Of a stretch of 64,000 bases of DNA, positions 1-64,000 are shown piece by piece (the stretch's first letter is position 1; each line of letters starts with the position of its first letter). The DNA comes from a virus. Both the position numbers and the translations under genes were made by a program. The DNA is taken from positions 26,936 through 90,935 of the IMG/VR virus record IMGVR_UViG_3300042868_008355. One strand, given 5' to 3'. The notes under the pieces were generated by a model, which was not told where the DNA came from, searched no databases, and saw only the letters and a program-made list of their open reading frames with translations.

Positions 1-21
1 AATAAGAAGCCAAAATGATTG

Positions 22-52
22 ACCCTGAACACAAAATGTTCGGGGTTTTTTG
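22..52 (+). terminator. Rho-independent terminator
   Basis: A 10-bp stem (22-31 with 37-46, one G-T pair) with a 5-nt loop is followed by a T-run. It ends a transcription unit that enters from the left of the window. Confidence 0.8.
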
Positions 53-79
53 TTTTATATGAGTTTTTTATTATCTTTG
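48..79 (+). promoter_or_regulatory. Host-type promoter for first tRNA unit
   Basis: TTTTG at 48-52 and TATCTTTG at 72-79 are separated by 19 nt. This matches the Bacteroidota -33/-7 consensus TTTG/TAnnTTTG. It would start transcription near 84, just upstream of the tRNA-Pro gene. Confidence 0.7.
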
Positions 80-82
80 TAG

Positions 83-94
83 TGTTCTTTGACT
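83..94 (+). promoter_or_regulatory. boxA-like antitermination site
   Basis: TGTTCTTTGACT resembles the rRNA-operon boxA (E. coli TGCTCTTTAACA). It lies between promoter and first tRNA, where boxA sits in stable-RNA leaders. Near-identical copies occur at 3840-3851 and, on the minus strand, 13349-13360. Its role in NusB/NusE antitermination is inferred. Confidence 0.5.
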
Positions 95-111
95 TATGGG
101 AAAAATATAAT

Positions 112-185
112 CGGGGTGTAGCGTAGCCAGGTATCGCGCTTGGTTTGGGACCAAGAGGTCGTAGGTTCGAATCCTGCCACCCCGA
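112..185 (+). tRNA. tRNA-Pro(TGG)
   Basis: Acceptor CGGGGTG pairs with CACCCCG. Anticodon stem CTTGG/CCAAG holds loop TTTGGGA, anticodon TGG. The T-loop is TTCGAAT. CCA is not encoded. Confidence 0.93.
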
Positions 186-193
186 CTGAAAAT

Positions 194-277
194 TGGCACG
201 TCGCTCAGAGGCCGAGAGCATCAGGCTGTTAACCTGACTGGGAAACCACACCGTAGGTTCGAATCCTACCGTGTCAG
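194..277 (+). tRNA. tRNA-Asn(GTT) with long variable arm
   Basis: Acceptor TGGCACG pairs with CGTGTCA. Anticodon stem TCAGG/CCTGA holds loop CTGTTAA, anticodon GTT. Between anticodon and T stems lie about 15 nt that can form a TGG/CCA mini-hairpin, a class II-like variable arm. This is unusual, because bacterial tRNA-Asn normally has a 4-5 nt variable loop. Confidence 0.85.
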
Positions 278-325
278 CAATTTTTTAGAACTATCAAATA
301 TTTATTAATATAAAATGTTAATGTT

Positions 326-862
326 ATGGAACGATATTCTAAAGAAATAATCACTCTACGAAAAGAAGGGAAAACGTACAAAGAGATTGTAAACTTACTT
401 GGTTGTGCATTGTCAACAGTTTCTTACCATTGTAAGATTCATAAACTTGGAGATAATAACCAAAAAATTTCTGAAGATGAAATTAAAAGTTTTCAAATAC
501 TTTATGATACTTTAGGTTCAGTAAAGAAGGTTATGAAAAAAACAAATAGGTCATTTGAAACTATTAAAAAATATGTTAAAACGACTGAAAGACAAAAAAC
601 AACAACTAACTCTGAGTCGGTAATTTTGTGGAGAAAAAGAACTAAGATAAAACTTATAGAATATAAGGGAGGTAGATGTGAAATATGTGGATATGATAAA
701 TGTATGAGAGCTTTGAGTTTTCATCATAAAAATCCAAATGAAAAAGATTTTTCTATTTCAGGTAAAAGTCTTAGTTTTGAAAAATTAAAGGGTGAGGTTG
801 ATAAATGTATGTTAGTATGTTCAAATTGTCATTCTGAAATTCATGACGGAATGTACAATTAG
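326..862 (+). CDS. HNH endonuclease with N-terminal HTH
   Basis: This 178-residue protein is a probable free-standing homing-type endonuclease. Residues 5-40 resemble a helix-turn-helix of the recombinase or transposase kind. The C-terminal half carries a treble-clef HNH domain: C118-x2-C121, H133-H134, then C165-x2-C168-H169 and H173. The Cys residues would bind structural zinc and the His residues form the nuclease centre. It lies between tRNA-Asn and tRNA-Gly, a typical niche for mobile HNH genes in phage tRNA arrays. The ATG at 326 follows an A-rich leader with no Shine-Dalgarno sequence. The family assignment is firm; mobility is inferred. Confidence 0.85.
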   Translation: MERYSKEIITLRKEGKTYKEIVNLLGCALSTVSYHCKIHKLGDNNQKISEDEIKSFQILYDTLGSVKKVMKKTNRSFETIKKYVKTTERQKTTTNSESVILWRKRTKIKLIEYKGGRCEICGYDKCMRALSFHHKNPNEKDFSISGKSLSFEKLKGEVDKCMLVCSNCHSEIHDGMYN

Positions 863-869
863 GTGTAAT

Positions 870-945
870 GCGAGAGTAGCTCAGTTGGTAGAGTACAACC
901 TTGCCAAGGTTGGAGTCGCGAGTTCGAATCTCGTTTCTCGCTCCA
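870..945 (+). tRNA. tRNA-Gly(GCC)
   Basis: Acceptor GCGAGAG pairs with TTCTCGC. Loop TTGCCAA gives anticodon GCC. The T-loop is TTCGAAT. The 3' CCA is encoded at 943-945. Confidence 0.94.
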
Positions 946-947
946 TT

Positions 948-1020
948 GCGGGAGTAGCTCAGTTGGTAGAGCGATAGCCTTCCAAGCTATAAGTCGCCAG
1001 TTCGAACCTGGTTTCCCGCT
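948..1020 (+). tRNA. tRNA-Gly(TCC)
   Basis: Acceptor GCGGGAG pairs with TTCCCGC. Anticodon stem ATAGC/GCTAT holds loop CTTCCAA, anticodon TCC. It starts 2 nt after tRNA-Gly(GCC), so the pair is probably co-processed. No CCA is encoded. Confidence 0.94.
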
Positions 1021-1029
1021 CAATGAGTA

Positions 1030-1390
1030 AGAGATACTCAGTAGTTTTGGTACCGTTACTGATAAATGGTATAGTCGTCGCCTCACACGGCTTTATGGAG
1101 GAGGTCGTCGGAAGAAAGGCAAGAACACCATCTTGACCTCCGAGTATATGGTTGACTTTTAAGCGGTAAGACGCGATGGGTTTTGAATAGAAAAACTATG
1201 AATATCTACTCCCTGTAATCTCAGGGTGGGAAATGTGAGAGTAATCGGTCGAGCTACATCTAGCCGTTAATCACAATATTGGTTTGGAAACAGAGGTAGC
1301 CGTGACTTTTCCAACCGAGCCAACCAAGCTTACTATGATACGGGTTAATACCTGTGGATTAGAGGTGACGGTCAGGAAAGACTGACAATT
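1030..1390 (+). ncRNA. Unidentified structured RNA region (about 350 nt)
   Basis: There is no convincing ORF here. The stretch is dense in complementary segments. A long-range stem joins 1040-1043 and 1047-1051 with 1323-1327 and 1331-1334. Local hairpins include GGAGGTC with GACCTCC (from about 1098 to 1140), GTTTT/AAAAC near 1175-1195, CCCTG/CAGGG near 1211-1226, GCTA/TAGC near 1254-1264, and GGTT-GGAAA with TTTTCC-AACC (1281-1315). It lies between tRNA-Gly and tRNA-Asp in the same apparent transcript. I do not recognise the RNA; expression and boundaries are inferred. Confidence 0.45.
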
Positions 1391-1392
1391 TT

Positions 1393-1468
1393 GGTCCTGA
1401 GGTCAAACGGTTAAGATATCTCCCTGTCACGGAGTATGGAGCGGGTTCGACTCCCGTCAGGACCGCCA
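1393..1468 (+). tRNA. tRNA-Asp(GTC)
   Basis: Acceptor GGTCCTG pairs with CAGGACC. Loop CTGTCAC gives anticodon GTC. The discriminator is G and CCA is encoded at 1466-1468. Confidence 0.94.
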
Positions 1469-1469
1469 G

Positions 1470-1518
1470 GGGCTCGGTGGAAGCCCATGAGTAGGTGATG
1501 AGTCTACGTCCGCCAAAA
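1470..1518 (+). other. Inter-tRNA hairpin segment
   Basis: GGGCT (1470-1474) pairs with AGCCC (1482-1486) around a 7-nt loop. About 30 nt of GC-rich spacer follow before tRNA-Thr. It may be a processing spacer or a fragment of a further structured element. Confidence 0.3.
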
Positions 1519-1520
1519 TT

Positions 1521-1594
1521 GCCTCCTTAGCTCAGCAGGTTAGAGCGGCTGATTTGTAATCAGCAGGTCGTTGGTTCGATTCCGACAGGAGGCT
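1521..1594 (+). tRNA. tRNA-Thr(TGT)
   Basis: Acceptor GCCTCCT pairs with AGGAGGC. Stem GCTGA/TCAGC holds loop TTTGTAA, anticodon TGT. The T-loop is TTCGATT. No CCA is encoded. Confidence 0.94.
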
Positions 1595-1671
1595 CAAAAG
1601 TTTTTAATAAAAAACAACACGATTACCAAATTAATACGTTATATTTGTATAAACTTAAAAACATAAATAAG

Positions 1672-1836
1672 ATGACAGAAAATGAACACAGATTTGAACG
1701 AAAATTACGTATTGGTTTTGGTCTCATAATTGTTGGATTTGTTATTTGGATGATGAGTTCATGTTCGACATCACAACACGTTGATTGTGATGCTTACGGT
1801 CAAATAACAACACAACAAGTTGACAAGACTAGTTAA
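1672..1836 (+). CDS. Small membrane-anchored protein (54 aa), possible lipoprotein
   Basis: I do not recognise a family. A charged N terminus (about 14 residues) precedes a hydrophobic helix, and the segment ends in MMSSCSTS, which resembles a lipobox with the Cys near residue 33. A short polar tail (DCDAYGQ) follows. The ATG at 1672 was chosen because a promoter-like TATATTTG lies at 1640-1647, so an upstream TTG at 1645 would overlap the promoter. It is flanked by tRNA genes and looks like a single-gene insertion with its own promoter. Confidence 0.6.
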   Translation: MTENEHRFERKLRIGFGLIIVGFVIWMMSSCSTSQHVDCDAYGQITTQQVDKTS

Positions 1837-1841
1837 AACAG

Positions 1842-1916
1842 GGGGTTACATGTACCAAGGCTTGGCGAGAAACACTTGCAATGTTTCTGAGGTGGGTTCG
1901 ATTCCCACTAGCTCCA
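1842..1916 (+). tRNA. tRNA-Ala(TGC), atypical D-arm
   Basis: Acceptor GGGGTTA pairs with TAGCTCC (with wobbles). Anticodon stem AAACA/TGTTT holds loop CTTGCAA, anticodon TGC. The T-loop is TTCGATT. The D-arm region (ATGTACCAAGGCTTGGCG) lacks the usual GCTCAG...GAGC stem, so the D-arm fold is weak or unusual. Confidence 0.8.
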
Positions 1917-1929
1917 CAAAATAGAAATT

Positions 1930-2277
1930 ATGGCACATCCAAATTTACACGCAAAAAGTTCGGCAAAAAAATTCGGTGGAAAACCTGAGGATTATATTCA
2001 TCTACATGAGTGGATGGATGAAACCAAAAGTTGGTTGGGTGATTCATTACATAGAATGTTCCGACACCATAGTGAAGGAATCTTTGAAATGGAAAAACGA
2101 TTTGGTCCTGAATTTACAAATAGCGATGGGAAAATAGTTTATACTCGATATGTTGGAGAACAACATGTTAAGGAAGATTGTAATAATTATATTCCATGTG
2201 CAAAGGAATGGATTACCAATATTTCAGAAAATAAACGACCTCAATGGATGTTGAGGACCATGAACATAGAAGACTGA
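1930..2277 (+). CDS. Conserved phage protein of DUF6915 type
   Basis: This is a 115-residue soluble protein. The opening (MAHPNLHAKSSAKKFGGKPE), the following HxWMDxTK and the LHRMFRHHSEGIFEMEKRFG segment resemble the small uncharacterised family known to me as DUF6915. Function is unknown. His-rich positions (H21-H23, H41, H46-H47) could bind a metal, but no known catalytic motif is present. Its end overlaps the region just before the next gene, suggesting cotranscription. Confidence 0.65.
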   Translation: MAHPNLHAKSSAKKFGGKPEDYIHLHEWMDETKSWLGDSLHRMFRHHSEGIFEMEKRFGPEFTNSDGKIVYTRYVGEQHVKEDCNNYIPCAKEWITNISENKRPQWMLRTMNIED

Positions 2278-2288
2278 TATTTAATAGT

Positions 2289-3008
2289 ATGAAAGGAATA
2301 CTAACACCAGAAGAAAAACAATACTTAAGAAGAACTGCAAATTATCTTGGTTCTTTAGGAATGAGAAATGGATACATTGATATTGAAATGGAACAAGATG
2401 ATGACCGAATTAACTCTAAAGACGTTAATTGGCGTCATGTAACTAAATTTGAAAACAACTATAGTGCAGATATTCCTGAAGGATTGAAACCCATTTTAAA
2501 AAAAGTACTTGAATATGTCGATTCATTAGATAATTTAAATAATGATATTATTGATGACATCAGTCACCAAAGAATTGAAATCAATATTAATGGTGAAGAT
2601 AAGGAGATTACAGTTAGACATGAACTTTATTATTACAGTCGAGATGATGGTCATATGGTTGAATACGATTCTGAAGATGATATAGAAAGATTTAACCGAT
2701 GGATTGACGAAGATTTAGAAGATGTTGAAGTGCCTTCTGACGGTATTTTAACTTTACCTTACAATGGTGGTGGTGATTCGGGATATATTGAAAGTTCTTT
2801 TGAACCAACTGGTGATGCAGTACCTGCAAGTATTGAAAATTGGTGTTATAGTGAACTTGAAAGTCATTTTGGTGGTTGGGAAATAAATGAAGGTTCCGAT
2901 GGGGTTTTCATATTCAATTTCAACGATTCAACTGTTACTTTGGAACACACATACAATACAGAAGAAAATCAGACCGATACTCTTTATGAAGAAAGTTTTG
3001 ACAAGTAA
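2289..3008 (+). CDS. Acidic hypothetical protein (239 aa)
   Basis: I do not recognise a family. The protein is rich in Asp/Glu and aromatic residues (EVPSDGILTLPYNGGGDSGY in the middle, then a GGWEINEGSDGVFIFNFN segment). It has no signal peptide or membrane segment and is probably a compact cytoplasmic protein. The ATG at 2289 is preferred over an in-frame ATG at 2244, which would overlap the preceding gene by more than 30 nt. It sits 11 nt after the preceding stop codon and likely forms an operon with it. Confidence 0.6.
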   Translation: MKGILTPEEKQYLRRTANYLGSLGMRNGYIDIEMEQDDDRINSKDVNWRHVTKFENNYSADIPEGLKPILKKVLEYVDSLDNLNNDIIDDISHQRIEININGEDKEITVRHELYYYSRDDGHMVEYDSEDDIERFNRWIDEDLEDVEVPSDGILTLPYNGGGDSGYIESSFEPTGDAVPASIENWCYSELESHFGGWEINEGSDGVFIFNFNDSTVTLEHTYNTEENQTDTLYEESFDK

Positions 3009-3009
3009 G

Positions 3010-3040
3010 TTGTATCTTTAAGTAAAATCAATTATATTTG
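3010..3040 (+). promoter_or_regulatory. Host-type promoter for Leu-Arg-Leu tRNA unit
   Basis: TTG at 3010-3012 and TATATTTG at 3033-3040 are separated by 20 nt. The predicted start near 3045 lies about 14 nt before tRNA-Leu(TAA). Confidence 0.65.
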
Positions 3041-3058
3041 TACCATAGTAAAATAAAT

Positions 3059-3146
3059 GCTCGGGTGGTGGAATAGGTAGACACGCCAGACTTAAAATCT
3101 TGTGGGCTTTACGCCCGTGCGGGTTCGATTCCCGCTCCGAGTACCA
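3059..3146 (+). tRNA. tRNA-Leu(TAA)
   Basis: Acceptor GCTCGGG pairs with TCCGAGT. Loop CTTAAAA gives anticodon TAA. The long variable arm (GTGGGC...GCCCGT) is typical of class II. T-loop TTCGATT; CCA encoded at 3144-3146. Confidence 0.93.
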
Positions 3147-3152
3147 AAATAT

Positions 3153-3226
3153 GTCTTCGTAGCTCAGCTGGATAGAGCAACTGCCTTCTAAGCAGTAGGT
3201 CACAGGTTCGAATCCTGTCGGGGATA
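3153..3226 (+). tRNA. tRNA-Arg(TCT)
   Basis: Acceptor GTCTTCG pairs with CGGGGAT (with G-T wobbles). Stem ACTGC/GCAGT holds loop CTTCTAA, anticodon TCT, decoding AGA/AGG. No CCA is encoded. Confidence 0.92.
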
Positions 3227-3228
3227 CA

Positions 3229-3340
3229 ATATATCATATCTTCAGGTACCCGTACCGCAAACGTAGGGTTAAGTAAGATACAATTTCGTGTTACATTTAT
3301 GTAAAAGCGGGGAGTAGAATGCCTGTCTGATGTGATATAT
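3229..3340 (+). ncRNA. Stem-closed structured RNA between tRNAs
   Basis: This 112-nt element fills the gap between tRNA-Arg and tRNA-Leu exactly. Bases 3229-3240 pair with 3329-3340 (12 bp including one G-T). After a small internal loop, CAGG (3243-3246) pairs with CCTG (3322-3325). The interior contains GGTACCCGTACC and further complementary segments. There is no TTCGA T-loop, so it is not a tRNA. Such extended end-to-end pairing is unlikely in a random spacer. Function is unknown. Confidence 0.55.
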
Positions 3341-3342
3341 AT

Positions 3343-3423
3343 GCCTTGGTGGTGGAATGGTAGACACGTATGTCTTAGGAACATATGTCTTATGACGTGA
3401 GGGTTCGAGTCCCTCCTAGGGTA
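3343..3423 (+). tRNA. tRNA-Leu(TAG)
   Basis: Acceptor GCCTTGG pairs with CTAGGGT (with wobbles). Stem TATGT/ACATA holds loop CTTAGGA, anticodon TAG. It has a class II variable arm and T-loop TTCGAGT. Confidence 0.9.
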
Positions 3424-3425
3424 CA

Positions 3426-3581
3426 ATGAAAATAAACATTTATGCGGTTATTATTCTTTTGGTGAATTTTTCGTTTTCTGTATTTGCAATACACAAATCA
3501 AATACATATCAAACACCATCAAAAGATAGTATAAATCAAATAGATTCAGTTTTTTCAATAAAAATATTTGACAAAAAATAA
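3426..3581 (+). CDS. Small secreted protein (51 aa)
   Basis: This short ORF begins 2 nt after tRNA-Leu(TAG). It has a clear signal-peptide-like N terminus: MKINIYAV, a hydrophobic core ILLVNFSFSV and an FA|IHKS junction near residues 21-22. A 30-residue polar tail follows (TPSKDSINQIDS). I do not recognise the family. It is likely exported by the host Sec system if expressed. With 51 residues and a signal-like start, coding is likely but unproven. Confidence 0.5.
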   Translation: MKINIYAVIILLVNFSFSVFAIHKSNTYQTPSKDSINQIDSVFSIKIFDKK

Positions 3582-3614
3582 ACTTTTACTATACTTCAGT
3601 ATAATTATAATACA

Positions 3615-3716
3615 ATGAGAACAACAATGGTCCATATTTCGTCGTTTAAGCAACAAGAGATTTGTAGCTGGTATCGCTATGTGGAAAATTGTAGTTCGGA
3701 AAATAAGGTAAAATAA
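3615..3716 (+). CDS. Possible 33-aa leader or micro-protein
   Basis: The ATG at 3615 opens a 33-codon frame (MRTTMVHISSFKQQEICSWY, then RYVENC...). It is followed 23 nt later by a strong terminator. The arrangement resembles a short peptide gene or attenuator leader. There is no family match and it may be non-coding. Confidence 0.3.
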   Translation: MRTTMVHISSFKQQEICSWYRYVENCSSENKVK

Positions 3717-3738
3717 CAAGTTAGAAATAACAATAAGG

Positions 3739-3780
3739 TTAAACCCCGAACTTCTAAAAAAAGTTTGGGGTTTTTTTTTA
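3739..3780 (+). terminator. Rho-independent terminator
   Basis: AAACCCC-GAACTT pairs with AAGTTTGGGGTTT around an A-rich loop and is followed by nine Ts. It closes the unit that starts at the 3010-3040 promoter. Confidence 0.85.
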
Positions 3781-3810
3781 CCCGATAGTGCAAGATTAGA
3801 AAAAAGTTTT

Positions 3811-3818
3811 TATCTTTG
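3811..3818 (+). promoter_or_regulatory. Host-type -7 box for Val-Glu tRNA unit
   Basis: TATCTTTG at 3811-3818; the -33 element is not convincing. The boxA-like site and tRNA-Val follow. Confidence 0.5.
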
Positions 3819-3839
3819 TACCATCAAACAGAATGAGAG

Positions 3840-3851
3840 TGTTCTTTGACA
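3840..3851 (+). promoter_or_regulatory. boxA-like antitermination site
   Basis: TGTTCTTTGACA matches E. coli boxA TGCTCTTTAACA at 10 of 12 positions. It lies 17 nt before tRNA-Val, in the same relative place as the copy at 83-94. Confidence 0.55.
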
Positions 3852-3867
3852 TGTTGGAAACCAAAAT

Positions 3868-3939
3868 AGTCCTTTAACTCAGCGGTAGAGTTCTTGCCTT
3901 ACATGCAAGCGGTCGTAGGTTCGAATCCTACAGGGACTA
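3868..3939 (+). tRNA. tRNA-Val(TAC)
   Basis: Acceptor AGTCCTT pairs with AGGGACT. Stem CTTGC/GCAAG holds loop CTTACAT, anticodon TAC. T-loop TTCGAAT. Confidence 0.93.
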
Positions 3940-3946
3940 CATAAAT

Positions 3947-4018
3947 GGTCGGTTCATCTAGGGGTCAGGATTCAAGGTTTTCATCCTTGCCACACGGGTT
4001 CGAATCCCGTACCGACTA
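3947..4018 (+). tRNA. tRNA-Glu(TTC)
   Basis: Acceptor GGTCGGT pairs with ACCGACT. Stem CAAGG/CCTTG holds loop TTTTCAT, anticodon TTC. T-loop TTCGAAT. Confidence 0.93.
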
Positions 4019-4028
4019 CAAAAAAAGA

Positions 4029-4060
4029 TTTGGTAGATTGAAATAATCTACTTATCTTTG
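4029..4060 (+). promoter_or_regulatory. Host-type promoter for a structured RNA
   Basis: TTTG at 4029-4032 and TATCTTTG at 4053-4060 are 20 nt apart. The spacer contains the inverted repeat GTAGATT-N5-AATCTAC. With the 4-nt offset seen at leaderless genes, transcription would start near 4065, 3 nt before the closing stem of the next RNA element. Confidence 0.7.
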
Positions 4061-4064
4061 TAAA

Positions 4065-4209
4065 ACATTGATAGTGGTTTTCCCCACCCAACGGATGTCG
4101 ACAATCCAGGATGGAATCGGAATTCATCACCCTTTCTGCCGAGGCCTCGTAAAACTACGATTAAGCAGTTAAGATTGGAGCGAGATGGGTACTCCATCAC
4201 TATCAACAA
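4065..4209 (+). ncRNA. Promoter-linked stem-closed structured RNA
   Basis: TTGATAGTG (4068-4076) pairs with CACTATCAA (4198-4206), closing a 139-nt element without an ORF or T-loop. Inner segments such as GGAG...CTCC (about 4177-4195) and CCGAGG/CCTCG near 4139-4149 suggest further hairpins. It begins immediately after its own promoter, which argues for a dedicated transcript. tRNA-Phe follows 8 nt later. Its 3' end (4196-4209) is repeated exactly at 4954-4967. I do not recognise the family. Confidence 0.55.
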
Positions 4210-4214
4210 TATTT

Positions 4215-4287
4215 GGTGTGATAGCTCAGTAGGTAGAGCAGTAGACTGAAAATCTACGTGCCGCAAGTTCGATTCTTGCTCTCACCA
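4215..4287 (+). tRNA. tRNA-Phe(GAA)
   Basis: Acceptor GGTGTGA pairs with TCTCACC with one T-T mismatch. Stem GTAGA/TCTAC holds loop CTGAAAA, anticodon GAA. T-loop TTCGATT. Confidence 0.92.
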
Positions 4288-4288
4288 C

Positions 4289-4358
4289 GGAGTCCTGAAA
4301 TAACAGGAAACCCCCACTCCCATATGGCAGTCAGTCCGTTAACCTGATGAAGTGGGGT
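4289..4358 (+). ncRNA. Structured inter-tRNA element
   Basis: Hairpin TCCTG/CAGGA (4293-4297 with 4304-4308) precedes a 7-bp stem CCCCACT (4312-4318) with AGTGGGG (4351-4357). It lies directly between tRNA-Phe and a tRNA-like gene. No ORF; function unknown. Confidence 0.4.
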
Positions 4359-4362
4359 AAAT

Positions 4363-4495
4363 AGTCAAGTGGACGTAATGCGGGATGGTACCCAAGTCCG
4401 AAAAACACCACGGTCCATAACCATTTGGACGCGAGAAGTTATAAGGTTGTCTAATCCGTCTTGAACGGTATTCGGTTCGAGTCCGACCTTGACTA
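4363..4495 (+). pseudogene. Interrupted tRNA-like gene, possibly Gln(TTG)
   Basis: Acceptor-like AGTCAAG (4363-4369) pairs with CTTGACT (4488-4494), and a T-arm TCGG-TTCGAGT-CCGA sits at 4472-4486. In between are about 100 nt instead of about 45. Extra hairpins are present (GTCCA...TGGAC near 4413-4430). The only anticodon-like loop is TCTTGAA (anticodon TTG) within CCG/CGG at 4457-4469. It could be a tRNA with an insertion in the D-arm or intron-like position, or a decayed tRNA. A normal tRNA-Gln(TTG) exists at 6498-6570, so it is probably not essential. Confidence 0.4.
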
Positions 4496-4503
4496 CAAAA
4501 AAA

Positions 4504-4535
4504 TTTTGGCAGTTTGAAAAATTGTTGTATCTTTG
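4504..4535 (+). promoter_or_regulatory. Host-type promoter, 4 nt before ATG
   Basis: TTTTG at 4504-4508 and TATCTTTG at 4528-4535 are separated by 19 nt. The ATG of the next gene is at 4540, so the transcript is predicted to be leaderless. Confidence 0.75.
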
Positions 4536-4539
4536 ACCT

Positions 4540-4797
4540 ATGAAAACGAGAGAGAAACTTTATAAGAGTGTAAACGGGGAATACCTATATTTGTTTAACT
4601 GGGTTGAGGGAGGATTCAACGATGTTTGGGCTCCAAACAAAAAAGAGGCGTATCGCCGAGTGGTGAATGACCGTAAAGAGTGGGAAGAAAAAAATCCAAC
4701 TTACTCTAAATTACGACCTGACTACAAATCGATGCGTCGATGTACTTACTCCGAATACGAAGCACAGAATCGTATGGGTTGGATGATGAGTATGTAA
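4540..4797 (+). CDS. Small basic hypothetical protein (85 aa)
   Basis: I do not recognise a named family. The protein is basic and aromatic (EYLYLFNWVEGGFNDVW, then KKEAYRRVVNDRKEWEEKN), without membrane segments. The N-terminal two thirds look like a small alpha/beta fold. Its ATG is 4 nt after the -7 box, so the mRNA is expected to be leaderless. It is followed 5 nt later by a structured RNA element and then tRNA-His and tRNA-Ser, apparently in one transcript. Confidence 0.65.
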   Translation: MKTREKLYKSVNGEYLYLFNWVEGGFNDVWAPNKKEAYRRVVNDRKEWEEKNPTYSKLRPDYKSMRRCTYSEYEAQNRMGWMMSM

Positions 4798-4802
4798 GAT
4801 AC

Positions 4803-4967
4803 TGTTGGTAGAAAATGCGTAGATTGATAAGCGTGGAGAGACGTGACGCAAGGGTACACACTAAGGACAGGTAGACATTCTTAATTGTATTGTCGTAATT
4901 CCCAACTCTCTAATGGTGTGTGAAGTCGTGAGACGGGATTCCTGATAAAGTCAATCACTATCAACAA
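4803..4967 (+). ncRNA. Stem-closed structured RNA between CDS and tRNA-His
   Basis: TGTTGGTAG (4803-4811) pairs with CTATCAACA (4958-4966), closing a 164-nt element. The interior is GC-richer than neighbouring coding DNA and shows hairpins such as GCGT...ACGC (4834-4837 with 4848-4857) and GTGTG/CACAC partners. Its last 14 nt (4954-4967) are identical to those of the element at 4065-4209. It ends 4 nt before tRNA-His. No T-loop or ORF; function unknown. Confidence 0.5.
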
Positions 4968-4971
4968 ACAT

Positions 4972-5045
4972 GGTGGCTATAGCTCAGTAGGTAGAGCAAA
5001 GGTTTGTGGTACCTTGTGTCATGGGTTCGATTCCCATTAGTTACC
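4972..5045 (+). tRNA. tRNA-His(GTG)
   Basis: Acceptor GTGGCTA pairs with TAGTTAC, with an extra G-1 opposite discriminator C, as expected for tRNA-His. Stem AAGGT/ACCTT holds loop TTGTGGT, anticodon GTG. Confidence 0.92.
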
Positions 5046-5052
5046 CAAATAC

Positions 5053-5142
5053 GGAGAGATGGCAGAGTGGTTGATTGCGTCAGTCTTGAAAACTGAATTA
5101 CGGGAAACTGTAACGGGGGTTCGAACCCCTCTCTCTCCGCCA
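5053..5142 (+). tRNA. tRNA-Ser(TGA)
   Basis: Acceptor GGAGAGA pairs with TCTCTCC. Anticodon loop CTTGAAA gives TGA. It has a class II variable arm (TTACGGGAAACTGTAA). CCA is encoded at 5140-5142. Confidence 0.92.
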
Positions 5143-5210
5143 AAGTAAAGAGAACCGTGAGTCCGCGGATGGAAACAACTACAGGACGAGCATACGTCAT
5201 ACTTTACTTT
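5142..5210 (+). ncRNA. Short stem-closed structured RNA
   Basis: AAAGTAAAG (5142-5150) pairs perfectly with CTTTACTTT (5202-5210), a 9-bp closing stem around a 51-nt GC-rich interior. The 5' strand begins at the last base of the tRNA-Ser CCA end, so the two may be coupled in processing. No ORF and no tRNA features. Confidence 0.45.
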
Positions 5211-5214
5211 AATT

Positions 5215-5307
5215 AGTCAGGTTTGGTACAAGGTCGGTTCGAGTCCGATGGCAGGTCATGGATGTCGGGTAGCTCCCTGTAGAGAGGTTCAATTCCTCTC
5301 CTGACTA
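5215..5307 (+). pseudogene. Anomalous tRNA-like gene with two T-arm-like hairpins
   Basis: AGTCAGG (5215-5221) pairs with CCTGACT (5300-5306). A normal 3' T-arm (AGAGG-TTCAATT-CCTCT) precedes the 3' acceptor strand. A second T-arm-like hairpin TCGG-TTCGAGT-CCGA sits in the first half, where the D-arm should be. I could not place a standard anticodon arm. It may be a rearranged or decayed tRNA, or a tRNA-like RNA. Confidence 0.35.
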
Positions 5308-5315
5308 CAAAAAAA

Positions 5316-5347
5316 TTTGGCAGATTAAAATATTAGACATATCTTTG
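5316..5347 (+). promoter_or_regulatory. Host-type promoter, 4 nt before ATG
   Basis: TTTG at 5316-5319 and TATCTTTG at 5340-5347 are separated by 20 nt. The ATG at 5352 implies a leaderless mRNA. Confidence 0.75.
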
Positions 5348-5351
5348 TATT

Positions 5352-5630
5352 ATGAAAAACAAGGAAAATTTAGAATATTGGTTTTGCAAAATAGGTCCTA
5401 TTGACAGAAGTGAAATACCTTTTGGTGGTGACGGTCCATTGAGAAGTGCCGTTGAAGATAAGTTTATTGATATGTTTGGAGAACAAGCGAAAACCTGTGG
5501 TAGTGGTTGGGGATTAAAAGAAGAAATGAAAACAAGATTGGATATCATTTCTTACCTACATATCACAGACCCAAGTGGGGAAATGTTAAAACAAATTGAT
5601 GAAATCTTGAATAAACGACCGATGTTTTAA
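5352..5630 (+). CDS. Hypothetical protein (92 aa)
   Basis: I do not recognise a family. It is a soluble mixed-charge protein with a Gly-rich stretch (FGGDGP), a helix containing VEDKFIDMFGEQAK, then TCGSGWGLKEEMKTRLDIISYL. Its ATG is 4 nt downstream of a -7 box (leaderless). An anomalous tRNA-Leu-like gene starts 9 nt after its stop, so protein and tRNAs appear to share a transcript. Confidence 0.65.
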   Translation: MKNKENLEYWFCKIGPIDRSEIPFGGDGPLRSAVEDKFIDMFGEQAKTCGSGWGLKEEMKTRLDIISYLHITDPSGEMLKQIDEILNKRPMF

Positions 5631-5638
5631 ATTAAAAT

Positions 5639-5737
5639 AGTCAGGTGGCGGAATGGTAGACGCAATAGGTGAAAATACCATACAGATGTTCACCCATCTA
5701 ATGCAATGGTTTACAGGTTCGAATCCTGTCCTGACTA
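5639..5737 (+). tRNA. tRNA-Leu-like gene, anticodon unresolved
   Basis: The acceptor AGTCAGG/CCTGACT, the Leu-type D-arm (GCG-GAATGGTAGA-CGC) and the T-arm (ACAGG-TTCGAAT-CCTGT) are all good. The central part is odd. After the D-arm comes ATAGGTGAAAATACCAT, which does not make a 5-bp anticodon stem with a 7-nt loop. It is followed by a perfect hairpin AGATG-TTCACC-CATCT. GGTGAA and TTCACC can also pair over distance. It could be an altered Leu tRNA, a tRNA with a small insertion, or a pseudogene. Confidence 0.5.
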
Positions 5738-5832
5738 CACGGTTCGGTTCATCACCGAATAGTATGCCCAATACGATGAGAAGTGAGGTGATACTTCACA
5801 TGGGATTTCTGATAGAGAAAGGCTCTATCTGG
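5738..5832 (+). ncRNA. Chain of three hairpins between tRNAs
   Basis: TTCGGT-N5-ACCGAA (near 5743-5759), a GAAGT/ACTTC-type hairpin near 5781-5798, and GATAGAG-N5-CTCTATC (near 5811-5829) follow each other without an ORF. No T-loop is present. It is probably part of a structured non-coding transcript. Confidence 0.4.
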
Positions 5833-5833
5833 T

Positions 5834-5891
5834 TTGACTAGCCACGGGGAAGAGCAAAGGGAGTTAAAGAACAACGTACTCTCATAGTCAA
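5834..5891 (+). ncRNA. Short stem-closed element before tRNA-Ile
   Basis: TTGACTA (5834-5840) pairs with TAGTCAA (5885-5891) around a 44-nt interior that includes GAGT...ACTC. It ends 6 nt before tRNA-Ile(GAT). Function unknown. Confidence 0.4.
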
Positions 5892-5896
5892 TTTAT

Positions 5897-5968
5897 TGTC
5901 ACGTAACTCAGCGGTAGAGTTCTTCTCTGATACGGAAGCGGTCGTAGGTTCAAATCCTACCGTGACAA
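5897..5968 (+). tRNA. tRNA-Ile(GAT)
   Basis: Acceptor TGTCACG pairs with CGTGACA. Stem CTTCT/GGAAG holds loop CTGATAC, anticodon GAT. T-loop TTCAAAT. Confidence 0.92.
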
Positions 5969-5974
5969 CACAAT

Positions 5975-6049
5975 GTCTTCGTAGCTCAGCTGGTTTAGAG
6001 CACTTCACTTTTAATGAAGGAGTCACAGGTTCGAACCCTGTCGGGGACA
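5975..6049 (+). tRNA. tRNA-Lys(TTT)
   Basis: Acceptor GTCTTCG pairs with CGGGGAC. Stem CTTCA/TGAAG holds loop CTTTTAA, anticodon TTT. T-loop TTCGAAC. Confidence 0.93.
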
Positions 6050-6054
6050 CTATA

Positions 6055-6128
6055 AGGTCGGTTGGTCGAGTGGTTTAGGCGGTAGTCTGCAAAACTATCT
6101 ACACAGGTTCGATTCCTGTACCGACCTC
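6055..6128 (+). tRNA. tRNA-Cys(GCA)
   Basis: Acceptor AGGTCGG pairs with CCGACCT. Stem GTAGT/ACTAT holds loop CTGCAAA, anticodon GCA. T-loop TTCGATT. Confidence 0.92.
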
Positions 6129-6134
6129 AATATA

Positions 6135-6209
6135 CACGTCTGTAGCTCAGTTGGTAGAGCACTGGTCTCCAAAACCAGGTGTCGGTGGTTCGAGCCCATC
6201 CAGTCGTGC
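6135..6209 (+). tRNA. tRNA-Trp(CCA)
   Basis: Acceptor CACGTCT pairs with AGTCGTG with one T-T mismatch. Stem CTGGT/ACCAG holds loop CTCCAAA, anticodon CCA. Confidence 0.9.
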
Positions 6210-6406
6210 AAAACTAACACAGAATGAATGATACGAGCCACCAAAGTTCGAAAGGAGTCAGGGTGTTGGTTTAACTTATAGGTTGATTGGGGAAGTCCAT
6301 AACGTTAACGTGTCAGTAGTTCGTTGTTGTGGGGGAGTTTGAACTGTCATAGTAACGCCAATCGTAAAAACAGATGTCCACTGAACCATCTTCTGTTTTC
6401 CTAAAT
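6210..6406 (+). ncRNA. Structured non-coding region (about 195 nt)
   Basis: There is no ORF and no tRNA. GATTGG (near 6283-6288) pairs with CCAATC (near 6358-6363). AAAACAGATG (near 6366-6375) forms a hairpin with CATCTTCTGTTTT (near 6387-6399), which lies just before tRNA-Tyr. AACACAGA near 6216 could compete for the same TCTGTTTT strand, a possible alternative fold. I do not recognise the RNA. Confidence 0.4.
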
Positions 6407-6491
6407 TGGGTCAGTTGAGCAATTGGTCGGCTCGCTAGTCTGTAAAACTAGTTCATTTGTGACGTGTAGGTTCGAATCCTACCTGGCCCAC
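6407..6491 (+). tRNA. tRNA-Tyr(GTA)
   Basis: Acceptor TGGGTCA pairs with TGGCCCA. Stem CTAGT/ACTAG holds loop CTGTAAA, anticodon GTA. The long variable arm is normal for bacterial tRNA-Tyr. Confidence 0.93.
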
Positions 6492-6497
6492 TTAAAT

Positions 6498-6570
6498 TGT
6501 CCTGTGGTGTAATTGGCAACACGTCTGGTTTTGGTCCAGAAGAGTATAGGTTCGAGACCTGTCGGGACAA
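6498..6570 (+). tRNA. tRNA-Gln(TTG)
   Basis: Acceptor TGTCCTG pairs with CGGGACA. Stem TCTGG/CCAGA holds loop TTTTGGT, anticodon TTG. Confidence 0.93.
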
Positions 6571-6575
6571 CAATT

Positions 6576-6650
6576 GGTTTTGTGGTGTAACGGAGAGCAC
6601 ATGAAGCTACGGACTTCAGAGTGAGGGTTCGAATCCTTCCAAAACCACCA
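6576..6650 (+). tRNA. tRNA-Arg(ACG)
   Basis: Acceptor GGTTTTG pairs with CAAAACC. Stem TGAAG/CTTCA holds loop CTACGGA, anticodon ACG (A34 would need editing to inosine). CCA is encoded at 6648-6650. Confidence 0.92.
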
Positions 6651-6651
6651 T

Positions 6652-6723
6652 GGCGATGTAGTTCAGTGGTAGAACACTTCTTTCATACGGAAGGGGTCGG
6701 TGGTTCGATACCACCCATCGCCA
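6652..6723 (+). tRNA. tRNA-Met(CAT), elongator type
   Basis: Acceptor GGCGATG pairs with CATCGCC. Stem CTTCT/GGAAG holds loop TTCATAC, anticodon CAT. A paired G1-C72 and no GGG/CCC anticodon stem argue against initiator tRNA. Ile2 (lysidine) identity cannot be excluded, but a separate tRNA-Ile(TAT) follows. Confidence 0.9.
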
Positions 6724-6729
6724 CTATAT

Positions 6730-6803
6730 TGGAATGTAGCTCAGTTGGTGAGAGCAGTTGTCTTATACACAACAGGTCATGGGTTCAACTCCCATCATTC
6801 CGA
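6730..6803 (+). tRNA. tRNA-Ile(TAT)
   Basis: Acceptor TGGAATG pairs with CATTCCG. Stem GTTGT/ACAAC holds loop CTTATAC, anticodon TAT, reading AUA directly. Most bacteria read AUA with a lysidine-modified CAT tRNA, so this anticodon is uncommon. Confidence 0.88.
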
Positions 6804-6808
6804 CAATA

Positions 6809-6896
6809 GGAAGGTTACCCAAGTTGGTGAAGGGGTCAGTTTGCTAAACTGATAGGTCAAGTAATTGGCGCGAGGGTTCGAGCCCCTCACCTTCCG
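6809..6896 (+). tRNA. tRNA-Ser(GCT)
   Basis: Acceptor GGAAGGT pairs with ACCTTCC. Stem CAGTT/AACTG holds loop TGCTA, anticodon GCT. It has a class II variable arm and T-loop TTCGAGC. It is the last gene of the array. Confidence 0.92.
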
Positions 6897-6902
6897 CAAA
6901 AG

Positions 6903-6933
6903 TTGACAAAAAAGGATTTAAAACCTATATTTG
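6903..6933 (+). promoter_or_regulatory. Host-type promoter, 4 nt before ATG
   Basis: TTG at 6903-6905 and TATATTTG at 6926-6933 are separated by 20 nt. The ATG at 6938 gives a predicted leaderless mRNA. Confidence 0.75.
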
Positions 6934-6937
6934 TAGT

Positions 6938-8203
6938 ATGGAAAAACTATCAAAAATAGGGAACAATATAGTGGGTTCTGAAATCATCAAAATCTCACAA
7001 CAAATCAAAGAAATCTCTAAAACAAAACCTGTAATCAATTTAACCATTGGTGATTTTAATTCAGGATTTTGGCCAATCCCACCAAAATTGAAACAACACA
7101 TTGAACAATGTTATGAGGATGGTTTGACCAATTATCCTAATTCTCAAGGTGAGATTAATTTAAGAGAATCGGTTTCCAAACATATTAAACAACAATTTGA
7201 TGTAGATTATTCTCCTGAGGAAATCTTAATTGGTGGTGGAGTTCGTCCGTTGATTTATACGGTTTACAAAGCGACCACAAATCCAAACGAATCAGTAATT
7301 TATCCTGTTCCATCTTGGAACAATAACCACTATTGTTTTTTACATGGAGTTGAAAAAACTGAGATTGAATGTCTACCTGAAAATTCATTTTTTCCAACTG
7401 TAAGGGATATTGAGGTTAGGATTGGTGACAATACATCTTTGATTTGTATTTGTTCACCACAGAACCCTACAGGTCGTGTGATTGACCCTGAAGTTCTTAA
7501 AGGTATTTGTGAGTTGGTGGTCAATGAAAATAAAGTTAGGGCAAGTCAAGTCGGTTCAAGACCTTTGTATTTGTTCTTTGACCAAATCTATTCTGACATC
7601 ACACAAGATGGTAAATTTGTACATCCAATCAAACTATGTCCTGAAATCAGACCATATTTGATTTGTGCTGACGGTATTTCCAAATCACTAAATGCCACTG
7701 GTGTTCGTGTTGGTTGGTTGTTTGGACCAAAAGATGTTATTGGAAAAATGACTGAAGTATTGTCTCACATTGGAGCATGGGCACCAAAACCTGAACAACA
7801 TGGTTTGGACAAATATATTAGAGAAAATTATGATGATTACCTGTGGCATGTCAATTATGTTAAGAACGAATATGAATGGATTACGCATAGTATCTGTAAA
7901 AAGTTTGAAGAGTTAAAAGAAAAAGGTTTTAACGTTGATTGTCAAAGACCAGAAGGTGGAATCTACATTTCAGTTTATTTGGGGTATGTAAATTCATTCG
8001 ACTCAACTGAAGAATACATTTCATTTCTAATTAACAATTGTGGTCTTGGAATTGTACCATTTGAATATTTTGGTTCAAAAGAAAAGGGATGGTTCAGAAT
8101 TTCGATTGGTAATATTTCCAGTAGTAATTTGGACGATGTTATTAACACAATTGAAAAGTCGGTAGTGAAATCAACATCTTTTGTTAATTCTAGGATATTT
8201 TAA
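6938..8203 (+). CDS. PLP-dependent aminotransferase, class I/II
   Basis: This 421-residue fold-type I enzyme resembles aspartate/aromatic aminotransferases. It shows the substrate-loop YPNSQGEINLRE, SPQNPTGR (Asn near 176), FDQIYSD with the PLP-nitrogen-binding Asp, the Schiff-base lysine in GISKSLNATGVRVGW (Lys249), and a C-terminal WFRISIG with the carboxylate-binding Arg. It would transfer an amino group between an amino acid or amino sugar and a 2-oxo acid; the substrate cannot be read from sequence. It follows the tRNA array with its own promoter and stands alone. A full-length, apparently intact aminotransferase is unusual cargo for a phage. Confidence 0.88.
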   Translation: MEKLSKIGNNIVGSEIIKISQQIKEISKTKPVINLTIGDFNSGFWPIPPKLKQHIEQCYEDGLTNYPNSQGEINLRESVSKHIKQQFDVDYSPEEILIGGGVRPLIYTVYKATTNPNESVIYPVPSWNNNHYCFLHGVEKTEIECLPENSFFPTVRDIEVRIGDNTSLICICSPQNPTGRVIDPEVLKGICELVVNENKVRASQVGSRPLYLFFDQIYSDITQDGKFVHPIKLCPEIRPYLICADGISKSLNATGVRVGWLFGPKDVIGKMTEVLSHIGAWAPKPEQHGLDKYIRENYDDYLWHVNYVKNEYEWITHSICKKFEELKEKGFNVDCQRPEGGIYISVYLGYVNSFDSTEEYISFLINNCGLGIVPFEYFGSKEKGWFRISIGNISSSNLDDVINTIEKSVVKSTSFVNSRIF

Positions 8204-8246
8204 AAAAAATATTTAAATAAATTGACGAATCAGGGTTCCTAACTTA

Positions 8247-8253
8247 TATTTAT
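8247..8253 (+). promoter_or_regulatory. Late-type motif TATTTAT
   Basis: It lies 12 nt before the ATG of the lipoprotein gene and is one instance of the recurring late-type motif. Confidence 0.45.
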
Positions 8254-8265
8254 CATTCATTGAAT

Positions 8266-8457
8266 ATGAAAAACATTATGAAAAACACAATTCTTACATT
8301 ATTCACAATCGTAGCTTTAGCCTCTTGTGGACACGAAACAACTGAAACTAAATCTGATTCAACCATGGTAGATTCTGTTATGGTAGATTCATCAACAATT
8401 GATTCAACCGTAGTTGCAGACTCAGTTGAAGTTGAGTCATCTGTTGAAACTAATTAA
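8266..8457 (+). CDS. Small lipoprotein with acidic Ser/Val repeats (63 aa)
   Basis: The N terminus (MKNIMKNTILTLFTIVALASCG) is a textbook lipoprotein signal: positive charges, a hydrophobic core and lipobox LASC, with the lipidated Cys near residue 21. The mature part is low complexity, with irregular repeats of the type D-S-x-M-V-D-S. It is probably tethered to the periplasmic or outer face of a membrane. Family and function are unknown; it resembles small Bacteroidota lipoproteins and could be host-derived. The ATG at 8266 was chosen because the signal peptide starts there. Confidence 0.65.
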   Translation: MKNIMKNTILTLFTIVALASCGHETTETKSDSTMVDSVMVDSSTIDSTVVADSVEVESSVETN

Positions 8458-8476
8458 TTGGTTTTTGACTACAAAC

Positions 8477-8506
8477 AAAAAACCCACTTTTCAGTGGGTT
8501 TTTTTT
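8477..8506. terminator. Bidirectional terminator
   Basis: ACCCACT (8482-8488) pairs with AGTGGGT (8493-8499), flanked by an A-run and a T-run. It serves the convergent genes ending at 8457 (+) and 8508 (-). Confidence 0.85.
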
Positions 8507-8507
8507 A

Positions 8508-9692
8508 TTATAATAATCCTTTAATTCTGTTAATATTTTCTTCTAACTTTTTACTTGGTTTCTTATCGAATGATTTTTTTAAGTTTTTATAACTACTTAG
8601 AAAAAATCCATCATCAGGTGAACTATCATCATTTTTTGGTTCTTCTGGTTCTTTAGGTTTTTCGTCAGAAGATTTTTTTAAACCTCTATATAAACTAGTA
8701 AATATACCAACATCTTCGCCTTTATCTTGTTTAGTGTTAGGAGGCGTTTCATTATCAAAAACAATTGAAGTCCTGTTTTTGTTATGTTTATATAGTGTAA
8801 CCAAAACGTTTGAATTTGTTGTACCTAAAACAGTGCCAACCCCAACCCTATCTTTTATTTTTTGTGATGGAGATGTAATACCGCAATATTCCAAAAACCC
8901 ATCCTCAAATTCTATAACAATTTGGTTAATACAAGATGTGTTATTTATTACGTCGACAATTTTTCCTGAAACAGGACTTTTAATTTTTGTATTTGAATTT
9001 CTTGGAATTAATACTTTACCTCCTCTAATTTTTGCACCAACACCAAACGTACCTGGTTTAAATGATTCTTTAATACCCATAGAATTTAATATTGAAAGAC
9101 CAATTTTACTTGCAAAATTACTTGAACTTGGTGTTTCTGTGTCTTGAGTACTGTCCTCTGTCGATGTAGTATTGGTTGAAGTTTCTGTTGAACTTGATGT
9201 TGGTTGTTGACTTGGAGAACCCGTCATGTTTGATACGTGAACATGGTTATCATGACCTTCAAATCCAAAAGTTAAAACTGCCTTTGGGTTACTTGGTCCT
9301 TCGGCATTTTTATTGTACCCCATTGACACTAACGCAGCTACTAATTTGTCGGCATCTGCTCGATTAGATGGACTAACCGCTTTACCATTAATCATGGCAA
9401 TATCAACGGCATTTCCTGTTGTGTGTCGGCTTGTATTACCACTCTTAGTTTTGTTCCCGTGTCCACTAATTCCAGTTGTAACACTAACATTTACACCAGC
9501 ACTTTTTGCAGCATTTTGGATGTCCTGTAATAAAGTGGTATTGATATTATCTGATGCGGGATTACCGTGGCCAATATTCCTGAAATCAATATTGTTGTAG
9601 GAATCCGTAACTTCAAATACCAAGTTTTTATTTTCATTTATGATATTATAACTTGATAATATATCTTCAATTAATTTTTTTTGATTACTCAT
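8508..9692 (-). CDS. Peptidoglycan hydrolase-like virion protein (M15-like plus M23-like domain)
   Basis: This 394-residue protein has a D-Ala-D-Ala carboxypeptidase-type (M15-like) N-terminal half. It contains ISGHGNKTKSGNTSRHTTG-NAVDIAMING and GFEGHDNHVHVS, which supply the zinc-binding His/Asp/His set. A middle Ser/Thr-rich linker leads to an M23-like beta domain (VGAKIRGGKVL...SPVSGKIVDV) that seems to lack its catalytic His residues. The tail has two copies of a YxxLKKSxDxKP motif and ends EENINRIKGLL. The start at 9692 is 4 nt from a TATTTAT motif. Residues 17-20 (IINE) resemble a prohead-protease site, so it may be packaged. It probably cleaves host cell wall. Confidence 0.7.
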   Translation of the reverse strand: MSNQKKLIEDILSSYNIINENKNLVFEVTDSYNNIDFRNIGHGNPASDNINTTLLQDIQNAAKSAGVNVSVTTGISGHGNKTKSGNTSRHTTGNAVDIAMINGKAVSPSNRADADKLVAALVSMGYNKNAEGPSNPKAVLTFGFEGHDNHVHVSNMTGSPSQQPTSSSTETSTNTTSTEDSTQDTETPSSSNFASKIGLSILNSMGIKESFKPGTFGVGAKIRGGKVLIPRNSNTKIKSPVSGKIVDVINNTSCINQIVIEFEDGFLEYCGITSPSQKIKDRVGVGTVLGTTNSNVLVTLYKHNKNRTSIVFDNETPPNTKQDKGEDVGIFTSLYRGLKKSSDEKPKEPEEPKNDDSSPDDGFFLSSYKNLKKSFDKKPSKKLEENINRIKGLL

Positions 9693-9696
9693 AATC

Positions 9697-9703
9697 ATAA
9701 ATA
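9697..9703 (-). promoter_or_regulatory. Late-type motif TATTTAT (minus strand)
   Basis: It is 4 nt upstream of the ATG at 9692. An alternative ATG at 9698 overlaps the motif and was rejected for that reason. Confidence 0.5.
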
Positions 9704-9712
9704 GTTTAACAA

Positions 9713-9739
9713 TAAAAAAAACCGACTATTGGTCGGTTC
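9713..9739 (-). terminator. Terminator overlapping a stop codon
   Basis: On the minus strand ACCGAC (9737-9732) pairs with GTCGGT (9726-9721), followed by a U-run. The TAG stop of the 49-aa ORF lies inside the hairpin. Confidence 0.75.
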
Positions 9740-9875
9740 TTTTAGTGTAGACCAATCTTTTGATTTCTGACTTAACAGGCTCTTCAGATTGGGGTTCAGG
9801 TTTATTTACTTTCTTTTTAAAAAACGATTTAAAAAAATTAATAATTTTATTTAATGTTGTCTTGATTGTTTTCAT
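9726..9875 (-). CDS. Small basic protein (49 aa)
   Basis: The short frame starts at 9875 and overlaps the end of the PspC-like gene in another frame. The product has an amphipathic Lys/Phe-rich N-terminal helix (MKTIKTTLNKIINFFKSFFK, then KK), which could bind membranes, followed by a Pro/Glu segment and a basic tail. I do not recognise a family. Its position, directly before a terminator and behind a membrane-protein gene, supports expression in the same transcript. Confidence 0.5.
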   Translation of the reverse strand: MKTIKTTLNKIINFFKSFFKKKVNKPEPQSEEPVKSEIKRLVYTKRTDQ

Positions 9876-10050
9876 ATCTTTCCAATGGAATTATCATCCA
9901 CATCAATAAGTATGTGATAATAATTGGAAATGGTGTAAAAACTAATGCAACAAAAATAATTCTTATTATTGATTCATCAATATTGAAATATTCTGAAAGT
10001 CCTTTACATACTCCCACAATTTCTCCATGTGGTCTTTTTAATCTTTTCAT
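9847..10050 (-). CDS. PspC-domain membrane protein (67 aa)
   Basis: It is a single PspC domain, a small membrane fold related to the phage-shock-protein regulator. The opening MKRLKRPHGEIVGVCKGLSE-YFNIDESIIRI is the family signature. A hydrophobic helix (IIFVALVFTPFPIIITYLLM) and WMIIPLE follow. In bacteria PspC senses membrane stress. In a phage it may protect the membrane or modulate envelope stress, but that is inferred. Its ATG overlaps the stop of the upstream epimerase gene by 4 nt, indicating an operon of HAD, epimerase, PspC and the 49-aa protein. Confidence 0.85.
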   Translation of the reverse strand: MKRLKRPHGEIVGVCKGLSEYFNIDESIIRIIFVALVFTPFPIIITYLLMWMIIPLERYENNQDNIK

Positions 10051-10508
10051 TTTCCTTGTTTGTCTTTTTCTGATATTGTAATTTTATTAACTCCACTATG
10101 TTCAAAAACTACATTTGACACTGTTGGGTTTTCAAACCAACGCAAACTATGCTCACTTTCAGGGTTATAATCACCCTCAACCATGTAAACAACAATTGTA
10201 TTAGGTTCAAGTGTTAAAAATCCGTGAGCCATGTTATTCGGGATGTATACCGCTTGGTTTTCATTAACCTCACAATAATCAGTTTCACCTGTTTTTAAAT
10301 CAACCATAAAGTCGATAATTGAACCCTGAACCACTTTAACGTATTTTGTCTGTGGTGGATTGGTTTGGTAATGTAATCCTCTAAAGGTAAATGGCTCAGT
10401 ATTGATACTGATTGAACATTGAGTCCAATCAATATCTAATACCTTTGTGTTTATCGGTGTGTAAGACCCCCTATCGTCTTTGAATGTTTCGTGTTCGTGT
10501 TTAATCAT
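10047..10508 (-). CDS. rfbC: dTDP-4-dehydrorhamnose 3,5-epimerase-like protein
   Basis: This 153-residue cupin belongs to the RfbC/RmlC family, which epimerises dTDP-4-keto-6-deoxyglucose at C3 and C5. Visible motifs are FTFRGLHYQTNPPQTKYVKV (His46 is the likely general base), a strand with VDLKTGE, and YIPNNMAHGFLTLE with the second family His. It is about 25-30 residues shorter than typical RmlC, lacking part of the C-terminal extension. No other rhamnose-pathway genes lie beside it. It could modify a host nucleotide sugar and feed the glycan cluster further right. Confidence 0.85.
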   Translation of the reverse strand: MIKHEHETFKDDRGSYTPINTKVLDIDWTQCSISINTEPFTFRGLHYQTNPPQTKYVKVVQGSIIDFMVDLKTGETDYCEVNENQAVYIPNNMAHGFLTLEPNTIVVYMVEGDYNPESEHSLRWFENPTVSNVVFEHSGVNKITISEKDKQGK

Positions 10509-11076
10509 TTAAAAATTTCAGTATTTTATCTTTTATTCCTGATTGTTTGATTCCTTCATTTGAAGACGGTGTCAATACGAAATTATCTAATCCCCAATCT
10601 TTCCAATCCTCTCCATTCTTACCCATATCAAGGTCATCAACTGCGACCCAATGAGTAACTTCAGGATGGTCATGTAAGAATTGTTTAATCTCGATAACAC
10701 GGGTCATTTCCAAATCCCAACGAGGAGACCAAATCCATATCATATCATTATACCATGTACATTGACCCAAATTAGTTGTTAATGCGATTGGTTTTTTGAT
10801 GATACCTTTTGATTCGTAATATTCTCCCATTTCTTCGAGATTAGCCCACCTCTTCCAATCAGAAGACGTTACAATTTCGGCACCTGTTTCTTCCAAGATT
10901 TCATTCAAAGTCTTAACAGCTTTTTGATTAAAGTTATCAAAACGATATTCAAGGGGCATTTCTGATGTTGTCATAGATAATTTACGACCACCCCATTTTG
11001 TTTGTTTCTTAAATCGACCACCCCACTCTGAAGATAAACAGATTACTCCATCATGGTCCAAAAATATAACTTTCAT
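10501..11076 (-). CDS. HAD-superfamily hydrolase
   Basis: This 191-residue protein starts with HAD motif I (VIFLDHDGVICLSS, nucleophile Asp7 and Asp9). It continues with a motif II-like TSSDWKRW and a late acidic motif AVDDLDMG, all expected of a magnesium-dependent phosphatase. A cap-like insertion lies between motifs I and II. Phage HAD proteins of this type may act on nucleotides or nucleic-acid ends, but the substrate cannot be read here. The ATG at 11076 sits 4 nt after a TATATTTG box on the minus strand, so this is a leaderless gene heading a four-gene operon. Confidence 0.8.
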   Translation of the reverse strand: MKVIFLDHDGVICLSSEWGGRFKKQTKWGGRKLSMTTSEMPLEYRFDNFNQKAVKTLNEILEETGAEIVTSSDWKRWANLEEMGEYYESKGIIKKPIALTTNLGQCTWYNDMIWIWSPRWDLEMTRVIEIKQFLHDHPEVTHWVAVDDLDMGKNGEDWKDWGLDNFVLTPSSNEGIKQSGIKDKILKFLND

Positions 11077-11080
11077 AACG

Positions 11081-11111
11081 CAAATATAGTATATTTATAT
11101 AAAAACACAAA
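11081..11111 (-). promoter_or_regulatory. Host-type promoter, 4 nt before ATG (minus strand)
   Basis: Read on the minus strand, TTTG (11111-11108) and TATATTTG (11088-11081) are separated by 19 nt. The gap to the ATG at 11076 is 4 nt. Confidence 0.75.
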
Positions 11112-11150
11112 GCATAATAAGCATAAAAGTTTAATTTATATCTATGGACG

Positions 11151-11375
11151 ATGATAGTGAAAAACAGAACTTGGAGAAGAACGTTTCAAGACAATCTCTC
11201 CCAAATCTCTTTAATGTTGGCGTTATTCTTCAATCCTTTTGGATTCGATGCCGTTCAATATGCTCTAATGTTGTGGACAGGGAGTTTATGGAAAGCCAAC
11301 TTTATTTTGTATTGTGTTGCGGCAGTATTTTTTGGTTTTTACTTATATTTGAGGAAATTATCTAAAAAACCTTAA
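11151..11375 (+). CDS. Small membrane protein (74 aa)
   Basis: The protein has two hydrophobic helices (ISLMLALFFNPFGFDAVQYA and FILYCVAAVFFGFYLYL) after a basic N terminus (KNRTWRRTFQDN), with a short basic C-terminal tail. It resembles small uncharacterised membrane proteins found in phages and Bacteroidota. An overlapping frame starting at 11144 is less protein-like and was set aside. The start could be the ATG at 11151 or a GTG at 11157. It converges with the next minus-strand gene with a 4-nt overlap. Confidence 0.65.
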   Translation: MIVKNRTWRRTFQDNLSQISLMLALFFNPFGFDAVQYALMLWTGSLWKANFILYCVAAVFFGFYLYLRKLSKKP

Positions 11376-12895
11376 AGAGCTTCAAGTTGTCCTTCTTTAA
11401 ACCTATCAAAGTTTGGACCTTTTTTCAAATAGAATTGACTACCTTTTTTATTGTAATCTAATATCCCCGCTAATTTTGCCGAATTAAAAAATCCACTATG
11501 TTGACCTCTCCATTTGGATGAGATATGCCAATCTTCCTGACCAGTTCTTGAATAATATGGTTTTCCTTTAACATCTTTCTTTTTTAGAAGTCCTGCATTA
11601 GTTAAGAAATCCAATTTGGTACCTTCTTTCCCTGATTCTAAATAATCCACAAGTTGTTTAACCAAACCTGAATCCTGTCTCTTGAATGTGTATCCATAAC
11701 TTGACCTATTTGGAGACCACACGGTTTTTCCACCATGTATTTTAGACATAAATTCGGGACTGTTTCTTAAAGAATATACTACCCATTTTTTAATTTCCTC
11801 ACAAAACCTGTTAAATACTTCTTGAGGAGAATTACGACGGTCTGTAAAATAATCATGATTAAACAATATTTGTCTATATCCGTCAGGTAAATCCGCGTTG
11901 ATTTCCGTGAACCATTCCCCTCTTGGTGAAAATGATACATCAAAGAATACTAAATTGTTTTGATTACTTGGTTTAATTCCATATGAAATATTTAAATAAT
12001 AACTATCAACATTATCTTCATCTATTGATATATTTAAAGTTGCTTGACCTAGTTGTTCATTATAGTTAGTTCTTTCTGCTTGGTAGAATTCTAATCCAAC
12101 ATTTTCTTTAGTTCTAAGTTCTTTACCAATATCGAAGAACGAATAATTTTCCCAATCAAAGATTTTATCGAAAATATGTTGTCGGTATTTTTCTTGGTCT
12201 TTATCCCAATCATTTCTAATTGTTTCAATAACTTTTGGTGCACCAAGATTAAATACGTCTTTTTCTCTGTCGGTCATTCTCTCATCGGTTGCGTCATACC
12301 ATGTCTCAGCACCAGGTTTTTTGTGAATGGCTATTTTGTAGAACTTATTACTCCTATCAAATTTTTTCAAAATTACATAATATAATGCTTGGTCGTTACC
12401 TGATGTGTATTGATTAAAATATGTTGGTGTATTTGCCATGGTTGTACACCATTTGGTTCCTGAACCATACTTACATGATGCTTCATATGTTAAAGGTTTG
12501 ACAATTAAAATATTGGAATCTTCATATAATTTCTTGGCTCCTGATGAATCAAACTTATTTTGTTGGCTTTTTGAAGTTTCTTTGTGTGATTGTATGGCAT
12601 TTCTTAAACCAGCAAAACTATACTTATTAATATCTTTTTCTTCTAATGATTGTTGGAATCTATCAAACTCTTTAATTAATTCAACATCGTCTATAATTTC
12701 TTCAATAGATGAATTTGGATGTAAATTTTTTAATAAGAAATCTCCGTATTTGAAATTGGTTTGAGCCAAAAAAGGATGACCTAAAGCATACTCCAATACC
12801 TCAATATGTTCTGGGTCTGCAGAAAATTTTTCTTCATATTTTTTACGTAAATCTTCTTTACGACCTTCAATAATAAGGATTGGAACTAATCTCAT
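11372..12895 (-). CDS. TKWCT-motif phage protein, paralogue 1
   Basis: This 507-residue protein shares its plan with the gene at 13512. A short N terminus (MRLVPILIIEGRKEDLRKKY) ends in IIE|G, like a prohead-protease site. A helical region follows, then KYGSGTKWCTTMANTPTYF followed by YYVILKK, a motif common in uncharacterised large-phage proteins. The C-terminal half is divergent. I do not know its enzymatic role. The start at 12895 is 4 nt after a TATTTAT motif; upstream in-frame codons belong to the tmRNA gene. Its late motif, protease-like site and location suggest a packaged protein. Confidence 0.6.
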   Translation of the reverse strand: MRLVPILIIEGRKEDLRKKYEEKFSADPEHIEVLEYALGHPFLAQTNFKYGDFLLKNLHPNSSIEEIIDDVELIKEFDRFQQSLEEKDINKYSFAGLRNAIQSHKETSKSQQNKFDSSGAKKLYEDSNILIVKPLTYEASCKYGSGTKWCTTMANTPTYFNQYTSGNDQALYYVILKKFDRSNKFYKIAIHKKPGAETWYDATDERMTDREKDVFNLGAPKVIETIRNDWDKDQEKYRQHIFDKIFDWENYSFFDIGKELRTKENVGLEFYQAERTNYNEQLGQATLNISIDEDNVDSYYLNISYGIKPSNQNNLVFFDVSFSPRGEWFTEINADLPDGYRQILFNHDYFTDRRNSPQEVFNRFCEEIKKWVVYSLRNSPEFMSKIHGGKTVWSPNRSSYGYTFKRQDSGLVKQLVDYLESGKEGTKLDFLTNAGLLKKKDVKGKPYYSRTGQEDWHISSKWRGQHSGFFNSAKLAGILDYNKKGSQFYLKKGPNFDRFKEGQLEAL

Positions 12896-12899
12896 AACC

Positions 12900-12906
12900 A
12901 TAAATA
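12900..12906 (-). promoter_or_regulatory. Late-type motif TATTTAT (minus strand)
   Basis: It is 4 nt upstream of the ATG at 12895; the preceding tmRNA terminator separates it from the tmRNA unit. Confidence 0.5.
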
Positions 12907-12911
12907 TATGG

Positions 12912-12942
12912 TAATAAAAAAACCTCACCATATGATGAGGTT
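12912..12942 (-). terminator. tmRNA terminator
   Basis: On the minus strand AACCTCA (12942-12936) pairs with TGAGGTT (12927-12921), followed by a U-run. It lies 6 nt after the CCA end of the tmRNA. Confidence 0.8.
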
Positions 12943-12947
12943 TTAAT

Positions 12948-13344
12948 TGGTGGAGGTAGAGGGATTCGAACCCTCGTCTTGCCCATCTTGACAATAAATG
13001 ACTACACGCTTAGGTCAACATTTAAGCTAATGTTCCGAAATTTCACAATTCCCTTATTTTAAAGTGGTTCGGTTTACTGAGAACTAATCCTCCACTTGTT
13101 TCTTTTAAGATAGAAACCACACCTTACAAGGACTTCTGTTCCTGGGTTAGTGTCCTCCCGACCCGATGGTTCTTCCTAATCTGATTAGGCTGCAACCGTA
13201 GCATCTTCACGGACTAATCCGATAGCTGCCATTTTGTTTAAAACGTTGCCGTTTAACTTTTGTATCCGTAGATTTAAGTGATAGGAAACTTCTCACTGCG
13301 TGCCACGTATCCCCAACTATGTCAATCGATACCAGTGTACCCCC
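12948..13344 (-). ncRNA. ssrA: tmRNA (transfer-messenger RNA), phage-encoded
   Basis: This is a 397-nt one-piece tmRNA. The 5' acceptor strand GGGGGTA (13344-13338) pairs with TACCTCC before A-CCA at the 3' end (12948), and CCA is encoded. The 3' tRNA-like domain has CTAAGCGTGTAG and the T-arm GAGGG-TTCGAAT-CCCTC. The 5' part has CACTGGTATCGATTGACA, matching the conserved GGnnUCGAC block. The tag frame can run from GGC at 13250 to TAA at 13185, encoding GNVLNKMAAI...REDATVAA; the stop codon lies in a CCTAA/TTAGG hairpin, as in known tmRNAs. It would rescue stalled ribosomes and tag products for proteolysis. The resume codon (GGC or a later GCA) is uncertain. Confidence 0.9.
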
Positions 13345-13348
13345 ATAT

Positions 13349-13360
13349 TTTCAAAGAACA
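13349..13360 (-). promoter_or_regulatory. boxA-like site before tmRNA
   Basis: Minus-strand TGTTCTTTGAAA, five bases upstream of the mature tmRNA 5' end, resembles the copies at 83-94 and 3840-3851. Confidence 0.45.
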
Positions 13361-13448
13361 TTAAAATCACTTTCGCCCCCTGTATAACTTTCGTTGGATG
13401 CTTAAGGTCAGCCTTAACTATTAAGGGAGCCACCCGTGATTTGTTATA

Positions 13449-13479
13449 CAAAGGTAAGTATAAATATGAATATTCCAAA
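13449..13479 (-). promoter_or_regulatory. Host-type promoter for tmRNA
   Basis: Read on the minus strand, TTTG (13479-13476) and TACCTTTG (13456-13449) are separated by 19 nt. The predicted start near 13444 leaves a leader of about 100 nt before the mature tmRNA. Confidence 0.7.
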
Positions 13480-13488
13480 CAAAACTGG

Positions 13489-13495
13489 TATTTAT
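13489..13495 (+). promoter_or_regulatory. Late-type motif TATTTAT
   Basis: It lies 16 nt before the GTG at 13512 and overlaps a possible ATA start at 13494. Confidence 0.4.
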
Positions 13496-13511
13496 AGTAA
13501 AAAAATCCCCT

Positions 13512-15302
13512 GTGATAATAATTGAAGGTAAAACCGAAGACGTTGCAAAGAGATTGAAACAAAAGTTTCAGTATGATGGTCCATTTATTGACAGGATATT
13601 AAGTGTTGACCCTACAAGATATAAATACGTAGAATACATTGCCAAAAAATTAGAAAAAATTATTCCTGAGTTGGCAGGACCTAATGGTGGTCTTAATGTA
13701 CAACAGGGAGAGGCTCTACAAGATTTATTTGGGACAATCATCCCTTGGTTCCATGCGAACGTAAATAGAATCAAAGAAGACGATATTTGGACTGCTGAAA
13801 CAGCATTTAGAAACGACATGAATAGTGAATATGTTGTTCCAAACATTGAAGGTATTGCTCGTTCACCAAAAGACATCAATCAATATGAAAACCCACAATT
13901 CATCAAAAAGTTGATGAATACGATTGACGCAAGAAAAACTCAAAGGGAAATTGAAAGAGAGATTAAAACTCAAGCCGATAAGATTTATGAAGACAATGAT
14001 GTCTTAGTTGTTAGACCTAAATCACATGCGGCGTCATGTTATTATGGTGCCAATACAAAATGGTGTACAACACAAACGGGAAACCCTGGTTATTTTGAAA
14101 AGTATTTCAGAGACGGAAACTTATATTATTTTTTAAATAAAAAAACTAATGATAAACTTGCGTTATATAGAAACGAAAATGAAAGACAAACCGAAGTATA
14201 TAATTCTCAAGACCGAAATATACCATTAGAAGATTTAAGAGAAGCATTCCCAAATCAAAATGAGTTAATTGACGAATTATTAGGGATAGGTGAATTCATT
14301 AAAAAACTACGTGAATTTAGTAGAGGTAAGGCAAGTATTAGAGAACTTGAAGATTCGGATTCATCAATACTTGAAGTTATTCCTGCAGACCCATTGGGTC
14401 AAAGTAAAATTATATTTGATTTTGGCGATGACGATAATTTCTTAAAAATGTTGGATTTAAGTGATGATGACATTTGGTTTTTTAATGTGATTAATAGTCA
14501 TTACAGTGATTATGAATTTATAGATTCATATACCGTTGATGAAGATTGGAAAGAAGGGTATATTGTTTATGGTGATTTAAATGATGAAAATAAGGAAAAA
14601 TTAAAACAAATTTCGGAAGTTATATTACCATCAAAAGAATTTAATTTAAATAGCGACGAATATAGACAAGAGTTATCTTCAGTATTGTTAGATTTATTTG
14701 AAAGAGAAACCGATAATATTCTTAGTGACTATTTTGTGGAAAAAAATAGGGAAATGACAATTACCGCAAGAGAAAGTATGAATAAAGAACTTGAAAAAGT
14801 TGTGGAAGATATTGGGTTTTATTTTAAAAGAAAATTTGATGAGGTTTATACTACTCCTGCAAATATTGTAATGTTGGCAGCAAAACTTGGTATTAATAAA
14901 ATTGATGCTATGTCATTAATAAAACAACTTATTGAAACATATGCTGGTAATATAGGAGGTTGGGCTGAGGACCAATATGAATACCAAGATTATGATAATT
15001 TTGATAAGGACTCATTTAATAATGAAGTTGAAAGACAATTAGATTCAATTATTGAAAAATTGGAAGATGACGTAAATGTTACGGAGTTTTTGGAATTTAG
15101 AAAAAGAATATTATCTAAATACAAAATAGATGTATGGTATGAATTACCAAAAGACAAGAAAAAAAGTTTCAAAATAAAAGAGTTTGATAAAGATGATATG
15201 ACAGTATCAGTTGAAATGAGAACACCTGAAGGAAGATTTGAAACTAAAAAATATCCCGAAGAAAATTTTTATTATTTATTACACCAACCAGAGTTATTTT
15301 AA
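13512..15302 (+). CDS. TKWCT-motif phage protein, paralogue 2
   Basis: This 596-residue protein parallels the gene at 11372-12895. The N terminus IIIEGKTEDVAKRLKQKF aligns with LIIEGRKEDLRKKYEEKF, and CYYGANTKWCTT (about 173-184) aligns with KYGSGTKWCTT. The rest is acidic and helical, with a C-terminal VEMRTPEGRFETKKYPEENF. Function is unknown. The GTG at 13512 is the first conventional start. In-frame codons back to an ATA at 13494 would give IVKKSPVIIIEG, closer in length to its paralogue, so the start is uncertain. IIIE|G looks like a prohead-protease cleavage site. Confidence 0.6.
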   Translation: MIIIEGKTEDVAKRLKQKFQYDGPFIDRILSVDPTRYKYVEYIAKKLEKIIPELAGPNGGLNVQQGEALQDLFGTIIPWFHANVNRIKEDDIWTAETAFRNDMNSEYVVPNIEGIARSPKDINQYENPQFIKKLMNTIDARKTQREIEREIKTQADKIYEDNDVLVVRPKSHAASCYYGANTKWCTTQTGNPGYFEKYFRDGNLYYFLNKKTNDKLALYRNENERQTEVYNSQDRNIPLEDLREAFPNQNELIDELLGIGEFIKKLREFSRGKASIRELEDSDSSILEVIPADPLGQSKIIFDFGDDDNFLKMLDLSDDDIWFFNVINSHYSDYEFIDSYTVDEDWKEGYIVYGDLNDENKEKLKQISEVILPSKEFNLNSDEYRQELSSVLLDLFERETDNILSDYFVEKNREMTITARESMNKELEKVVEDIGFYFKRKFDEVYTTPANIVMLAAKLGINKIDAMSLIKQLIETYAGNIGGWAEDQYEYQDYDNFDKDSFNNEVERQLDSIIEKLEDDVNVTEFLEFRKRILSKYKIDVWYELPKDKKKSFKIKEFDKDDMTVSVEMRTPEGRFETKKYPEENFYYLLHQPELF

Positions 15303-15334
15303 TTTGGTTAGTTCTAATTAAAGTTATATATTTG
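15303..15334 (+). promoter_or_regulatory. Host-type promoter, 4 nt before ATG
   Basis: TTTG at 15303-15306 and TATATTTG at 15327-15334 are separated by 20 nt. The ATG at 15339 predicts a leaderless mRNA. Confidence 0.75.
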
Positions 15335-15338
15335 CTTT

Positions 15339-16178
15339 ATGGAACAAAATTTAGAATTACTTAAAGCCGTTTTGAGCGTGCCTACCGCAACGTATCACGA
15401 AGAAAAAATGGTCGCATTTTTGGTTAATTGGTTAACTGAAAATAATATTGAACACTACGTAGACCAACATAACAACGTCTATGCGACCAAACAAGAATCC
15501 CAAGACCTTCCTGAAGATTTTTATTTTCCATGTGTAATTTCACATACGGATACCGTACATGGACTTAACGATATCAATATTCGTGAGGAAATGTTACCAA
15601 ACGCCCAAAAAGAAATTAAATTATCTTATAAGGCATACGATAACGATGGAGACCCAACAGGTATTGGTGGTGATGACAAATGTGGTGTTTTTGCATGTCT
15701 GACATTGTTAAAAGAACTACCTTATGTTAAGGCGGCATTCTTTGTATCTGAAGAAACAGGATGTCACGGTTCAATGAAGGCAGACCCAACTTTCTTTGAA
15801 AATGTTGGATACGGAATTCAATTTGATGCACCTGAGAACTGGATGATTACAGAGAAATGTTTTGGTCAAGTTTTGTTTGATAGAGAAACAGAATTCTTTG
15901 ATGCTTGTGATGAAGTATTAACTGAAGGAATGGGTGATAGAATGAGATACATGGTTCACCCCTACACTGACGTATATGCTCTAAGAGGTAAGTTTGACTT
16001 CTCTTGTATTAACTTCTCAATTGGATACTACCAATATCATACAAGCCATGAATACGTCGTTGTTGAGGATGTAATTAACGGTATCGACATGGGTAAAAAA
16101 ATGATTGATAAACTTGGTCATAAATTACATTATAAAGAGATGGTTGAACATGGTTGGAAATCCAAGTGGGTTTTTTAA
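15339..16178 (+). CDS. M20/M28-type zinc peptidase
   Basis: This 279-residue putative metallo-aminopeptidase or tripeptidase has the cocatalytic di-zinc signature: SHTDTVHG (His69, Asp71), GIGGDDKCG (Asp112), SEETGCHGS (Glu138/Glu139), FDAPE (Asp163) and a late SHEYV His. It is shorter than typical PepT (about 400 residues) because the dimerisation domain is absent or reduced. It would release amino acids from short peptides in the host cytoplasm, perhaps recycling products of proteolysis. It has its own leaderless promoter and converges with another metallopeptidase gene (4-nt overlap). The substrate is unknown. Confidence 0.8.
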   Translation: MEQNLELLKAVLSVPTATYHEEKMVAFLVNWLTENNIEHYVDQHNNVYATKQESQDLPEDFYFPCVISHTDTVHGLNDINIREEMLPNAQKEIKLSYKAYDNDGDPTGIGGDDKCGVFACLTLLKELPYVKAAFFVSEETGCHGSMKADPTFFENVGYGIQFDAPENWMITEKCFGQVLFDRETEFFDACDEVLTEGMGDRMRYMVHPYTDVYALRGKFDFSCINFSIGYYQYHTSHEYVVVEDVINGIDMGKKMIDKLGHKLHYKEMVEHGWKSKWVF

Positions 16179-16939
16179 ATAAAGTTTTCTAACTTATCTA
16201 AATGTCTTTTAATCATCGGGTGGTCTTGAATATCATTATATTCGCCACCTGATTTTTTTATTTGTTTAATACTATCTATAATCATTTTTAATTGATATAA
16301 TACCATTTTAGAAGTTAATGGGTAATTTTCAATATATGATGACAACCCTAAATTTTGTTTTGCAACATCAATAGGTAATCCAAGTTTGATTATTAGTTTT
16401 GCAATCATTTCTTTTCCAAATCTATCGGCATCTAATTCTAAATCCCAATAATGGTTTGCAATTTTTTCAAAGTCTTCTAAATCATAATCCGTTAAAGGAT
16501 TGTCTAATCCCATTCCAGTTTTATCCATTTGTTCTTCATGTCTTATTTCATGGAATACGGTGTAAATAAAATCACCAAGAGTTGTCATTGCATTTGGAGA
16601 ACAAATAATAATTTGGTCTTTGGTTCTCACACCATTAAAACCTGTAGAACAGGAGTTAAGAAATTTAACCGTAAAGTTATGGTCTTGAATATAATTAACA
16701 ATAAACTTCTCAATTACATCGACCTTATCTTTTAAATCCTCAGGAAATTTTGTTTTAAATTTTTCCAATAATTTATTCAAATTTGATTTTGATTTGGGTT
16801 CGTTATCATGACCACATTCATGACAGATATATAAGTCATCACCTCCATCGGCAATATCCCACGACCATCCACATTTGTCACAAATTATTTCTTTATTTGT
16901 TACAGTTTCTATAATAACCTTTCTGATTAAATCCCTCAT
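16175..16939 (-). CDS. Zinc-ribbon HExxH metallopeptidase
   Basis: This 254-residue protein begins MRDLIRKVIIE|T, a prohead-protease-like N terminus. A zinc ribbon follows (C20-x2-C23 and C39-x2-C42). The catalytic half contains VFHEIRHEEQ (His130-Glu131-x2-His134) and a downstream ELDADRFG that can supply the third zinc ligand, as in M48-like or gluzincin peptidases. The substrate is unknown. The start at 16939 is 5 nt from a TATTTAT motif; a TTG at 16942 is less likely. The combination of late motif and N-terminal site suggests a protease carried in the virion. Confidence 0.7.
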   Translation of the reverse strand: MRDLIRKVIIETVTNKEIICDKCGWSWDIADGGDDLYICHECGHDNEPKSKSNLNKLLEKFKTKFPEDLKDKVDVIEKFIVNYIQDHNFTVKFLNSCSTGFNGVRTKDQIIICSPNAMTTLGDFIYTVFHEIRHEEQMDKTGMGLDNPLTDYDLEDFEKIANHYWDLELDADRFGKEMIAKLIIKLGLPIDVAKQNLGLSSYIENYPLTSKMVLYQLKMIIDSIKQIKKSGGEYNDIQDHPMIKRHLDKLENFI

Positions 16940-16944
16940 CAAAT

Positions 16945-16951
16945 ATAAATA
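16945..16951 (-). promoter_or_regulatory. Late-type motif TATTTAT (minus strand)
   Basis: It is 5 nt upstream of the ATG at 16939 and sits just after the clpC terminator. Confidence 0.5.
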
Positions 16952-16952
16952 T

Positions 16953-16981
16953 AAAAAAAGGGGGAATAAATCCCCCCTTTC
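16953..16981 (-). terminator. Terminator after clpC-like gene
   Basis: Minus-strand GGGGG and CCCCC form a stem around GATTTATT-like loop sequence and are followed by seven Us. Confidence 0.8.
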
Positions 16982-16985
16982 TTAT

Positions 16986-19001
16986 TTATCGTCCTTTCTT
17001 TTGAACAACCACATTCTCATCCACAACTTTGATGATGTAGGTCTTACCCTCTACCATCTTACCCGTTAGGACTTCTTCAGATAATAGGTCTTCGACCTTG
17101 TCCTGAATTGCTCGTTTCAATGGACGAGCTCCGTACAATTCATCGTACCCAATCTTTGCCAAGTATTCTACCAAAGATTCGTCGTATGTGATTTTGTACT
17201 TCATGTCTACAAGACGAGTCATCAATTTGTTCAATTCGATGTCCGTAATCTTCTTGATGTCTTCTTGACCCAAAGAGTTGAATACGATTGTATCATCGAT
17301 ACGGTTGATGAACTCAGGTGAGAAGAAGTTTTTCATTTCCTTCATCAACATTTGTTTCTTAGCTTCTTCATTACTATATGAATTACTTGAGAAACCAATA
17401 CCTGTTCCAAAGTCTTGTAGTTTTTTAACTCCCAAGTTTGATGTCAAGATAATCAAGGTATTCTTGAAGTTAATCTTACGACCCAAACTATCGGTTACGT
17501 GACCATCATCTAAAATTTGAAGTAGGATGGTGAACACATCTTTGTGAGCCTTTTCGACCTCATCGAATAGGATTACAGAATAAGGTTTGTTTTTAACTTT
17601 TTCAGTTAACAATCCACCTTCTTCATAACCTACGTATCCTGGAGGGGCTCCAACCAATTTGGATACGGTGTGTTTCTCTTGGTATTCAGACATGTCGACA
17701 CGAATGAGAGCATCTTCGGAACCGAACATTTCTTTTGCCAATTGTTTTGCCAAATAGGTCTTACCAACACCAGTTGAACCCAAGAACACAAACGAACCTA
17801 TTGGACGATTAGGGTCTTTGATACCCAAACGGTTTCTCTTGATTGCCTTCGCAATCTTAATCACCGCATTGTTTTGACCGATTACTTTGTCAATCAAAGT
17901 TTTGTCCAAGTCAACCAAAGCTTTGGTGTCGTCCACACTCATTTTACTTACAGGGATTTTTGTCATGTTCGATACAACATCATAAACATGTTCCAATAAG
18001 ATGAGTTGTTTTTCTTTGGATAACTTTTCCTCAAACTTGATTTTCTCTTGGTCCAACTTTAACAACAACTTTTTCTCTTTGTCTCTAAGTTCAGCCGCCT
18101 GTTCGTAGTTTTGTTTTTTAACTACTTCCATTTTTTGGACTTTGATGTCCGCCGCTTTCTTCTTCAATTCTTCAATTGCTTCAGGAACTTTTAAGTCAGT
18201 CTGCATTCTTGCCCCAACCTCATCCAAGATGTCAAACGCTTTATCAGGGAACTCACGGTCCGTGATATAACGGTCTGCCAACTTAACACAAGTTTCAATC
18301 ACCTCATCGCTGTAATTCACCTTATGGAAATCTTCGTATTTGTCACGAACATTTTTAAGGATTTGGATTGTCTCATCAACTGATGATGGTTCAACGATTA
18401 CCTTTTGGAATCTACGTTCCAACGCTCCATCTTTTTCAATGTTTTTACGGAACTCATCTAATGTAGTTGCTCCGATACATTGAACTTCCCCACGTGCCAA
18501 TGCGGGTTTAAAGATGTTTGAACCGTCCATTGAACCTGAAGAATTACCTGAACCAACCAAAGTGTGAATCTCATCGATGAATACGATGATGTTCGGGTTT
18601 GCTTGAAGTTCTTCGATAATCACCTTCATACGTTCTTCAAATTGTCCACGATACTTCGTACCAGCGACAACTGAAGTTAGGTCAAGATTGACAATACGTT
18701 TATCCACCAAATTACGAGGACAATCTCCATTTACAATCTTAATTGCCAAACCTTCAACAAGTGCGGTTTTACCACAGCCAGGTTCTCCAAGAATGATTGG
18801 GTTGTTTTTCTTTCTACGAGAAAGAATCTGAGCAATCCTTAAGATTTCTCGGTCACGACCAATTACAGGGTCAAGTTTACCAGCTTCTGCTAGTTTAATC
18901 AAATCTCTACTGAAGTTGTCCAATACAGGTGTGTTAGATTCTCCTGATGATTTTGATTTTTTGTTCATTGTTTTGTCGTCGTCGTCCATTAAGTCGTTCA
19001 T
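16986..19001 (-). CDS. clpC: ClpC-type AAA+ unfoldase, no N-domain
   Basis: This 671-residue ATPase has two AAA+ modules. D1 has Walker A GEPGCGKT (72-79) and Walker B FIDEIH (141-146). D2 has GSTGVGKT (408-415), VILFDEVEKAH (476-486) and the pore loop GYVG. A UVR motif (QNYEQAAELRDKEKKLLLKL, about 298-317) lies in the middle domain, which identifies ClpC rather than ClpA or ClpB. The tripeptide IGF (535-537) sits between ILTSNLG and SPEFINRID, where ClpP-docking loops lie, so it likely feeds a ClpP, presumably the host's. The N-terminal adaptor-binding domain is absent (first 25 residues are acidic/Lys-rich). It is divergent from a UVR-motif protein that may act as its adaptor. Confidence 0.92.
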   Translation of the reverse strand: MNDLMDDDDKTMNKKSKSSGESNTPVLDNFSRDLIKLAEAGKLDPVIGRDREILRIAQILSRRKKNNPIILGEPGCGKTALVEGLAIKIVNGDCPRNLVDKRIVNLDLTSVVAGTKYRGQFEERMKVIIEELQANPNIIVFIDEIHTLVGSGNSSGSMDGSNIFKPALARGEVQCIGATTLDEFRKNIEKDGALERRFQKVIVEPSSVDETIQILKNVRDKYEDFHKVNYSDEVIETCVKLADRYITDREFPDKAFDILDEVGARMQTDLKVPEAIEELKKKAADIKVQKMEVVKKQNYEQAAELRDKEKKLLLKLDQEKIKFEEKLSKEKQLILLEHVYDVVSNMTKIPVSKMSVDDTKALVDLDKTLIDKVIGQNNAVIKIAKAIKRNRLGIKDPNRPIGSFVFLGSTGVGKTYLAKQLAKEMFGSEDALIRVDMSEYQEKHTVSKLVGAPPGYVGYEEGGLLTEKVKNKPYSVILFDEVEKAHKDVFTILLQILDDGHVTDSLGRKINFKNTLIILTSNLGVKKLQDFGTGIGFSSNSYSNEEAKKQMLMKEMKNFFSPEFINRIDDTIVFNSLGQEDIKKITDIELNKLMTRLVDMKYKITYDESLVEYLAKIGYDELYGARPLKRAIQDKVEDLLSEEVLTGKMVEGKTYIIKVVDENVVVQKKGR

Positions 19002-19018
19002 ATTTTTAAATTGTTTTA

Positions 19019-19050
19019 CAAATTAACGTCAAATTTCATACACTTCCAAA
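19019..19050 (-). promoter_or_regulatory. Probable clpC promoter (minus strand)
   Basis: Read on the minus strand, TTTG (19050-19047) and TTAATTTG (19026-19019) are 20 nt apart; the -7 box deviates at one position. The leader to the ATG at 19001 is about 15 nt. Confidence 0.55.
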
Positions 19051-19055
19051 TAATT

Positions 19056-19098
19056 TGACAAATTGTCATGATAATTTTTTTAACCTGACATAATGTCA
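19056..19098. promoter_or_regulatory. Pair of palindromic operators TGACA-N3-TGTCA
   Basis: TGACAAATTGTCA (19056-19068) and TGACATAATGTCA (19086-19098) are two 13-bp palindromes with centres 30 bp apart, about three helical turns. The first abuts the -33 box of the clpC promoter. They lie in the divergent intergenic region and fit cooperative binding of a dimeric regulator, which I cannot identify. Confidence 0.6.
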
Positions 19099-19122
19099 TG
19101 GATTAATTGAAATTGTGTCTTA

Positions 19123-19129
19123 TATTTAT
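19123..19129 (+). promoter_or_regulatory. Late-type motif TATTTAT
   Basis: It lies 61 nt before the UVR-protein ATG. The leader between them is AT-rich and contains TTGACAAGTAC. Confidence 0.35.
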
Positions 19130-19190
19130 CATCGGTATGATACTTGACAAGTACAAAGATAATCAATAAATTTAAATAAAACAAAAAAAT

Positions 19191-19595
19191 ATGTTTAACA
19201 AAAGAAGATTTAACTTTAACTTTGACGACCTAATGGCTCGTTACGACAAAATGATGGAAGAATTCAATAAACAAGATTGGGATACCAAAACTTTTGAATC
19301 TCCTGATGGGAATTACAAATACACCCGTTATGTAAAGGTATTCGATTTATCAGATTTTGATAATGATAATTCAAAAGAAATGGATAAAGAAGAATATCTT
19401 AAAATCAAACTTGAAAGAGCAATTGAAATGGAAGATTTTGAACAAGCCGTTAAGTTGAGAGACCAAATCAAAAACTTGGGAACCAATCAAGAACAAATTG
19501 AAAAACTTGAATTGGAATTAAAAAAATCAATCGAAGAACAGAACTTCGAAAAATCAATTGAAATTCGAGACCATTTAAGAAAATTGAAGTCATAA
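19191..19595 (+). CDS. UVR-motif protein, candidate ClpC adaptor
   Basis: This 134-residue protein carries two UVR (UvrB/UvrC-type) helical hairpins: LERAIEMEDFEQAVKLRDQI (about 74-93) and LELKKSIEEQNFEKSIEIRD (about 108-127). The N-terminal half is a Phe/Asp-rich segment with YKYTRYVKVFDLSDFD. UVR motifs mediate dimerisation or docking between ClpC and McsA-type adaptors and between UvrB and UvrC. It is divergent from the clpC-like gene, which also has a UVR motif, and shares an intergenic region with two palindromes. An adaptor or modulator role for ClpC is therefore the best guess. No McsA zinc fingers are seen. Confidence 0.65.
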   Translation: MFNKRRFNFNFDDLMARYDKMMEEFNKQDWDTKTFESPDGNYKYTRYVKVFDLSDFDNDNSKEMDKEEYLKIKLERAIEMEDFEQAVKLRDQIKNLGTNQEQIEKLELELKKSIEEQNFEKSIEIRDHLRKLKS

Positions 19596-19602
19596 CATAA
19601 TA

Positions 19603-19627
19603 ACCCTCACCAAACGGTGGGGGTTTT
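19603..19627 (+). terminator. Terminator after UVR-protein gene
   Basis: ACCCTCACC (19603-19611) pairs with GGTGGGGGT (19616-19624), followed by TTT. A late-type motif starts 2 nt later. Confidence 0.8.
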
Positions 19628-19628
19628 A

Positions 19629-19635
19629 TATTTAT
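19629..19635 (+). promoter_or_regulatory. Late-type motif TATTTAT
   Basis: It is 4 nt before the ATG at 19640, which implies a leaderless late mRNA. Confidence 0.55.
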
Positions 19636-19639
19636 AAAC

Positions 19640-19972
19640 ATGAAACCATACGAAATATATTTGAATGAGTCGTTTACGTTGAAAAAACTACTTGAGACGT
19701 ATCTTGAGCTACGACAACATTTTCAAGAGTTGGGATTTAGCGAACCCCAATTAGAAAAACCGCCAACGTATACACCGACCATGATGAGGTTATTTCGCGA
19801 ATTTGGTAATCAAAGAGACACTTTACTTAATGATGTTACATCTTATGGTTTTGATATGAGTTTTGATGAGCTAACCGCTTATCTAACACCATTATTAAGC
19901 AAGATAAACGAATTAACACCACTTAAAGAAAATGGCAATAATAAAAGAAGTAATCGATGGGACGAAGATTAA
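19640..19972 (+). CDS. Candidate packaged internal protein (110 aa)
   Basis: The N terminus MKPYEIYLNE|S resembles the T4 capsid-targeting sequence MKTYQEFIAE|A in length, spacing and chemistry. T4 internal proteins with this leader are packaged and cut by the prohead protease after LxE/IxE. The rest is helical and charged (TLKKLLETYLELRQHFQELG, then PSYTPTMMRLFREFG-like segments) with no recognised domain. It is the first gene of the rightward late region and overlaps the KTSC gene by 41 nt. The packaged-protein role is inferred. Confidence 0.6.
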   Translation: MKPYEIYLNESFTLKKLLETYLELRQHFQELGFSEPQLEKPPTYTPTMMRLFREFGNQRDTLLNDVTSYGFDMSFDELTAYLTPLLSKINELTPLKENGNNKRSNRWDED

Positions 19973-20174
19973 AAACGAAATTAAATCTTCAAATATTAAA
20001 TCTGCAGAGTACGACACAGAATCAAAAGATTTGGTCGTAGAATTCAATAACGGAGCAAAATACAAGTACAATAACGTACCTCACCAAGTATATACAAAGT
20101 TCAGATTGGCAGAATCTCAAGGTAAATTTTTCACTACCGACATCGCAAAACAATATTCATATAAAAAAGTTTAA
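19932..20174 (+). CDS. KTSC-domain protein (80 aa)
   Basis: The protein is essentially one KTSC domain, named after a C-terminal sequence motif and common in phage and bacterial small proteins. The pattern SSNIKSAEYDTESKDLVVEF, NNGAKYKYNNVPHQVYTKF and AESQGKFFTTDIAKQY matches the family closely. Function is unproven; nucleic-acid binding has been suggested for relatives. It overlaps the end of the preceding gene by 41 nt, so the two are probably cotranscribed. Confidence 0.8.
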   Translation: MAIIKEVIDGTKIKNEIKSSNIKSAEYDTESKDLVVEFNNGAKYKYNNVPHQVYTKFRLAESQGKFFTTDIAKQYSYKKV

Positions 20175-20183
20175 TTAACGGAC

Positions 20184-20190
20184 TATTTAT
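20184..20190 (+). promoter_or_regulatory. Late-type motif TATTTAT
   Basis: It is 5 nt before the ATG at 20196. Confidence 0.5.
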
Positions 20191-20195
20191 TAAGG

Positions 20196-20939
20196 ATGAA
20201 TAATTTTCAAAAAATCCTTAATAGTTTTTCGGTTAAAGAATCTTTAAATCCGAAAATTTGGGAAAATCCAAAAAATCCTGACAAGTCGGTTATGATACCA
20301 AAGGTCAGAAAGGCTCTTATGCTCATCGCAGAAAAGTTTATTGATTATTTGGGTGATGAGGTTTTTGTTGAAGATATTCATCTAACAGGTTCATTGGCCA
20401 ATTACAATTGGTCCGAGTTTTCAGATTTTGATTTACACGTAATTGTTGATTTACAACAATACGAAAACCAATCAGAACTATATAAGGAACTATTCAATTT
20501 AAAAAAACAAGTTTTTAACGATAAACATGATATTCGAATCTTTGGATATGATGTTGAACTATATGCTCAAGATGTTGAAGAATCTCATTATAGTTCAGGA
20601 GTGTATTCCGTTATGAATAATGAGTGGATATCTGAACCAAAAAAATTCAAAAATAATGTTGATAAAGAAGTCCTAACAAAAAAGATTGAATGTTGGACGG
20701 AAAAGATTGATACCGCAATTGATGAGGGTAAAGATTTGGAAAAAATCAAAGAAAAATTAAAAGACTATAGAAAGTCAGGATTGGAATCAGATGGTGAATT
20801 ATCTTATGAAAATCTTGTCTTTAAATTTTTAAGAAGGTCGGGTCATATTGAAAAATTGTTCGATACCGCAAATAAAGAAACTGATAAAGAACTGTCCATT
20901 GAAAGAACTATTCAAGAATATTCAAATAATTCACATTAA
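20196..20939 (+). CDS. Nucleotidyltransferase-fold protein
   Basis: This 247-residue protein has a minimal nucleotidyltransferase signature: HLTGSLANYNWSEFSDFDLH, with Gly65-Ser66 and the metal-binding Asp77/Asp79. A further acidic strand (YDVELYAQD) can supply the third carboxylate. The helical C-terminal half contains YENLVFKFLRRSG. Such proteins transfer NMPs to proteins, RNA or antibiotics; the target is unknown here. The N-terminal FSVKE|SLNPKIWEN has the shape of a prohead-protease site and the gene has a close late motif, so it may be a virion-packaged enzyme. Confidence 0.75.
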   Translation: MNNFQKILNSFSVKESLNPKIWENPKNPDKSVMIPKVRKALMLIAEKFIDYLGDEVFVEDIHLTGSLANYNWSEFSDFDLHVIVDLQQYENQSELYKELFNLKKQVFNDKHDIRIFGYDVELYAQDVEESHYSSGVYSVMNNEWISEPKKFKNNVDKEVLTKKIECWTEKIDTAIDEGKDLEKIKEKLKDYRKSGLESDGELSYENLVFKFLRRSGHIEKLFDTANKETDKELSIERTIQEYSNNSH

Positions 20940-20944
20940 TCGTA

Positions 20945-20951
20945 TATTTAT
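20945..20951 (+). promoter_or_regulatory. Late-type motif TATTTAT
   Basis: It is 13 nt before the ATG at 20965. Confidence 0.45.
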
Positions 20952-20964
20952 TAAGAAAAATTAA

Positions 20965-22218
20965 ATGGCAGCTACTAAATATAATTTATATGGTTCTCCT
21001 TGTGGTTTAAATATTCAATTTAATGCAGTTGAATTTCCTGGTGGTGATATTTTAACTACAGGTCAAATTTATTACGTTGAATTTGATAATGGGGGTCAAT
21101 TTTTCACAGGTTGTTTCTTAAACCAAGGAGCCAGTTTTGCAAACGTTTCATATACAGCAACAGTGTTAGGGGGTCAATTTGCGGATTGTCCAACTTGTGA
21201 GGCATCATTAATAACCCCAACACCCACAACCACTAGTACTCCGACACCAACTCCAACAGGAACTGCGTCGGTAACACCAACCAATACGACAACTCCAACC
21301 GTAACACCAACACAAACAGGTACTATTTCTATAACCCCAACAAACACTCCAACAGTAACTAAAACTCAAACAAACACCCCAACTCAAACAAATACTCCAA
21401 CTCAAACAAATACTCCAACTAATACTAGTACTCAAACTCAAACTCCAAGTAATACACCAACACCAAGTAATACACCTGGTGTATGTAAAACATATCAATT
21501 ATATGGTGGAACGGGTGACACAACATTTGTCGGTAAAGATTGTAATGGATTTACATTTACAGTTCAAGTTCAGGCTTTTCAAACACTTACGACATGTGCC
21601 ACAGAAATAATTATAATTCAAGGTAACGGGTCTTATGTTTCAATAGGTTCTTGTCCATTACCAACACCAACACCAACAGTAACACCAACTAATACATCAA
21701 GTAATACACCAACACCATCAGTAACTACAACTAAAACTCCAACACAAACAGGAACTGCTGCAGTTACACCAACCCAAACACCTACTCAAACCCAAACACC
21801 TACTCAAACCCAAACAGGAACTGCATCTGTAACTTCAACTCCTACACCAACTAAAACGCCAACTCAAACAGGAACTCCTACAGGAACTGCGGCGGTTACT
21901 CCAACACCAACTAAAACACCGACCTCAACTCCAACTCAAACAGGAACTGCATCGGTTACACCTACACCAACTAAAACTCCAACTCAAACAGGAACTCCAG
22001 CGGTAACTCCAAGTCCAACACCAACTTATTGGTTTACAGGTTTTTCAGCTGACCAACAATACGCATACACTTTAGATATCTTGGGTAACTTTAGTGGTGG
22101 AAGTGCTGATTTCTCAGGAGCATACGCACCTCACCCAGTCTTCTTGGATAATGAAGGAATACCAGTACAACAATTAAACGGAATCACGTTAGGTGGTTTT
22201 AACGGATTAAATAACTAA
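20965..22218 (+). CDS. Structural protein with two Thr/Pro-rich linkers
   Basis: This 417-residue protein has three globular parts joined by low-complexity linkers. The N-terminal part spans about 1-76 (four Cys residues), linker 1 about 77-170 and the middle domain about 171-232, again with Cys pairs. Linker 2 spans about 233-355 and the C-terminal domain about 356-417 (YWFTGFSADQQYAYTLDILG and a Gly-rich end). The linkers are runs of TPT, TQT and TGTASVTP, like mucin-type stalks. It is probably an extended virion surface protein such as a head or tail fibre. The Thr-rich stalks are plausible O-glycosylation targets, given the phage's many glycosyltransferases, but that is inference. Confidence 0.65.
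   Translation: MAATKYNLYGSPCGLNIQFNAVEFPGGDILTTGQIYYVEFDNGGQFFTGCFLNQGASFANVSYTATVLGGQFADCPTCEASLITPTPTTTSTPTPTPTGTASVTPTNTTTPTVTPTQTGTISITPTNTPTVTKTQTNTPTQTNTPTQTNTPTNTSTQTQTPSNTPTPSNTPGVCKTYQLYGGTGDTTFVGKDCNGFTFTVQVQAFQTLTTCATEIIIIQGNGSYVSIGSCPLPTPTPTVTPTNTSSNTPTPSVTTTKTPTQTGTAAVTPTQTPTQTQTPTQTQTGTASVTSTPTPTKTPTQTGTPTGTAAVTPTPTKTPTSTPTQTGTASVTPTPTKTPTQTGTPAVTPSPTPTYWFTGFSADQQYAYTLDILGNFSGGSADFSGAYAPHPVFLDNEGIPVQQLNGITLGGFNGLNN
21217..21475 (+). repeat. Thr/Pro-encoding tandem repeats, first block
   Basis: Degenerate repeats built on ACNCCAACN units, including three near-identical copies of the ACAAAYACYCCAACTCA unit near 21370-21420. Codon choice varies between copies, which points to protein-level selection. 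Confidence 0.75.
21661..22026 (+). repeat. Thr/Pro-encoding tandem repeats, second block
   Basis: A longer block of the same repeat type. The unit ACTCCAACTCAAACAGGAAC recurs several times (for example near 21857, 21930 and 21977). Confidence 0.75.
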
Positions 22219-22237
22219 AAAATAAATAACAACAAAT

Positions 22238-23476
22238 ATGGCAGACTTAAAAGCAATTGGAAGTGAAAAACTTACAGGCCAAGACAAGATAAATAGAATT
22301 ATGGAAATTGCTAGATTTAAAGAGGCAACTCCTAAAACTATAAATGAAAATGCTACTTCAGAGTATTCGATTTCTCTTGCAGATGGAAACAATTATCAAA
22401 TTGTTAGAGAAAGACAAGGATATATTATTAAAAAAACTATTTCCGAATCTGAGACGGATTATATTGAACCTATGAAAAATAGAAAATACTATTCCTCGTA
22501 TTCTCAAGCATTAAAAAGATTAAATCTTGTTGCGGGTGAGTTAAATAGAGTTAACGAAAATGAGGAAGGTGTTTCATTATACGGTGAACAAAAAAGATTC
22601 ACATTAAAAACTCCAAAACCAGCGGCACCTGAAATGCCTGCAGGACCACCAGCAGAATTACCTGCGGCTCCTCCAGCGGTTCCAAGTCCTGAATTACCTC
22701 CATCTCCAATGGGTGGTGAAGAAATGCCGATGGATGACATGGGTGGTGAAGAAATGCCGATGGATGACATGGGTGGTGAAGATATTGATGTTGACGTAGA
22801 TGTTGATGCTGAAGGTGGAGAAACACCTGAAGACCAAATAACATTTAAAACGATTCAAAAATTAACAGGTAAATTAACTCAAAAAATTAGAACATTAGAT
22901 AACGAAGATGGTATGACATCAGAAGATGTTAAGTACGTTATCAACATGATTTTATCGGCACTTGATTTAACTTCATTATCTGAAGAAGATAAAGAAGATA
23001 TCATGTCAAAATTTGAAGAAGATGAAACTGAAGAATTTGGTCAAGAAGATGATATGGATGGTGAAGACTTTACAGATGACACTGAAGTTGAGGATATTCA
23101 AGCTGACATGGACGTACCTGTTGAAGGTTACGAAATGGAAGAAGAGGAGTACGGAAACGGAGCAATCTTTGATAGTATCTTTGGTGAGTCTAAAGTTGAC
23201 AAAGTTATTTCAAAATACTTTGAAGTTTCTAAATCAGAAATTAGAGAACACAAAGAAAAACAAGTACAAAAACAATTACAAAAAAGAACAATCGTTAAAA
23301 CAATCATGGAATCAGTAACGAAAATGACTGAAACTATTGAACAAGAATTGGCGGCTGAAAAATTTGTAAAAGAAAACGTAAATTCTAAATTTATTGGGGT
23401 TACTAATAAAAAGAATTTAGTGTTTGAAACTAAATCAGGTCAAGTTAAAATAACACCAAACGGAGAAATTCTATGA
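22238..23476 (+). CDS. Acidic head-associated protein (412 aa)
   Basis: I do not recognise a family. The N-terminal third is mixed (SISLADGNNYQIVRERQGYI). A Pro/Ala-rich stretch (about 125-157) is followed by tandem copies of MGGEEMPMDD, then DVDVDVDAEGG. The C-terminal half alternates very acidic segments with predicted coiled coil (VISKYFEVSKSEIREHKEKQ) and ends in a small beta unit (NKKNLVFETKSGQVKITPNG). The composition resembles scaffold or core proteins of T4-like heads. The stop overlaps the next start (ATGA). Confidence 0.6.
   Translation: MADLKAIGSEKLTGQDKINRIMEIARFKEATPKTINENATSEYSISLADGNNYQIVRERQGYIIKKTISESETDYIEPMKNRKYYSSYSQALKRLNLVAGELNRVNENEEGVSLYGEQKRFTLKTPKPAAPEMPAGPPAELPAAPPAVPSPELPPSPMGGEEMPMDDMGGEEMPMDDMGGEDIDVDVDVDAEGGETPEDQITFKTIQKLTGKLTQKIRTLDNEDGMTSEDVKYVINMILSALDLTSLSEEDKEDIMSKFEEDETEEFGQEDDMDGEDFTDDTEVEDIQADMDVPVEGYEMEEEEYGNGAIFDSIFGESKVDKVISKYFEVSKSEIREHKEKQVQKQLQKRTIVKTIMESVTKMTETIEQELAAEKFVKENVNSKFIGVTNKKNLVFETKSGQVKITPNGEIL
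22711..22781 (+). repeat. Two-and-a-half copies of a 30-bp coding repeat
   Basis: The unit encoding GGEEMPMDDM starts at about 22712, 22742 and (partial) 22772; the first two copies are identical at DNA level, which indicates recent duplication. Confidence 0.8.
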
Positions 23477-23868
23477 GTTATTTAACTTATGTTAATGGAC
23501 TTGGTCCTAACTATAAGGGAGATAATTTATATGAGTTTATTTTTTCGGATAGTTTGGATGTTTGGGGTGACTCATGGGAGAGTAGACCTTCAAACGGTTA
23601 TCCAACACCACCTGAATTAAAATATATTAAGAAAGTAGGAGTTCTGAGAAATACTGATTTAAAATTGGAATTGATTCAGAACTCCGATTTTTTTTGTATG
23701 ATAGATGCGATGGACGATGTTGTTGCATTAGCCTGGGAAACAGAAGAATTGGAAGGACAAAAAAGATTGGTCTTTAGATTTGGATGTACCGAAAAAGAAA
23801 TAAAAGATAAACTCTATGAAAGAGATTTAATTTTGGAATTTGAACAAAAAGTAGTCTATGAAAACTAA
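23473..23868 (+). CDS. Conserved late-region protein (131 aa)
   Basis: I do not recognise a named family. It is a compact soluble protein rich in aromatic residues (MSYLTYVNGLGPNYKGDNLY and EFIFSDSLDVWGDSWES), with a C-terminal helix (TEKEIKDKLYERDLILEFEQ). It overlaps both neighbours by a few bases, so it is translated from the polycistronic head-gene transcript. Its place between acidic head proteins suggests a structural or assembly role. Confidence 0.6.
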   Translation: MSYLTYVNGLGPNYKGDNLYEFIFSDSLDVWGDSWESRPSNGYPTPPELKYIKKVGVLRNTDLKLELIQNSDFFCMIDAMDDVVALAWETEELEGQKRLVFRFGCTEKEIKDKLYERDLILEFEQKVVYEN

Positions 23869-24634
23869 TATAAAAGCACTTCAACTAATTGAAAAAGGTT
23901 TATCTTCTAACACTGTTAGTAAGTTAAACGAATCTCAAATTAATGTATTACACACAAAAATGTTTACTGAACAAGCGACAAATCCAAAAGTTGCTCAGAA
24001 AATGAAAGACATTGGAGCATTAAATCAACAACTTACTTCGGTTGAACTTAAAATGAAAAACCTTGGTTTGGAGGAAGATGATGATTTTGATTTGGATGCT
24101 GACCAAGCCTATACAGGACAACAAGGTTCTCATGATGAATATCAGGCATCTGATGATGGTATGGATGATGATACATCGCCAGAAAACCATGATAGTAAAA
24201 TGATTGGTATGTCTGAAGAAAAAGACGGAGAACCAAATCCATATTCTATTTGTCACGCACAAGTTGGACCTAAAAAATCAAGAAAATTTGAAAGATGTGT
24301 AATGTCTGTAAAAAAACAGCTTAAAGAAGGAAAAAATCCCGTATCTTTGTTTTTAGAAACTCAAATAGAAAAAATCGTGGAAAGAAACATGCCTCCAAAA
24401 ATTACAAAAGGTGACTTAGTTAGATACATTTCAGAACAAGGTACTGCTCCGTCACCAACAACAAAACCAGCACCAACAAAACCTGGTGTATCTCCTGGTA
24501 AAAAACCAAGACCTGCACATCCAGGTAAGAATCCAAATCCAGGTGAAAATCCCGCACCAAAGGCGAAAAAAGTTTCCCCTGAAGATGCGAAAGAAAAAGT
24601 GATTGACGTTATAATGCAAATACTACAAAAATAA
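23858..24634 (+). CDS. Late-region protein with basic Pro-rich tail (258 aa)
   Basis: I do not recognise a family. Domains in order: a helical N terminus (LIEKGLSSNTVSKLNESQIN), an acidic centre (EEDDDFDLDADQ, DDGMDDDTSPEN), and a conserved-looking NPYSICHAQVGPKKSRKFER-CVMSVKKQL with two Cys residues. A Lys/Pro/Gly tail (about 197-238) precedes a short final helix. Separate acidic and basic blocks suggest a protein that contacts DNA or a scaffold in the head. It starts inside the preceding gene's end (11-nt overlap). Confidence 0.55.
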   Translation: MKTNIKALQLIEKGLSSNTVSKLNESQINVLHTKMFTEQATNPKVAQKMKDIGALNQQLTSVELKMKNLGLEEDDDFDLDADQAYTGQQGSHDEYQASDDGMDDDTSPENHDSKMIGMSEEKDGEPNPYSICHAQVGPKKSRKFERCVMSVKKQLKEGKNPVSLFLETQIEKIVERNMPPKITKGDLVRYISEQGTAPSPTTKPAPTKPGVSPGKKPRPAHPGKNPNPGENPAPKAKKVSPEDAKEKVIDVIMQILQK

Positions 24635-24636
24635 TC

Positions 24637-25938
24637 ATGGCAAGAAAAATTAAAGAACAAATCGATTACGGGAACAGACCCGAAAGAATGGACCCCAACC
24701 TTGAAAGAAAGTTGGCTAGTCCTGAAGGATTATATGCTACGAATCCTGCAATGAAAAAAGGTGCTGAAGACGTACAAAGATTGGTTAGTAAAAGATTTCA
24801 AAAAGTCGCTGATAAATTAAGCCAAGTTACAGGTATTGAAGACTTAAGTTCTCAACAAGTACAAGGTATGATTTATCAAGAGATGATGAGAAAACTACCT
24901 AACATTATGAGAATCGAAGCCGCTCACAGAGATGAACTAATTGAGTTAGCGAAAGAAGCATCATTGGAAGACGCTGAGGTTCCTGCGGATTGGTATGAAA
25001 TTGAAGCGTCTTTAGGGATGCCATCTACAGACAATTTCAGAATGCAACCTGAACCTGAAGATGATGACGAAGAAGATGAAGACGAAGATAAAAAAGAAAA
25101 ATTACAATTCCCTTCTTTTGACATTGACGATTTAACTGATGAAGAAATACTTGAGTTAGAGAAACACAAAAGAAATATTATTAATGCTCTTATTCAGGGA
25201 GCTGCAAAAAAAGGTCATTACCTTTTCCAAAAACCTGATGTAAAATCAAGATTAGATGCAATTGACCCTTCACTTTATGGTGATTATTTGGGTATTATGG
25301 CAATCAACGATTTCTTATACTTTAGTATGGAACAGATGATTGAAATGATGAGTCAAACAGGTCAAGGAGTTGCAGGTAAAGTTGAATTAGAAGATACTGA
25401 CGATGAAGACGGTGGTGGTGAAGGAGAAGAAGGTGAAGAAAGACCTGATACTAGAATTGTTGCAACAGGTTTAATTTTCCCAATCCTTTGTCATGAAATT
25501 ATTAAAGGTTTGGAAGAAGCTAAAGGTAGACATGGTTTACCATCGGACCCTGGCATGAGAGAAAAAGTTATGGGTCAAGTAGACACATTAGCAAATGAAC
25601 CAATGCAATTACGTATTGGTCCTGAAATTGTTGAAAAAATACGTTTCGCATTACCTGATGATATTTTTGACCCTGAATATAAAGGATTGATTAATTGGTT
25701 CCATATCTTATTATATCAAATTGAGGCCAAAGAATTCTTGGAAATTATCGGAAATGCTATATCAGAAGACTCAACTAAATTGTCAAGAGCTAAAAAACGA
25801 TTTGAAGAAATTGTTAGAGAAGCTAAGCAAATGAAAGATGAGTATGACAATTACAAAGAGGAAGAGAATATCGACCCTGATGATGATGATGGATTAGATG
25901 ATTTCTTAAGTGGTTTAGGCATAACAAGACCTAACTAA
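24637..25938 (+). CDS. Acidic protein upstream of terminase (433 aa)
   Basis: I do not recognise a family. The N-terminal 110 residues are helical and moderately charged. Two acidic loops (PEPEDDDEEDEDED and LEDTDDEDGGGEGEEGEE) punctuate a helical core with LYGDYLGIMAINDFLYFSME and RIVATGLIFPILCHEIIKG. The C terminus is a charged coil ending DDDDGLDDFLSGLGI. It occupies the position where a small terminase subunit or head-assembly protein often lies, but it is much larger than gp16 and has no visible HTH. Function is left open. Confidence 0.55.
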   Translation: MARKIKEQIDYGNRPERMDPNLERKLASPEGLYATNPAMKKGAEDVQRLVSKRFQKVADKLSQVTGIEDLSSQQVQGMIYQEMMRKLPNIMRIEAAHRDELIELAKEASLEDAEVPADWYEIEASLGMPSTDNFRMQPEPEDDDEEDEDEDKKEKLQFPSFDIDDLTDEEILELEKHKRNIINALIQGAAKKGHYLFQKPDVKSRLDAIDPSLYGDYLGIMAINDFLYFSMEQMIEMMSQTGQGVAGKVELEDTDDEDGGGEGEEGEERPDTRIVATGLIFPILCHEIIKGLEEAKGRHGLPSDPGMREKVMGQVDTLANEPMQLRIGPEIVEKIRFALPDDIFDPEYKGLINWFHILLYQIEAKEFLEIIGNAISEDSTKLSRAKKRFEEIVREAKQMKDEYDNYKEEENIDPDDDDGLDDFLSGLGITRPN

Positions 25939-25943
25939 CATGT

Positions 25944-27704
25944 GTGAATAAAGAACAACTGATTATAGAGGTAACGAAGTGTATGAGGAACACACCTTAT
26001 GCACTTCGTACTTATTTACAGACATACGATAATACCGTATCAAAATACGTCCCATTAGATTTATTCCCCGACCAAGTTAGTCTTATAGAAGACTATGATA
26101 CATACAACGAAAACATTGCGTTAAAGTATCGTCAGGCGGGTGTATCCACAGTAACTGCAGCTTGGATATCAAAAAGATTGGTTTTTGCCAAGAAAAACAA
26201 ACCAGAAAAAATTCTTATTATTGCCAACAAATTGGATACATCTATGGAGATGGCAAATAAGGTTAGGGGGTTCACAGAACAATGGCCTGAATGGGTTGGT
26301 GTTGGATTCTCAAAAGAAAAAAATTCACAACGACATTTTAAATTAACCAACAACTGTGAAGTTAAAGCCGTGGCTACCTCACGAGATGCCTTGAGGGGTT
26401 ATACTCCCACCATCCTTGTATTTGACGAGGCGGCGTTTATCGAGGCAGACTCAGACTTCTGGTCAGCCTGTATGGCTTCACTATCTACGGGTGGTAAGGT
26501 AATTGTTGTATCCACACCAAACGGATATGACCCCATCTATTATGAAATCTACGACCAGTCATTAAGGAACATGAACGATTTCAAAATATCTGAGATGTTT
26601 TGGTATCGTGACCCAAGATATACAAAAGATTTGTATATGGTTAAAACTCCTGACTTGGTCCATTTCTTATTAAACCGAGAAGAATATTCTGACAAAGATG
26701 TTATTGACTTATCTATGGAAAATCCATACGAAAGAGACCATACCATTGTAACTGACTATATTGAACAAGGATACAAACCATGTTCCGCTTGGTTTGAAAG
26801 TATGGTTAAGAAATTAAAGTTTGATAGACGTAAAGTTGCTCAAGAGTTAGAATGTGACTTTTTAGGTTCGGGTGATAATGTATTCGAATCTGAATTGATG
26901 CAAGAAATCTCTAAAAATAGTTTACGTGACCCACAAGCCAAGTTAATGGGAGGTTCACTATGGATATTTAAAGAGCCTGTAAACGGACATAAGTACGTAA
27001 TGGGTGTCGATGTATCAAGAGGTGACTCCGAAGACTTCTCAAGTATTGAAATTATTGATTTTGACACAAGAGAACAAGTATTGGAATATGTTGCCAAGGT
27101 TCCACCAGATGTATTAGCAGAAATTGCTTATAAATGGGGGACAATGTATAATGCTTACTGTGTAATTGATATCACGGGAGGTATGGGCATTTCTACCGCA
27201 AGAAAATTACAAGAATTAAGTTATCAAGGTGGATTATACGTTGATAATGTTGATACAAGTAATAAGTGGAAATGGGACCCAAAAATTAACGATAAGATAC
27301 CAGGTATTAACTTTAACTCAAAAAGGGTTCAGATTATTGCTGCATTTGAAGAAAATGTTAGACACGGATTTAAAGTATATTCGAGCAGATTATATAATGA
27401 GATGAATACCTTCATTTACATTAATGGAAGACCAGACCACCAAAAAGGACACCATGATGACTGTATCATGGGAGTTTCTATGGCATTATATGTCGCTGAA
27501 AAATCATTCCAATCTTTAGAAAAGGTTACTAACCACACTAAAGCAATGATTAACTCATGGGCAACCAATGTTAATGAGAACAAAAACTCTTCCGAATTCT
27601 TTAATCCAATGGTTCCACAGATGGGTAGAGGTAATGGTATGGGTAATCATGGTGAAGCAACTAAAGCTGATTACCAAAAATACGGATGGCTATTTGGTGG
27701 CTGA
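25944..27704 (+). CDS. Terminase large subunit (gp17-like)
   Basis: This 586-residue packaging motor has an ATPase with Walker A-like RQAGVST (63-69), Walker B ILVFDEAAF (157-165) and the coupling motif STPNG (190-194). The nuclease domain has MGVDVSRGDSEDF (catalytic Asp near 356), CVIDITGGMG and HDDCIMGVSMALY. It docks on the portal, translocates DNA into the prohead and cuts the concatemer. It starts with GTG at 25944, 5 nt after the preceding stop. It is directly followed by the portal gene, as in T4-like phages. Confidence 0.95.
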   Translation: MNKEQLIIEVTKCMRNTPYALRTYLQTYDNTVSKYVPLDLFPDQVSLIEDYDTYNENIALKYRQAGVSTVTAAWISKRLVFAKKNKPEKILIIANKLDTSMEMANKVRGFTEQWPEWVGVGFSKEKNSQRHFKLTNNCEVKAVATSRDALRGYTPTILVFDEAAFIEADSDFWSACMASLSTGGKVIVVSTPNGYDPIYYEIYDQSLRNMNDFKISEMFWYRDPRYTKDLYMVKTPDLVHFLLNREEYSDKDVIDLSMENPYERDHTIVTDYIEQGYKPCSAWFESMVKKLKFDRRKVAQELECDFLGSGDNVFESELMQEISKNSLRDPQAKLMGGSLWIFKEPVNGHKYVMGVDVSRGDSEDFSSIEIIDFDTREQVLEYVAKVPPDVLAEIAYKWGTMYNAYCVIDITGGMGISTARKLQELSYQGGLYVDNVDTSNKWKWDPKINDKIPGINFNSKRVQIIAAFEENVRHGFKVYSSRLYNEMNTFIYINGRPDHQKGHHDDCIMGVSMALYVAEKSFQSLEKVTNHTKAMINSWATNVNENKNSSEFFNPMVPQMGRGNGMGNHGEATKADYQKYGWLFGG

Positions 27705-27708
27705 TAAG

Positions 27709-27715
27709 TATTTAT
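27709..27715 (+). promoter_or_regulatory. Late-type motif TATTTAT
   Basis: It is in the terminase-portal gap, 29 nt before the portal ATG. Confidence 0.4.
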
Positions 27716-27744
27716 ATTATCAAAGTAATTAGTAAGATTGTAAT

Positions 27745-29592
27745 ATGAGCGAACAAAATCTAACGGTATGGCAGAGGTTATCCCAAACATTCGGGCCAAA
27801 TTCATTATTGAAACAAGATTATCCGACGTTTAAGTTCGATAAAAAGGAACTCCTACGTACCACAAACCGTGATGATTATGAAAGGGAGAAACTCCAAGCT
27901 CAACAAACATTTTATTTAACAAATCAATGGGCTAAAGTTGAAAACAACTTATATTCCCAAGCAATTTATTATGAACCATCAAGATTGTCTGCCCAATATG
28001 ACTACGAGTCAATGGAGTATACACCTGAGATTTCTGCGGCATTAGATATCTATTCTGAAGAATCTACAACAACAAATGAAGATGGTTTTATTTTACAAAT
28101 CTATTCTGAATCAAAAAGAATTAAATCTGTATTGGCAGATTTATTTAACAATGCCCTTGATATTAACACTAACTTACCGATGTGGACAAGAAACACTTGT
28201 AAGTATGGTGATAACTTTGTTTACCTTAAATTAGACCCTGAAAAAGGGATTGTCGGTTGTCAACAATTACCAACAATTGAAATTGAACGTCATGAGGTTG
28301 GTGTAACTGCCAAAATCACTATTGATATTACACAAGAAAAAGATGAGAACAAAAAGGCTCTTCACTTTACTTGGAAAAATAGAAACATGGAATTCCAATC
28401 ATGGGAGATTGCTCACTTCAGATTATTAGGTGATGACAGAAAACTTCCTTATGGTACATCTATGTTGGAAAAGGCGAGACGTATTTGGAAACAGTTATTG
28501 TTATCAGAAGATGCAATGTTAATTTATCGTACATCAAGAGCACCTGAAAGAAGAATGTTTAAAGTATTCGTGGGTAACATGAATGACGATGACGTTGAAG
28601 CATACGTAAACCGTGTTGCCAACAAGTTCAAAAGAGAACAAGTTGTGGATTCAAAAACAGGAAACGTAGATATGAGATTCAACCAAATGGCTGTTGACCA
28701 AGATTATTTTATCCCTGTTCGTGACCCTGCGGCACCAGACCCAATAACAACATTACCTGGAGCAACAAACTTATCAGAGATTGCCGATATTGAATATATT
28801 CAAAAGAAATTATTAACCGCACTTCGTGTTCCTAAAGCGTTTTTAGGATTTGAAGAAGTTGTTGGTGATGGTAAAAACTTATCATTACAAGATATTCGTT
28901 TTGCTCGTACAATCAACAGAATTCAAAAAAGCATGATTGCCGAGTTAAACAAAATTGCAATCGTTCACTTATTCTTATTAGGATTTGAAGACGAATTACA
29001 AAACTTTACGTTAGGTCTTACTAACCCTTCTACCCAAGCAGATTTATTAAAAATCGACGTATGGAAAGAAAAAGTATTATTGTATAAAGATTTGGTTGCT
29101 GACCCTGGAAACGGTATTCAACCTACATCATCTACATGGGCTAAGAAACACATCTTTGGTTGGTCTGATGAAGAAATCAGATTGGATTTACAACAACAAA
29201 GAATTGAAAGAGCGGTTGGTGAAGAACTTAAAGCAACTCCTACAGTTATTACCAAAACAGGTTTATTTGATAATATTGACAAGTTATACGGAAGTACTAC
29301 AGGTGGTACTGCAACTGCAGCGGCAACCACAGGAGATGAAGATATGGGGGCAGTTCCTTCATTTGGTGGCGGAGGATTTGAAACCGCACCTGCAGGGGGT
29401 GAAGAAGCTCCACCAGCGGCGGAAGAAACTCCACCAGCAGGAGGTGAGGTTACACCTGAATCCAAAAAAGAAAGAATGAATATTCTTTTAGAAAGTGGAT
29501 TTGCAAAACAAAACAGATTTTTTAATTTAGACCAAGGTCAAGATTCTTTAGGAGAAATTTCAAAAGAATTAGATAAGTTGTTAAACTCGTAA
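27745..29592 (+). CDS. Portal protein (gp20-like)
   Basis: This 615-residue protein lies between terminase and prohead-protease genes and resembles T4 gp20. Recognisable portal segments include YTPEISAALDIYSEESTT, SWEIAHFRLLGDDRKLPYGT with SMLEKARRIWKQL, and the TALRVPKAFLGFEE stretch before the C-terminal clip/crown region. The portal forms the dodecameric vertex through which DNA passes. The C-terminal 80 residues are Ala/Pro/Gly-rich and acidic (GGEEAPPAAEETPPAGGE), longer than usual, and end in a short helix. Confidence 0.9.
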   Translation: MSEQNLTVWQRLSQTFGPNSLLKQDYPTFKFDKKELLRTTNRDDYEREKLQAQQTFYLTNQWAKVENNLYSQAIYYEPSRLSAQYDYESMEYTPEISAALDIYSEESTTTNEDGFILQIYSESKRIKSVLADLFNNALDINTNLPMWTRNTCKYGDNFVYLKLDPEKGIVGCQQLPTIEIERHEVGVTAKITIDITQEKDENKKALHFTWKNRNMEFQSWEIAHFRLLGDDRKLPYGTSMLEKARRIWKQLLLSEDAMLIYRTSRAPERRMFKVFVGNMNDDDVEAYVNRVANKFKREQVVDSKTGNVDMRFNQMAVDQDYFIPVRDPAAPDPITTLPGATNLSEIADIEYIQKKLLTALRVPKAFLGFEEVVGDGKNLSLQDIRFARTINRIQKSMIAELNKIAIVHLFLLGFEDELQNFTLGLTNPSTQADLLKIDVWKEKVLLYKDLVADPGNGIQPTSSTWAKKHIFGWSDEEIRLDLQQQRIERAVGEELKATPTVITKTGLFDNIDKLYGSTTGGTATAAATTGDEDMGAVPSFGGGGFETAPAGGEEAPPAAEETPPAGGEVTPESKKERMNILLESGFAKQNRFFNLDQGQDSLGEISKELDKLLNS

Positions 29593-29599
29593 TATTTAT
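29593..29599 (+). promoter_or_regulatory. Late-type motif TATTTAT
   Basis: It directly follows the portal stop codon, 16 nt before the ATG at 29616. Confidence 0.45.
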
Positions 29600-29615
29600 A
29601 TTGAAAACAGACAAA

Positions 29616-30317
29616 ATGACTTTCGGACAAATTAAATCCATAATTGAAAACAATTTATTAGAATCCTACAAAAATGAGCAGGAGTTTAAAAAATCGTTAA
29701 AAGAGTTCAAACACAATGTTTTGAGCAATAAGAATATGTCAAAATTATATTCTTTATACGACCAATTAACAACACCTCAAGGATTAACTGAAAATGACGC
29801 CAAAGACTTTCTTGATGAAGGTGTTAGTTTAATTCAAAAACTATTACCGTCAATTAAAACTCCAAAAACTGTAACTGAAAACGTTGAGAACAAATATTCT
29901 GACGTTGATGTTCTTGTATACACAAACAAGTTAGATTTAATGGAGAGATTAAAATCTAAGAAAAATTTAATTCAAACATTAACGTTAGACAAAAAATCAA
30001 CCATAAAGGAAACAATCAACATTCCTTTAAAATCTATGATTTCTATTGCTAATCACACTTTGAATAACTATATTGATAATCTTGACGAAACCGCAAAAAA
30101 AGAATTCATTCAATTAATGTCTGAAGATACTTCATTACTTAAAGAAAAATTTGAAACTTTAAGAGAGAGTACAATAACTAAATTGAACACTCTTTTAGAA
30201 AACGAAAACGAGTTTGAAATTAAGACAAAATTGTCAGAAACAATCGATAGATTGAAAGTCGAAAAATTTGACCAGCTTAATTTCCTTAAGTTAAAAGGCT
30301 TAGAAGAATCAATCTAA
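29616..30317 (+). CDS. Prohead-core-like protein (233 aa)
   Basis: The protein is almost entirely helical and charged, beginning MTFGQIKSIIENNLLESYKN. IIE and LLE|S are plausible prohead-protease sites. It lies between portal and protease genes, the place of gp67/gp68-type core proteins in T4, and its composition (Lys, Glu, Leu, Asn) fits a core component that is proteolysed during maturation. The ATG at 29616 is used; a TTG at 29601 is possible. Its 3' end overlaps the antisense bS21 gene by 9 nt. Confidence 0.6.
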   Translation: MTFGQIKSIIENNLLESYKNEQEFKKSLKEFKHNVLSNKNMSKLYSLYDQLTTPQGLTENDAKDFLDEGVSLIQKLLPSIKTPKTVTENVENKYSDVDVLVYTNKLDLMERLKSKKNLIQTLTLDKKSTIKETINIPLKSMISIANHTLNNYIDNLDETAKKEFIQLMSEDTSLLKEKFETLRESTITKLNTLLENENEFEIKTKLSETIDRLKVEKFDQLNFLKLKGLEESI

Positions 30318-30497
30318 TTTAGATTTCATCTTTTGAACGTAAGACGCTTTCAACTTTTGTTGTCTTCTTTCCACCGATTTTTTAACAAATTCTTTCTTAC
30401 CAAACAACATCTGATTTTGTTTAGTTTTAATTACTTTTGACTTTAATGTCTTTAGGGCTTTTTCTATCCCATCTTTTTTTACATCTACTTTTAACAT
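30309..30497 (-). CDS. rpsU: Phage-encoded ribosomal protein bS21
   Basis: This 62-residue protein reads as bS21: MLKVDVKKDGIEKALKTLKS, a basic central helix, then EFVKKSVERRQQKLKASYVQ and a Lys-rich end. The KKSVERRQQK block is the family hallmark. bS21 sits near the 3' end of 16S rRNA and affects initiation. In Bacteroidota it helps cover the anti-Shine-Dalgarno. A phage copy could exchange into host ribosomes. It is the only minus-strand gene inside the head cluster. A -7-like GATATTTG lies 6 nt before the ATG, so it probably has its own promoter. Longer in-frame starts upstream were rejected because the family begins at this Met. Confidence 0.92.
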   Translation of the reverse strand: MLKVDVKKDGIEKALKTLKSKVIKTKQNQMLFGKKEFVKKSVERRQQKLKASYVQKMKSKLD

Positions 30498-30595
30498 ATA
30501 ATACAAATATCTTAATTTTTCTGAAAGTTTTTGACAATCCCTATAAAATTTGTTATTTTTTAACAAACAAATAAACATTGACAACATGAAACTTA

Positions 30596-31027
30596 ATGAA
30601 AAAAGGAAAAAGTGTAAAGTTAAATCTCTACAACCCAATTAAATCTGTATACGGAACGGTAGATTCAAAAAATTTGAAATCGTTATACATAAACATACAA
30701 TCATGGGTAACCCCAAAATTTGAACACGACAATTGGAATCGAATTGTCTGTAATTTAAGTAGAGATATCAAACATTCAGTCTATAACTCCATAAACCACG
30801 AATTATTCAAAGAACAGAGTATAGTTGATTTAGACCTAAGAACAAGTGGAATTTCACACGGAAAAAAATCCTTTTTAAATTTAGAGGTTAATTTATATAC
30901 CAACAATGAAATGGATTTTAAATCTCAAGAAATTAAAAATTCAGTTAAAACAATTATCAAAAGTATAGTAAAAGAGAATGTAATCCAAAACAAATACTTC
31001 GATTTTTCACCATCAAAAAACGATTAA
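30596..31027 (+). CDS. Hypothetical late-region protein (143 aa)
   Basis: I do not recognise a family. The protein is soluble, basic and beta-rich, starting MKKGKSVKLNLYNPIKSVYG. It has VCNLSRDIKHSVYNSIN and LDLRTSGISHGKKSFLNLEV before a Lys-rich C-terminal helix. Its position between the bS21 gene and the prohead protease suggests a head or DNA-associated protein, but nothing more specific can be seen. Confidence 0.6.
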   Translation: MKKGKSVKLNLYNPIKSVYGTVDSKNLKSLYINIQSWVTPKFEHDNWNRIVCNLSRDIKHSVYNSINHELFKEQSIVDLDLRTSGISHGKKSFLNLEVNLYTNNEMDFKSQEIKNSVKTIIKSIVKENVIQNKYFDFSPSKND

Positions 31028-31051
31028 CCTTAAAAAGATACTTATATCGTA

Positions 31052-31058
31052 TATTTAT
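31052..31058 (+). promoter_or_regulatory. Late-type motif TATTTAT
   Basis: It is 14 nt before the prohead-protease ATG. Confidence 0.45.
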
Positions 31059-31072
31059 CTTAAAACGAATTC

Positions 31073-31795
31073 ATGAAACAATTAAGAATTTTAGAAGCAA
31101 GTGAAGTAGGTCATGGAATATTGGTTGAAACCGATGCAGGTTGGATATCACCAAAAGATGTTCGTAACGCCGAGATGTTAAGAGAAGCAAAAGAATTAGA
31201 TTATAGAAATCCTTTTGAATTTTATGCGGTATTACAGAAATACGATACACCAAATAGAAATGGAAGATTTTATCCTGAGAGAATATTAAAGAGAGAAGCT
31301 GAGAACTATAAAAAGGCAATTGCTAAAGGTTTGTCTACTTCAGAACTTAATCACCCTGAATCATCTTTAATTGACTTGGATAGAGTATCCCATATTATCA
31401 CAGACATATGGTGGGATAAAAATATCTTGATGGGTAAACTTAAATTGTTAACATCACCAGGATTTCATGAAAGAGGTATTGTTTCTACTAAAGGAGACCA
31501 AGCGGCTAACTTAATGAGACAAGGTGTTACTATGGGAGTTTCTTCAAGAGGGGTAGGTTCTTTGAAAAAAGTTGGTGAAAGAAATGAAGTACAGGATGAT
31601 TTCGAATTAATCTGTTTTGACTTGGTATCATCTCCATCTACACCAGGAGCTTACTTATTTGGTAATCCTAATGATAGAGACAAGTATGAAGAAAACTTGG
31701 AAGAAGAAAAAAAATACAAATCACCTGAAAATTCGGAATTTCAATCTAAAGGAGTTGACTTAATGAGAAAATTAACCGATTATTTGGGAAAATAA
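31073..31795 (+). CDS. Prohead maturation protease (gp21-like)
   Basis: This 240-residue serine protease is of the T4 gp21/herpesvirus assemblin fold (peptidase family U9/S80). The catalytic His is in STSELNHPESSLIDLDRVSH and the Ser in GVTMGVSSRGVGSLKK, with the family strand HIITDIWWDKNILMGKLKLL between them. It cleaves scaffold, core and capsid precursors after [LI]xE. Its own N terminus (MKQLRILE|AS) fits that rule and suggests self-processing. It lies just upstream of scaffold and capsid genes. Confidence 0.93.
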   Translation: MKQLRILEASEVGHGILVETDAGWISPKDVRNAEMLREAKELDYRNPFEFYAVLQKYDTPNRNGRFYPERILKREAENYKKAIAKGLSTSELNHPESSLIDLDRVSHIITDIWWDKNILMGKLKLLTSPGFHERGIVSTKGDQAANLMRQGVTMGVSSRGVGSLKKVGERNEVQDDFELICFDLVSSPSTPGAYLFGNPNDRDKYEENLEEEKKYKSPENSEFQSKGVDLMRKLTDYLGK

Positions 31796-31801
31796 TAAAT
31801 T

Positions 31802-32011
31802 ATGGACGAAAAATATTTTGTAGCAAAAATTCAGTACGATTTACCTGACGAGAATACTGGTAAAATTAAAAAAATTAGAGAAGAGAAACTTGTTAAAGGA
31901 TTCTCAGTAACCGATGTTGAAGCTAAGGTTACGGAAAAGTATCAAGGATTTACAAATGATTGGAGGATAACTTCAGTATCAGAAAGTAAAATTGATGAAG
32001 TAATTGAATAA
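31802..32011 (+). CDS. DUF4494-like small protein (69 aa)
   Basis: The sequence YFVAKIQYDLPDENTGKIKK with EEKLVKGFSVTDVEAKVTE and WRITSVSESKIDEVIE resembles the DUF4494 family known mainly from Bacteroidetes phages and mobile elements. That would fit the proposed host. Function is unknown. It starts 6 nt after the protease stop and is followed by a terminator, so it ends this late transcript. Confidence 0.6.
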   Translation: MDEKYFVAKIQYDLPDENTGKIKKIREEKLVKGFSVTDVEAKVTEKYQGFTNDWRITSVSESKIDEVIE

Positions 32012-32017
32012 AAAATA

Positions 32018-32042
32018 AAGTGGTTTAACAACCACTTTTTTT
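32018..32042 (+). terminator. Rho-independent terminator
   Basis: AAGTGGTT (32018-32025) pairs with AACCACTT (32030-32037) and is followed by a T-run. It separates the protease unit from the scaffold-capsid unit. Confidence 0.85.
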
Positions 32043-32115
32043 ATGCTCTAAACTTTTTGTAAAAATAAAAATAAGATTACATAACCATAAAAGTGAATTT
32101 TTTATTATTTGACAC

Positions 32116-32122
32116 TATTTAT
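32116..32122 (+). promoter_or_regulatory. Late-type motif TATTTAT
   Basis: It is 22 nt before the scaffold ATG and, after the terminator, the only visible promoter for scaffold and capsid genes. Confidence 0.5.
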
Positions 32123-32144
32123 ATTGTAAAAATAATAGATTTTC

Positions 32145-33695
32145 ATGAAAGAAAACAAATTAGTTCAAGAGGCTCTTATTCAAATGAAACAAGTTGAAGA
32201 TGTCATAGCCGAAAATGCAAAAGGAATACTTGCTTCTACAATGAAGGAGGAAATCAACCAATTAGTAAAAGAATCTCTTTCCGAACAGGATGATGAGGAG
32301 ATTGATGTAGATGCAGACGTTGATACGGATGCTGATAACGATGAAATGGAAATGGACGTTGATATGGAAATGGGTTCTGATGAAGAAGACATGGATATGG
32401 ACATGGATATGGACATGGATTCAGAAGAAAGTCCAATAGATTTAACTGACGCTTCTGACGAGGAAATCTTGAAAGTATTCAAAGCTATGGGTGAAGATGA
32501 CGGTATCATTGTTAAAAAAGATGGTGAAAACGTTCATTTATCCGATGATGATGCTGACGTAGAATATCTTGTTAAGCTTGGTGAGTCTGAAGAAGACGAA
32601 TTAATGCAAGAAGATGATATGAATTACGACGAACAAGACGAATCAGTTGATGACGTTATTAACGCTATTTTCTCTGATAGTGGTGACGTATCAGATGTTG
32701 ATTCATCAGATATGGAAGATTTCGATGATGAAGAAGTTGTTTATGAAATCACATTAGATGATGAAGACGACATGATGGAAGAAGAATCTGACGACATGAT
32801 GGAAGAAGACGACATGATGGAAGAAGAATCTGACGAAATGATGGAAGAAGACGACATGGACGATTTAACAAATGAAACTTACAAACCTAAGGGTGTTGGA
32901 ATTGGCTCAGGTCCTAAATTTTCTTACAAAGATAAAGCTAAAGGCGGATTCGATGAAAAGAAAAAACAAGGTCCTAAATCAGTAGGTACTGGTAAAGCAA
33001 AATTCGAATACAAGAAAGGTGCAAATATGGAAGGAAAATCTAAAGTTGTTAAAGCAGAAACTAAAGAAGGTGATTACGGAATGAATAAGGGTGACAAATC
33101 TAAAACTATGAAAGGTAAAGAAGATTTCACCACTAAAAAAGGTATGACAAATTCTAAAGGAGAAAAAGCTTTTGAAAAAGTAGAAACTAAAGAAGCTGCT
33201 AGAACATACGGAATGGGTTCCAAAGAAGGTAGAGGATTAAGAAAGGGCATCACAAATAACAGAAACTATAACTATAGTAATAGTGGTGTTAAAGTTGAAT
33301 CTACCCAAGAAGAAGTTAGAATGTTGAGAGAAAAAAATGAAGAGTACAGAAAAGCATTGAATGTATTTAGAGAAAAACTTAACGAAGTTGCAATCTTTAA
33401 TTCAAACTTGGCTTACGCTACAAGATTGTTCACAGAACACTCAACTACTAAAAAAGAAAAATTAAATATCCTAAGAAGATTTGATGATGTTGAAACTTTA
33501 AAAGAATCTAAAAATCTTTATAAGTCAATCAAAGACGAATTATCTCAGGTAGATACAAAATCAATTAATGAATCAGTAGGTCAAAAATTAAACAAAACTG
33601 TTACTACAGGTTCATCAACAACATTGATTGAATCAAAAACTTATGAAAATCCACAATTCTTAAGAATGAAGGATTTAATGGGTAAAATTGGTTAA
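32145..33695 (+). CDS. Prohead scaffold protein (gp22-like)
   Basis: This 516-residue protein lies between protease and capsid genes, the gp22 position. The helical N terminus contains MKQVEDVIAENAKG. Very acidic Met/Asp repeats follow (about 50-95 and 195-245; DMDMDMDMDMD, MMEEDDMMEEESD). Next come a basic Gly/Lys-rich segment (about 250-385) and a C-terminal coiled coil with NSNLAYATRLFTEHSTTKKE, typical of T4-like scaffolds. Alternating acidic and basic blocks suit self-association and later proteolysis. The low-complexity parts are longer than in T4 gp22 (269 residues). Confidence 0.8.
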   Translation: MKENKLVQEALIQMKQVEDVIAENAKGILASTMKEEINQLVKESLSEQDDEEIDVDADVDTDADNDEMEMDVDMEMGSDEEDMDMDMDMDMDSEESPIDLTDASDEEILKVFKAMGEDDGIIVKKDGENVHLSDDDADVEYLVKLGESEEDELMQEDDMNYDEQDESVDDVINAIFSDSGDVSDVDSSDMEDFDDEEVVYEITLDDEDDMMEEESDDMMEEDDMMEEESDEMMEEDDMDDLTNETYKPKGVGIGSGPKFSYKDKAKGGFDEKKKQGPKSVGTGKAKFEYKKGANMEGKSKVVKAETKEGDYGMNKGDKSKTMKGKEDFTTKKGMTNSKGEKAFEKVETKEAARTYGMGSKEGRGLRKGITNNRNYNYSNSGVKVESTQEEVRMLREKNEEYRKALNVFREKLNEVAIFNSNLAYATRLFTEHSTTKKEKLNILRRFDDVETLKESKNLYKSIKDELSQVDTKSINESVGQKLNKTVTTGSSTTLIESKTYENPQFLRMKDLMGKIG

Positions 33696-33737
33696 AAAAA
33701 TAAATAAAAATAAACTAAAAACAAAACAAATACTAAA

Positions 33738-35540
33738 ATGGGAGCATTATTAGAATCAGGTCTTGTAGGTAACATCGGTTTAAAACACCTTAAAGTTATC
33801 AAAGAAGACACAATCAACAAATGGGACAAATTAGGATTCTTAGAGGGTCTTAAAGGTCACATGAGAGAAAACGTAGCACAATTATACGAAAACCAAGCAT
33901 CGTACTTGATTAACGAAGCATCATCTACATCTGATACAGGTGCATTTGAAACAGTTGTTTTCCCAATTGTAAGACGTGTATTCTCTAAATTATTAGCGAA
34001 CGACATCGTTTCTGTACAAGCTATGAACTTACCTATCGGTAAATTATTCTACTTCGTACCTAACATTCAGGCTTACACTGATGAATCAAATGCGAATACT
34101 GGTATTCACTACGCACCTTATGGTTCACCAAACGCTGCGGCAGGACAAACACCAAACAGTGGTTATGACTACAATAACACTAAAGACCTTTACGATAGAT
34201 TCTACGAAGGTAACGAACCAGCTTTGGACCCTCCAGGATTGTTCGACTATTCTAAAGGACAATTTTCTGCAATAACTGCAAACGTAACAACAGTTTCATG
34301 GTTAGCTGACCAATTAGTTCCTTCAGCTTATACTGAGGATAATTACAGAAAAGTGTTAATCGTTATGTCAGGTTTTGCATCTGATGGAGCAGGTAAATTA
34401 ATCGGTCCTGATGGTCAACCAATGGACAACGAAGCGTTCTTATCTGATTTAACTATTTATGGTGCTACTGGTAACGCTTTCACATCAGGTAACACAACTA
34501 ACCCTTACTTATTTAGAGTTGTAACTCAAAGATATGGTAAAGGTATCGTACAATATGGTAATAACAACGAAACGTTAGTATTCCCTAACAGTAAAACTGA
34601 TGGTGGTCAATATGACAACTTATGTGATACTGAAGGTAAAATTTACTTAGAAGTTGATTTACAAGTACCAGTTTGTATCACTTGTGGTGGTTCTATGGAC
34701 GGTTATACAGGTTCAACATTTGCATCTGATACAACAGTTAACGACGCATTTACTGCTAAATACAGAATCTACAAAAACTTAGAGTTTGAAGATAGAATCG
34801 GTGAGGTATCTTTCGACCTTATGTCAGTTACAGTTTCTGTAACAGAAAGAAAATTAAGAGCTCAATGGTCACCAGAAATGGCTCAAGACGTTGCAGCATT
34901 CCACAACATCGACGCTGAAGCTGAATTAACAGCTTTATTGTCTGAGCAAGTTGCGGCTGAAATCGACCGTGAAATCTTAAGAGATTTACGTAAAGGTGCG
35001 GCTTGGAACTTACGTTGGGATTACAACGGATGGAAGCGTCTTGGTTCAAGTGCAGTTCCTTACACTCAAAAAGACTGGAATCAAACATTGATTACAGCTA
35101 TCAACCAAATTTCGGCTCAAATCCACAAATCTACCTTAAGAGGTGGAGCTAACTGGATTGTTGTTTCTTCTGAAATCAGTGCTATCTTTGATGACTTGGA
35201 ATACTTCCACGTATCAAACGCGGCTCCTGAGCAAGACCAATACAACATGGGTATTGAAAGAGTTGGTACATTGGCAGGTCGTTACCAAGTGTATAGAGAC
35301 CCTTACTTCCCACCAAACCAAGTGTTGTTGGGTCACAAAGGTACATCTTTACTTGACACAGGTTACATCTACGCACCGTATGTACCTCTACAATTAACAC
35401 CTACAATGTACAATCCATTCAACTTCACACCTATCAAAGGTATTATGACACGTTACGCTAAGAAAATGGTTAACAACCGTTTCTACGGACGTATCACAGT
35501 TGATGGAGTAAGAACATTCGACTTAAGAGAATTGAGATAA
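33738..35540 (+). CDS. Major capsid protein (gp23-like)
   Basis: This 600-residue HK97-fold capsid subunit resembles T4 gp23. The N-terminal propeptide ends ENQASYLINE|ASSTSDTG, matching T4 ENQ...FLTE|A, so the prohead protease should cut after Glu60. Downstream, VFPIVRRVFSKLLANDIVSV and QAMNLPIGKLFY match the gp23 core, and VSVTERKLRAQWSPEMAQDV with AELTALLSEQVAAEIDREIL matches the spine and axial domain. A large insertion (about 130-300, with two close Cys residues near 315) replaces the T4 insertion domain. Leader A-rich, no Shine-Dalgarno. It has a dedicated terminator. Confidence 0.95.
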   Translation: MGALLESGLVGNIGLKHLKVIKEDTINKWDKLGFLEGLKGHMRENVAQLYENQASYLINEASSTSDTGAFETVVFPIVRRVFSKLLANDIVSVQAMNLPIGKLFYFVPNIQAYTDESNANTGIHYAPYGSPNAAAGQTPNSGYDYNNTKDLYDRFYEGNEPALDPPGLFDYSKGQFSAITANVTTVSWLADQLVPSAYTEDNYRKVLIVMSGFASDGAGKLIGPDGQPMDNEAFLSDLTIYGATGNAFTSGNTTNPYLFRVVTQRYGKGIVQYGNNNETLVFPNSKTDGGQYDNLCDTEGKIYLEVDLQVPVCITCGGSMDGYTGSTFASDTTVNDAFTAKYRIYKNLEFEDRIGEVSFDLMSVTVSVTERKLRAQWSPEMAQDVAAFHNIDAEAELTALLSEQVAAEIDREILRDLRKGAAWNLRWDYNGWKRLGSSAVPYTQKDWNQTLITAINQISAQIHKSTLRGGANWIVVSSEISAIFDDLEYFHVSNAAPEQDQYNMGIERVGTLAGRYQVYRDPYFPPNQVLLGHKGTSLLDTGYIYAPYVPLQLTPTMYNPFNFTPIKGIMTRYAKKMVNNRFYGRITVDGVRTFDLRELR

Positions 35541-35560
35541 TCAATATCTTACCCTATAAG

Positions 35561-35590
35561 AAAGGAGACAAGAAATTGTCTCCTTTTTTT
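35561..35590 (+). terminator. Terminator after capsid gene
   Basis: AAAGGAGACAA pairs with TTGTCTCCTTT around GAAA, followed by a T-run. Confidence 0.88.
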
Positions 35591-35615
35591 GTTTACACAA
35601 TTTTAAGTTGGAGTA

Positions 35616-35622
35616 TATTTAT
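35616..35622 (+). promoter_or_regulatory. Late-type motif TATTTAT with long leader
   Basis: It is 106 nt before the next ATG. The leader (35640-35720) is GC-richer and contains CCCCAGCCCTTAAAAGCTG, which could form a small hairpin; it is the longest untranslated leader in the late region. Confidence 0.4.
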
Positions 35623-35728
35623 TGTTAGATTTTAGTTTATCAGTCCCCAGCCCTTAAAAGCTGTAGAGTATTCACGGACACAAAGGTATTGGTAACATAG
35701 TCATTAACTATTTTAAAATTAAAAAAAA

Positions 35729-36523
35729 ATGTATTACACAACAACTAGCGTGAGCAAGCCGACAGCTCACATCACAAAGAAAAAGTCGCGTTTAAAAATC
35801 TACAATGGTAATGTCGTATTCCTTAACGACAAAGATAATTTCGAATTCGAAATTCATAATCCAACACAAAAATCAGTACTTTGTAAAATCAAACTTAATG
35901 GTAAATACATCTCGACAAGTGGGATTGTTATTCGACCAGGTCAAAGGGTGTTTTTAGAACGTTTCCTTGACTCAAATAACAAGTTTGAGTTCAGTACCTA
36001 TGAAGTTAAAGATACGTCCGAGAATCGTGACGCAATTGACTTAAATGGGGATGTTAGTGTTGAGTTTTATGATGAATCTCAAATAGTTAATTATCCTCAT
36101 CTTTCAGGTGGCAATTGGAATACTGGTTGGTCACAAGTTATTAACACAGGTTCTCCATATTATGGTAATATGACTTTTACCAATAACTCATCAAATACAT
36201 ATAGTGTGACATCTTTATCAGGACCACACCTAACAAATTCAAATGGTGTAACTAACACATTTGAAGGTCCAAATATTAGAAGTGTTAAATCTAAAAAATC
36301 TATTGAAACGGGTAGAGTTGAAAAAGGTGAAAAATCCAATCAAAAATTTACTAATTCATACGGAGAATTTAACTATTTCGCATCACATCAAATAAGTTTA
36401 AAAATATTACCATTAAGTAATAAAAATAATACCACTGAAGATATTAAACATTATTGTACCGAATGTGGTACCAAGACAAAATCAAAATATAAGTTTTGTC
36501 CATCTTGTGGTAACAAATTGTAA
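35729..36523 (+). CDS. Beta-rich virion protein with C-terminal zinc ribbon
   Basis: This 264-residue protein has an N-terminal beta domain (about 22-115), with VFLNDKDNFEFEIHNPTQKS, KLNGKYISTSGIVIRPGQRV and FLERFLDSNNKFEFSTYEVK. Similar domains occur in capsid-associated proteins of large phages, but I know no function. A low-complexity Asn/Ser middle follows. The end is a zinc ribbon with YCTECG and FCPSCG (four Cys). It follows the capsid gene as a separate late transcript. It could be a capsid decoration protein. Confidence 0.6.
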   Translation: MYYTTTSVSKPTAHITKKKSRLKIYNGNVVFLNDKDNFEFEIHNPTQKSVLCKIKLNGKYISTSGIVIRPGQRVFLERFLDSNNKFEFSTYEVKDTSENRDAIDLNGDVSVEFYDESQIVNYPHLSGGNWNTGWSQVINTGSPYYGNMTFTNNSSNTYSVTSLSGPHLTNSNGVTNTFEGPNIRSVKSKKSIETGRVEKGEKSNQKFTNSYGEFNYFASHQISLKILPLSNKNNTTEDIKHYCTECGTKTKSKYKFCPSCGNKL

Positions 36524-36530
36524 GATATAA

Positions 36531-36559
36531 AAAAAGGGGTCCCGTGAGACCCCTTTTTT
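36531..36559. terminator. Bidirectional terminator
   Basis: AAAAGGGGTC pairs with GACCCCTTTT around CCGTGA, with A-run and T-run flanks. It serves the convergent genes ending at 36523 (+) and 36558 (-). Confidence 0.88.
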
Positions 36560-36764
36560 ATTTTAACACTCTGAGTGATTTGGATATTAATTCTGACTCT
36601 GAAAGAGAATATAAACCATGTTTATGTGCCATTTGAACCGCCCGTGTTAACATGAACTTTGCTTGTTCTTCAGTTAATCCGTCTATAAGGTTATCGACAT
36701 CCTCAGGTTTGTATATTGCCACTTCCTCAAAAAGAAATGCGATGGGTTGTTTTTCTTGTTCCAT
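36558..36764 (-). CDS. Small helical protein (68 aa)
   Basis: I do not recognise a named family. The sequence (VDNLIDGLTEEQAKFMLTRA, then VQMAHKHGLYSLSESELISK) predicts three or four helices and looks like a conserved small phage protein. It is transcribed against the late genes and is divergent from the gene at 36796. It could be regulatory or an assembly chaperone. Confidence 0.6.
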   Translation of the reverse strand: MEQEKQPIAFLFEEVAIYKPEDVDNLIDGLTEEQAKFMLTRAVQMAHKHGLYSLSESELISKSLRVLK

Positions 36765-36779
36765 AATGTATTAACGATA

Positions 36780-36786
36780 TATTTAT
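36780..36786 (+). promoter_or_regulatory. Late-type motif TATTTAT
   Basis: It is 9 nt before the ATG at 36796. Confidence 0.45.
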
Positions 36787-36795
36787 AGTAAGTAT

Positions 36796-37917
36796 ATGAA
36801 AAGAAATAGAATTAGTGAAGCAACGGGTTCAGGAAATGCTGGTCATTTCAAAGTACCTATTGTATTATCTCCACAACCATGGAAAGAAAACCAAATTGCT
36901 CCATTTACAGATTCTGTTTATAGTTACGATAATGCTGAGTTGGCGTATGAAGAGGCTGACGGGGATTTTAAAGAAACTCCTGAAGAAAGAGCAAGAATTG
37001 AAAAAAGAACGGATAAAATATCACAAGTTGACGCATATCTAAAAAGTTTCTACACAGGACAAAATGATGAAGATGGAAGTAACTTAGGTGATGTTGAAAA
37101 CCCTGAAAAAATTATACATCAAGCAGTTGGACCATTAAAGGAGGATTTGGCGGTGTGGTTTGGAACAAAGAAAAAACCAAAAGGAAGTAGTCAACCAAAA
37201 GGTCCTTGGGTTAATATCTGTAGAAAAAAAGAAGGTGGAGGACATCCACCATGTGGTAGACCTGAAGCGTCTGACAAAGGATATCCAAAATGTAGAGCCG
37301 CTGGTGTTGCATCAAAAATGACAGATTCTGAAAAAAGAAGTGCTTGTCAACAAAAAAGAAAAGCCGAAAAAAGTCATAATAAATCGGGTACGGGAAATTC
37401 ACCAAAAATGGTGTCGTACAAACCAAAAAATGAATCAATGAAAAAGACAATAAAGTTAACTGAAAGTGAATTAATCAATCTTGTTAGAAAAGTATTAACA
37501 GAAGAGTCAGAACAAGAAAATAATAGAATTGGTCTATTAAAGAAAAAACCTGAATCTATGGTTATTATATGTGACGGTAAAAATGAATCAAATTTAGACC
37601 CAATTTTATATAACAAAATGTGTCATAGAAAAAAAATTGATGGTAGTAGTCCAAATGTAACTGAAGTTAGATTGTTATGTGATACCCTTGGATATCCAAC
37701 AATAATTGCAAATGGTGTGAAAGAAGGTCCACGAACTATTAGTTATAATTGTCAAGACAAAAAAATTGACCATGGTTTAGAATCTATTGATTACAATTTA
37801 AGTGATGAAGATAAAATGAAACAAGGAGAATTAGATAAAAAATGGTTATCACAATTTTGTCAATTAATTAAAAACTCTCCAAAAAGGTTCAAATCTTGTT
37901 CATCAAAAGTATCCTAA
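36796..37917 (+). CDS. Late virion protein with internal protease-like sites (373 aa)
   Basis: I recognise segments but no whole family. The N terminus MKRNRISE|AT fits the prohead-protease rule. A Cys-containing basic segment follows (GPWVNICRKKEGGGHPPCGR, then GYPKCRAAGVAS). A second Met-led motif, MKKTIKLTESELINLVRKVL followed by TE|ES (about 215-236), closely matches the N terminus of the protein at 39137-39598 (VKLTESDLNRIVKKVLSE|Q). This looks like two fused cargo modules, each with its own targeting/cleavage peptide. The C-terminal domain has spaced Cys residues. Confidence 0.55.
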   Translation: MKRNRISEATGSGNAGHFKVPIVLSPQPWKENQIAPFTDSVYSYDNAELAYEEADGDFKETPEERARIEKRTDKISQVDAYLKSFYTGQNDEDGSNLGDVENPEKIIHQAVGPLKEDLAVWFGTKKKPKGSSQPKGPWVNICRKKEGGGHPPCGRPEASDKGYPKCRAAGVASKMTDSEKRSACQQKRKAEKSHNKSGTGNSPKMVSYKPKNESMKKTIKLTESELINLVRKVLTEESEQENNRIGLLKKKPESMVIICDGKNESNLDPILYNKMCHRKKIDGSSPNVTEVRLLCDTLGYPTIIANGVKEGPRTISYNCQDKKIDHGLESIDYNLSDEDKMKQGELDKKWLSQFCQLIKNSPKRFKSCSSKVS

Positions 37918-38357
37918 TAATCAACATTCATTAATTTTTCTTTGTGAAATTCACATTTAATAGATGTGTGCTTGGTCATTTTATTATCAATAACCATTGT
38001 AAAAAATTCATCCCCTACTGTATGACAGATTTTACCGTCAATATTAGTCGTACCTAATCTTCTTTTATGGGTAATAGTGAAATAAATGTGAATATGACCT
38101 GTAGAGTCTAAATTTAATTCTTTAATTTTTGCGTGAAAGTAATATTCCGCGTCACAAAACGTAAAAATATCTTTATCGTCAAGATTAATGAAAAAAATAA
38201 TGTCTTGATTTCGTTTTAACAACGATAAGATAGGTTTGTCAGTTGAGTGGTAATGTGAAACCAAAAGAATACTTTTAGTGGTATCCATGTTTGGGATGTG
38301 TTGACCAATTAAAATATTTGAAATTAAAAGTACGATTGTTAGGATGATTGTTTTCAT
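37914..38357 (-). CDS. Secreted hypothetical protein (147 aa)
   Basis: The N terminus MKTIILTIVLLISNILIGQH is a Sec signal peptide (cleavage likely after about residue 18). The mature part is a beta-rich domain with CDAEYYFHAKIKELNLDSTG and DGKICHTVGDEFFTMVIDN; its Cys residues could form a disulfide. No family recognised. It is the last gene of a three-gene leftward operon with a membrane protein and a cytoplasmic protein, converging with the virion gene (4-nt overlap). It may act in the periplasm during lysis or exclusion. Confidence 0.6.
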   Translation of the reverse strand: MKTIILTIVLLISNILIGQHIPNMDTTKSILLVSHYHSTDKPILSLLKRNQDIIFFINLDDKDIFTFCDAEYYFHAKIKELNLDSTGHIHIYFTITHKRRLGTTNIDGKICHTVGDEFFTMVIDNKMTKHTSIKCEFHKEKLMNVDY

Positions 38358-38382
38358 AGGTAAAGGTAGTTGTTTAAATTAA

Positions 38383-38670
38383 TTAATTTATTTGGTTAGA
38401 TGTATCAGTAACTTTTACCGTATCTATTTTTTTTGGTTCTATGACAATTTTAGGTGTCAATTTTGGTTTTGGTCTTTCAATGTAAACCGTATCATGTTCT
38501 ATCACATTATCAGGAGGAAAAACAATTTCTTTTTTCACCTCAACTTTTTTTGTTTTAGGACTTCTACTTACAAAAGTAAGTAAAGTTATTGTAATTGCAA
38601 TAAAAATTGGTGTTAAAAATATACTTAAACCAAAATAAAATGTTTTTTTAAATGGACTTGTTTTCATCAT
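38383..38670 (-). CDS. Single-span membrane protein with Pro-rich periplasmic tail (95 aa)
   Basis: A basic N terminus (MMKTSPFKKT) precedes one long membrane helix (FYFGLSIFLTPIFIAITITL), then a periplasmic Lys/Pro/Val-rich tail (ERPKPKLTPKIVIEPKK). The topology is like an inner-membrane spanin or a TonB-type spacer. With the secreted protein downstream it could form a two-component envelope or lysis pair, but there is no sequence proof. It overlaps the upstream gene by 4 nt. Confidence 0.55.
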   Translation of the reverse strand: MMKTSPFKKTFYFGLSIFLTPIFIAITITLLTFVSRSPKTKKVEVKKEIVFPPDNVIEHDTVYIERPKPKLTPKIVIEPKKIDTVKVTDTSNQIN

Positions 38671-39068
38671 ATCTTGTGTAAAATATTTTGAAGAGAATGC
38701 TTAATATTTGAAGTAATTTCTTTTTCAAACTCCATACGTCTTGACTCAACTTCATTATCGAATAAATTAACAATCGAATGCCATGATTTATCTTCTAAGA
38801 ATACTGTATATGAATACACATGGTTGATTACTTTAACACTGTAATTTTCTAAAATTACGAAAATTTGTTGTTCTTCGTTTCTGATGTATCGTTTGTTTGA
38901 GATTGGAGTTAACAATAAGATTGTTTCATCTTTGTCAATCAATTTTTTACAAATTGCAATACAATCTCTTTCGTATGCGGACTTTTTAAGTTGGGGATTT
39001 GAAAGTCGAGCCAACTTAATATATTTTTGTTGGATTAGTCTTCTTAACTTGTGGGTAATGTGTTTCAT
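38667..39068 (-). CDS. Basic hypothetical protein (133 aa)
   Basis: I do not recognise a family. The N-terminal 45 residues are strongly basic (HKLRRLIQQKYIKLARLSNP), and a small alpha/beta region follows (TILLLTPISNKRYIRNEEQQ with IFVILENYSVKVI). It heads a three-gene operon. A TATCTTTG box lies on the minus strand at 39099-39092, 23 nt before the ATG. Confidence 0.55.
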   Translation of the reverse strand: MKHITHKLRRLIQQKYIKLARLSNPQLKKSAYERDCIAICKKLIDKDETILLLTPISNKRYIRNEEQQIFVILENYSVKVINHVYSYTVFLEDKSWHSIVNLFDNEVESRRMEFEKEITSNIKHSLQNILHKI

Positions 39069-39091
39069 AGTCTTATATCAGTATTTACTGA

Positions 39092-39099
39092 CAAAGATA
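39092..39099 (-). promoter_or_regulatory. Host-type -7 box (minus strand)
   Basis: TATCTTTG on the minus strand upstream of the gene at 38667-39068; no clear -33 element. Confidence 0.45.
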
Positions 39100-39136
39100 C
39101 ATGAATTTTTTAAATAAAAAAATAATTTGAGGAAAA

Positions 39137-39598
39137 TTAACAATAAGTACCTGAACAACGTTTCTTACCGTCTAACCCTTTGATTTTACCTTTACATACT
39201 TGTACCGCATAACCGTTAGCATATGCTGAAGGATAAACTTTGAATTTTGACTTGGCAGCAGATTTACCTCTAGCACAAAGTGGAGTACCTGTCTTTTTCC
39301 TTCCCTCATTCATTTCTTCAAAATCTACATACTGAGATTCTTTGTCAAATTCGTTTTTTAAAAAATCAAAAACTTGGTCAATATTTGTTTTAGCCTCAGA
39401 AATGTGGTCGTCAGCCCAATCATGTCCATTTTGAATAATATGGTCTACTTCTGCAGGGTCCATTTCCATAATCATCTCTAATTGTCTTTTCATTTGTTTT
39501 AAATTTGAAAAGAACATATAGTTTGCATCTTCTTGTTCTGAAAGAACTTTTTTAACTATTCGGTTTAAATCTGATTCGGTTAATTTTACTGGTTTCAT
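39137..39598 (-). CDS. Cargo-type virion protein with N-terminal targeting peptide (153 aa)
   Basis: It begins MKPVKLTESDLNRIVKKVLS-E|Q, the same amphipathic LTESxLxxxVxKVL motif as found inside the protein at 36796. A helical region follows (MKRQLEMIMEMDPAEVDHII), then a basic C-terminal domain with three Cys residues (PLCARGKSAAKSKFKVYPSA and VQVCKGKIKGLDGKKRCSG). The ATG at 39598 was chosen over an upstream in-frame one that overlaps the neighbouring gene. Prohead packaging and cleavage after SE are inferred. Confidence 0.6.
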   Translation of the reverse strand: MKPVKLTESDLNRIVKKVLSEQEDANYMFFSNLKQMKRQLEMIMEMDPAEVDHIIQNGHDWADDHISEAKTNIDQVFDFLKNEFDKESQYVDFEEMNEGRKKTGTPLCARGKSAAKSKFKVYPSAYANGYAVQVCKGKIKGLDGKKRCSGTYC

Positions 39599-39599
39599 A

Positions 39600-41123
39600 T
39601 TATTGTCTAAATGATGTGTTGTTTGTTTTATAGTTAACAATACTAAATGCCAACTGTTTCTTATAAGTATCTTTCTCACCTGAAGTGTTCACTTGGATAT
39701 CTACATAATAGTCATTAGGTATTTTATCTCTTGTATCAAAAATGAAATAATACTCATTTGGTGTTCTGTTTACAGGTGTCCAATCTTGAACTAATACTTC
39801 AGTTGTTCCTTCTCTAACATAAACTCTGTAGAATGCTGATACATCTTGTAACGGAGCTTGACCTGTATACGCCTTTTTAATTGTAACCCCAACCTTTCTA
39901 ATGTCGGTATTAAGGATTTGTTCGTTTTGTAATATACCGTAAAACTCAAATCCATATTTACTTGGTTCTTTAGATGTTGAACCAATTTGAATTCCTGCGG
40001 TAACTTGTTGTAATACAAATTGATTAGTGACATTAGGTAATGCTTGTCCGTTTATTGTTAAACCTGACCAAACATCGTAGTATTGACATGGGGTTGCACC
40101 TGTGAATCCATTTGGTACTATTACTTCATATACACCTCTTGTTCGTAAACAAGTTGATAATGTTGCCATACCTGGTACGGCATCACCATTTCGGTCTTCA
40201 ATTCTAACGACAGGGTCAGAATCTAAATTGGCGAAATCACCATTTTGATAAATGTATAAATACAATTTATTTGTTTGGTTTTTCAAGAATATGTTACGGT
40301 CGTCTTTGATTAAGTCGTCGTATGTTGTTTGAAGGTATGGTTGATAGAAAGTTTGTGTATGTCTCGAAAAGAATGCCACACTATAACTGTCGGTTAAACC
40401 TGTTATGTTTTCAATTTGTGGTAGATACGCAATTCCCCAACCAGTAACACCAGTTATTGAACCATTTAATAAACCATTAATTTCATTGGACATATCCATG
40501 ATAAGGTCTTCATTACCAAGTTCAAAATGTTGTCTTGCAACAATTGTTAAACCTGAGAAATTTACGGTACCTTCATTCTTATTATTATAGACCCCTGGTT
40601 GAGACCAATTACTAATAGTGGTAGTTTGATACCAATTTGATGGTCGAGTCGAGTACGCACGACTATCTACGTATGTAAGTGGTGTTGAACCACCGTTGGC
40701 ACTATTCTTTGTTAGGTTAAAATCATTATAATCATAACCAACACCTTCATCCCAAGTTTGTGGGTTTCCTGTTGAACCTGATGTTTTTGGGATTCTAAAT
40801 AAGATTAAATCAAATGAAGTTGCTCTCCTTCTTTCGTTTGACATGAACGTATTTAATAATTCATTATCAAATGATGAGGTATTTGTCATTTGTAAAACGT
40901 GAGTCATACCTGTTGTACATCCTGTGGAAACAACACCTGTTGCAATGTTTTCCCTCAACAAGTCTAAATCTAAATCAAATAAGAAACGGGTGTAACCAAA
41001 ATTTGGAATTACGTAATCGGACGCACCAAAATTCAACTCGACAATAGGGTTTCTACCCGTATTAACATATGAATTTGAGATGATAGTATTATTCTTATCT
41101 ATGTAGGACCTTAAAATTGACAT
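39600..41123 (-). CDS. Tail or baseplate structural protein (507 aa)
   Basis: I do not recognise a family with confidence. The protein is beta-rich with many Asn, Thr, Tyr and Gly residues, typical of tail or fibre proteins (VELNFGASDYVIPNFGYTRF; VNFSGLTIVARQHFELGNED; VPNGFTGATPCQYYDVWSGL). The C-terminal third has repeated beta-sandwich-like strands. It starts at 41123, 13 nt from a TATTTAT motif; an upstream start would overlap the neighbour. It is followed 2 nt later by the cargo-type gene. Confidence 0.55.
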   Translation of the reverse strand: MSILRSYIDKNNTIISNSYVNTGRNPIVELNFGASDYVIPNFGYTRFLFDLDLDLLRENIATGVVSTGCTTGMTHVLQMTNTSSFDNELLNTFMSNERRRATSFDLILFRIPKTSGSTGNPQTWDEGVGYDYNDFNLTKNSANGGSTPLTYVDSRAYSTRPSNWYQTTTISNWSQPGVYNNKNEGTVNFSGLTIVARQHFELGNEDLIMDMSNEINGLLNGSITGVTGWGIAYLPQIENITGLTDSYSVAFFSRHTQTFYQPYLQTTYDDLIKDDRNIFLKNQTNKLYLYIYQNGDFANLDSDPVVRIEDRNGDAVPGMATLSTCLRTRGVYEVIVPNGFTGATPCQYYDVWSGLTINGQALPNVTNQFVLQQVTAGIQIGSTSKEPSKYGFEFYGILQNEQILNTDIRKVGVTIKKAYTGQAPLQDVSAFYRVYVREGTTEVLVQDWTPVNRTPNEYYFIFDTRDKIPNDYYVDIQVNTSGEKDTYKKQLAFSIVNYKTNNTSFRQ

Positions 41124-41136
41124 TAATCGTTTTAAT

Positions 41137-41143
41137 ATAAATA
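41137..41143 (-). promoter_or_regulatory. Late-type motif TATTTAT (minus strand)
   Basis: It is 13 nt before the ATG at 41123, immediately after the end of the upstream gene. Confidence 0.45.
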
Positions 41144-42676
41144 TCAATTAAGTCGAATATTTCCATTAAGAATTTTGGTATAGGCATTTTGCATCTCCGT
41201 TAACATGTTTGCAACACTTGAACCGTCTTGAGTAACTGGTACAGGAGGTAAACCTGGATATGCGTGAGTATGGGTTGTTAAGAATCTAACAATCAAATTA
41301 AGTAGTTCTAAAAGTTCTTCACCCCTAACTAAACTTGATGTTTTTGGTAATAGTTCATCAACAAAATTATCTAATGAAATACCATATAATGTGTCATCAA
41401 AGTTTATTTTACCCTTACCAGGAATTGACGATAATTGTGATAACAAATAAAGGGTATCACTTGCTAATGCCCCGTAAGTTGTTTGAGTATTTAAATAAGT
41501 TTGTTGAGGTACAACGGTTGTTTTAATATTTACAGGTTTTCCAACTTTATTCTTCGCATAAATTAATCCATATCCACCATCTTTAAGTGCGGATTTTAAT
41601 TTAATTTGATTAAAGATACTTGAAACATTTGTGTAAGCGTCGGATGAGGTTGCCCCTGTCACTGATGATGATGTGATTTGAGAATATGTTAAATTGTTTG
41701 GTCTGTAAAAAATTGGGAATTTATTTTGTTCACTTGTAAACAATTGAATTCCTGAAACAGTATATGTCTGACTATTACAAGTCTTAATAAAATCATTAAT
41801 AAATTTAATGGTTTCAGTTTTTGTTAATAAATTAAACGACTCAGACGCAACCAACGATTTAAGGTTTTCATTTACAAATGTACCTACTGTTAAATTTTTT
41901 GAATTAGTTGATAAATCAGGTTTTAATTGATAAAGATATACCGTACCCGCAAATTTGTCTTGAGTATTTTCAGGGTTGGTTATTGTCCATTCTATCAAGT
42001 ACTTTACTTGTACGGTTACCTCATTTGTTTCTAAAATAGTCTTATTTGGTAATGGAACTTTTGATTGGCTAAATCTTGAAAGTTGTAAAAACCCTCTTTG
42101 TTGATTTCCAACAGGTACAATATTTGGTTGTAGTTGTGTTCCTTTAAATTTACCTGCTCTAATTAAAACCTCATCTTGTTTTACAACAACGTCAGCGCTT
42201 CCACGTCCTAATAATGCGTTGTCACCTGGCTCAGGAAATACTCCTTTATGTACGGCTTGGTCCGTGTAAGTCCCATCTTGGTTTTTTAAAGGTTTTGGGT
42301 TTTTTAATTGTGTTCCTGTTCCTGTAAATTTATTACCACCTTGATAAAACTCATATCCTGTTGTTGTTGGACTTGAGAACGTGTTTTGGATGTAATATTG
42401 GTTTTGATACTTAAAATCTTTGTTTGTATAAAGTATTTGAGCCATTTCTGTTGGCTTTGGTACTTGATACATGAAATATGGCATAAGGGGACTAAAAACA
42501 AATGGGTCTCTTGTTGTCCAAGCATCTTTTTGTTCGTTCCATGGGGGGTCTGTGATTGACCTAACAATATCATCGTAATTATCAATAAGCAACTTTGCTC
42601 GAATTCTACCCAACATCATCGGGTCCTGATTGTCCATCACCTGTACCTGAAAAAATATTGTATTATCTTGCATCAT
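41144..42676 (-). CDS. Baseplate hub-like protein with N-terminal OB-type domain (510 aa)
   Basis: The N-terminal segment (DNTIFFQVQVMDNQDPMMLG, then RIRAKLLIDNYDD and DPFVFSPLMPYFMYQVP) has the GRIRxKL strand and following prolines of gp5/VgrG-type OB-folds. The middle is an uncharacterised beta/alpha region. Near the C terminus, LLELLNLIVRFLTTHTHAYP-GLPPVPV is a motif common in baseplate proteins of T4-like environmental phages. A hub or wedge role is likely. No lysozyme domain is visible. The stop codon of the upstream 67-aa gene overlaps its start. Confidence 0.55.
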   Translation of the reverse strand: MMQDNTIFFQVQVMDNQDPMMLGRIRAKLLIDNYDDIVRSITDPPWNEQKDAWTTRDPFVFSPLMPYFMYQVPKPTEMAQILYTNKDFKYQNQYYIQNTFSSPTTTGYEFYQGGNKFTGTGTQLKNPKPLKNQDGTYTDQAVHKGVFPEPGDNALLGRGSADVVVKQDEVLIRAGKFKGTQLQPNIVPVGNQQRGFLQLSRFSQSKVPLPNKTILETNEVTVQVKYLIEWTITNPENTQDKFAGTVYLYQLKPDLSTNSKNLTVGTFVNENLKSLVASESFNLLTKTETIKFINDFIKTCNSQTYTVSGIQLFTSEQNKFPIFYRPNNLTYSQITSSSVTGATSSDAYTNVSSIFNQIKLKSALKDGGYGLIYAKNKVGKPVNIKTTVVPQQTYLNTQTTYGALASDTLYLLSQLSSIPGKGKINFDDTLYGISLDNFVDELLPKTSSLVRGEELLELLNLIVRFLTTHTHAYPGLPPVPVTQDGSSVANMLTEMQNAYTKILNGNIRLN

Positions 42677-42876
42677 TTTCTTGATTGATATTCTTTAAGC
42701 ATGTTATTATATAATTCCTCAACTTTGTCCAAATATAATGTTGATTTTATTATAGTATCTTTAGTTAAGTCAAACTCTGTAGTTAGCTTATCCATAACCT
42801 CAATTAATTTTGAGTTTGTTTGGTCCTTTAATTCGGACTGTAATTTTAAAATACTTTCAAATTCTTCTTTTTTCAT
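42673..42876 (-). CDS. Small coiled-coil protein (67 aa)
   Basis: An almost fully helical, charged peptide (MKKEEFESILKLQSELKDQT ... LYLDKVEELYNNMLKEYQSR). The start at 42876 lies 1 nt after the preceding gene's stop region and is preferred over a longer frame that overlaps it. It is translationally coupled to the baseplate-like genes on both sides. It may be a small baseplate or tail chaperone component; no family recognised. Confidence 0.5.
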   Translation of the reverse strand: MKKEEFESILKLQSELKDQTNSKLIEVMDKLTTEFDLTKDTIIKSTLYLDKVEELYNNMLKEYQSRK

Positions 42877-42877
42877 A

Positions 42878-44974
42878 TTACGTATACACCCCACTAATTT
42901 TAACAGGTCCCGCTGGAGATAATCCAATTGCCTGTATTTTACCATTTTGAGCCTTTTCTTTTTCAGCTGCAGTATTTGATGCTAAATTATACAACAACAT
43001 TAAATTTGGTGAACCATCGGGCAATGTCCCTGTTGGTACTCCAAAAGATTGTAATACCTTAATCGTATTTATTGTTGTTCTTTCAGCCGATGTACCTGGT
43101 AAAAAGTCAGCTAATAATAGTAATGCTGCAGGTATTTTTGAACCTGGAGTTGCAAGACCACTTAACAATTTTAATATTATTAAAATATCATCAACCAATG
43201 ATTTACATTTTCTATAATCATCAACTCCTCTTGCAACTTGTTGAAGTATTAAGGCAATATCGGTTAATCTTTGAATTGTTAAATATTTTTTATCTAAACT
43301 ACCTTTTGCAATATCTTTAACAACAGAAGATAATAGATTAATTATATCTTTTTTTAATAACTCAAAAAGTTGTTTAATAAAAATTGCACCAATTTTGGAT
43401 GTAACTTGTATATTAAAAGATTCAAATGTTTTTAAAAAATCAACTTGGTTATTAACTATGTTGTTAACTTGACCTGAAATGGTGTTACCACTTTGAAGAA
43501 AGGTATTTGCCGATGTTACCGCTTGATTATATAATCCTGTTGCATCATTTTGAACTACTCTCAATAATACAAATATTGGAAATAATACTTTTGGGCTTAA
43601 TACTGACCCAGCAACCGCTACCGCAATTTGTTTAATAATATCTTTATTAACGGCAATTTGCAAATCAACATTAGTCGGTAAAAAAACTTTCCAATCTGGG
43701 TTTTCAAATAAAGAATTAGTTATATCGATAATATTTTGAACTTGTTCTTCAGTAGTTAAATCATCGTTTTCTCTAAATCCAATTAATCCGTCAATAATGG
43801 TTTCAAAATCTACAGGTAACTTAATATTATCACAAGCCTCAAATTCCATAACACCATTTTGGATGTTATTAATTCTTACATCAATATTTCGTAAATCTAC
43901 TTCAGTTAATTCAAAAAATGACTCATCTACTCCGTCAAGTTCTGCAATTTTAGAAACACCACTAACATCAATTTCTCGTCTTGAATCAAAACATAAACCT
44001 AATATTCTTTGTAAGACTAATAAAAATTGTGATTGTTTTTGTATTTCATCCGAACCTAAATTAGCCTTAATTGATATTGCTCCCGAAAGTACGTTTAATA
44101 GGTTTGCGGTAAAATCTACCGAATCAAATAATTTAATAGTTGCATAATAATCTTCTAAAAAATCTACAACTTTGTTTTGTGTTCCACCAGTAATTGTTGC
44201 GGTGGGATTAACCTTTGATATAAGAGCAACTCGATAACAAGGTTGGTCAACTCCAAATTGGTTAGTTGGACTATATTGGAAATCAAATAAGTCTTGACCT
44301 GAAACTCCTTGATAGTATTTACCGTATTGACCTTTATATGAGTTTGATGAGTTAAACCCCGCCAACCTTAAATAAAACTCTTTATTCATTGGATACGGTT
44401 TTAATCCCCCATAAGGTCTAAATTCATTTGGTAAAACACTTGGTGTTGGTTTTTCGTAGATTACTTTACCTAATTTAGAATTTGTATCAACTTTTAAAAT
44501 GCTTGCAATATCCATTGATTGTACAGGGACATATATACCTTGACCAACAGGTAAAGTTTCTAATGGATTAATTTCTAATTCTGAAGACGTAAATCCCTCA
44601 AATGTTTGTTCTTGAGAACAACCTAATGCACGAATAGATTCCTGACTAATAATTCTCTTAATATCAGGCTCTATTTTTGTAACGGTTTGTAATAATTTCT
44701 TTTTTAAATAATCTAATGTGGATGAACCAGAACCATTAGCCAATCCAATCATGTTTAACAATTCGTCAAATGAATTGGGTGGTTGTCTTAAGTATCTTTT
44801 TTGTTGTGTCGCAATTTTATTTAACCCTGATGCAATATCAGGTATTCCTTGAGACTCAGAATTACCCGCAGTACTTTTTAATTTTTTTGCGGATTTAGAT
44901 ACTTCAATGTATGACTTAATTGAAGATATATCGGTCTTTGCACTATCGTATCCTTGATTTAAATCTACTGGCAT
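42878..44974 (-). CDS. Large tail/baseplate protein (698 aa)
   Basis: I do not recognise a family. The N-terminal 120 residues are helical and Lys-rich, and the middle contains mixed alpha/beta segments (LRLAGFNSSNSYKGQYGKYY). The C-terminal 300 residues are rich in hydrophobic helices (IAVAVAGSVLSPKVLFPIFV; LTIQRLTDIALILQQVARGV). These could be membrane-active or buried tape-measure-like helices. It is embedded among baseplate-type genes. Candidates are a baseplate wedge protein or a protein delivered with DNA. Confidence 0.5.
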   Translation of the reverse strand: MPVDLNQGYDSAKTDISSIKSYIEVSKSAKKLKSTAGNSESQGIPDIASGLNKIATQQKRYLRQPPNSFDELLNMIGLANGSGSSTLDYLKKKLLQTVTKIEPDIKRIISQESIRALGCSQEQTFEGFTSSELEINPLETLPVGQGIYVPVQSMDIASILKVDTNSKLGKVIYEKPTPSVLPNEFRPYGGLKPYPMNKEFYLRLAGFNSSNSYKGQYGKYYQGVSGQDLFDFQYSPTNQFGVDQPCYRVALISKVNPTATITGGTQNKVVDFLEDYYATIKLFDSVDFTANLLNVLSGAISIKANLGSDEIQKQSQFLLVLQRILGLCFDSRREIDVSGVSKIAELDGVDESFFELTEVDLRNIDVRINNIQNGVMEFEACDNIKLPVDFETIIDGLIGFRENDDLTTEEQVQNIIDITNSLFENPDWKVFLPTNVDLQIAVNKDIIKQIAVAVAGSVLSPKVLFPIFVLLRVVQNDATGLYNQAVTSANTFLQSGNTISGQVNNIVNNQVDFLKTFESFNIQVTSKIGAIFIKQLFELLKKDIINLLSSVVKDIAKGSLDKKYLTIQRLTDIALILQQVARGVDDYRKCKSLVDDILIILKLLSGLATPGSKIPAALLLLADFLPGTSAERTTINTIKVLQSFGVPTGTLPDGSPNLMLLYNLASNTAAEKEKAQNGKIQAIGLSPAGPVKISGVYT

Positions 44975-44975
44975 G

Positions 44976-45344
44976 TTACTTCATTTTGTACGATTCTTCA
45001 TCGTTTGAAACATCCTTGTCAATCAGATTTTGAATTAAGTCGTCATCCAAATCTGCAAGTGAAAAAGATTCGGTATTATTATTATTTGATTTTTCCCAAA
45101 TACTCGATTGTAGTTTAGATAAACTAATTTTCTTTTCAACACACTCGTTAACAATCTTTTGTTGTTTTTCAATAACAGGACCAATTGTCATCATGTCACC
45201 TGGGTCTTTTAACATAGATAACATTTTATTTTGAATTCTAATTGCAGTTTGTCTTTGTTCTACAAGTTCGTTATAGATTTCCTGCATTAAAGATAAAATA
45301 GAATCTTTAGTAAAATTAATTTCTTTGCGTTGAGGTCTTGGCAT
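44976..45344 (-). CDS. Small helical protein (122 aa)
   Basis: I do not recognise a family. It is predicted to be a helical hairpin (ILSLMQEIYNELVEQRQTAI; PVIEKQQKIVNECVEKKISL) with an acidic C terminus (ADLDDDLIQNLIDKD). It is the first gene of the leftward tail operon and starts 4 nt after a TATTTAT motif. A tail-assembly or baseplate role is inferred from context only. Confidence 0.5.
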   Translation of the reverse strand: MPRPQRKEINFTKDSILSLMQEIYNELVEQRQTAIRIQNKMLSMLKDPGDMMTIGPVIEKQQKIVNECVEKKISLSKLQSSIWEKSNNNNTESFSLADLDDDLIQNLIDKDVSNDEESYKMK

Positions 45345-45348
45345 ATAT

Positions 45349-45355
45349 ATAAATA
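45349..45355 (-). promoter_or_regulatory. Late-type motif TATTTAT (minus strand)
   Basis: It is 4 nt before the ATG at 45344, directly downstream of the late-sigma gene. Confidence 0.5.
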
Positions 45356-45359
45356 CTTT

Positions 45360-46109
45360 TTAATCAGTTTTCATTTTAGATTGGATTAAAATATATAATT
45401 TTTTAAACCTTTTAATTGAACTACGAATCTCTTTGGTACTTAAATTAGTCATTTCTCTTAATGAAAGTAAAATAACATTTTTATTAAATTTGTTATTGTC
45501 CGCACTTGAGAATATTGCCTCATAATTTTCAAATAAATCAATTAGGGCGTACCCTAATTTTTTTTCATTATCATTTAAATTTTCAGTTTCAATAAAATCT
45601 CGTAGTTCTCTTAAATATTGTGCAATGATTGCCGTTGTATCTACAACATCTTCATCAATACGATACATCATATCGGGTCTTTCTTCAATACTTTGAGACA
45701 TATCTTCATAAGATACTTTTCTGTTAATTTCTTTTTGGTCTTTAATTATTTGACCCATTAAATAATTTTTACAGATTGTACCAAAATACGAATATGCCTT
45801 TTTTTCTTTTGAAGGTTTGAACTTATCAACCTTTGTCATTAAGAATGAATGAGTATCACAATGGATTTCAGTAAAATCCATATCTTTCCGATATAACTTA
45901 TATCTTCGTATGATAGATGAAATCATCTTATCGAGAGGTCCTCGTAAGTATTCATTATATATTTTGTTCTTTTCTTCTGAGGTTTCGGCTAATAAAAAAC
46001 TTCTAACCGCATCCTCTTCTCTAACATCAAAATAATTTACATTTACCGTTTTTCTACCTCTTTTTTTGGATGAAACATCTTCTGTTGTTGCAGATAGAGT
46101 TTCTAACAT
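45360..46109 (-). CDS. gp55-like late sigma factor
   Basis: This 249-residue protein resembles T4 gp55, the minimal sigma factor that directs late transcription. The region-2-like core is visible: LDKMISSIIRRYKLYRKDMD, then KAYSYFGTICKNYLMGQIIK and DQKEINRKVSYEDM, where the aromatic/basic helix should bind core RNA polymerase and open the -10 region. A C-terminal helical part (LLSLREMTNLSTKEIRSSIK) looks like a region-4-type HTH, which T4 gp55 lacks; the protein is about 60 residues longer than gp55. It would be expected to read the TATTTAT motifs. It overlaps the downstream glycosyltransferase gene by 1 nt. Confidence 0.8.
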   Translation of the reverse strand: MLETLSATTEDVSSKKRGRKTVNVNYFDVREEDAVRSFLLAETSEEKNKIYNEYLRGPLDKMISSIIRRYKLYRKDMDFTEIHCDTHSFLMTKVDKFKPSKEKKAYSYFGTICKNYLMGQIIKDQKEINRKVSYEDMSQSIEERPDMMYRIDEDVVDTTAIIAQYLRELRDFIETENLNDNEKKLGYALIDLFENYEAIFSSADNNKFNKNVILLSLREMTNLSTKEIRSSIKRFKKLYILIQSKMKTD

Positions 46110-46915
46110 TATACATTGTCTGATTGATATTTTATGTTTCTATCATCAACAAAGAAATATTCTTTTTTTGCGGTTTGAACCCAAAATTTAACTTCGTCTT
46201 CTAACATTTGTTCTTCACCAAATTTATAATTCCAAAATATAGAACCTTCTCTCATGTTAGTGTGTTTGTAACCAAGTTTAGGTATTGTCATTATAGACAC
46301 CGAATTATAAGTCAATCTTAGCAAGAACTCATAAACAAATGTTAATTTAATTGATGATTTAAAACCTCCAAAATCTTCAATAACTGATTTTTTAATGACA
46401 CATCCAGCAGTTTGGAAATTTTGATAATCTTGTAATGTTTCGTTTGTTAAGAATCCCATTTCTTGTGTGAAATTTGCAGCAAAAGTTGCTTCATTTGTAA
46501 AACCTGCAAACATACCCTTTTCGTCAGTTTCAACAACTACAGGTAAAAACGCTTGTACGTTAGGATATGAGTCAACATATTTTTTAACATTTTTAAACCA
46601 AATAGAAGAGTATTCGTCATCAAATTCAAACAAAGAAATCCAAGTGCCTTTAGAGTTACTAATTCCATAGTTTACTTGTTCACAATAATTTGGGTCTTTA
46701 TCCCACAATAATTTAACAACATTTAAAGATTCAAAATCATAATTATTTAAAAAATTAACTAACGATTCTTCTGACGAATGAACGATAACTAACTCTTCAA
46801 TTTCAATTGATTGAGTTTTAATTGATGTGATAGCCTTTTCAAAATACTCATCAAAATTTCTTGCTTTTGACGATTTAATTGGTAATATAACTGATAATGA
46901 TAATTTAGTATTCAT
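46109..46915 (-). CDS. Family 2-type glycosyltransferase (GT-A)
   Basis: This 268-residue protein has a GT-A fold: an N-terminal strand LSVILPIKSS, donor-site segments and a DxD-like FEFDDEYSS, then a mid-domain with AGCVIKKSVIEDFGGF. It would transfer a sugar from a nucleotide-sugar donor; acceptor unknown. The start at 46915 is 1 nt after the upstream gene's stop; the longer frame overlaps it. It belongs to a block of transferases between tail and sugar-synthesis genes. Confidence 0.75.
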   Translation of the reverse strand: MNTKLSLSVILPIKSSKARNFDEYFEKAITSIKTQSIEIEELVIVHSSEESLVNFLNNYDFESLNVVKLLWDKDPNYCEQVNYGISNSKGTWISLFEFDDEYSSIWFKNVKKYVDSYPNVQAFLPVVVETDEKGMFAGFTNEATFAANFTQEMGFLTNETLQDYQNFQTAGCVIKKSVIEDFGGFKSSIKLTFVYEFLLRLTYNSVSIMTIPKLGYKHTNMREGSIFWNYKFGEEQMLEDEVKFWVQTAKKEYFFVDDRNIKYQSDNV

Positions 46916-46916
46916 A

Positions 46917-47969
46917 TTATTCTTCGGTTTTAGAAATTTGTTCTTCAAATGAATTTGCTCTTATGTTTAGATATTCTTCGAATAATGAAGTAACTGATGA
47001 GTCAAATTCTTGTTTATTTGTGTAGTTTTCAACTGTTTTTTTCATGTTATCGTAAAGTTCAGGTTTGATATTATCTTCTAACCAATTCTGAATGAAGTCT
47101 GCAATAAAATCACAAATCATATTTGGGTCACTAACCCAAACACCATTATCTTCATTCATCCACTCAGGTTGAGTATAAGGTACTTTACCAATAACAGGAA
47201 CACCTGATGCCATAGATTCTAATGGGAATGTACCAAACCCACTTTGTTCGTCCATCCAAACACTGACAAAACAATCACGTAAAGAATTTGAAAATTCTTT
47301 TTCTGAAAGACCTCTCAAATCTCTAAATGTGAACCATCTATATTGTGGGAATTTTAGATAAAAAGTTTTAATGATGTTAATTGTATCTTCCTGTTCTTTA
47401 GTGTGAACACCAATGATTGGCATTGGAGGTAATTCTTTTGGATAAAAACTGTCGGTAATTAATGGTTTAACAATATCAAAACTAGTTTGTCTCATCACGT
47501 TCTCAATATACTCTTGTTGTTTTTTTGATGTTGTTATACATTTAAAGAAGCCATATTGAGACCAACTTTGTCCTGGTTGTAATGTCTCAACAATGTGAGA
47601 ATAATTTTGAGTTAAAACAATTTTACCACAAGGTAAATTTTTAATCTGTTCCATGATAAATCCAAAAATTTCAGGTACAATAATGAAATCTTCTGGTGAA
47701 ATTTCCAAATTTTGACCTTCAATTGATTTATGAGGAATTGACATATATTCTTCATCCATCCAAGCTACAACTCCAGCATATTCATTTTTCTCGTGAAGAA
47801 TTATTGGATTAAATCCTGAATCTAAAAGAGATTTTGCCATTTGATAAATTAATCTAACAGAGGCTTTGGCGTTTCCTTTAGTGTCTTGTACTAAGAAATA
47901 AATTCTTGATTTCTTATTTCTTAGATTTTGAATTGATAGTTTTACTTTTTCGTTTAACGATGCGTCCAT
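46917..47969 (-). CDS. GT-B glycosyltransferase (350 aa)
   Basis: A GT-B-type en-zyme: the N-terminal Rossmann half has SRIYFLVQDTKGNAKASVRL and PIILHEKNEYAGVVAW. The C-terminal half has VSVWMDEQSGFGTFPLESMA-SGVPVIGKVPY, the acidic donor-binding motif of family 4-like transferases. Donor and acceptor are unknown. It is translated next to the GT-A gene, with 1 nt between them. Confidence 0.75.
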   Translation of the reverse strand: MDASLNEKVKLSIQNLRNKKSRIYFLVQDTKGNAKASVRLIYQMAKSLLDSGFNPIILHEKNEYAGVVAWMDEEYMSIPHKSIEGQNLEISPEDFIIVPEIFGFIMEQIKNLPCGKIVLTQNYSHIVETLQPGQSWSQYGFFKCITTSKKQQEYIENVMRQTSFDIVKPLITDSFYPKELPPMPIIGVHTKEQEDTINIIKTFYLKFPQYRWFTFRDLRGLSEKEFSNSLRDCFVSVWMDEQSGFGTFPLESMASGVPVIGKVPYTQPEWMNEDNGVWVSDPNMICDFIADFIQNWLEDNIKPELYDNMKKTVENYTNKQEFDSSVTSLFEEYLNIRANSFEEQISKTEE

Positions 47970-47970
47970 A

Positions 47971-48264
47971 TTAATAGTGATTTATAAGTTTTTTATTTAA
48001 TAAGCTATTGAAAGATAATCTAAATGGGATGCTGGTATTATTACTTGATTTCATACCTAATTTCTCATCTATTTCCTCATGTTCTGTTAAAATGGTATCC
48101 ATTAACATTTTAACCATTTCAAATTTTATTATATTAATTTTCATGTCAGTTGAACCTGAAAATTCGTCTTCTTCGACTTCCTCATCAGGTTTAATACTCA
48201 TGTCTAAATATTCTTCAATTTTATCCAAATCGAAATAGTAGTTTTCACCTAATACCTTAATCAT
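47971..48264 (-). CDS. Hypothetical protein (97 aa)
   Basis: I do not recognise a family. It starts IKVLGENYYFDLDKIEEYLD, continues with an acidic loop (DEEVEEDEFSGSTD) and helices (INIIKFEMVKMLMDTILTEH), and ends in a basic segment. The arrangement resembles small phage proteins encoded beside PhoH in T4-like genomes. It overlaps the upstream HAD-like gene by 8 nt. Confidence 0.55.
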   Translation of the reverse strand: MIKVLGENYYFDLDKIEEYLDMSIKPDEEVEEDEFSGSTDMKINIIKFEMVKMLMDTILTEHEEIDEKLGMKSSNNTSIPFRLSFNSLLNKKLINHY

Positions 48265-48853
48265 ATAGTTCTGTTATTTTTGTTTTTAAATCTTTTAAAG
48301 TGGTTATTGAATGTTCAATATTTATATCTGTATTATATAATGTCTCATATTTAATAACTCTTTTACCTTTTGGGTAATTTAATAATAGTTTAGGATTTGC
48401 CGTAAGTAAAACGTCTACGGAGTCCCAAAGTGAATTTATTGTAGATTCACTGTAAAATTTAACCGTCTCAACCAAACATCCAAATTTTGAAATGAAGAAT
48501 AAAGATGCTGGTTTTGATTTACCCATTTCATCCGAAACGATTAATATATCGTGATTATCCCTCAAGTCTAAGTAAAACTCATTAAAATCCATCATACTTG
48601 AATTTTCAACTGACCCTGCATGTCCAAAAATTTCCATAGTATGTTCTTTATATAAAAAATTATATAATTCATCATCGTCTTTAAATTTAAGGTGACTACT
48701 AATGTCTAATGTGGTTAAATCTGATATTACTTCGTATTCAGATTTTTCTTCATCTTCTTTAAATGGGTTTTCTAAATACCATTTTTCATATTCTTGTTGG
48801 ATTTTTTTAAGGGTGTCTCTCAAAACTCCATTTAATTCTATACCAATTCTCAT
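48257..48853 (-). CDS. HAD-like protein with altered nucleophile motif (198 aa)
   Basis: The opening MRIGIELNGVLRDTLKKIQQ lines up with HAD/5'-nucleotidase motif I (DxDGVLxD), but the nucleophilic Asp and the +2 Asp are Glu and Asn here. A later ILIVSDEMGKSKPASLFF could be motifs II and III. It is therefore likely a non-catalytic HAD-like protein or one with changed chemistry. The neighbour at 10501 keeps a normal DxD. It overlaps the PhoH gene by 4 nt. Confidence 0.6.
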   Translation of the reverse strand: MRIGIELNGVLRDTLKKIQQEYEKWYLENPFKEDEEKSEYEVISDLTTLDISSHLKFKDDDELYNFLYKEHTMEIFGHAGSVENSSMMDFNEFYLDLRDNHDILIVSDEMGKSKPASLFFISKFGCLVETVKFYSESTINSLWDSVDVLLTANPKLLLNYPKGKRVIKYETLYNTDINIEHSITTLKDLKTKITELYD

Positions 48854-49602
48854 TCTACTTCGTTATCGTATTTTTGTAATATTTTAGTGATTAAAGGATT
48901 TCTAACAATGTCTTTTTTATCTTTAAATTCAAAAGTTGAAATTACACTTGAATCTCTAAACTTTTCAATCGCATCCCATAAACCGCTATGAGTTTTGTTT
49001 TTGTAACGGTCCGACTGTTCAACGTCTCCTGAAATAAAAAATTTACTATTAAATCCAATTCTTGTTAATAAAAGTTTCATTTGACTTGGAGTTGCATTTT
49101 GACCCTCTTCAAAAATTAAAATAGAATTATCAATATTCATACCTCTCATGAATGCTAATGCAAAGACTTCAATCACTTCAAGTTCTTTTAATTTTTCTCT
49201 AGTTTCTTTTCCAATAATTTTATTTAACAAATAATAGGAAGGGAAAATATAAGGGTCTAATTTTTCTTCAACATTACCTGGTAAACTACCTAATTTTTCT
49301 TCCGCTTCAACTGCGGGTCTTACAATAATAATTTTTTCGTAAGGTGTGTTTGGGTCTGATAATAAATCAATTGCCGCTTTCATTGTGATATAACTTTTAC
49401 CAACACCTGCAGGTCCTGAACAAATTGTTACTTCGCTTGAAGTGAGAACATCATAATAATTTTTTTGTGTTTGAGTTAAAAACTTTTCTTTTGTTTTTCT
49501 TTTTATGATTGAACAAATGATTTCTTTTTTGCTTCTTGGGTTTTTTTCTTCATGTACCAAAGGTGTTGGTGTTGGAGATTTTCTACTTGGTTTTGTTGCC
49601 AT
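48850..49602 (-). CDS. phoH: PhoH-family ATPase
   Basis: This 250-residue P-loop protein is of the PhoH type. Walker A is GPAGVGKS, followed by the family strands IIIVRPAVEAEEKLGSLPGN and EEKLDPYIFPSYYLLNKIIG. Walker B is ILIFEEGQNATPSQMKLLLT (Glu in place of the usual Asp) and sensor GDVEQSDR. PhoH proteins are helicase-like ATPases common in phages; their role may concern RNA metabolism. The N-terminal 25 residues are basic and Pro-rich. It overlaps the gmd gene by 1 nt. Confidence 0.9.
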   Translation of the reverse strand: MATKPSRKSPTPTPLVHEEKNPRSKKEIICSIIKRKTKEKFLTQTQKNYYDVLTSSEVTICSGPAGVGKSYITMKAAIDLLSDPNTPYEKIIIVRPAVEAEEKLGSLPGNVEEKLDPYIFPSYYLLNKIIGKETREKLKELEVIEVFALAFMRGMNIDNSILIFEEGQNATPSQMKLLLTRIGFNSKFFISGDVEQSDRYKNKTHSGLWDAIEKFRDSSVISTFEFKDKKDIVRNPLITKILQKYDNEVE

Positions 49603-50585
49603 TATTTATTTTTAGTGTAATAGTTTATCCAATATTCTAACATCTCGTCGAGCATTGTTTCAAAGGTATAATTAGGTGACCATCCTGTTATTGATTTTAA
49701 TTTTGAAGAATCTCCTTTTAAATTATGAAGTTCTTCGGGTCTCAAAAACTTCTCATCAGATTTAACATATTTTTTATAATCTAATCCAAATTTAGAAAAA
49801 GTGTATTCACATAAGTCTTGAACTGAATGTGAAATACCTGTAGAACATACATAATCATCGGACTTATCTTGTTGAAGTATCATCCACATGGCTTCTACGT
49901 AATCTTTAGCATGACCCCAATCTCTTGTTGCGTCTAAATTACCAAGTTTAAGTTCATTAGATAATCCTAAATGTATTTTTACAACTTCTTTACAAACTTT
50001 ATTTGTTACGAAATTTGTACCTCTTCTTGGTGATTCGTGATTAAACAAAATACCATTAGAAATAAACATACCGTAAGAGTTTCTATAGTTTCTTGCGATG
50101 TTATAACTATATACTTTAGCACATCCGTATGGAGATACTGGATTCATCGGGGTTGTTTCTCTTTGATATCCATCTTTATCAATACAATTTCCAAACATTT
50201 CGGAAGACGATGCTTGGTATATTTTAATTGATGGTTTAATCAGTTTAACGGCCTCTAATAAGTTAAGAGTTCCAAGACCAGTGACGTTTGCTGTGTATAT
50301 AGGTTGGTCAAATGAAATTCTAACATGCGATTGTGCGGCTAAATTGTAAATCTCATCAGGATTAACTTTTTGAATAACGGAAATTAACGAAGACAAATCA
50401 GTTAAATCTGCATAGTGTAAATTGATTTGAGTATAGATACTATCCAATCTTGCGGTTTGATTTTCAGCGACTGAATTTCTTTTCAATGTACCGTGAACTT
50501 CATAATCTTTCCCAATTAAAAATTCCGCCAGATACGAACCATCTTGTCCATTTATTCCTGTAATAAGTGCAATTTTTTTTGTCAT
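49602..50585 (-). CDS. gmd: GDP-mannose 4,6-dehydratase
   Basis: This 327-residue extended SDR converts GDP-mannose to GDP-4-keto-6-deoxymannose. It shows the NAD(P) motif TGINGQDGSYLAEFL, NLAAQSHVRISFDQP, catalytic Ser/Thr in YQASSSEMFG, the YxxxK motif in SPYGCAKVYSYN, NHESPRRGTNFVTNK and RDWGHAKDYVEAMW, all diagnostic of Gmd. The product is the shared precursor of GDP-fucose and GDP-colitose, fitting the fcl/colC-like and colD-like genes nearby. Confidence 0.95.
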   Translation of the reverse strand: MTKKIALITGINGQDGSYLAEFLIGKDYEVHGTLKRNSVAENQTARLDSIYTQINLHYADLTDLSSLISVIQKVNPDEIYNLAAQSHVRISFDQPIYTANVTGLGTLNLLEAVKLIKPSIKIYQASSSEMFGNCIDKDGYQRETTPMNPVSPYGCAKVYSYNIARNYRNSYGMFISNGILFNHESPRRGTNFVTNKVCKEVVKIHLGLSNELKLGNLDATRDWGHAKDYVEAMWMILQQDKSDDYVCSTGISHSVQDLCEYTFSKFGLDYKKYVKSDEKFLRPEELHNLKGDSSKLKSITGWSPNYTFETMLDEMLEYWINYYTKNK

Positions 50586-50586
50586 G

Positions 50587-51372
50587 TTAATTTAATCTTT
50601 TATAGTTTAAATTTGAGTTTGATAATATTGAGAATGTTGATAAATTAGATTTTGTACAATATAATTTTTTTGTCATCCCTAATGTATACGCACCAAACAC
50701 AATTTCTTTTATGTGGTTTTTAGTTGATTCTTCATCTTTATTCATTTTAAAAAATGGGTTACTATCCAACTCTGAAGTACTAAATTCGTCAAAGGTTATT
50801 AATCTATTACCATATCTTTGTTTGAATTTATTTAAATCGTCTACATTGTCAGACATTAAAAATATGTTTTCAAATTCTTCTTGTTCAATTGAACTAAAAA
50901 TATTATCCAAAGGTATTGTTGGAATATGATGTAGTATCATATCTGTTGCTCTTCTATGGAATCCAATAGTATTTGTAAAATCAATTTGAGAATGTCTTGA
51001 TGAGAATAGATTTTTCATTTCATCGTTTAACACCAAATGCTCTTTAATGATTTGTTCACAAGTTTCAAATTTTTCTTTGGTGAAAGTTGTTTCATCATAT
51101 GGGTCAAAACGAGTCAGTGTATCCAACCATTCAATGTTGGAATAACTATTAAAGTTTAATTTATAATCTTCAGTATCTTGAATAAAACAAACATCAAAAA
51201 TGTTTCCTTTACCGTATCCATATATGTCGAATAAATCAAAATAAACTTTAAATTTTTCGTTTGGATGATTTAACTTTGCATTATAAATGTGAATAATCCC
51301 TTCAGTAATGTATGAAAAATATCCTCTCTGATGAATATCTTTGCCTCTTGCTGGTTTTGTAAATCTCAACAT
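50587..51372 (-). CDS. Putative fucosyltransferase-like glycosyltransferase (261 aa)
   Basis: The centre carries NTIGFHRRATDMILHHIPTI, resembling the H-x-R-R-x-D donor-binding motif of O-/alpha-1,6-fucosyltransferase-type GT-B enzymes, followed by an IFLMSDNVDDLNKF strand as in that superfamily. The C-terminal GAYTLGMTKKLYCTKSNLST fits the family's end. It lies between the gmd and colD-like genes, so a GDP-6-deoxyhexose donor is plausible. The exact linkage is unknown. Confidence 0.65.
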   Translation of the reverse strand: MLRFTKPARGKDIHQRGYFSYITEGIIHIYNAKLNHPNEKFKVYFDLFDIYGYGKGNIFDVCFIQDTEDYKLNFNSYSNIEWLDTLTRFDPYDETTFTKEKFETCEQIIKEHLVLNDEMKNLFSSRHSQIDFTNTIGFHRRATDMILHHIPTIPLDNIFSSIEQEEFENIFLMSDNVDDLNKFKQRYGNRLITFDEFSTSELDSNPFFKMNKDEESTKNHIKEIVFGAYTLGMTKKLYCTKSNLSTFSILSNSNLNYKRLN

Positions 51373-51375
51373 ATT

Positions 51376-52536
51376 TTAATATTTTAGTAAGATATCACAA
51401 ACTCTATCGATATCTTCTTTTGTCATCTTATCATGGTTTGGAACATAAACTCCTCGTTCATCGATTATAGAACAATTAGGTAATTTATTTTCACCATACA
51501 ATTTTTTATAAAATGGTTGTGTTCCCATAGACCCTGAAATTAAAGGTCTACAGGCAATGTTATTTTCTTCTAACTCCTTTATTAATCTTTGTTTGTCTTC
51601 AGGTGTTTTAGTAATAACAGGAATTGCAAAATTTGATGTAAACTCATCATTAAATGTTTTTGGAAACCAAATTTTACCCTCCAACCTTGATTTATAATAT
51701 AGGAAATTTTGGAATCGATTACTAATCATTCCGTCAACTTTTAACAATTGTTGGATTCCAAGTTGTGCTTGTAAATCTGTACTTCTTAAATTGAACCCTG
51801 GTATGTAAAATGTGTAAAGTGCTGAGAAATCCGAAATTTCCCATTCTTTTCTTAATTCTTGTTGTTTTGACTCAGGTAAATCTCTATCCCATCCATGACT
51901 TCTAAGTTGTAATAATGTATGGTAAATCTCCTCATCATTTGTTGTAATAACACCACCCTCAATTGTGGACATCGTATGACCAAAATATGTTGAAAATGAA
52001 GACATCAATCCAAAGTTACCTAACTTAGTTCCTTTAAATTTAGTCCCTTGAGATTCGCAATTATCCTCAAGTAAAATCACATCATATTTTTGGCATAACT
52101 CAACTATTGAATCCATGTCAGGTGACAATCCTAATACCGAAACTAATAGTAAAACTGATGGTTGTTCTGTTTTAAACACCTCTTCTAAATGTTTTAAATC
52201 AATTGATAAATTATCTAAATTACAATCAATTAATAAAGGTTTCATATCAAACTGAAGTACTGGTGATAAGTCAGTTGCCCAACATAACGCAGGAACACAA
52301 ACTTTATTATTCTTCATTTTGTTAAGTACTCTTAGAGCGTATAACATAAGTAAATTCGCGGATGAACCAGAATTCACAAATATTGAATATTTGGACCCTA
52401 ACCATTCACACCATTTTGTTTCAAACTCAATTGTTTTAGGTCCTTTAGTTAATCTTGGATATTCCTTTAACCATTGAATTAAATTGTCAATATCTTGATT
52501 GTCAATTGTATCTTGAATTAAATCTATTTTTTTCAT
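51376..52536 (-). CDS. ColD-like PLP sugar 3-dehydratase (DegT fold)
   Basis: A 386-residue DegT/DnrJ/EryC1-fold protein. The usual PLP-binding lysine is replaced: SSFSTYFGHTMSTIEGGVIT has His where aminotransferases have Lys. The same change defines GDP-4-keto-6-deoxymannose 3-dehydratase (ColD), and the flanking LLEDNCESQGTKFKGTKLGN, FGLM and LRSHGWDRDLP resemble ColD. It would remove the C3 hydroxyl of the Gmd product en route to a 3,6-dideoxyhexose. It lies directly beside an fcl/colC-type epimerase-reductase (4-nt overlap). Confidence 0.8.
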   Translation of the reverse strand: MKKIDLIQDTIDNQDIDNLIQWLKEYPRLTKGPKTIEFETKWCEWLGSKYSIFVNSGSSANLLMLYALRVLNKMKNNKVCVPALCWATDLSPVLQFDMKPLLIDCNLDNLSIDLKHLEEVFKTEQPSVLLLVSVLGLSPDMDSIVELCQKYDVILLEDNCESQGTKFKGTKLGNFGLMSSFSTYFGHTMSTIEGGVITTNDEEIYHTLLQLRSHGWDRDLPESKQQELRKEWEISDFSALYTFYIPGFNLRSTDLQAQLGIQQLLKVDGMISNRFQNFLYYKSRLEGKIWFPKTFNDEFTSNFAIPVITKTPEDKQRLIKELEENNIACRPLISGSMGTQPFYKKLYGENKLPNCSIIDERGVYVPNHDKMTKEDIDRVCDILLKY

Positions 52537-53453
52537 TTTCTAGCGTTTTCGTAATTGTTTATAAACCAATCGATAGTTTCATTAATACCCTCTTCAATTG
52601 GCTTAAACTCAAAATCTTTAATATCTGACGCCGCTGGTTTTCTAAATTGACCTCTTGGTTTAGTTTCGTCAAACACTAAATCGTTATCATTAAATCCAAA
52701 TTTTTTGGTGATTATATTTGCAACCTCCATCACAGAAACTTCGGTCTCATCTATCATCATACAATGTTTTTCAGAATTCCAATTAGTTAAAGACCACACA
52801 ATTAATTTTGCCATATCTTCTGAATAAACAAACTGTCTTAATGGTGAACCATCCCCCCAAATAACAAATTTTTCATTGTTTTGTTTTGCTAAATATGCTC
52901 TGTGAATCATACCAGGGATTAAATGACTATCTTCTAAATTAAAATTGTCATAAGGTCCATAAAGATTTGTTGGTACTACTGAGTACCAATTTTTCTTTAA
53001 AACATCCCTAAAGATTTGTGTTTCATATCCTGATAATCTTTTAGCATATGAGTACCCATAATTTGATGGGTGTGGAGCTCCTTTATCAATTTGGTCTGAG
53101 GTTAATGGATAGACAATATTCTCATGTGGGAAAATGCAAGTTGATAATATATTTACAAAATTATCAATTTGAAGAATTGAACACGCTTTAATTACATTAC
53201 TATTAATAATGTAGTTGTCATTAAAAAATGTTTGGTTATTGTTCATGTTCGCATTAACACCACCAACTTTAGCTGCGGTATGAATAACGGTATCCACACC
53301 TTCATTTAATACTTTATCTTGAAAGTATTTAAATGTTTCTTCATAATTTGTTAAATCAACATCTTTTCTTGTGTGGTATACGTGACCATCACCTAAAACT
53401 TTTTTTAATGCTCTTCCTAATAATCCATTTGAGCCTGTAACTAATATTTTCAT
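52533..53453 (-). CDS. GDP-fucose synthase / ColC-like epimerase-reductase
   Basis: A 306-residue SDR of the Fcl family: TGSNGLLGRALKKVLG for NADP, HTAAKVGGVNANMNN, the Cys-His pair region ILSTCIFPHENIVYPLTSDQ, the YxxxK motif in SNYGYSYAKRLSGY, and PTNLYGPYDNFNLEDSHLIP. Fcl makes GDP-L-fucose from the Gmd product; the close relative ColC makes GDP-L-colitose from the ColD product. With a colD-like gene next door, either product is possible. The genes overlap by 4 nt on both sides. Confidence 0.88.
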   Translation of the reverse strand: MKILVTGSNGLLGRALKKVLGDGHVYHTRKDVDLTNYEETFKYFQDKVLNEGVDTVIHTAAKVGGVNANMNNNQTFFNDNYIINSNVIKACSILQIDNFVNILSTCIFPHENIVYPLTSDQIDKGAPHPSNYGYSYAKRLSGYETQIFRDVLKKNWYSVVPTNLYGPYDNFNLEDSHLIPGMIHRAYLAKQNNEKFVIWGDGSPLRQFVYSEDMAKLIVWSLTNWNSEKHCMMIDETEVSVMEVANIITKKFGFNDNDLVFDETKPRGQFRKPAASDIKDFEFKPIEEGINETIDWFINNYENARK

Positions 53454-54232
53454 AATTTAATCCATTTATCACAATATAAGTCATTAGTGTTCAAATGTGA
53501 ATTGGAAATACCAAACCATTTTGACGGTATAATGACTTGTTTATTTTCATTTTGATTCATCCATGCCCCCCACCAACTAAATGTAGAATTTGCCAATATG
53601 TTATTATTACACATCGACATCAAATACAAATCTTCGTAATCTAAATTGTCCGACACAAATGTTTTATTATTTAAGAAACTAAAATTTTCTTCACACCATT
53701 TAATGTCGTCAGAGAATATTAAGAAATGTTTATCTTCACCAATAAGATTAATTGCTTTTTGGTAATATTCTATTGGTTGGATTGGGTGGTGATTTTGTAA
53801 ACCTAAATAATCTCCACGTCTGACGTGAATCGAACAAGTATCAAGTTTTAATAGTTCACCGTATTTGTTAATTAATTTTTGATTTGTTTCATCATCAATT
53901 TTAAACAATTCCAATATTTCGTTTCTATAATCCATGAAATATTTTTCACTTTGAAAGTGACCATATAATTTAACGTTACCGTCAATTTGAGGTAGCGGAG
54001 TATATGAGAATCCCGATTCACCTAATGGAGTAAAATCAGTAACACCATTAATGAACTTAACGTTTCTAAAAATATTTGATGTGTAGTTTGAATATGGTTT
54101 ATGAGGTACCATTGAATCGGACACATCACATAACAATTCTTTATTATCTCTTAGACATAGATAATAAGCCGTGGATATCTGGAATAGATAATTTCCTAAT
54201 CCACCCATTAATTTTGTTGATACAAAACTCAT
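53450..54232 (-). CDS. Family 11 (alpha-1,2-fucosyl type) glycosyltransferase
   Basis: This 260-residue enzyme has the GT11 motifs: MGGLGNYLFQISTAYYL at the N terminus, SIHVRRGDYLG for GDP-sugar binding, and NNNILANSTFSWWGAWMNQN near the C terminus. GT11 enzymes transfer L-fucose, or colitose in some O-antigen systems, from GDP donors. Its overlap with the fcl/colC gene supports use of that product. Confidence 0.9.
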   Translation of the reverse strand: MSFVSTKLMGGLGNYLFQISTAYYLCLRDNKELLCDVSDSMVPHKPYSNYTSNIFRNVKFINGVTDFTPLGESGFSYTPLPQIDGNVKLYGHFQSEKYFMDYRNEILELFKIDDETNQKLINKYGELLKLDTCSIHVRRGDYLGLQNHHPIQPIEYYQKAINLIGEDKHFLIFSDDIKWCEENFSFLNNKTFVSDNLDYEDLYLMSMCNNNILANSTFSWWGAWMNQNENKQVIIPSKWFGISNSHLNTNDLYCDKWIKL

Positions 54233-54849
54233 TAATATAATCTTTTAATATATCCATTTGGATTGAAAGTGGCGTTTTTACCAAAAAAATCACACCATTT
54301 TCTATCAATTTGGAAATTAGGGTTATTGGGTAAAAATTCACCTATTGCTCTTAGTGGACCACCACTATATTGTTGTTCAAGACCAATATGGTTTAATGCC
54401 CCGTCTTCAATAATAAAATAAGAATTAACAGAAACCAAATCTTTAAATTTATTCATAGCTATTTTTACATGACTATATAGGTGAGACCCATCATCAATAA
54501 CCAATATGTTATTGTAACCTTCGGCATTTTTTAAATCATAACCTTCAAAACCTCCTAAAAATCTTTTAATTCTTGGGTTATTGACAATTAATGGGTGCAT
54601 TGGGTATTCCATGATATCCATGGTGTGAATCATACCATTACCTAATAAATCTAACATATCTGCCATGTAGAGAGCCGATGCCCCATGGTTAGTGCCAATT
54701 TCAATAATTAAATCGGGTTTAACCTCATTAATAATCATTTGGTATAGTAGATAATCAAAAGGGTCTTTAATTAGTTTAATACCACGATAAGATACTTTGT
54801 GGTGACCCTCACTAATTGATTCGATTGAGAAAGAAATTTCGTTATCCAT
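54232..54849 (-). CDS. CmcI-like SAM methyltransferase
   Basis: A 205-residue protein of the cephalosporin-hydroxylase/CmcI family, which are mostly sugar or small-molecule O-methyltransferases. It shows PDLIIEIGTNHGASALYMAD (SAM-binding), IHTMDIM, NNILVIDDGSHLYSHVKIAM and YFIIEDGALNH, which keep the metal-coordinating acidic residues. It may methylate a glycan residue made by this cluster. The start at 54849 avoids overlap with the upstream gene. Confidence 0.8.
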   Translation of the reverse strand: MDNEISFSIESISEGHHKVSYRGIKLIKDPFDYLLYQMIINEVKPDLIIEIGTNHGASALYMADMLDLLGNGMIHTMDIMEYPMHPLIVNNPRIKRFLGGFEGYDLKNAEGYNNILVIDDGSHLYSHVKIAMNKFKDLVSVNSYFIIEDGALNHIGLEQQYSGGPLRAIGEFLPNNPNFQIDRKWCDFFGKNATFNPNGYIKRLY

Positions 54850-54850
54850 A

Positions 54851-55654
54851 TTAAGAATTTTTAACGAATTCAATAACTTCATCTCTTAATGTTTCTCTGA
54901 ACTTAGCGTATTTGATACTCCTTTCGTAATTTTCTTTAACGTAAGGTGACATTTCATTGTATGTTTCAGGGGTAATTGAATTACAAACATTAACGATATC
55001 TTCTAATGTATTAACTATGAACATACCTTTAACATCAAAAAAGTCCTCAATATTTGGACATCCTAAATAAATTGGAATTGTGTTGGTTTGAAAACAATCA
55101 ACAAGTTTTTCACTGAAGTAATTTGGTTGACATACATTTTCAATTGCGATATGATATTGAGAATAGAATAATTCATTTTTTCTATCTCCATCTTGCATAA
55201 CTCTATTAATTGTAGGTTCTCCTGTGTATGGATTATTCCTACTATTGAATAGATGTAATGGTACTGAAGTAATTTGGTCTGTTACTGTTGATAATTCTTG
55301 TCTTACAATTTGATTTGGAGTTAATCTTTTACCCCCAACAATTGAAGTGACACAATATTCTTTTTCTGAAGTTAAATCAAAATCTAAAATCCAAGACATT
55401 CCGTGTGGAAATAATCTCGCGTTTGGACAATTATCTAAAACTTCTTTATGCCAAGTTAAAATCAAATCAAACTCCTCATGTCTACCAATTACAATATCTC
55501 TTAATCCTGAGATTTCATTTGGTTCAACAGACCAAAGAACTCTTAAACATTCTTTAGGTCCTGATGGGAACGTGTCTACGTATAACTCACATGGTTTATC
55601 TGTTTGAATATCTACTCGAATATCCCAATTTGAAATTTTGTTTACTGTATGCAT
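54851..55654 (-). CDS. Family 10 (alpha-1,3/4-fucosyl type) glycosyltransferase
   Basis: This 267-residue protein carries the GT10 C-terminal signature NYFSEKLVDCFQTNTIPIYL-GCPNIEDFF, with FHIAIEN-like YHIAIENVCQP just before it. The N-terminal half (ECLRVLWSVEPNEISGLRDI, LILTWHKEVLDNCPNARLFP) fits the acceptor domain. GT10 uses GDP-fucose. It is the third fucosyltransferase-type gene in the cluster. Confidence 0.88.
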   Translation of the reverse strand: MHTVNKISNWDIRVDIQTDKPCELYVDTFPSGPKECLRVLWSVEPNEISGLRDIVIGRHEEFDLILTWHKEVLDNCPNARLFPHGMSWILDFDLTSEKEYCVTSIVGGKRLTPNQIVRQELSTVTDQITSVPLHLFNSRNNPYTGEPTINRVMQDGDRKNELFYSQYHIAIENVCQPNYFSEKLVDCFQTNTIPIYLGCPNIEDFFDVKGMFIVNTLEDIVNVCNSITPETYNEMSPYVKENYERSIKYAKFRETLRDEVIEFVKNS

Positions 55655-55657
55655 ATT

Positions 55658-56299
55658 TTATTTTTTAACTAAAAGTTTAGATGGGATTCCAACATATACT
55701 TCAGGTTCATCCCCCAAAATGTCTTTAACTACAGCAGTTTGAGCACCAAAAGTTTTATTTGACCCGATGTTCAATCTATCTCTAACAATACATCCTGTTC
55801 CAAATTCATTAGAAGAACCCATTGTTATTTGACCTGAAATATGAACACCAGGATTTGTGGTGCAATAGTCGCCAATAATTGTATCGTGACCAACCGTGGT
55901 ATTTAAGTTTAGTGTTACGTAGTCACCAAACGTGACATTAGAAGTAACCACACAACCTGGTGAAACAATACCGCCACGTCCTAAATTTTTTTTATCCATT
56001 AATACAATTGCTGACGGGTCAACAATTGTTTCAGATGGTACTAACCCTGATGATAGTGCCTTTGTAACTAAAATCTTTTTTATTTTTGGACTACCAACGG
56101 CAACTATAAATTTATAGTTTTCTTTAAATGACCAATCTTTAACCACAGGAAATACTTCACCATCAATATCAAATGATGTTTGACCATCATCTAAATCATT
56201 AACAAAAATGAAATTAGTTATTTCAGGTTTTGCTCTTTTTACATAATAGTAAAATTCTTTTGCAAGACCTGCAGCACCTAAAATTACAATACTACTCAT
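55658..56299 (-). CDS. NeuD/PglD-type sugar O/N-acyltransferase
   Basis: A 213-residue left-handed beta-helix acetyltransferase. The N-terminal Rossmann-like part (SIVILGAAGLAKEFYYYVKR) precedes hexapeptide repeats (GGIVSPGCVVTSNVTFGDYV-TLNLNTTVGHDTIIGDYC), with a likely catalytic His in TVGHDT, and the end VYVGIPSKLLVKK. PglD/NeuD-type enzymes acetylate amino sugars or sialic acids. The adjacent DegT aminotransferase (4-nt overlap) is the natural partner for making an N-acetylated sugar. Confidence 0.88.
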   Translation of the reverse strand: MSSIVILGAAGLAKEFYYYVKRAKPEITNFIFVNDLDDGQTSFDIDGEVFPVVKDWSFKENYKFIVAVGSPKIKKILVTKALSSGLVPSETIVDPSAIVLMDKKNLGRGGIVSPGCVVTSNVTFGDYVTLNLNTTVGHDTIIGDYCTTNPGVHISGQITMGSSNEFGTGCIVRDRLNIGSNKTFGAQTAVVKDILGDEPEVYVGIPSKLLVKK

Positions 56300-57456
56300 C
56301 CTTCTATTTGTTGGTTAACTTTTATCACTTGTTCGATTACATAATCAATATCCTCATCGGTTAAATTCATATGTAATGGTAATGTTATTAATTTTTCAGA
56401 TATTGTTAAAGAATTTGGACATGTCCCAAATCCATGTTTGTACATTTTATAATTGGTATTGTCTCTATAATGAACTCCAGGATAAACTCCATTTGAGTTT
56501 AATAATTCCATGAATTTATTTCGTTGATTTACAACAATTTGAAATAAATGTCTTGACGATAACACACAATCGTTATGTGTCTTTATGGTTTGAATTCCAT
56601 GTTTGGTTAATTCGTTTTCATATTTTTCACAGATTTCTCGTCTTCTGTCATTATCTTCGTCAAGGTATTTTAAACCAACCAATGCCATTGATGCCATTAT
56701 TGAGTTTCCGTGGTATTTGTAACCAACATCAACTAAGTCGTATTCCCATTTATAATTTCCTTTATCGTTACTTCTTTGGTATGTGTCTTTATCAATACCT
56801 AACCAAGATAGTTTTCTTACTAAAGTATCGTAGTCCTCATTTGCAAAACAAATCATACCCGAATCTGCGGTTGGTAAGTTCTTAACAGCTTGGAAACTAA
56901 ATACGGTTACATCGGCACCATGACCGACATGTTCAACTTCACCTGTTGATGGGGTTTTTGCAAATGTACCTGACATGTGAGCCGCGTCTAAAATTAACTT
57001 TAACTTATGTTTTTTACATAATTCGATAATTTTATAAAGTTCACCAGTGTTACCACCAATACCAATAAACAAAACTGCTTTTGTTTTTTTAGTTATTTTT
57101 GATTCTACTGATGCTGGGTCTAAACACAAATATTCATCCACATCTGCGAATACAGGTTTTAAATTTTCATACATTATTGCATGATTTGATGATACAAATG
57201 TTAATGGACTTGTAATGATTTCATCGTCATCGGACCATTTATTTGCATCCTTCAATATTTTCACCGCCAAATGAAGACCTGAAGTATTTGAGTTTATAAA
57301 ATGAGCATGTGGTAATCCTGTATAAGATTTCCATTCATTTTCAATTTCAACGGTTTTAAATCCTAAACCAGTCCATCCCTTGTCTAAACAAGTTGACATG
57401 TGTTCAAAGATTTCTTCGTTTCTAAATTTTGGGATAAATAATTGTATGTTTTTCAT
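56296..57456 (-). CDS. DegT/DnrJ-type nucleotide-sugar aminotransferase
   Basis: This 386-residue PLP enzyme keeps its catalytic lysine (VFSFQAVKNLPTADSGMICF), unlike the ColD-like paralogue at 51376. Other motifs: SNTSGLHLAVKIL, ITSPLTFVSSNHAIMYENLK, ILDAAHMSGT and the C-terminal PGVHYRDNTNY. It would aminate a keto-sugar nucleotide, and the acetyltransferase next to it would acylate the product. Some relatives are sensory/biosynthetic for UDP-linked sugars; the donor is unknown. Confidence 0.88.
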   Translation of the reverse strand: MKNIQLFIPKFRNEEIFEHMSTCLDKGWTGLGFKTVEIENEWKSYTGLPHAHFINSNTSGLHLAVKILKDANKWSDDDEIITSPLTFVSSNHAIMYENLKPVFADVDEYLCLDPASVESKITKKTKAVLFIGIGGNTGELYKIIELCKKHKLKLILDAAHMSGTFAKTPSTGEVEHVGHGADVTVFSFQAVKNLPTADSGMICFANEDYDTLVRKLSWLGIDKDTYQRSNDKGNYKWEYDLVDVGYKYHGNSIMASMALVGLKYLDEDNDRRREICEKYENELTKHGIQTIKTHNDCVLSSRHLFQIVVNQRNKFMELLNSNGVYPGVHYRDNTNYKMYKHGFGTCPNSLTISEKLITLPLHMNLTDEDIDYVIEQVIKVNQQIEG

Positions 57457-58169
57457 ATTAAAAATTTTTTATTACAATAATCGACATCTTTATAATGCCA
57501 TTCACTATGTTTTGATGATAATTGACTGGTTAAAGTGTGGTCACCAATCCCAACCGCAATCCTATAATCTTTTAATACTCCAGGATAACCATATGTTATA
57601 AACATACGATACCAAAGTTCACAATCAATCATATATAAAACTTCAGGGTCAAAATATTCATCACGAGGAATTAACCCAACACTTGGACACCCGACAAAAT
57701 TAATACCTTTAATTAAGTGTTTACCATCACCTTCAATTCTTGGAATAATAGGGTTTGTCCAACCACCATTACCATAATCGTAGTGAATACATCCACTAAT
57801 AACCCATTTATTACCTTCATCTAACAAATCAACCATTAATTGAATAGAATCTTCACCAACCATAAAGTCGTCTAAATTCATTAATTTGATATAATCCCCA
57901 GTTGAATTTTTAATTGCATTGTTTGTGTTATGTGCGGGCCATCCAATATCCTTAGTATTTCTTAAATACATTATATTATCCAATCCCAAACCTTTAATGT
58001 AATTTTCAATATCATCGTCTTTTGAATGGTCGGACACAACTATTTCTATATTTTTATAGGTTTGAGAAAGAATCGATTGGATGTTCTTATCAATAAATTC
58101 AACACCTCTACCATTTGCTTCGTATGATGGAATACATACTGAAATTTTTGGATTAAAGTTTTCAGACAT
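57453..58169 (-). CDS. Family 2 glycosyltransferase
   Basis: A 238-residue GT-A enzyme: ISVCIPSYEANGRGVEFIDK, the NIEIVVSDHSKDDDI strand, the catalytic-metal region YIKLMNLDDFMVGED, and GCPSVGLIPRDEYFDPEVLY. It overlaps neighbours by 4 and 8 nt. It probably extends a glycan from a UDP- or GDP-sugar donor. Confidence 0.88.
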   Translation of the reverse strand: MSENFNPKISVCIPSYEANGRGVEFIDKNIQSILSQTYKNIEIVVSDHSKDDDIENYIKGLGLDNIMYLRNTKDIGWPAHNTNNAIKNSTGDYIKLMNLDDFMVGEDSIQLMVDLLDEGNKWVISGCIHYDYGNGGWTNPIIPRIEGDGKHLIKGINFVGCPSVGLIPRDEYFDPEVLYMIDCELWYRMFITYGYPGVLKDYRIAVGIGDHTLTSQLSSKHSEWHYKDVDYCNKKFLI

Positions 58170-58881
58170 TTTGTAATAAATTATATTGTGGTTTATTTCT
58201 GATTATGTTAACGGTTGATGACACTTTACCCATATTAACTTTGTGGTCATTTAATGGGTTAGATTCATTATAGATATATAAGACATCTGGAATATATTTA
58301 AAGTGACTTTTTCCCGACATTTCTAACATTGGAAACATAAATGATAAATCACCCGCAACACTCCAGTATTTTCCTGAACCATCTTTTAAATCTTCTTGAT
58401 TTATTTTTTTCCATAACCAAGACTTCCAAGTTCTCATGTGAGATAATGTGAAAGTTTGGTTTCGAACATTTGTGAAATTTCTTGGGGGATTTGCAAACCC
58501 TGGTCTACCGTCATGGTATTTAAATGAACCACTTGTCATCCAAACATTTTCATCTTTATATGTTTCATTAATAAAGGTTAAAACATTTGAATTTGGTAAC
58601 CAATCATCACCATCAATCTCAACACAAATTTCATTATCGGGAATATCTAATCCACGAATTACTTGGTCGTAATTTCCTGGTTGATACATTTTTTCTTTAT
58701 TTTCAATTAGGATAAATCTATCATCACCTGATATTGTTTTTTTAATTATGTCTACCGTATTATCTGTAGATATGTCATCAGTTATATAACATTTGAAATC
58801 TTTAAATCTTTGAGACATAATACTCAATAAAGATTTTTCGACAAAGTTTTCACAATTATATGTTGTCGTTAATACTATCAT
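58162..58881 (-). CDS. Family 2 glycosyltransferase
   Basis: A 239-residue GT-A enzyme with MIVLTTTYNCENFVEKSLLS, CYITDDISTDNTVDIIKK and the DxD-type ICVEIDGDDWLPNSNVLTFI. The C-terminal region (WKKINQEDLKDGSGKYWSVA, then GDLSFMFPMLE) matches phage and lake-bacterial GT2 proteins. It is coupled to the downstream GT2 gene by an 8-nt overlap. Confidence 0.88.
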   Translation of the reverse strand: MIVLTTTYNCENFVEKSLLSIMSQRFKDFKCYITDDISTDNTVDIIKKTISGDDRFILIENKEKMYQPGNYDQVIRGLDIPDNEICVEIDGDDWLPNSNVLTFINETYKDENVWMTSGSFKYHDGRPGFANPPRNFTNVRNQTFTLSHMRTWKSWLWKKINQEDLKDGSGKYWSVAGDLSFMFPMLEMSGKSHFKYIPDVLYIYNESNPLNDHKVNMGKVSSTVNIIRNKPQYNLLQNV

Positions 58882-60038
58882 TATAAATTAATTAATATTC
58901 CTTCAGGGGTTGTACCTGGTTTATAAAATTTTAATCTTCCGTTATATGATTCGGATAATGTGTTTAATTTATTTGCAACTTCAGGAATTTCAATAACATT
59001 AACACTATAACCATCATTTAACAATTCTATACACAATTGAAATTGTTGGGATTCCTCAACGATATTAGAACCTTTTTTATACGTTATGTGGTTCATAACA
59101 AATGGAATTTCTTTTGTTGGATTTTTTTGAATGTAATGTTCTTTAATGAACAAAATATGAGATTGGTTGAATGTGTTAATACATGAAATTAAATCAGTAT
59201 TTACTTCAACACTTTCAGCAAAATGTTTTAATGCTTTATTATCTCCATTGATTGTTGGACCACCAAAACCAAATCCGTAATTCATGTGTTTTTTACCAAT
59301 TCCTGAATCACCACCAATTGCAGTTAATACCATATTAACCTCATTCTCAATACCTGATTTGGTAATAATTTCACCTAGCATATTAGCGTAACTAATTTTT
59401 GCGGATAAAAAAGAATTGATTCCAATCTTTGTTATCTCTGCAGCCTTTGAAGACATCGTATAAACATTAACAAGAATTTTTTTAACTTTAGTATGTAATT
59501 GAATTAATTCATTTGTTAATTCTTGATACTCTGTACCAATTAAAACCATTTCATGATTTTCAATGTCTTTTACAATCTCACCTTCATTTGTGAAGAATGG
59601 ATTGTATGCGACCTGAATATTAAACATGTTTAATCTTTGTTGTATTTGGTCCACTTCACCAGGATTTGTTGTAGAACATATCACCACTTTCTTATTATAA
59701 AGTTGAACATCTTGTGATGACAAAGTATAAAATTCTGAAATAACGTCAAATACTTTTGCAGTGTCGTAGTTACCATCAATATTGGATGGGGTAGGTGAGA
59801 AAATAAAAATGATATCAGAATTCTTGATTACATCGGTATTATTTGTAGTCGCACTAAACTTATTAGTGTCAAATAACATAGATTGAATTAATGGTTCATT
59901 TGTGATACAAATCTTTTGATTAAGATTAAAAACATAATCTTCATTACTATTTGATACTAAGACTTCATAACCTTTTTTTTCGCACAATAAACCAAATGAT
60001 AAACCAATCACATCAACACCAATTAAACCTAATTTCAT
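58881..60038 (-). CDS. UDP-glucose/GDP-mannose dehydrogenase-like protein lacking catalytic Cys
   Basis: This 385-residue protein follows the nucleotide-sugar dehydrogenase plan: NAD-binding MKLGLIGVDVIGLSFGLLCE, IIFIFSPTPSNIDGNYDTAK, VVICSTTNPGEVDQIQQRL, and a helix with TKIGINSFLSAKISYANMLG. In the active-site loop, where the family has GFGGxCxPKD, it reads GFGFGGPTINGDNKAL, with Thr for the catalytic Cys and changed Pro/Lys. The four-electron oxidation should therefore fail. It may do a two-electron reaction or be regulatory. Confidence 0.75.
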   Translation of the reverse strand: MKLGLIGVDVIGLSFGLLCEKKGYEVLVSNSNEDYVFNLNQKICITNEPLIQSMLFDTNKFSATTNNTDVIKNSDIIFIFSPTPSNIDGNYDTAKVFDVISEFYTLSSQDVQLYNKKVVICSTTNPGEVDQIQQRLNMFNIQVAYNPFFTNEGEIVKDIENHEMVLIGTEYQELTNELIQLHTKVKKILVNVYTMSSKAAEITKIGINSFLSAKISYANMLGEIITKSGIENEVNMVLTAIGGDSGIGKKHMNYGFGFGGPTINGDNKALKHFAESVEVNTDLISCINTFNQSHILFIKEHYIQKNPTKEIPFVMNHITYKKGSNIVEESQQFQLCIELLNDGYSVNVIEIPEVANKLNTLSESYNGRLKFYKPGTTPEGILINL

Positions 60039-61672
60039 TATGAAAGAATTTTAAGATATTCGTCTTTTATTTGTTGGGCAACATTCAGAGTATAGTATTT
60101 TTCAATATCGGTTGGGGGTTCGTGTTTTTCTTTGGATAAAATAAAACCACCTTTATCTACTTTATAAATCCAACTTGATTTGCCACACATCCAACTTTCA
60201 ATTGTTGTTCTACCTAATTGAATTCCTGCAGTTTCATAAGATTTTAAAATAAAGTTTTCAACTTTCCAAGTTGATGGGAAATGTTTAACATGGTCTTCTA
60301 ATAAAACATTTTCTAAATAATTTCCATTATTTTCTCCGACTAACCAAAGTTCTTTTCCAATTTCTCTTGTGTATTCGACTAAATCTAAAATGGTTTCTTT
60401 TCTCAAATAATCTATGGTACCAACAAACAACACATAATTTTCATCTGATGTGTTTTTAGATTGGAATTTTTCATTATCAATTGGATTATAAATAACCTCA
60501 ATCATTTCTTCAGGTATTTCAAAATTATTAATCATGTGGTCCTTAATTTCAGGACGAATTGCAATATATTTTTTAATTGTTGGGTCGACAACAGGGTCTT
60601 CAACAGAAATCACTTCTGAATGAATTGCACATATTTTAGGTAATTCAGGATACATGTTAAGAATTCTTTCAGCAACTGGTTTATGTTGGAAATGGATAAT
60701 ATCATAATCAACATCTGATATTCTATATAGTGCATTTGGTGTTGATGGTTTAAATCCTTCAGGAGTATTCATACCCCATTGTCCGTCACCAAGTTTAAAT
60801 CCTGGAGCATTTTCAAATGAAATGCATTTAATTCCAAGTTTTTTTGCCATATCAGTTACTGGACCACCAATTTGTGATAGAACTGTAACACTGCAATTTA
60901 ATTTGAGTAAACTTTTTGCTAACTCAAAAACATATAATTCTGAACCCGTAAAATTTTTAAATGAAATACAAGATAATAAAACTTTTAATCTTTTATTTGG
61001 GTCAAAAGGAATTTTTGAAGGTAAGTTTTCTCCATATTTATTTATAAAAAAAACTCTATTATCTTCCCATTGTTGATTTGTTTGTCCAATGGATTTATGA
61101 GTAACTCTAATATTGGTGATAACACCAATTTTAACATCTTCAATATGATTTCTAAAACAAAAGGCAATATCGTAAAAATGGAAACCTTCAAAGTCTTCGT
61201 CAAAAGTTTTTTTAATTCTTGATTTACTTAATGCAATAAACAAACCATCAACAATAACACTTTGTTTAATTGATTTGTTAAAGTCTTCAGAATATTTTGA
61301 TGTCCATTTTTTACCATCACTTTCGTGATTAACAATACCAATCATGTCTTTTCTATTATTGGTTTCCCACCATTTACCTGTCTCAGATAAATTGGTTGTA
61401 CCCGCAACACCTATAACGCCAAAATCACTTTTATCAAAGTGTGTTTTAAGTTTATAAGACCAACTTGATGTGTCAAAATAAATGTCATCATGGCAAAGAA
61501 CAACTAAATCATTTACCGACTCCGCAAGGATTTCATTATAAACTTGTGATAATGATTTTTCACCGTTATTAATTTTTTCAATAACTTGAATTTTTTTTGT
61601 CCCCGAACTTTTTTTTAAGTACTCGATAAATTGGGGGTTATGTTCTCTTGTTGAATATCCTACTGTAATCAT
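60038..61672 (-). CDS. Two-domain glycosyltransferase (GT-A-like plus GT-B)
   Basis: A 544-residue fusion. Residues 1-220 resemble a GT-A-type domain (MITVGYSTREHNPQFIEYLK; LVVLCHDDIYFDTSSWSYKL; GVIGVAGTTNLSETGKWWE) as found in phage and bacterial glycosyltransferases. Residues about 230-544 form a GT-B/GT4 module (VLLSCISFKNFTGSELYVFE; VLFVGTIDYLRKETILDLVE; SYETAGIQLGRTTIESWMCG). Two sequential transfers by one polypeptide are possible. Sugars unknown. Confidence 0.78.
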   Translation of the reverse strand: MITVGYSTREHNPQFIEYLKKSSGTKKIQVIEKINNGEKSLSQVYNEILAESVNDLVVLCHDDIYFDTSSWSYKLKTHFDKSDFGVIGVAGTTNLSETGKWWETNNRKDMIGIVNHESDGKKWTSKYSEDFNKSIKQSVIVDGLFIALSKSRIKKTFDEDFEGFHFYDIAFCFRNHIEDVKIGVITNIRVTHKSIGQTNQQWEDNRVFFINKYGENLPSKIPFDPNKRLKVLLSCISFKNFTGSELYVFELAKSLLKLNCSVTVLSQIGGPVTDMAKKLGIKCISFENAPGFKLGDGQWGMNTPEGFKPSTPNALYRISDVDYDIIHFQHKPVAERILNMYPELPKICAIHSEVISVEDPVVDPTIKKYIAIRPEIKDHMINNFEIPEEMIEVIYNPIDNEKFQSKNTSDENYVLFVGTIDYLRKETILDLVEYTREIGKELWLVGENNGNYLENVLLEDHVKHFPSTWKVENFILKSYETAGIQLGRTTIESWMCGKSSWIYKVDKGGFILSKEKHEPPTDIEKYYTLNVAQQIKDEYLKILS

Positions 61673-61682
61673 TTTTTAATTT

Positions 61683-62303
61683 TTAAATCCCTGTACTACC
61701 AAATCCGTTATCACCTCTATCTTTTTCATTAAGGGTATCAACTTTTTCAAATCTAACATATTTCCCGTTTATTACAGGACATAATACTGCTTGACCGACT
61801 TTCATACCTTTAGGTATCATCACTGTGTAATTATTTGTGTTAAACACAATTACTTGTATTTCACCTGTATATCCTTGGTCAACAGTCCCTGGTGTGTTAA
61901 GAACTGTTAATCCTTGTTTAATGGCTAAACCACTTTTAGGTCTGACTTGTATTTCATAACCTTCATCAAAAGAAACTTTAATTCCTGTTGGTACTAAAAT
62001 TCTACCAAACGGACCAATTGTTAAATCTTGTGTTGAGTGTAAATCAAATCCTGAGTCTGATTCATATGCGTATTTTGGAAATACTGCATCATCATGAACT
62101 AATTCAACTTCAATTGTTTTAGTTCTTGCGTTTCTGTAAATCTCTTCTTCCAAGTCATCAAATCCAATACCCAAAATATCTTCAAGTTCTTTTTGATAAT
62201 CTTCATCAGGTTCAATACCCGATTCTAATTTTATTTTTTCAAATTGTTTTAAAATTTCCTCGTAAGCTGTTGGGTCAAATCCCAATTCATTTGAATTTTC
62301 CAT
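61683..62303 (-). CDS. dut: dUTPase with N-terminal extension
   Basis: This 206-residue trimeric-type dUTP pyrophosphatase carries all five motifs: motif 1 ESDSGFDLHS, motif 2 VRPKSGLA, motif 3 LNTPGTVDQGYTGEIQVIVF, motif 4 GMKVGQAVL, motif 5 DRGDNGFGSTG. It hydrolyses dUTP to dUMP, protecting DNA from uracil. About 60 extra acidic residues (QFEKIKLESGIEPDEDYQKE) precede the enzyme domain and could bind a partner. It is coupled to the exonuclease gene by a 1-nt overlap. Confidence 0.95.
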   Translation of the reverse strand: MENSNELGFDPTAYEEILKQFEKIKLESGIEPDEDYQKELEDILGIGFDDLEEEIYRNARTKTIEVELVHDDAVFPKYAYESDSGFDLHSTQDLTIGPFGRILVPTGIKVSFDEGYEIQVRPKSGLAIKQGLTVLNTPGTVDQGYTGEIQVIVFNTNNYTVMIPKGMKVGQAVLCPVINGKYVRFEKVDTLNEKDRGDNGFGSTGI

Positions 62304-63004
62304 TATTTTAAATCTATTAATTTCTTAATTACATCAATTAACACTGAAACATCTTTCTCACAATATTTTACAATACCTTCAATATCGTTTTTAACCCAAA
62401 ACGCTTCATGTACTTTATTACCTGTTATTTCCATTGTCTTAGATGATTCAACACCCAAACAAACACACATAAGTTCAAGAGATGCGATGGAACCATATCC
62501 ACCATATTGCCAAACTTCTTTTGTGTCTAACGCTTTAATTTCCCATGGTTTTGTGTCATGACCTGGTAAAATCTTAGGTGGCATAATTCCATTCATAATC
62601 ATACGTTTTGCTAACATAGGAATATCAAATCCTTTTACGTTATGACCACATAAGAAAAATCCAAGTTCACCAACTCGATATAAAAGTTTTTGAACTTCTA
62701 ATAACATTTTTTTCTCATCAATATCACTGAATGATTGCATTTTAACTTCACCACTTTCGGTAACAAATGCAACACTAACACAAGCAATTCTTGCAAATTC
62801 AGGAACTAATGCCGAACGATTAACAAACATTTGACCAACACCATTTGCTCCGTCTTCAGGAAACCTTTTTTGGAACCAATCAAAGTAGTGTTCGAATTGA
62901 AAGGAAAGGGCTTCATTATGTTTAACTAATGAATCCCAATCAGGTTGGACACCAACAGTTTCGATGTCCAAGAATAAAATTTTTGTTAATGGTATGTTAA
63001 TCAT
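62303..63004 (-). CDS. 3'-5' exonuclease (DnaQ/PolB-like)
   Basis: A 233-residue RNase H-like exonuclease. ExoI is LFLDIETVGVQPDW (Asp and Glu), ExoII is FFLCGHNVKGFDIPMLAKRM (Asp), and ExoIII is EGIVKYCEKDVSVLIDVIKK with the Tyr/Asp pattern YxxxD. It is similar to the predicted exonucleases related to family B polymerase proofreading domains. It may act in replication or repair together with dUTPase. It lies 1 nt downstream of the partial glycosyltransferase gene. Confidence 0.85.
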   Translation of the reverse strand: MINIPLTKILFLDIETVGVQPDWDSLVKHNEALSFQFEHYFDWFQKRFPEDGANGVGQMFVNRSALVPEFARIACVSVAFVTESGEVKMQSFSDIDEKKMLLEVQKLLYRVGELGFFLCGHNVKGFDIPMLAKRMIMNGIMPPKILPGHDTKPWEIKALDTKEVWQYGGYGSIASLELMCVCLGVESSKTMEITGNKVHEAFWVKNDIEGIVKYCEKDVSVLIDVIKKLIDLK

Positions 63005-63005
63005 G

Positions 63006-64000
63006 TTATTTAATTAAAGATTTGTAAAACTCTGCTCTATTTTTCGTTACTGTATTTAAGTCGTATGTGTCCTTAACTGTTTCATACAATCTTTCTCCCA
63101 TATCTTTGACCATATTAGGATTCTCAACCAATTTCTTAATGTATTTTGCCCAATCAGAATGGTTTCTATTTTCATCAACCAACATTGCGTTTCCATCAAC
63201 AAAATTACCATGATTTAAACAATGTTTCAAATCTAACGTATATGGACCTAAATCGGAAGCGATAATTGCCTTTTTGTAAAATCCCGCCTCAATAACTTTT
63301 AATTGAGATTTCATTCGGTTAAACATAGTATTTTTAATTGGAGCCAAAGACACGTCAAATTTTGAGTAATTTTTAGCGTAGGATGTTACGGGTTGAGTCC
63401 AAACTCTAACATAAGATTCATCCAATTCGTTAGGATACTTTTCTTGAGTATACTTCAACAAGTATTTCTTGTAATCTTCAGAAATTAAAGAATGGTTTTG
63501 GGTGAATATTTTTTCATATTGAGCCCAAACAGTTTCGTGAGGAAGAATATCTCTTTTTTTGTGTTCACCTGTTTGTTGATTAATTTCAGTAACAGTACCT
63601 CTTGTATCAAAACCACACAAAACAAATTGTAATTTATCTTTTAAATGAGTTATTTTACCTAACGGTGAATCCAATAATTGTAAATCGTGTAAGTGAGATG
63701 AACCACCCAACCATCCAATTCTAAGTCTATCTGATTCTAAAGTTGGTTCTTTAAATTGTGGTTCATTTGGATTAATTGCATTTGGAAATACAACCACATT
63801 TTTATTAAACTTTTTAATTTCATCAGCAAATAAATTTGTTGTAGTGGTTACGTAAGACGCTACTTTAAGATTTGCAACAATTTTTTCATTAATCTTATTG
63901 AACTTAATAATATCATGAATTGGGTGTTCCTTACCTGGCATCCAATAATCGTCAATATCGACAATTGTGATTATACCGTTTTCTGTTAATTTTTTGATTA
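63006..64000 (-). CDS. Glycosyltransferase, 5' end outside window
   Basis: The frame stays open to the window edge: in-frame codons upstream of the Met at 63941 read IKKLTENGIITIVDIDDYWM, so the gene starts beyond 64000. Visible features are VDIDDYW followed by PGKEHPIHD, SYVTTTTNLFADEIKKFNKN, FPNAINPNEP, the Rossmann strand LRIGWLGGSSHLHDLQLL and VSLAPIKNTMFNRMKSQLKV, with IEAGFYKKAIIASDLGPY. Together these indicate a GT-B glycosyltransferase of the type common in large environmental phages. Confidence 0.8.
   Translation of the reverse strand, partial: IKKLTENGIITIVDIDDYWMPGKEHPIHDIIKFNKINEKIVANLKVASYVTTTTNLFADEIKKFNKNVVVFPNAINPNEPQFKEPTLESDRLRIGWLGGSSHLHDLQLLDSPLGKITHLKDKLQFVLCGFDTRGTVTEINQQTGEHKKRDILPHETVWAQYEKIFTQNHSLISEDYKKYLLKYTQEKYPNELDESYVRVWTQPVTSYAKNYSKFDVSLAPIKNTMFNRMKSQLKVIEAGFYKKAIIASDLGPYTLDLKHCLNHGNFVDGNAMLVDENRNHSDWAKYIKKLVENPNMVKDMGERLYETVKDTYDLNTVTKNRAEFYKSLIK

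Follow-up and report, generated by a model that had tools for sequence, protein, structure and literature searches.

The window analysed here, a 64,000-nucleotide stretch of viral DNA, comprises bases 26936-90935 of a 90,935-base IMG/VR record that is possibly incomplete and ends with the window. Because it encodes a terminase, a portal protein, a T4-type major head protein and 25 tRNAs, we assigned it to a tailed, T4-like phage; the tRNA genes form an array at 112-6897 on the plus strand. The capsid and terminase proteins were nearest, at low identity, to those of a metagenomic 484-kb phage, Microcystis phage Mel-JY01 and Flavobacterium immuto phages.

A cluster of sugar genes occupies the minus strand (Table 1), with a GT11 glycosyltransferase gene upstream, an fcl-like gene overlapping a colD-like gene, and gmd downstream. 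The gmd product scored 401 bits against TIGR01472 (cut-off 415; next family 105) and matched PF16363 with an E value of 3e-121. Family searches returned no annotation for the protein encoded between colD and gmd, which is a probable GT23/NodZ-like fucosyltransferase, as judged from a profile match to the alpha-1,6-fucosyltransferase FUT8 in the PDB (E 3.6e-6) and from the NodZ Pfam family being matched by 2/12 of its homologues. The protein at 54851-55654 matched an alpha-1,3-fucosyltransferase in the same kind of search (E 1e-16), and PF00852 was found in 16/16 of its homologues, so that the three flanking transferases (GT11, GT10 and GT23-like) all come from fucosyltransferase-type families. 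None of the window's cluster proteins was identified as ManB, ManC, Wzx or Wzy.

Two further observations were made nearby on the same strand. A Lys-type DegT and a NeuD/PglD-type acetyltransferase (55658-57456) form a second amino-sugar module that is present only in some relatives. A nucleotide-sugar dehydrogenase of the UDP-glucose dehydrogenase type (58881-60038) lies just beyond a segment that is missing in the related contig L202.

Table 1. Sugar genes and related features of the window
Feature	Position	Strand	Basis
GDP-mannose 4,6-dehydratase (gmd), first committed step	49602..50585	-	TIGR01472, PF16363
GT23/NodZ-like (FUT8-type) glycosyltransferase, probable; between colD and gmd	50587..51372	-	profile vs PDB
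Exchangeable sugar cassette (GT23-like, colD, fcl, GT11, MT, GT10, PglD, DegT2, GT2), apparent	50587..58833	-	nucleotide identity vs L227, L202
ColD-type PMP-dependent nucleotide-sugar 3-dehydratase (386 aa), predicted	51376..52536	-	PDB matches, tree, fold, dN/dS
Active-site loop FGHTMSTIEGG, residues 185-195	51952..51984	-	His187 codon 51976-51978, PLP-Lys position
Fcl/GMER-type SDR (306 aa), proposed C5-epimerase/C4-reductase	52533..53453	-	4-nt overlap with colD
GT11 glycosyltransferase (fucosyl/colitosyltransferase-type)	53450..54232	-	PF01531, E 5e-27
Rhamnosyl-O-methyltransferase/CmcI-type methyltransferase	54232..54882	-	PF04989, E 1.9e-31
GT10 fucosyltransferase-type protein	54851..55654	-	profile vs PDB; PF00852
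Second DegT (DegT2), Lys-type, closest to ArnB	56296..57456	-	Lys at PLP position; 146 bits vs ArnB

The colD-like gene encodes a His-type enzyme without the iron-sulfur motif

The colD-like ORF starts with ATG and is intact. The earlier note had read its loop as carrying His in place of the PLP lysine, and our alignments agreed: His187 aligns to His188 of E. coli O55 ColD at the PLP-lysine position and is kept in 96/96 viral and 80/80 cellular relatives, and Lys occupies this position in every Lys-type DegT protein aligned, including the window's own DegT2. The viral relatives comprised 17 loci from a first scan and 80 loci kept later from at least 588 confirmed candidates; the cellular set was 80 loci from bacterial and archaeal genomes. 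Since the patterns used in the first scan lay outside the active site (one of the two later patterns included the His), the universal His, present in 16/16 first-scan loci covering the active site, is not only a selection effect.

Other residues of the ColD active site were retained as well. The equivalents of D159, S183, E194, G195, H215, G216, W217, R219, N248, R250, R331 and P332 were found in 96/96 viral homologues and that of W88 in 95/96, and RfbH-type and Lys-type proteins deviate at several of these positions. Directly behind the catalytic His, the clade of the window protein has Thr, whereas a second His stands there in all 80 cellular relatives, most viral relatives and the aligned RfbH-type proteins. 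How ColD works and what its His does in catalysis have been reviewed (PMC8987622), as has the four-cysteine [2Fe-2S] motif that E1 and SpnQ possess and ColD lacks (PMC8987622). The alignment did not reveal the four-Cys Fe-S region of RfbH-type proteins in the window protein, which has no Cys from residue 160 to residue 329; in RfbH-type proteins the cysteines lie at about 249-263.

The family assignment was supported by structure searches and phylogeny. A PDB search with the window protein returned ColD (2gms) first with 224 bits, followed by E1 (115) and perosamine synthase (113). The AlphaFold2 model (pLDDT 96) had ColD as all of its top 12 PDB fold matches (TM about 0.90), with PseC, perosamine synthase and E1 behind them. 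In a quick tree for which only SH-aLRT support was computed, the His enzymes split from the Lys aminotransferases with support 100 and RfbH/E1-type enzymes formed a clade of their own (98); the window protein fell on the ColD side, within a viral clade of the ColD-like group (97), and E. coli ColD grouped with a Roseovarius protein in a separate subclade. The likeness to ColD proposed in the earlier note was thus borne out, also by the phylogeny that the note had named as a check. An RfbH/E1 identity was rejected, given the missing Fe-S cysteines and the separate clade; NCBIfam gave no match above any curated cut-off, the score against NF011936 (RfbH/E1) being 198 bits for a cut-off of 423.

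Pfam places the protein in the DegT aminotransferase family and phage homologues are annotated 'aminotransferase', as would be expected if it were an ordinary, perosamine-synthase-like aminotransferase or an inactive relic. The invariant His for Lys and the position on the other side of the tree argue against the former; dN/dS against relatives was 0.07-0.09 where computable, indicating that the gene is maintained, and with the intact ORF this speaks against a relic, so that we consider this the least probable of the readings weighed here. By its reaction type, the gene product is very probably a ColD-type, iron-sulfur-free, PMP-dependent dehydratase.

ColD-like enzymes in other phages and in cells

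The ColD-type enzyme is not confined to this phage but widespread in environmental phages: at least 588 contigs of IMG/VR carry relatives, as do the cyanophages S-CAM7 and ACG-2014f. Several other findings concern these relatives. First, four phage loci carry a second His-type 3-dehydratase that scores as RfbH/E1-like (L006, 5827-7122; L003, 19478-20779; L239, 5888-7195; L252, 9579-10886), an assignment checked for L006 and L003 by clade and Fe-S-like cysteines, which suggests that CDP-3,6-dideoxyhexose-like routes occur in phages too. Second, a 2.6-kb phage-labelled record ('Salmonella phage S.Kent 1-2-1', OR851175.1) carries an RfbH-type O-antigen gene beside other sugar-nucleotide genes and looks like host DNA. 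Lastly, in four Pelagibacteraceae loci (L052, L053, L056 and L060) the ColD-like gene directly adjoins a weaker DegT homologue, which in L052, the locus checked for this, is of Lys type, and gmd and fcl are mostly missing from the vicinity. Given this arrangement, the product of this cellular subclade may be another sugar.

The Fcl-like partner and the predicted product

The earlier note had grouped gmd with ColD-like, Fcl/ColC-like and GT11 genes. All four genes are present, but the third is of another type than ColC. A PDB search with the Fcl-like protein gave human GDP-L-fucose synthase as the best match (241 bits; E. coli Fcl 130), and in the Fcl tree the ColC orthologues formed a fully supported clade (100) excluding the window protein, which groups with human TSTA3-type proteins. 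We therefore rejected its assignment to ColC by phylogeny, and since the partner is GMER/TSTA3-type the exact sugar is not fixed by it. Within its clade S104, C106, Y134, K138 and H177 are invariant; these correspond to the epimerase-reductase residues of Fcl/ColC, with roles as in E. coli Fcl, and Cys106 and His177 match the epimerase residues of the latter. The presence of colD switches 9 times on the Fcl tree, indicating that this type of Fcl operates whether or not ColD is present. In phages that lack colD it presumably makes GDP-fucose, one example being L202, in which fcl and gmd are direct neighbours; it may do so in the window phage as well or instead.

On these grounds the following route is proposed. 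The phage Gmd would convert host GDP-mannose to GDP-4-keto-6-deoxymannose. The ColD-like enzyme, its PMP formed from PLP and glutamate, would bind the 4-keto sugar as a Schiff base; His187 would take a proton from PMP, the C3 hydroxyl would leave and hydrolysis would yield GDP-4-keto-3,6-dideoxymannose. The adjacent Fcl/GMER-type enzyme would then epimerise C5 and reduce C4 in the manner of ColC, yielding GDP-L-colitose (3-deoxy-L-fucose), and at least one of the GT11, GT10 and GT23-like transferases would attach the sugar to an acceptor. Sequence, fold and neighbours point to a predicted 3-dehydratase feeding a GDP-3,6-dideoxyhexose, the kind of route the earlier note had raised as a possibility. 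Judged as a whole, from dehydratase and partner through to transfer by the neighbouring transferases, this route is in our estimate probable. GDP-L-colitose is the simplest product given the chemistry of ColD and ColC (PMC8987622) and, with GT10 and GT23/NodZ-like neighbours that are also fucosyltransferase-type, our best guess; we favour it as the most likely product with reasonable confidence.

Three other products were weighed. The 3-dehydratase may be real and its product D-configured, or with another outcome at C4 through a different reductase, while the Fcl-like enzyme makes GDP-L-fucose in parallel. Against this stand the 4-nt overlap of the fcl-like gene and colD, shared by the window with its near relatives, the three fucosyltransferase-type genes nearby, the invariant Cys106 and His177 that match the epimerase residues of E. 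coli Fcl, and the fact that no GDP-sugar C4-reductase besides the Fcl-like enzyme was found near gmd. It is in keeping with a GMER-type enzyme repeatedly found without colD, and with the GMER-type pair of chlorovirus PBCV-1, which makes GDP-L-fucose (PMC4691112). We regard such a product as unlikely.

Alternatively, DegT2 could aminate the product of the ColD-like enzyme and the PglD/NeuD-type protein acetylate it, giving a GDP-4-acetamido-3,4,6-trideoxy sugar of the 3-deoxyperosamine type. Both genes share the cassette with colD, and in PDB 3dr7 GDP-3-deoxyperosamine is bound to a GDP-perosamine synthase; however, DegT2 is nearer to ArnB (146 bits) than to GDP-perosamine synthase (100 bits), and several ColD-positive relatives have no DegT2 orthologue (e.g. 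L195, L201, L190, L193 and L231, at 21-24% identity). Because many ColD-positive relatives are without it, DegT2 is disfavoured as the next step, and amination appears very unlikely.

A heptose substrate would likewise change the product. GDP-6-deoxy-4-keto-heptose is the substrate of Campylobacter jejuni C3-dehydratases whose identity to E. coli ColD is 62-67% (PMC10440746), so the substrate cannot be read from sequence alone, and a GDP-heptose could be turned into a 3,6-dideoxyheptose as in C. jejuni HS:5 and HS:11. The linked dehydratase scores as a GDP-mannose 4,6-dehydratase and searches with the cluster proteins identified nothing for heptose synthesis, which makes this highly improbable for the window phage. 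For GDP-L-colitose, the product we prefer, the most plausible acceptors would be virion proteins or the host envelope, considering the phage setting, the cytoplasmic-type transferases and that the cluster proteins examined included no identified flippase or polymerase.

Gene neighbourhoods and cassette exchange

Around the 96 viral colD loci, which are partly redundant and in many cases truncated, gmd was found within 8 kb in 74, an fcl-like gene in 72 and both in 60, with fcl-like immediately adjacent in 50. The corresponding numbers for the 80 cellular loci were 32, 44 and 26, with 20 immediately adjacent. A viral scan seeded with fcl, and so not selected for colD, recovered a strong ColD-like gene at 53/80 loci and gmd at 69/80. 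The raw association of colD with GT11 (both 31, colD only 7, GT11 only 2, neither 12) was not significant once phylogeny was controlled by independent pairs.

Comparison with two related contigs delimited the exchangeable block. Between the window and L227, nucleotide identity is 82-88% across 50,587-58,833 and about 70% in the flanks, with gmd at or outside the border of the block. L202 is collinear on both sides (81% identity at 42,597-50,578 and 84% at 58,899-64,000), and the ColD/GT block is mostly absent from it; its fcl is only 71% identical. From this contrast of block and flanks, the segment is an apparent recombination unit that seems to move between related phages, like bacterial O-antigen gene sets. 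A broader proposal, that a wide set of environmental tailed phages, with O-antigen-like cassettes recombining between otherwise collinear genomes, makes GDP-colitose or related 3,6-dideoxyhexoses for the surface of the virion or the infected cell and so has switchable surface 'serotypes', is tentative, and we hold it rather less likely than otherwise. The swapping of cassettes makes it possible to test directly whether phages diversify their own or host surface glycans as bacteria vary O-antigens.

Comparison with known systems

The closest characterised enzyme is ColD of E. coli O55 (PDB 2gms, 2r0t, 3b8x, 3gr9). The window protein shares with it the His for Lys, the cofactor residues, the lack of an Fe-S motif, the fold (TM about 0.90), an overlapping fcl/colC gene upstream and linked gmd and GT11 genes, but is 33% identical, belongs to another subclade, has HT for HH and is encoded by a phage. 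The O55 colitose locus, taken from strain CB9615, has the same four functions, the same fcl/colC-colD order and the same 4-nt overlap (of colC and colD), and it likewise includes gmd and a GT11 gene; the window's Gmd, Fcl-like and GT11 proteins are 46%, 30% and 28% identical to their O55 counterparts. The window cluster differs in having no identified manB/manC, wzx or wzy, a GMER-type Fcl, and extra GT10, GT23-like and methyltransferase genes. RfbH/E1 (CDP-4-keto-6-deoxyglucose 3-dehydratase) likewise has His for Lys and belongs to a C3-deoxygenating family; it differs in carrying an Fe-S cluster and needing a reductase, whereas the window protein is without the Cys motif, sits in a separate clade and is linked to a 4,6-dehydratase of the GDP-mannose type.

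Colitose is a rare sugar known from bacterial O-antigens, and some viruses are known to synthesise GDP-fucose or GDP-rhamnose. A virus-encoded GDP-fucose pathway has been described for chloroviruses (PMC4691112), and gmd and fcl for cyanophage S-SCSM1 (PMC9602691). PBCV-1 resembles the window phage in encoding gmd and a GMER-type enzyme and differs in that no C3-dehydratase step is described for its GDP-L-fucose pathway (PMC4691112). In the titles and abstracts searched, whose coverage was incomplete and which are weak evidence of novelty, no phage pathway to colitose or another dideoxyhexose was found. If the proposed route is right, colitose-type sugars are also made by phages, and public annotations of these enzymes as aminotransferases or CDP-sugar dehydrases are misleading: the cyanophage His-type enzymes are annotated 'aminotransferase' or, in S-CAM7 GenBank records, 'putative CDP-4-keto-6-deoxy-D-glucose-3-dehydrase'. 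Cyanophages S-CAM7 and ACG-2014f have the same gene set (gmd, fcl, the gene of a His-type enzyme, GT11) close to tail-fibre genes, but identity is about 35%, the His enzymes fall in another ColD subclade and the Fcl is E. coli-type. Since both enzymes lie in different subclades, such pathways have probably been gained by phages on more than one occasion. Relatives in culture, S-CAM7 for example, put the surface-glycan idea within experimental reach.
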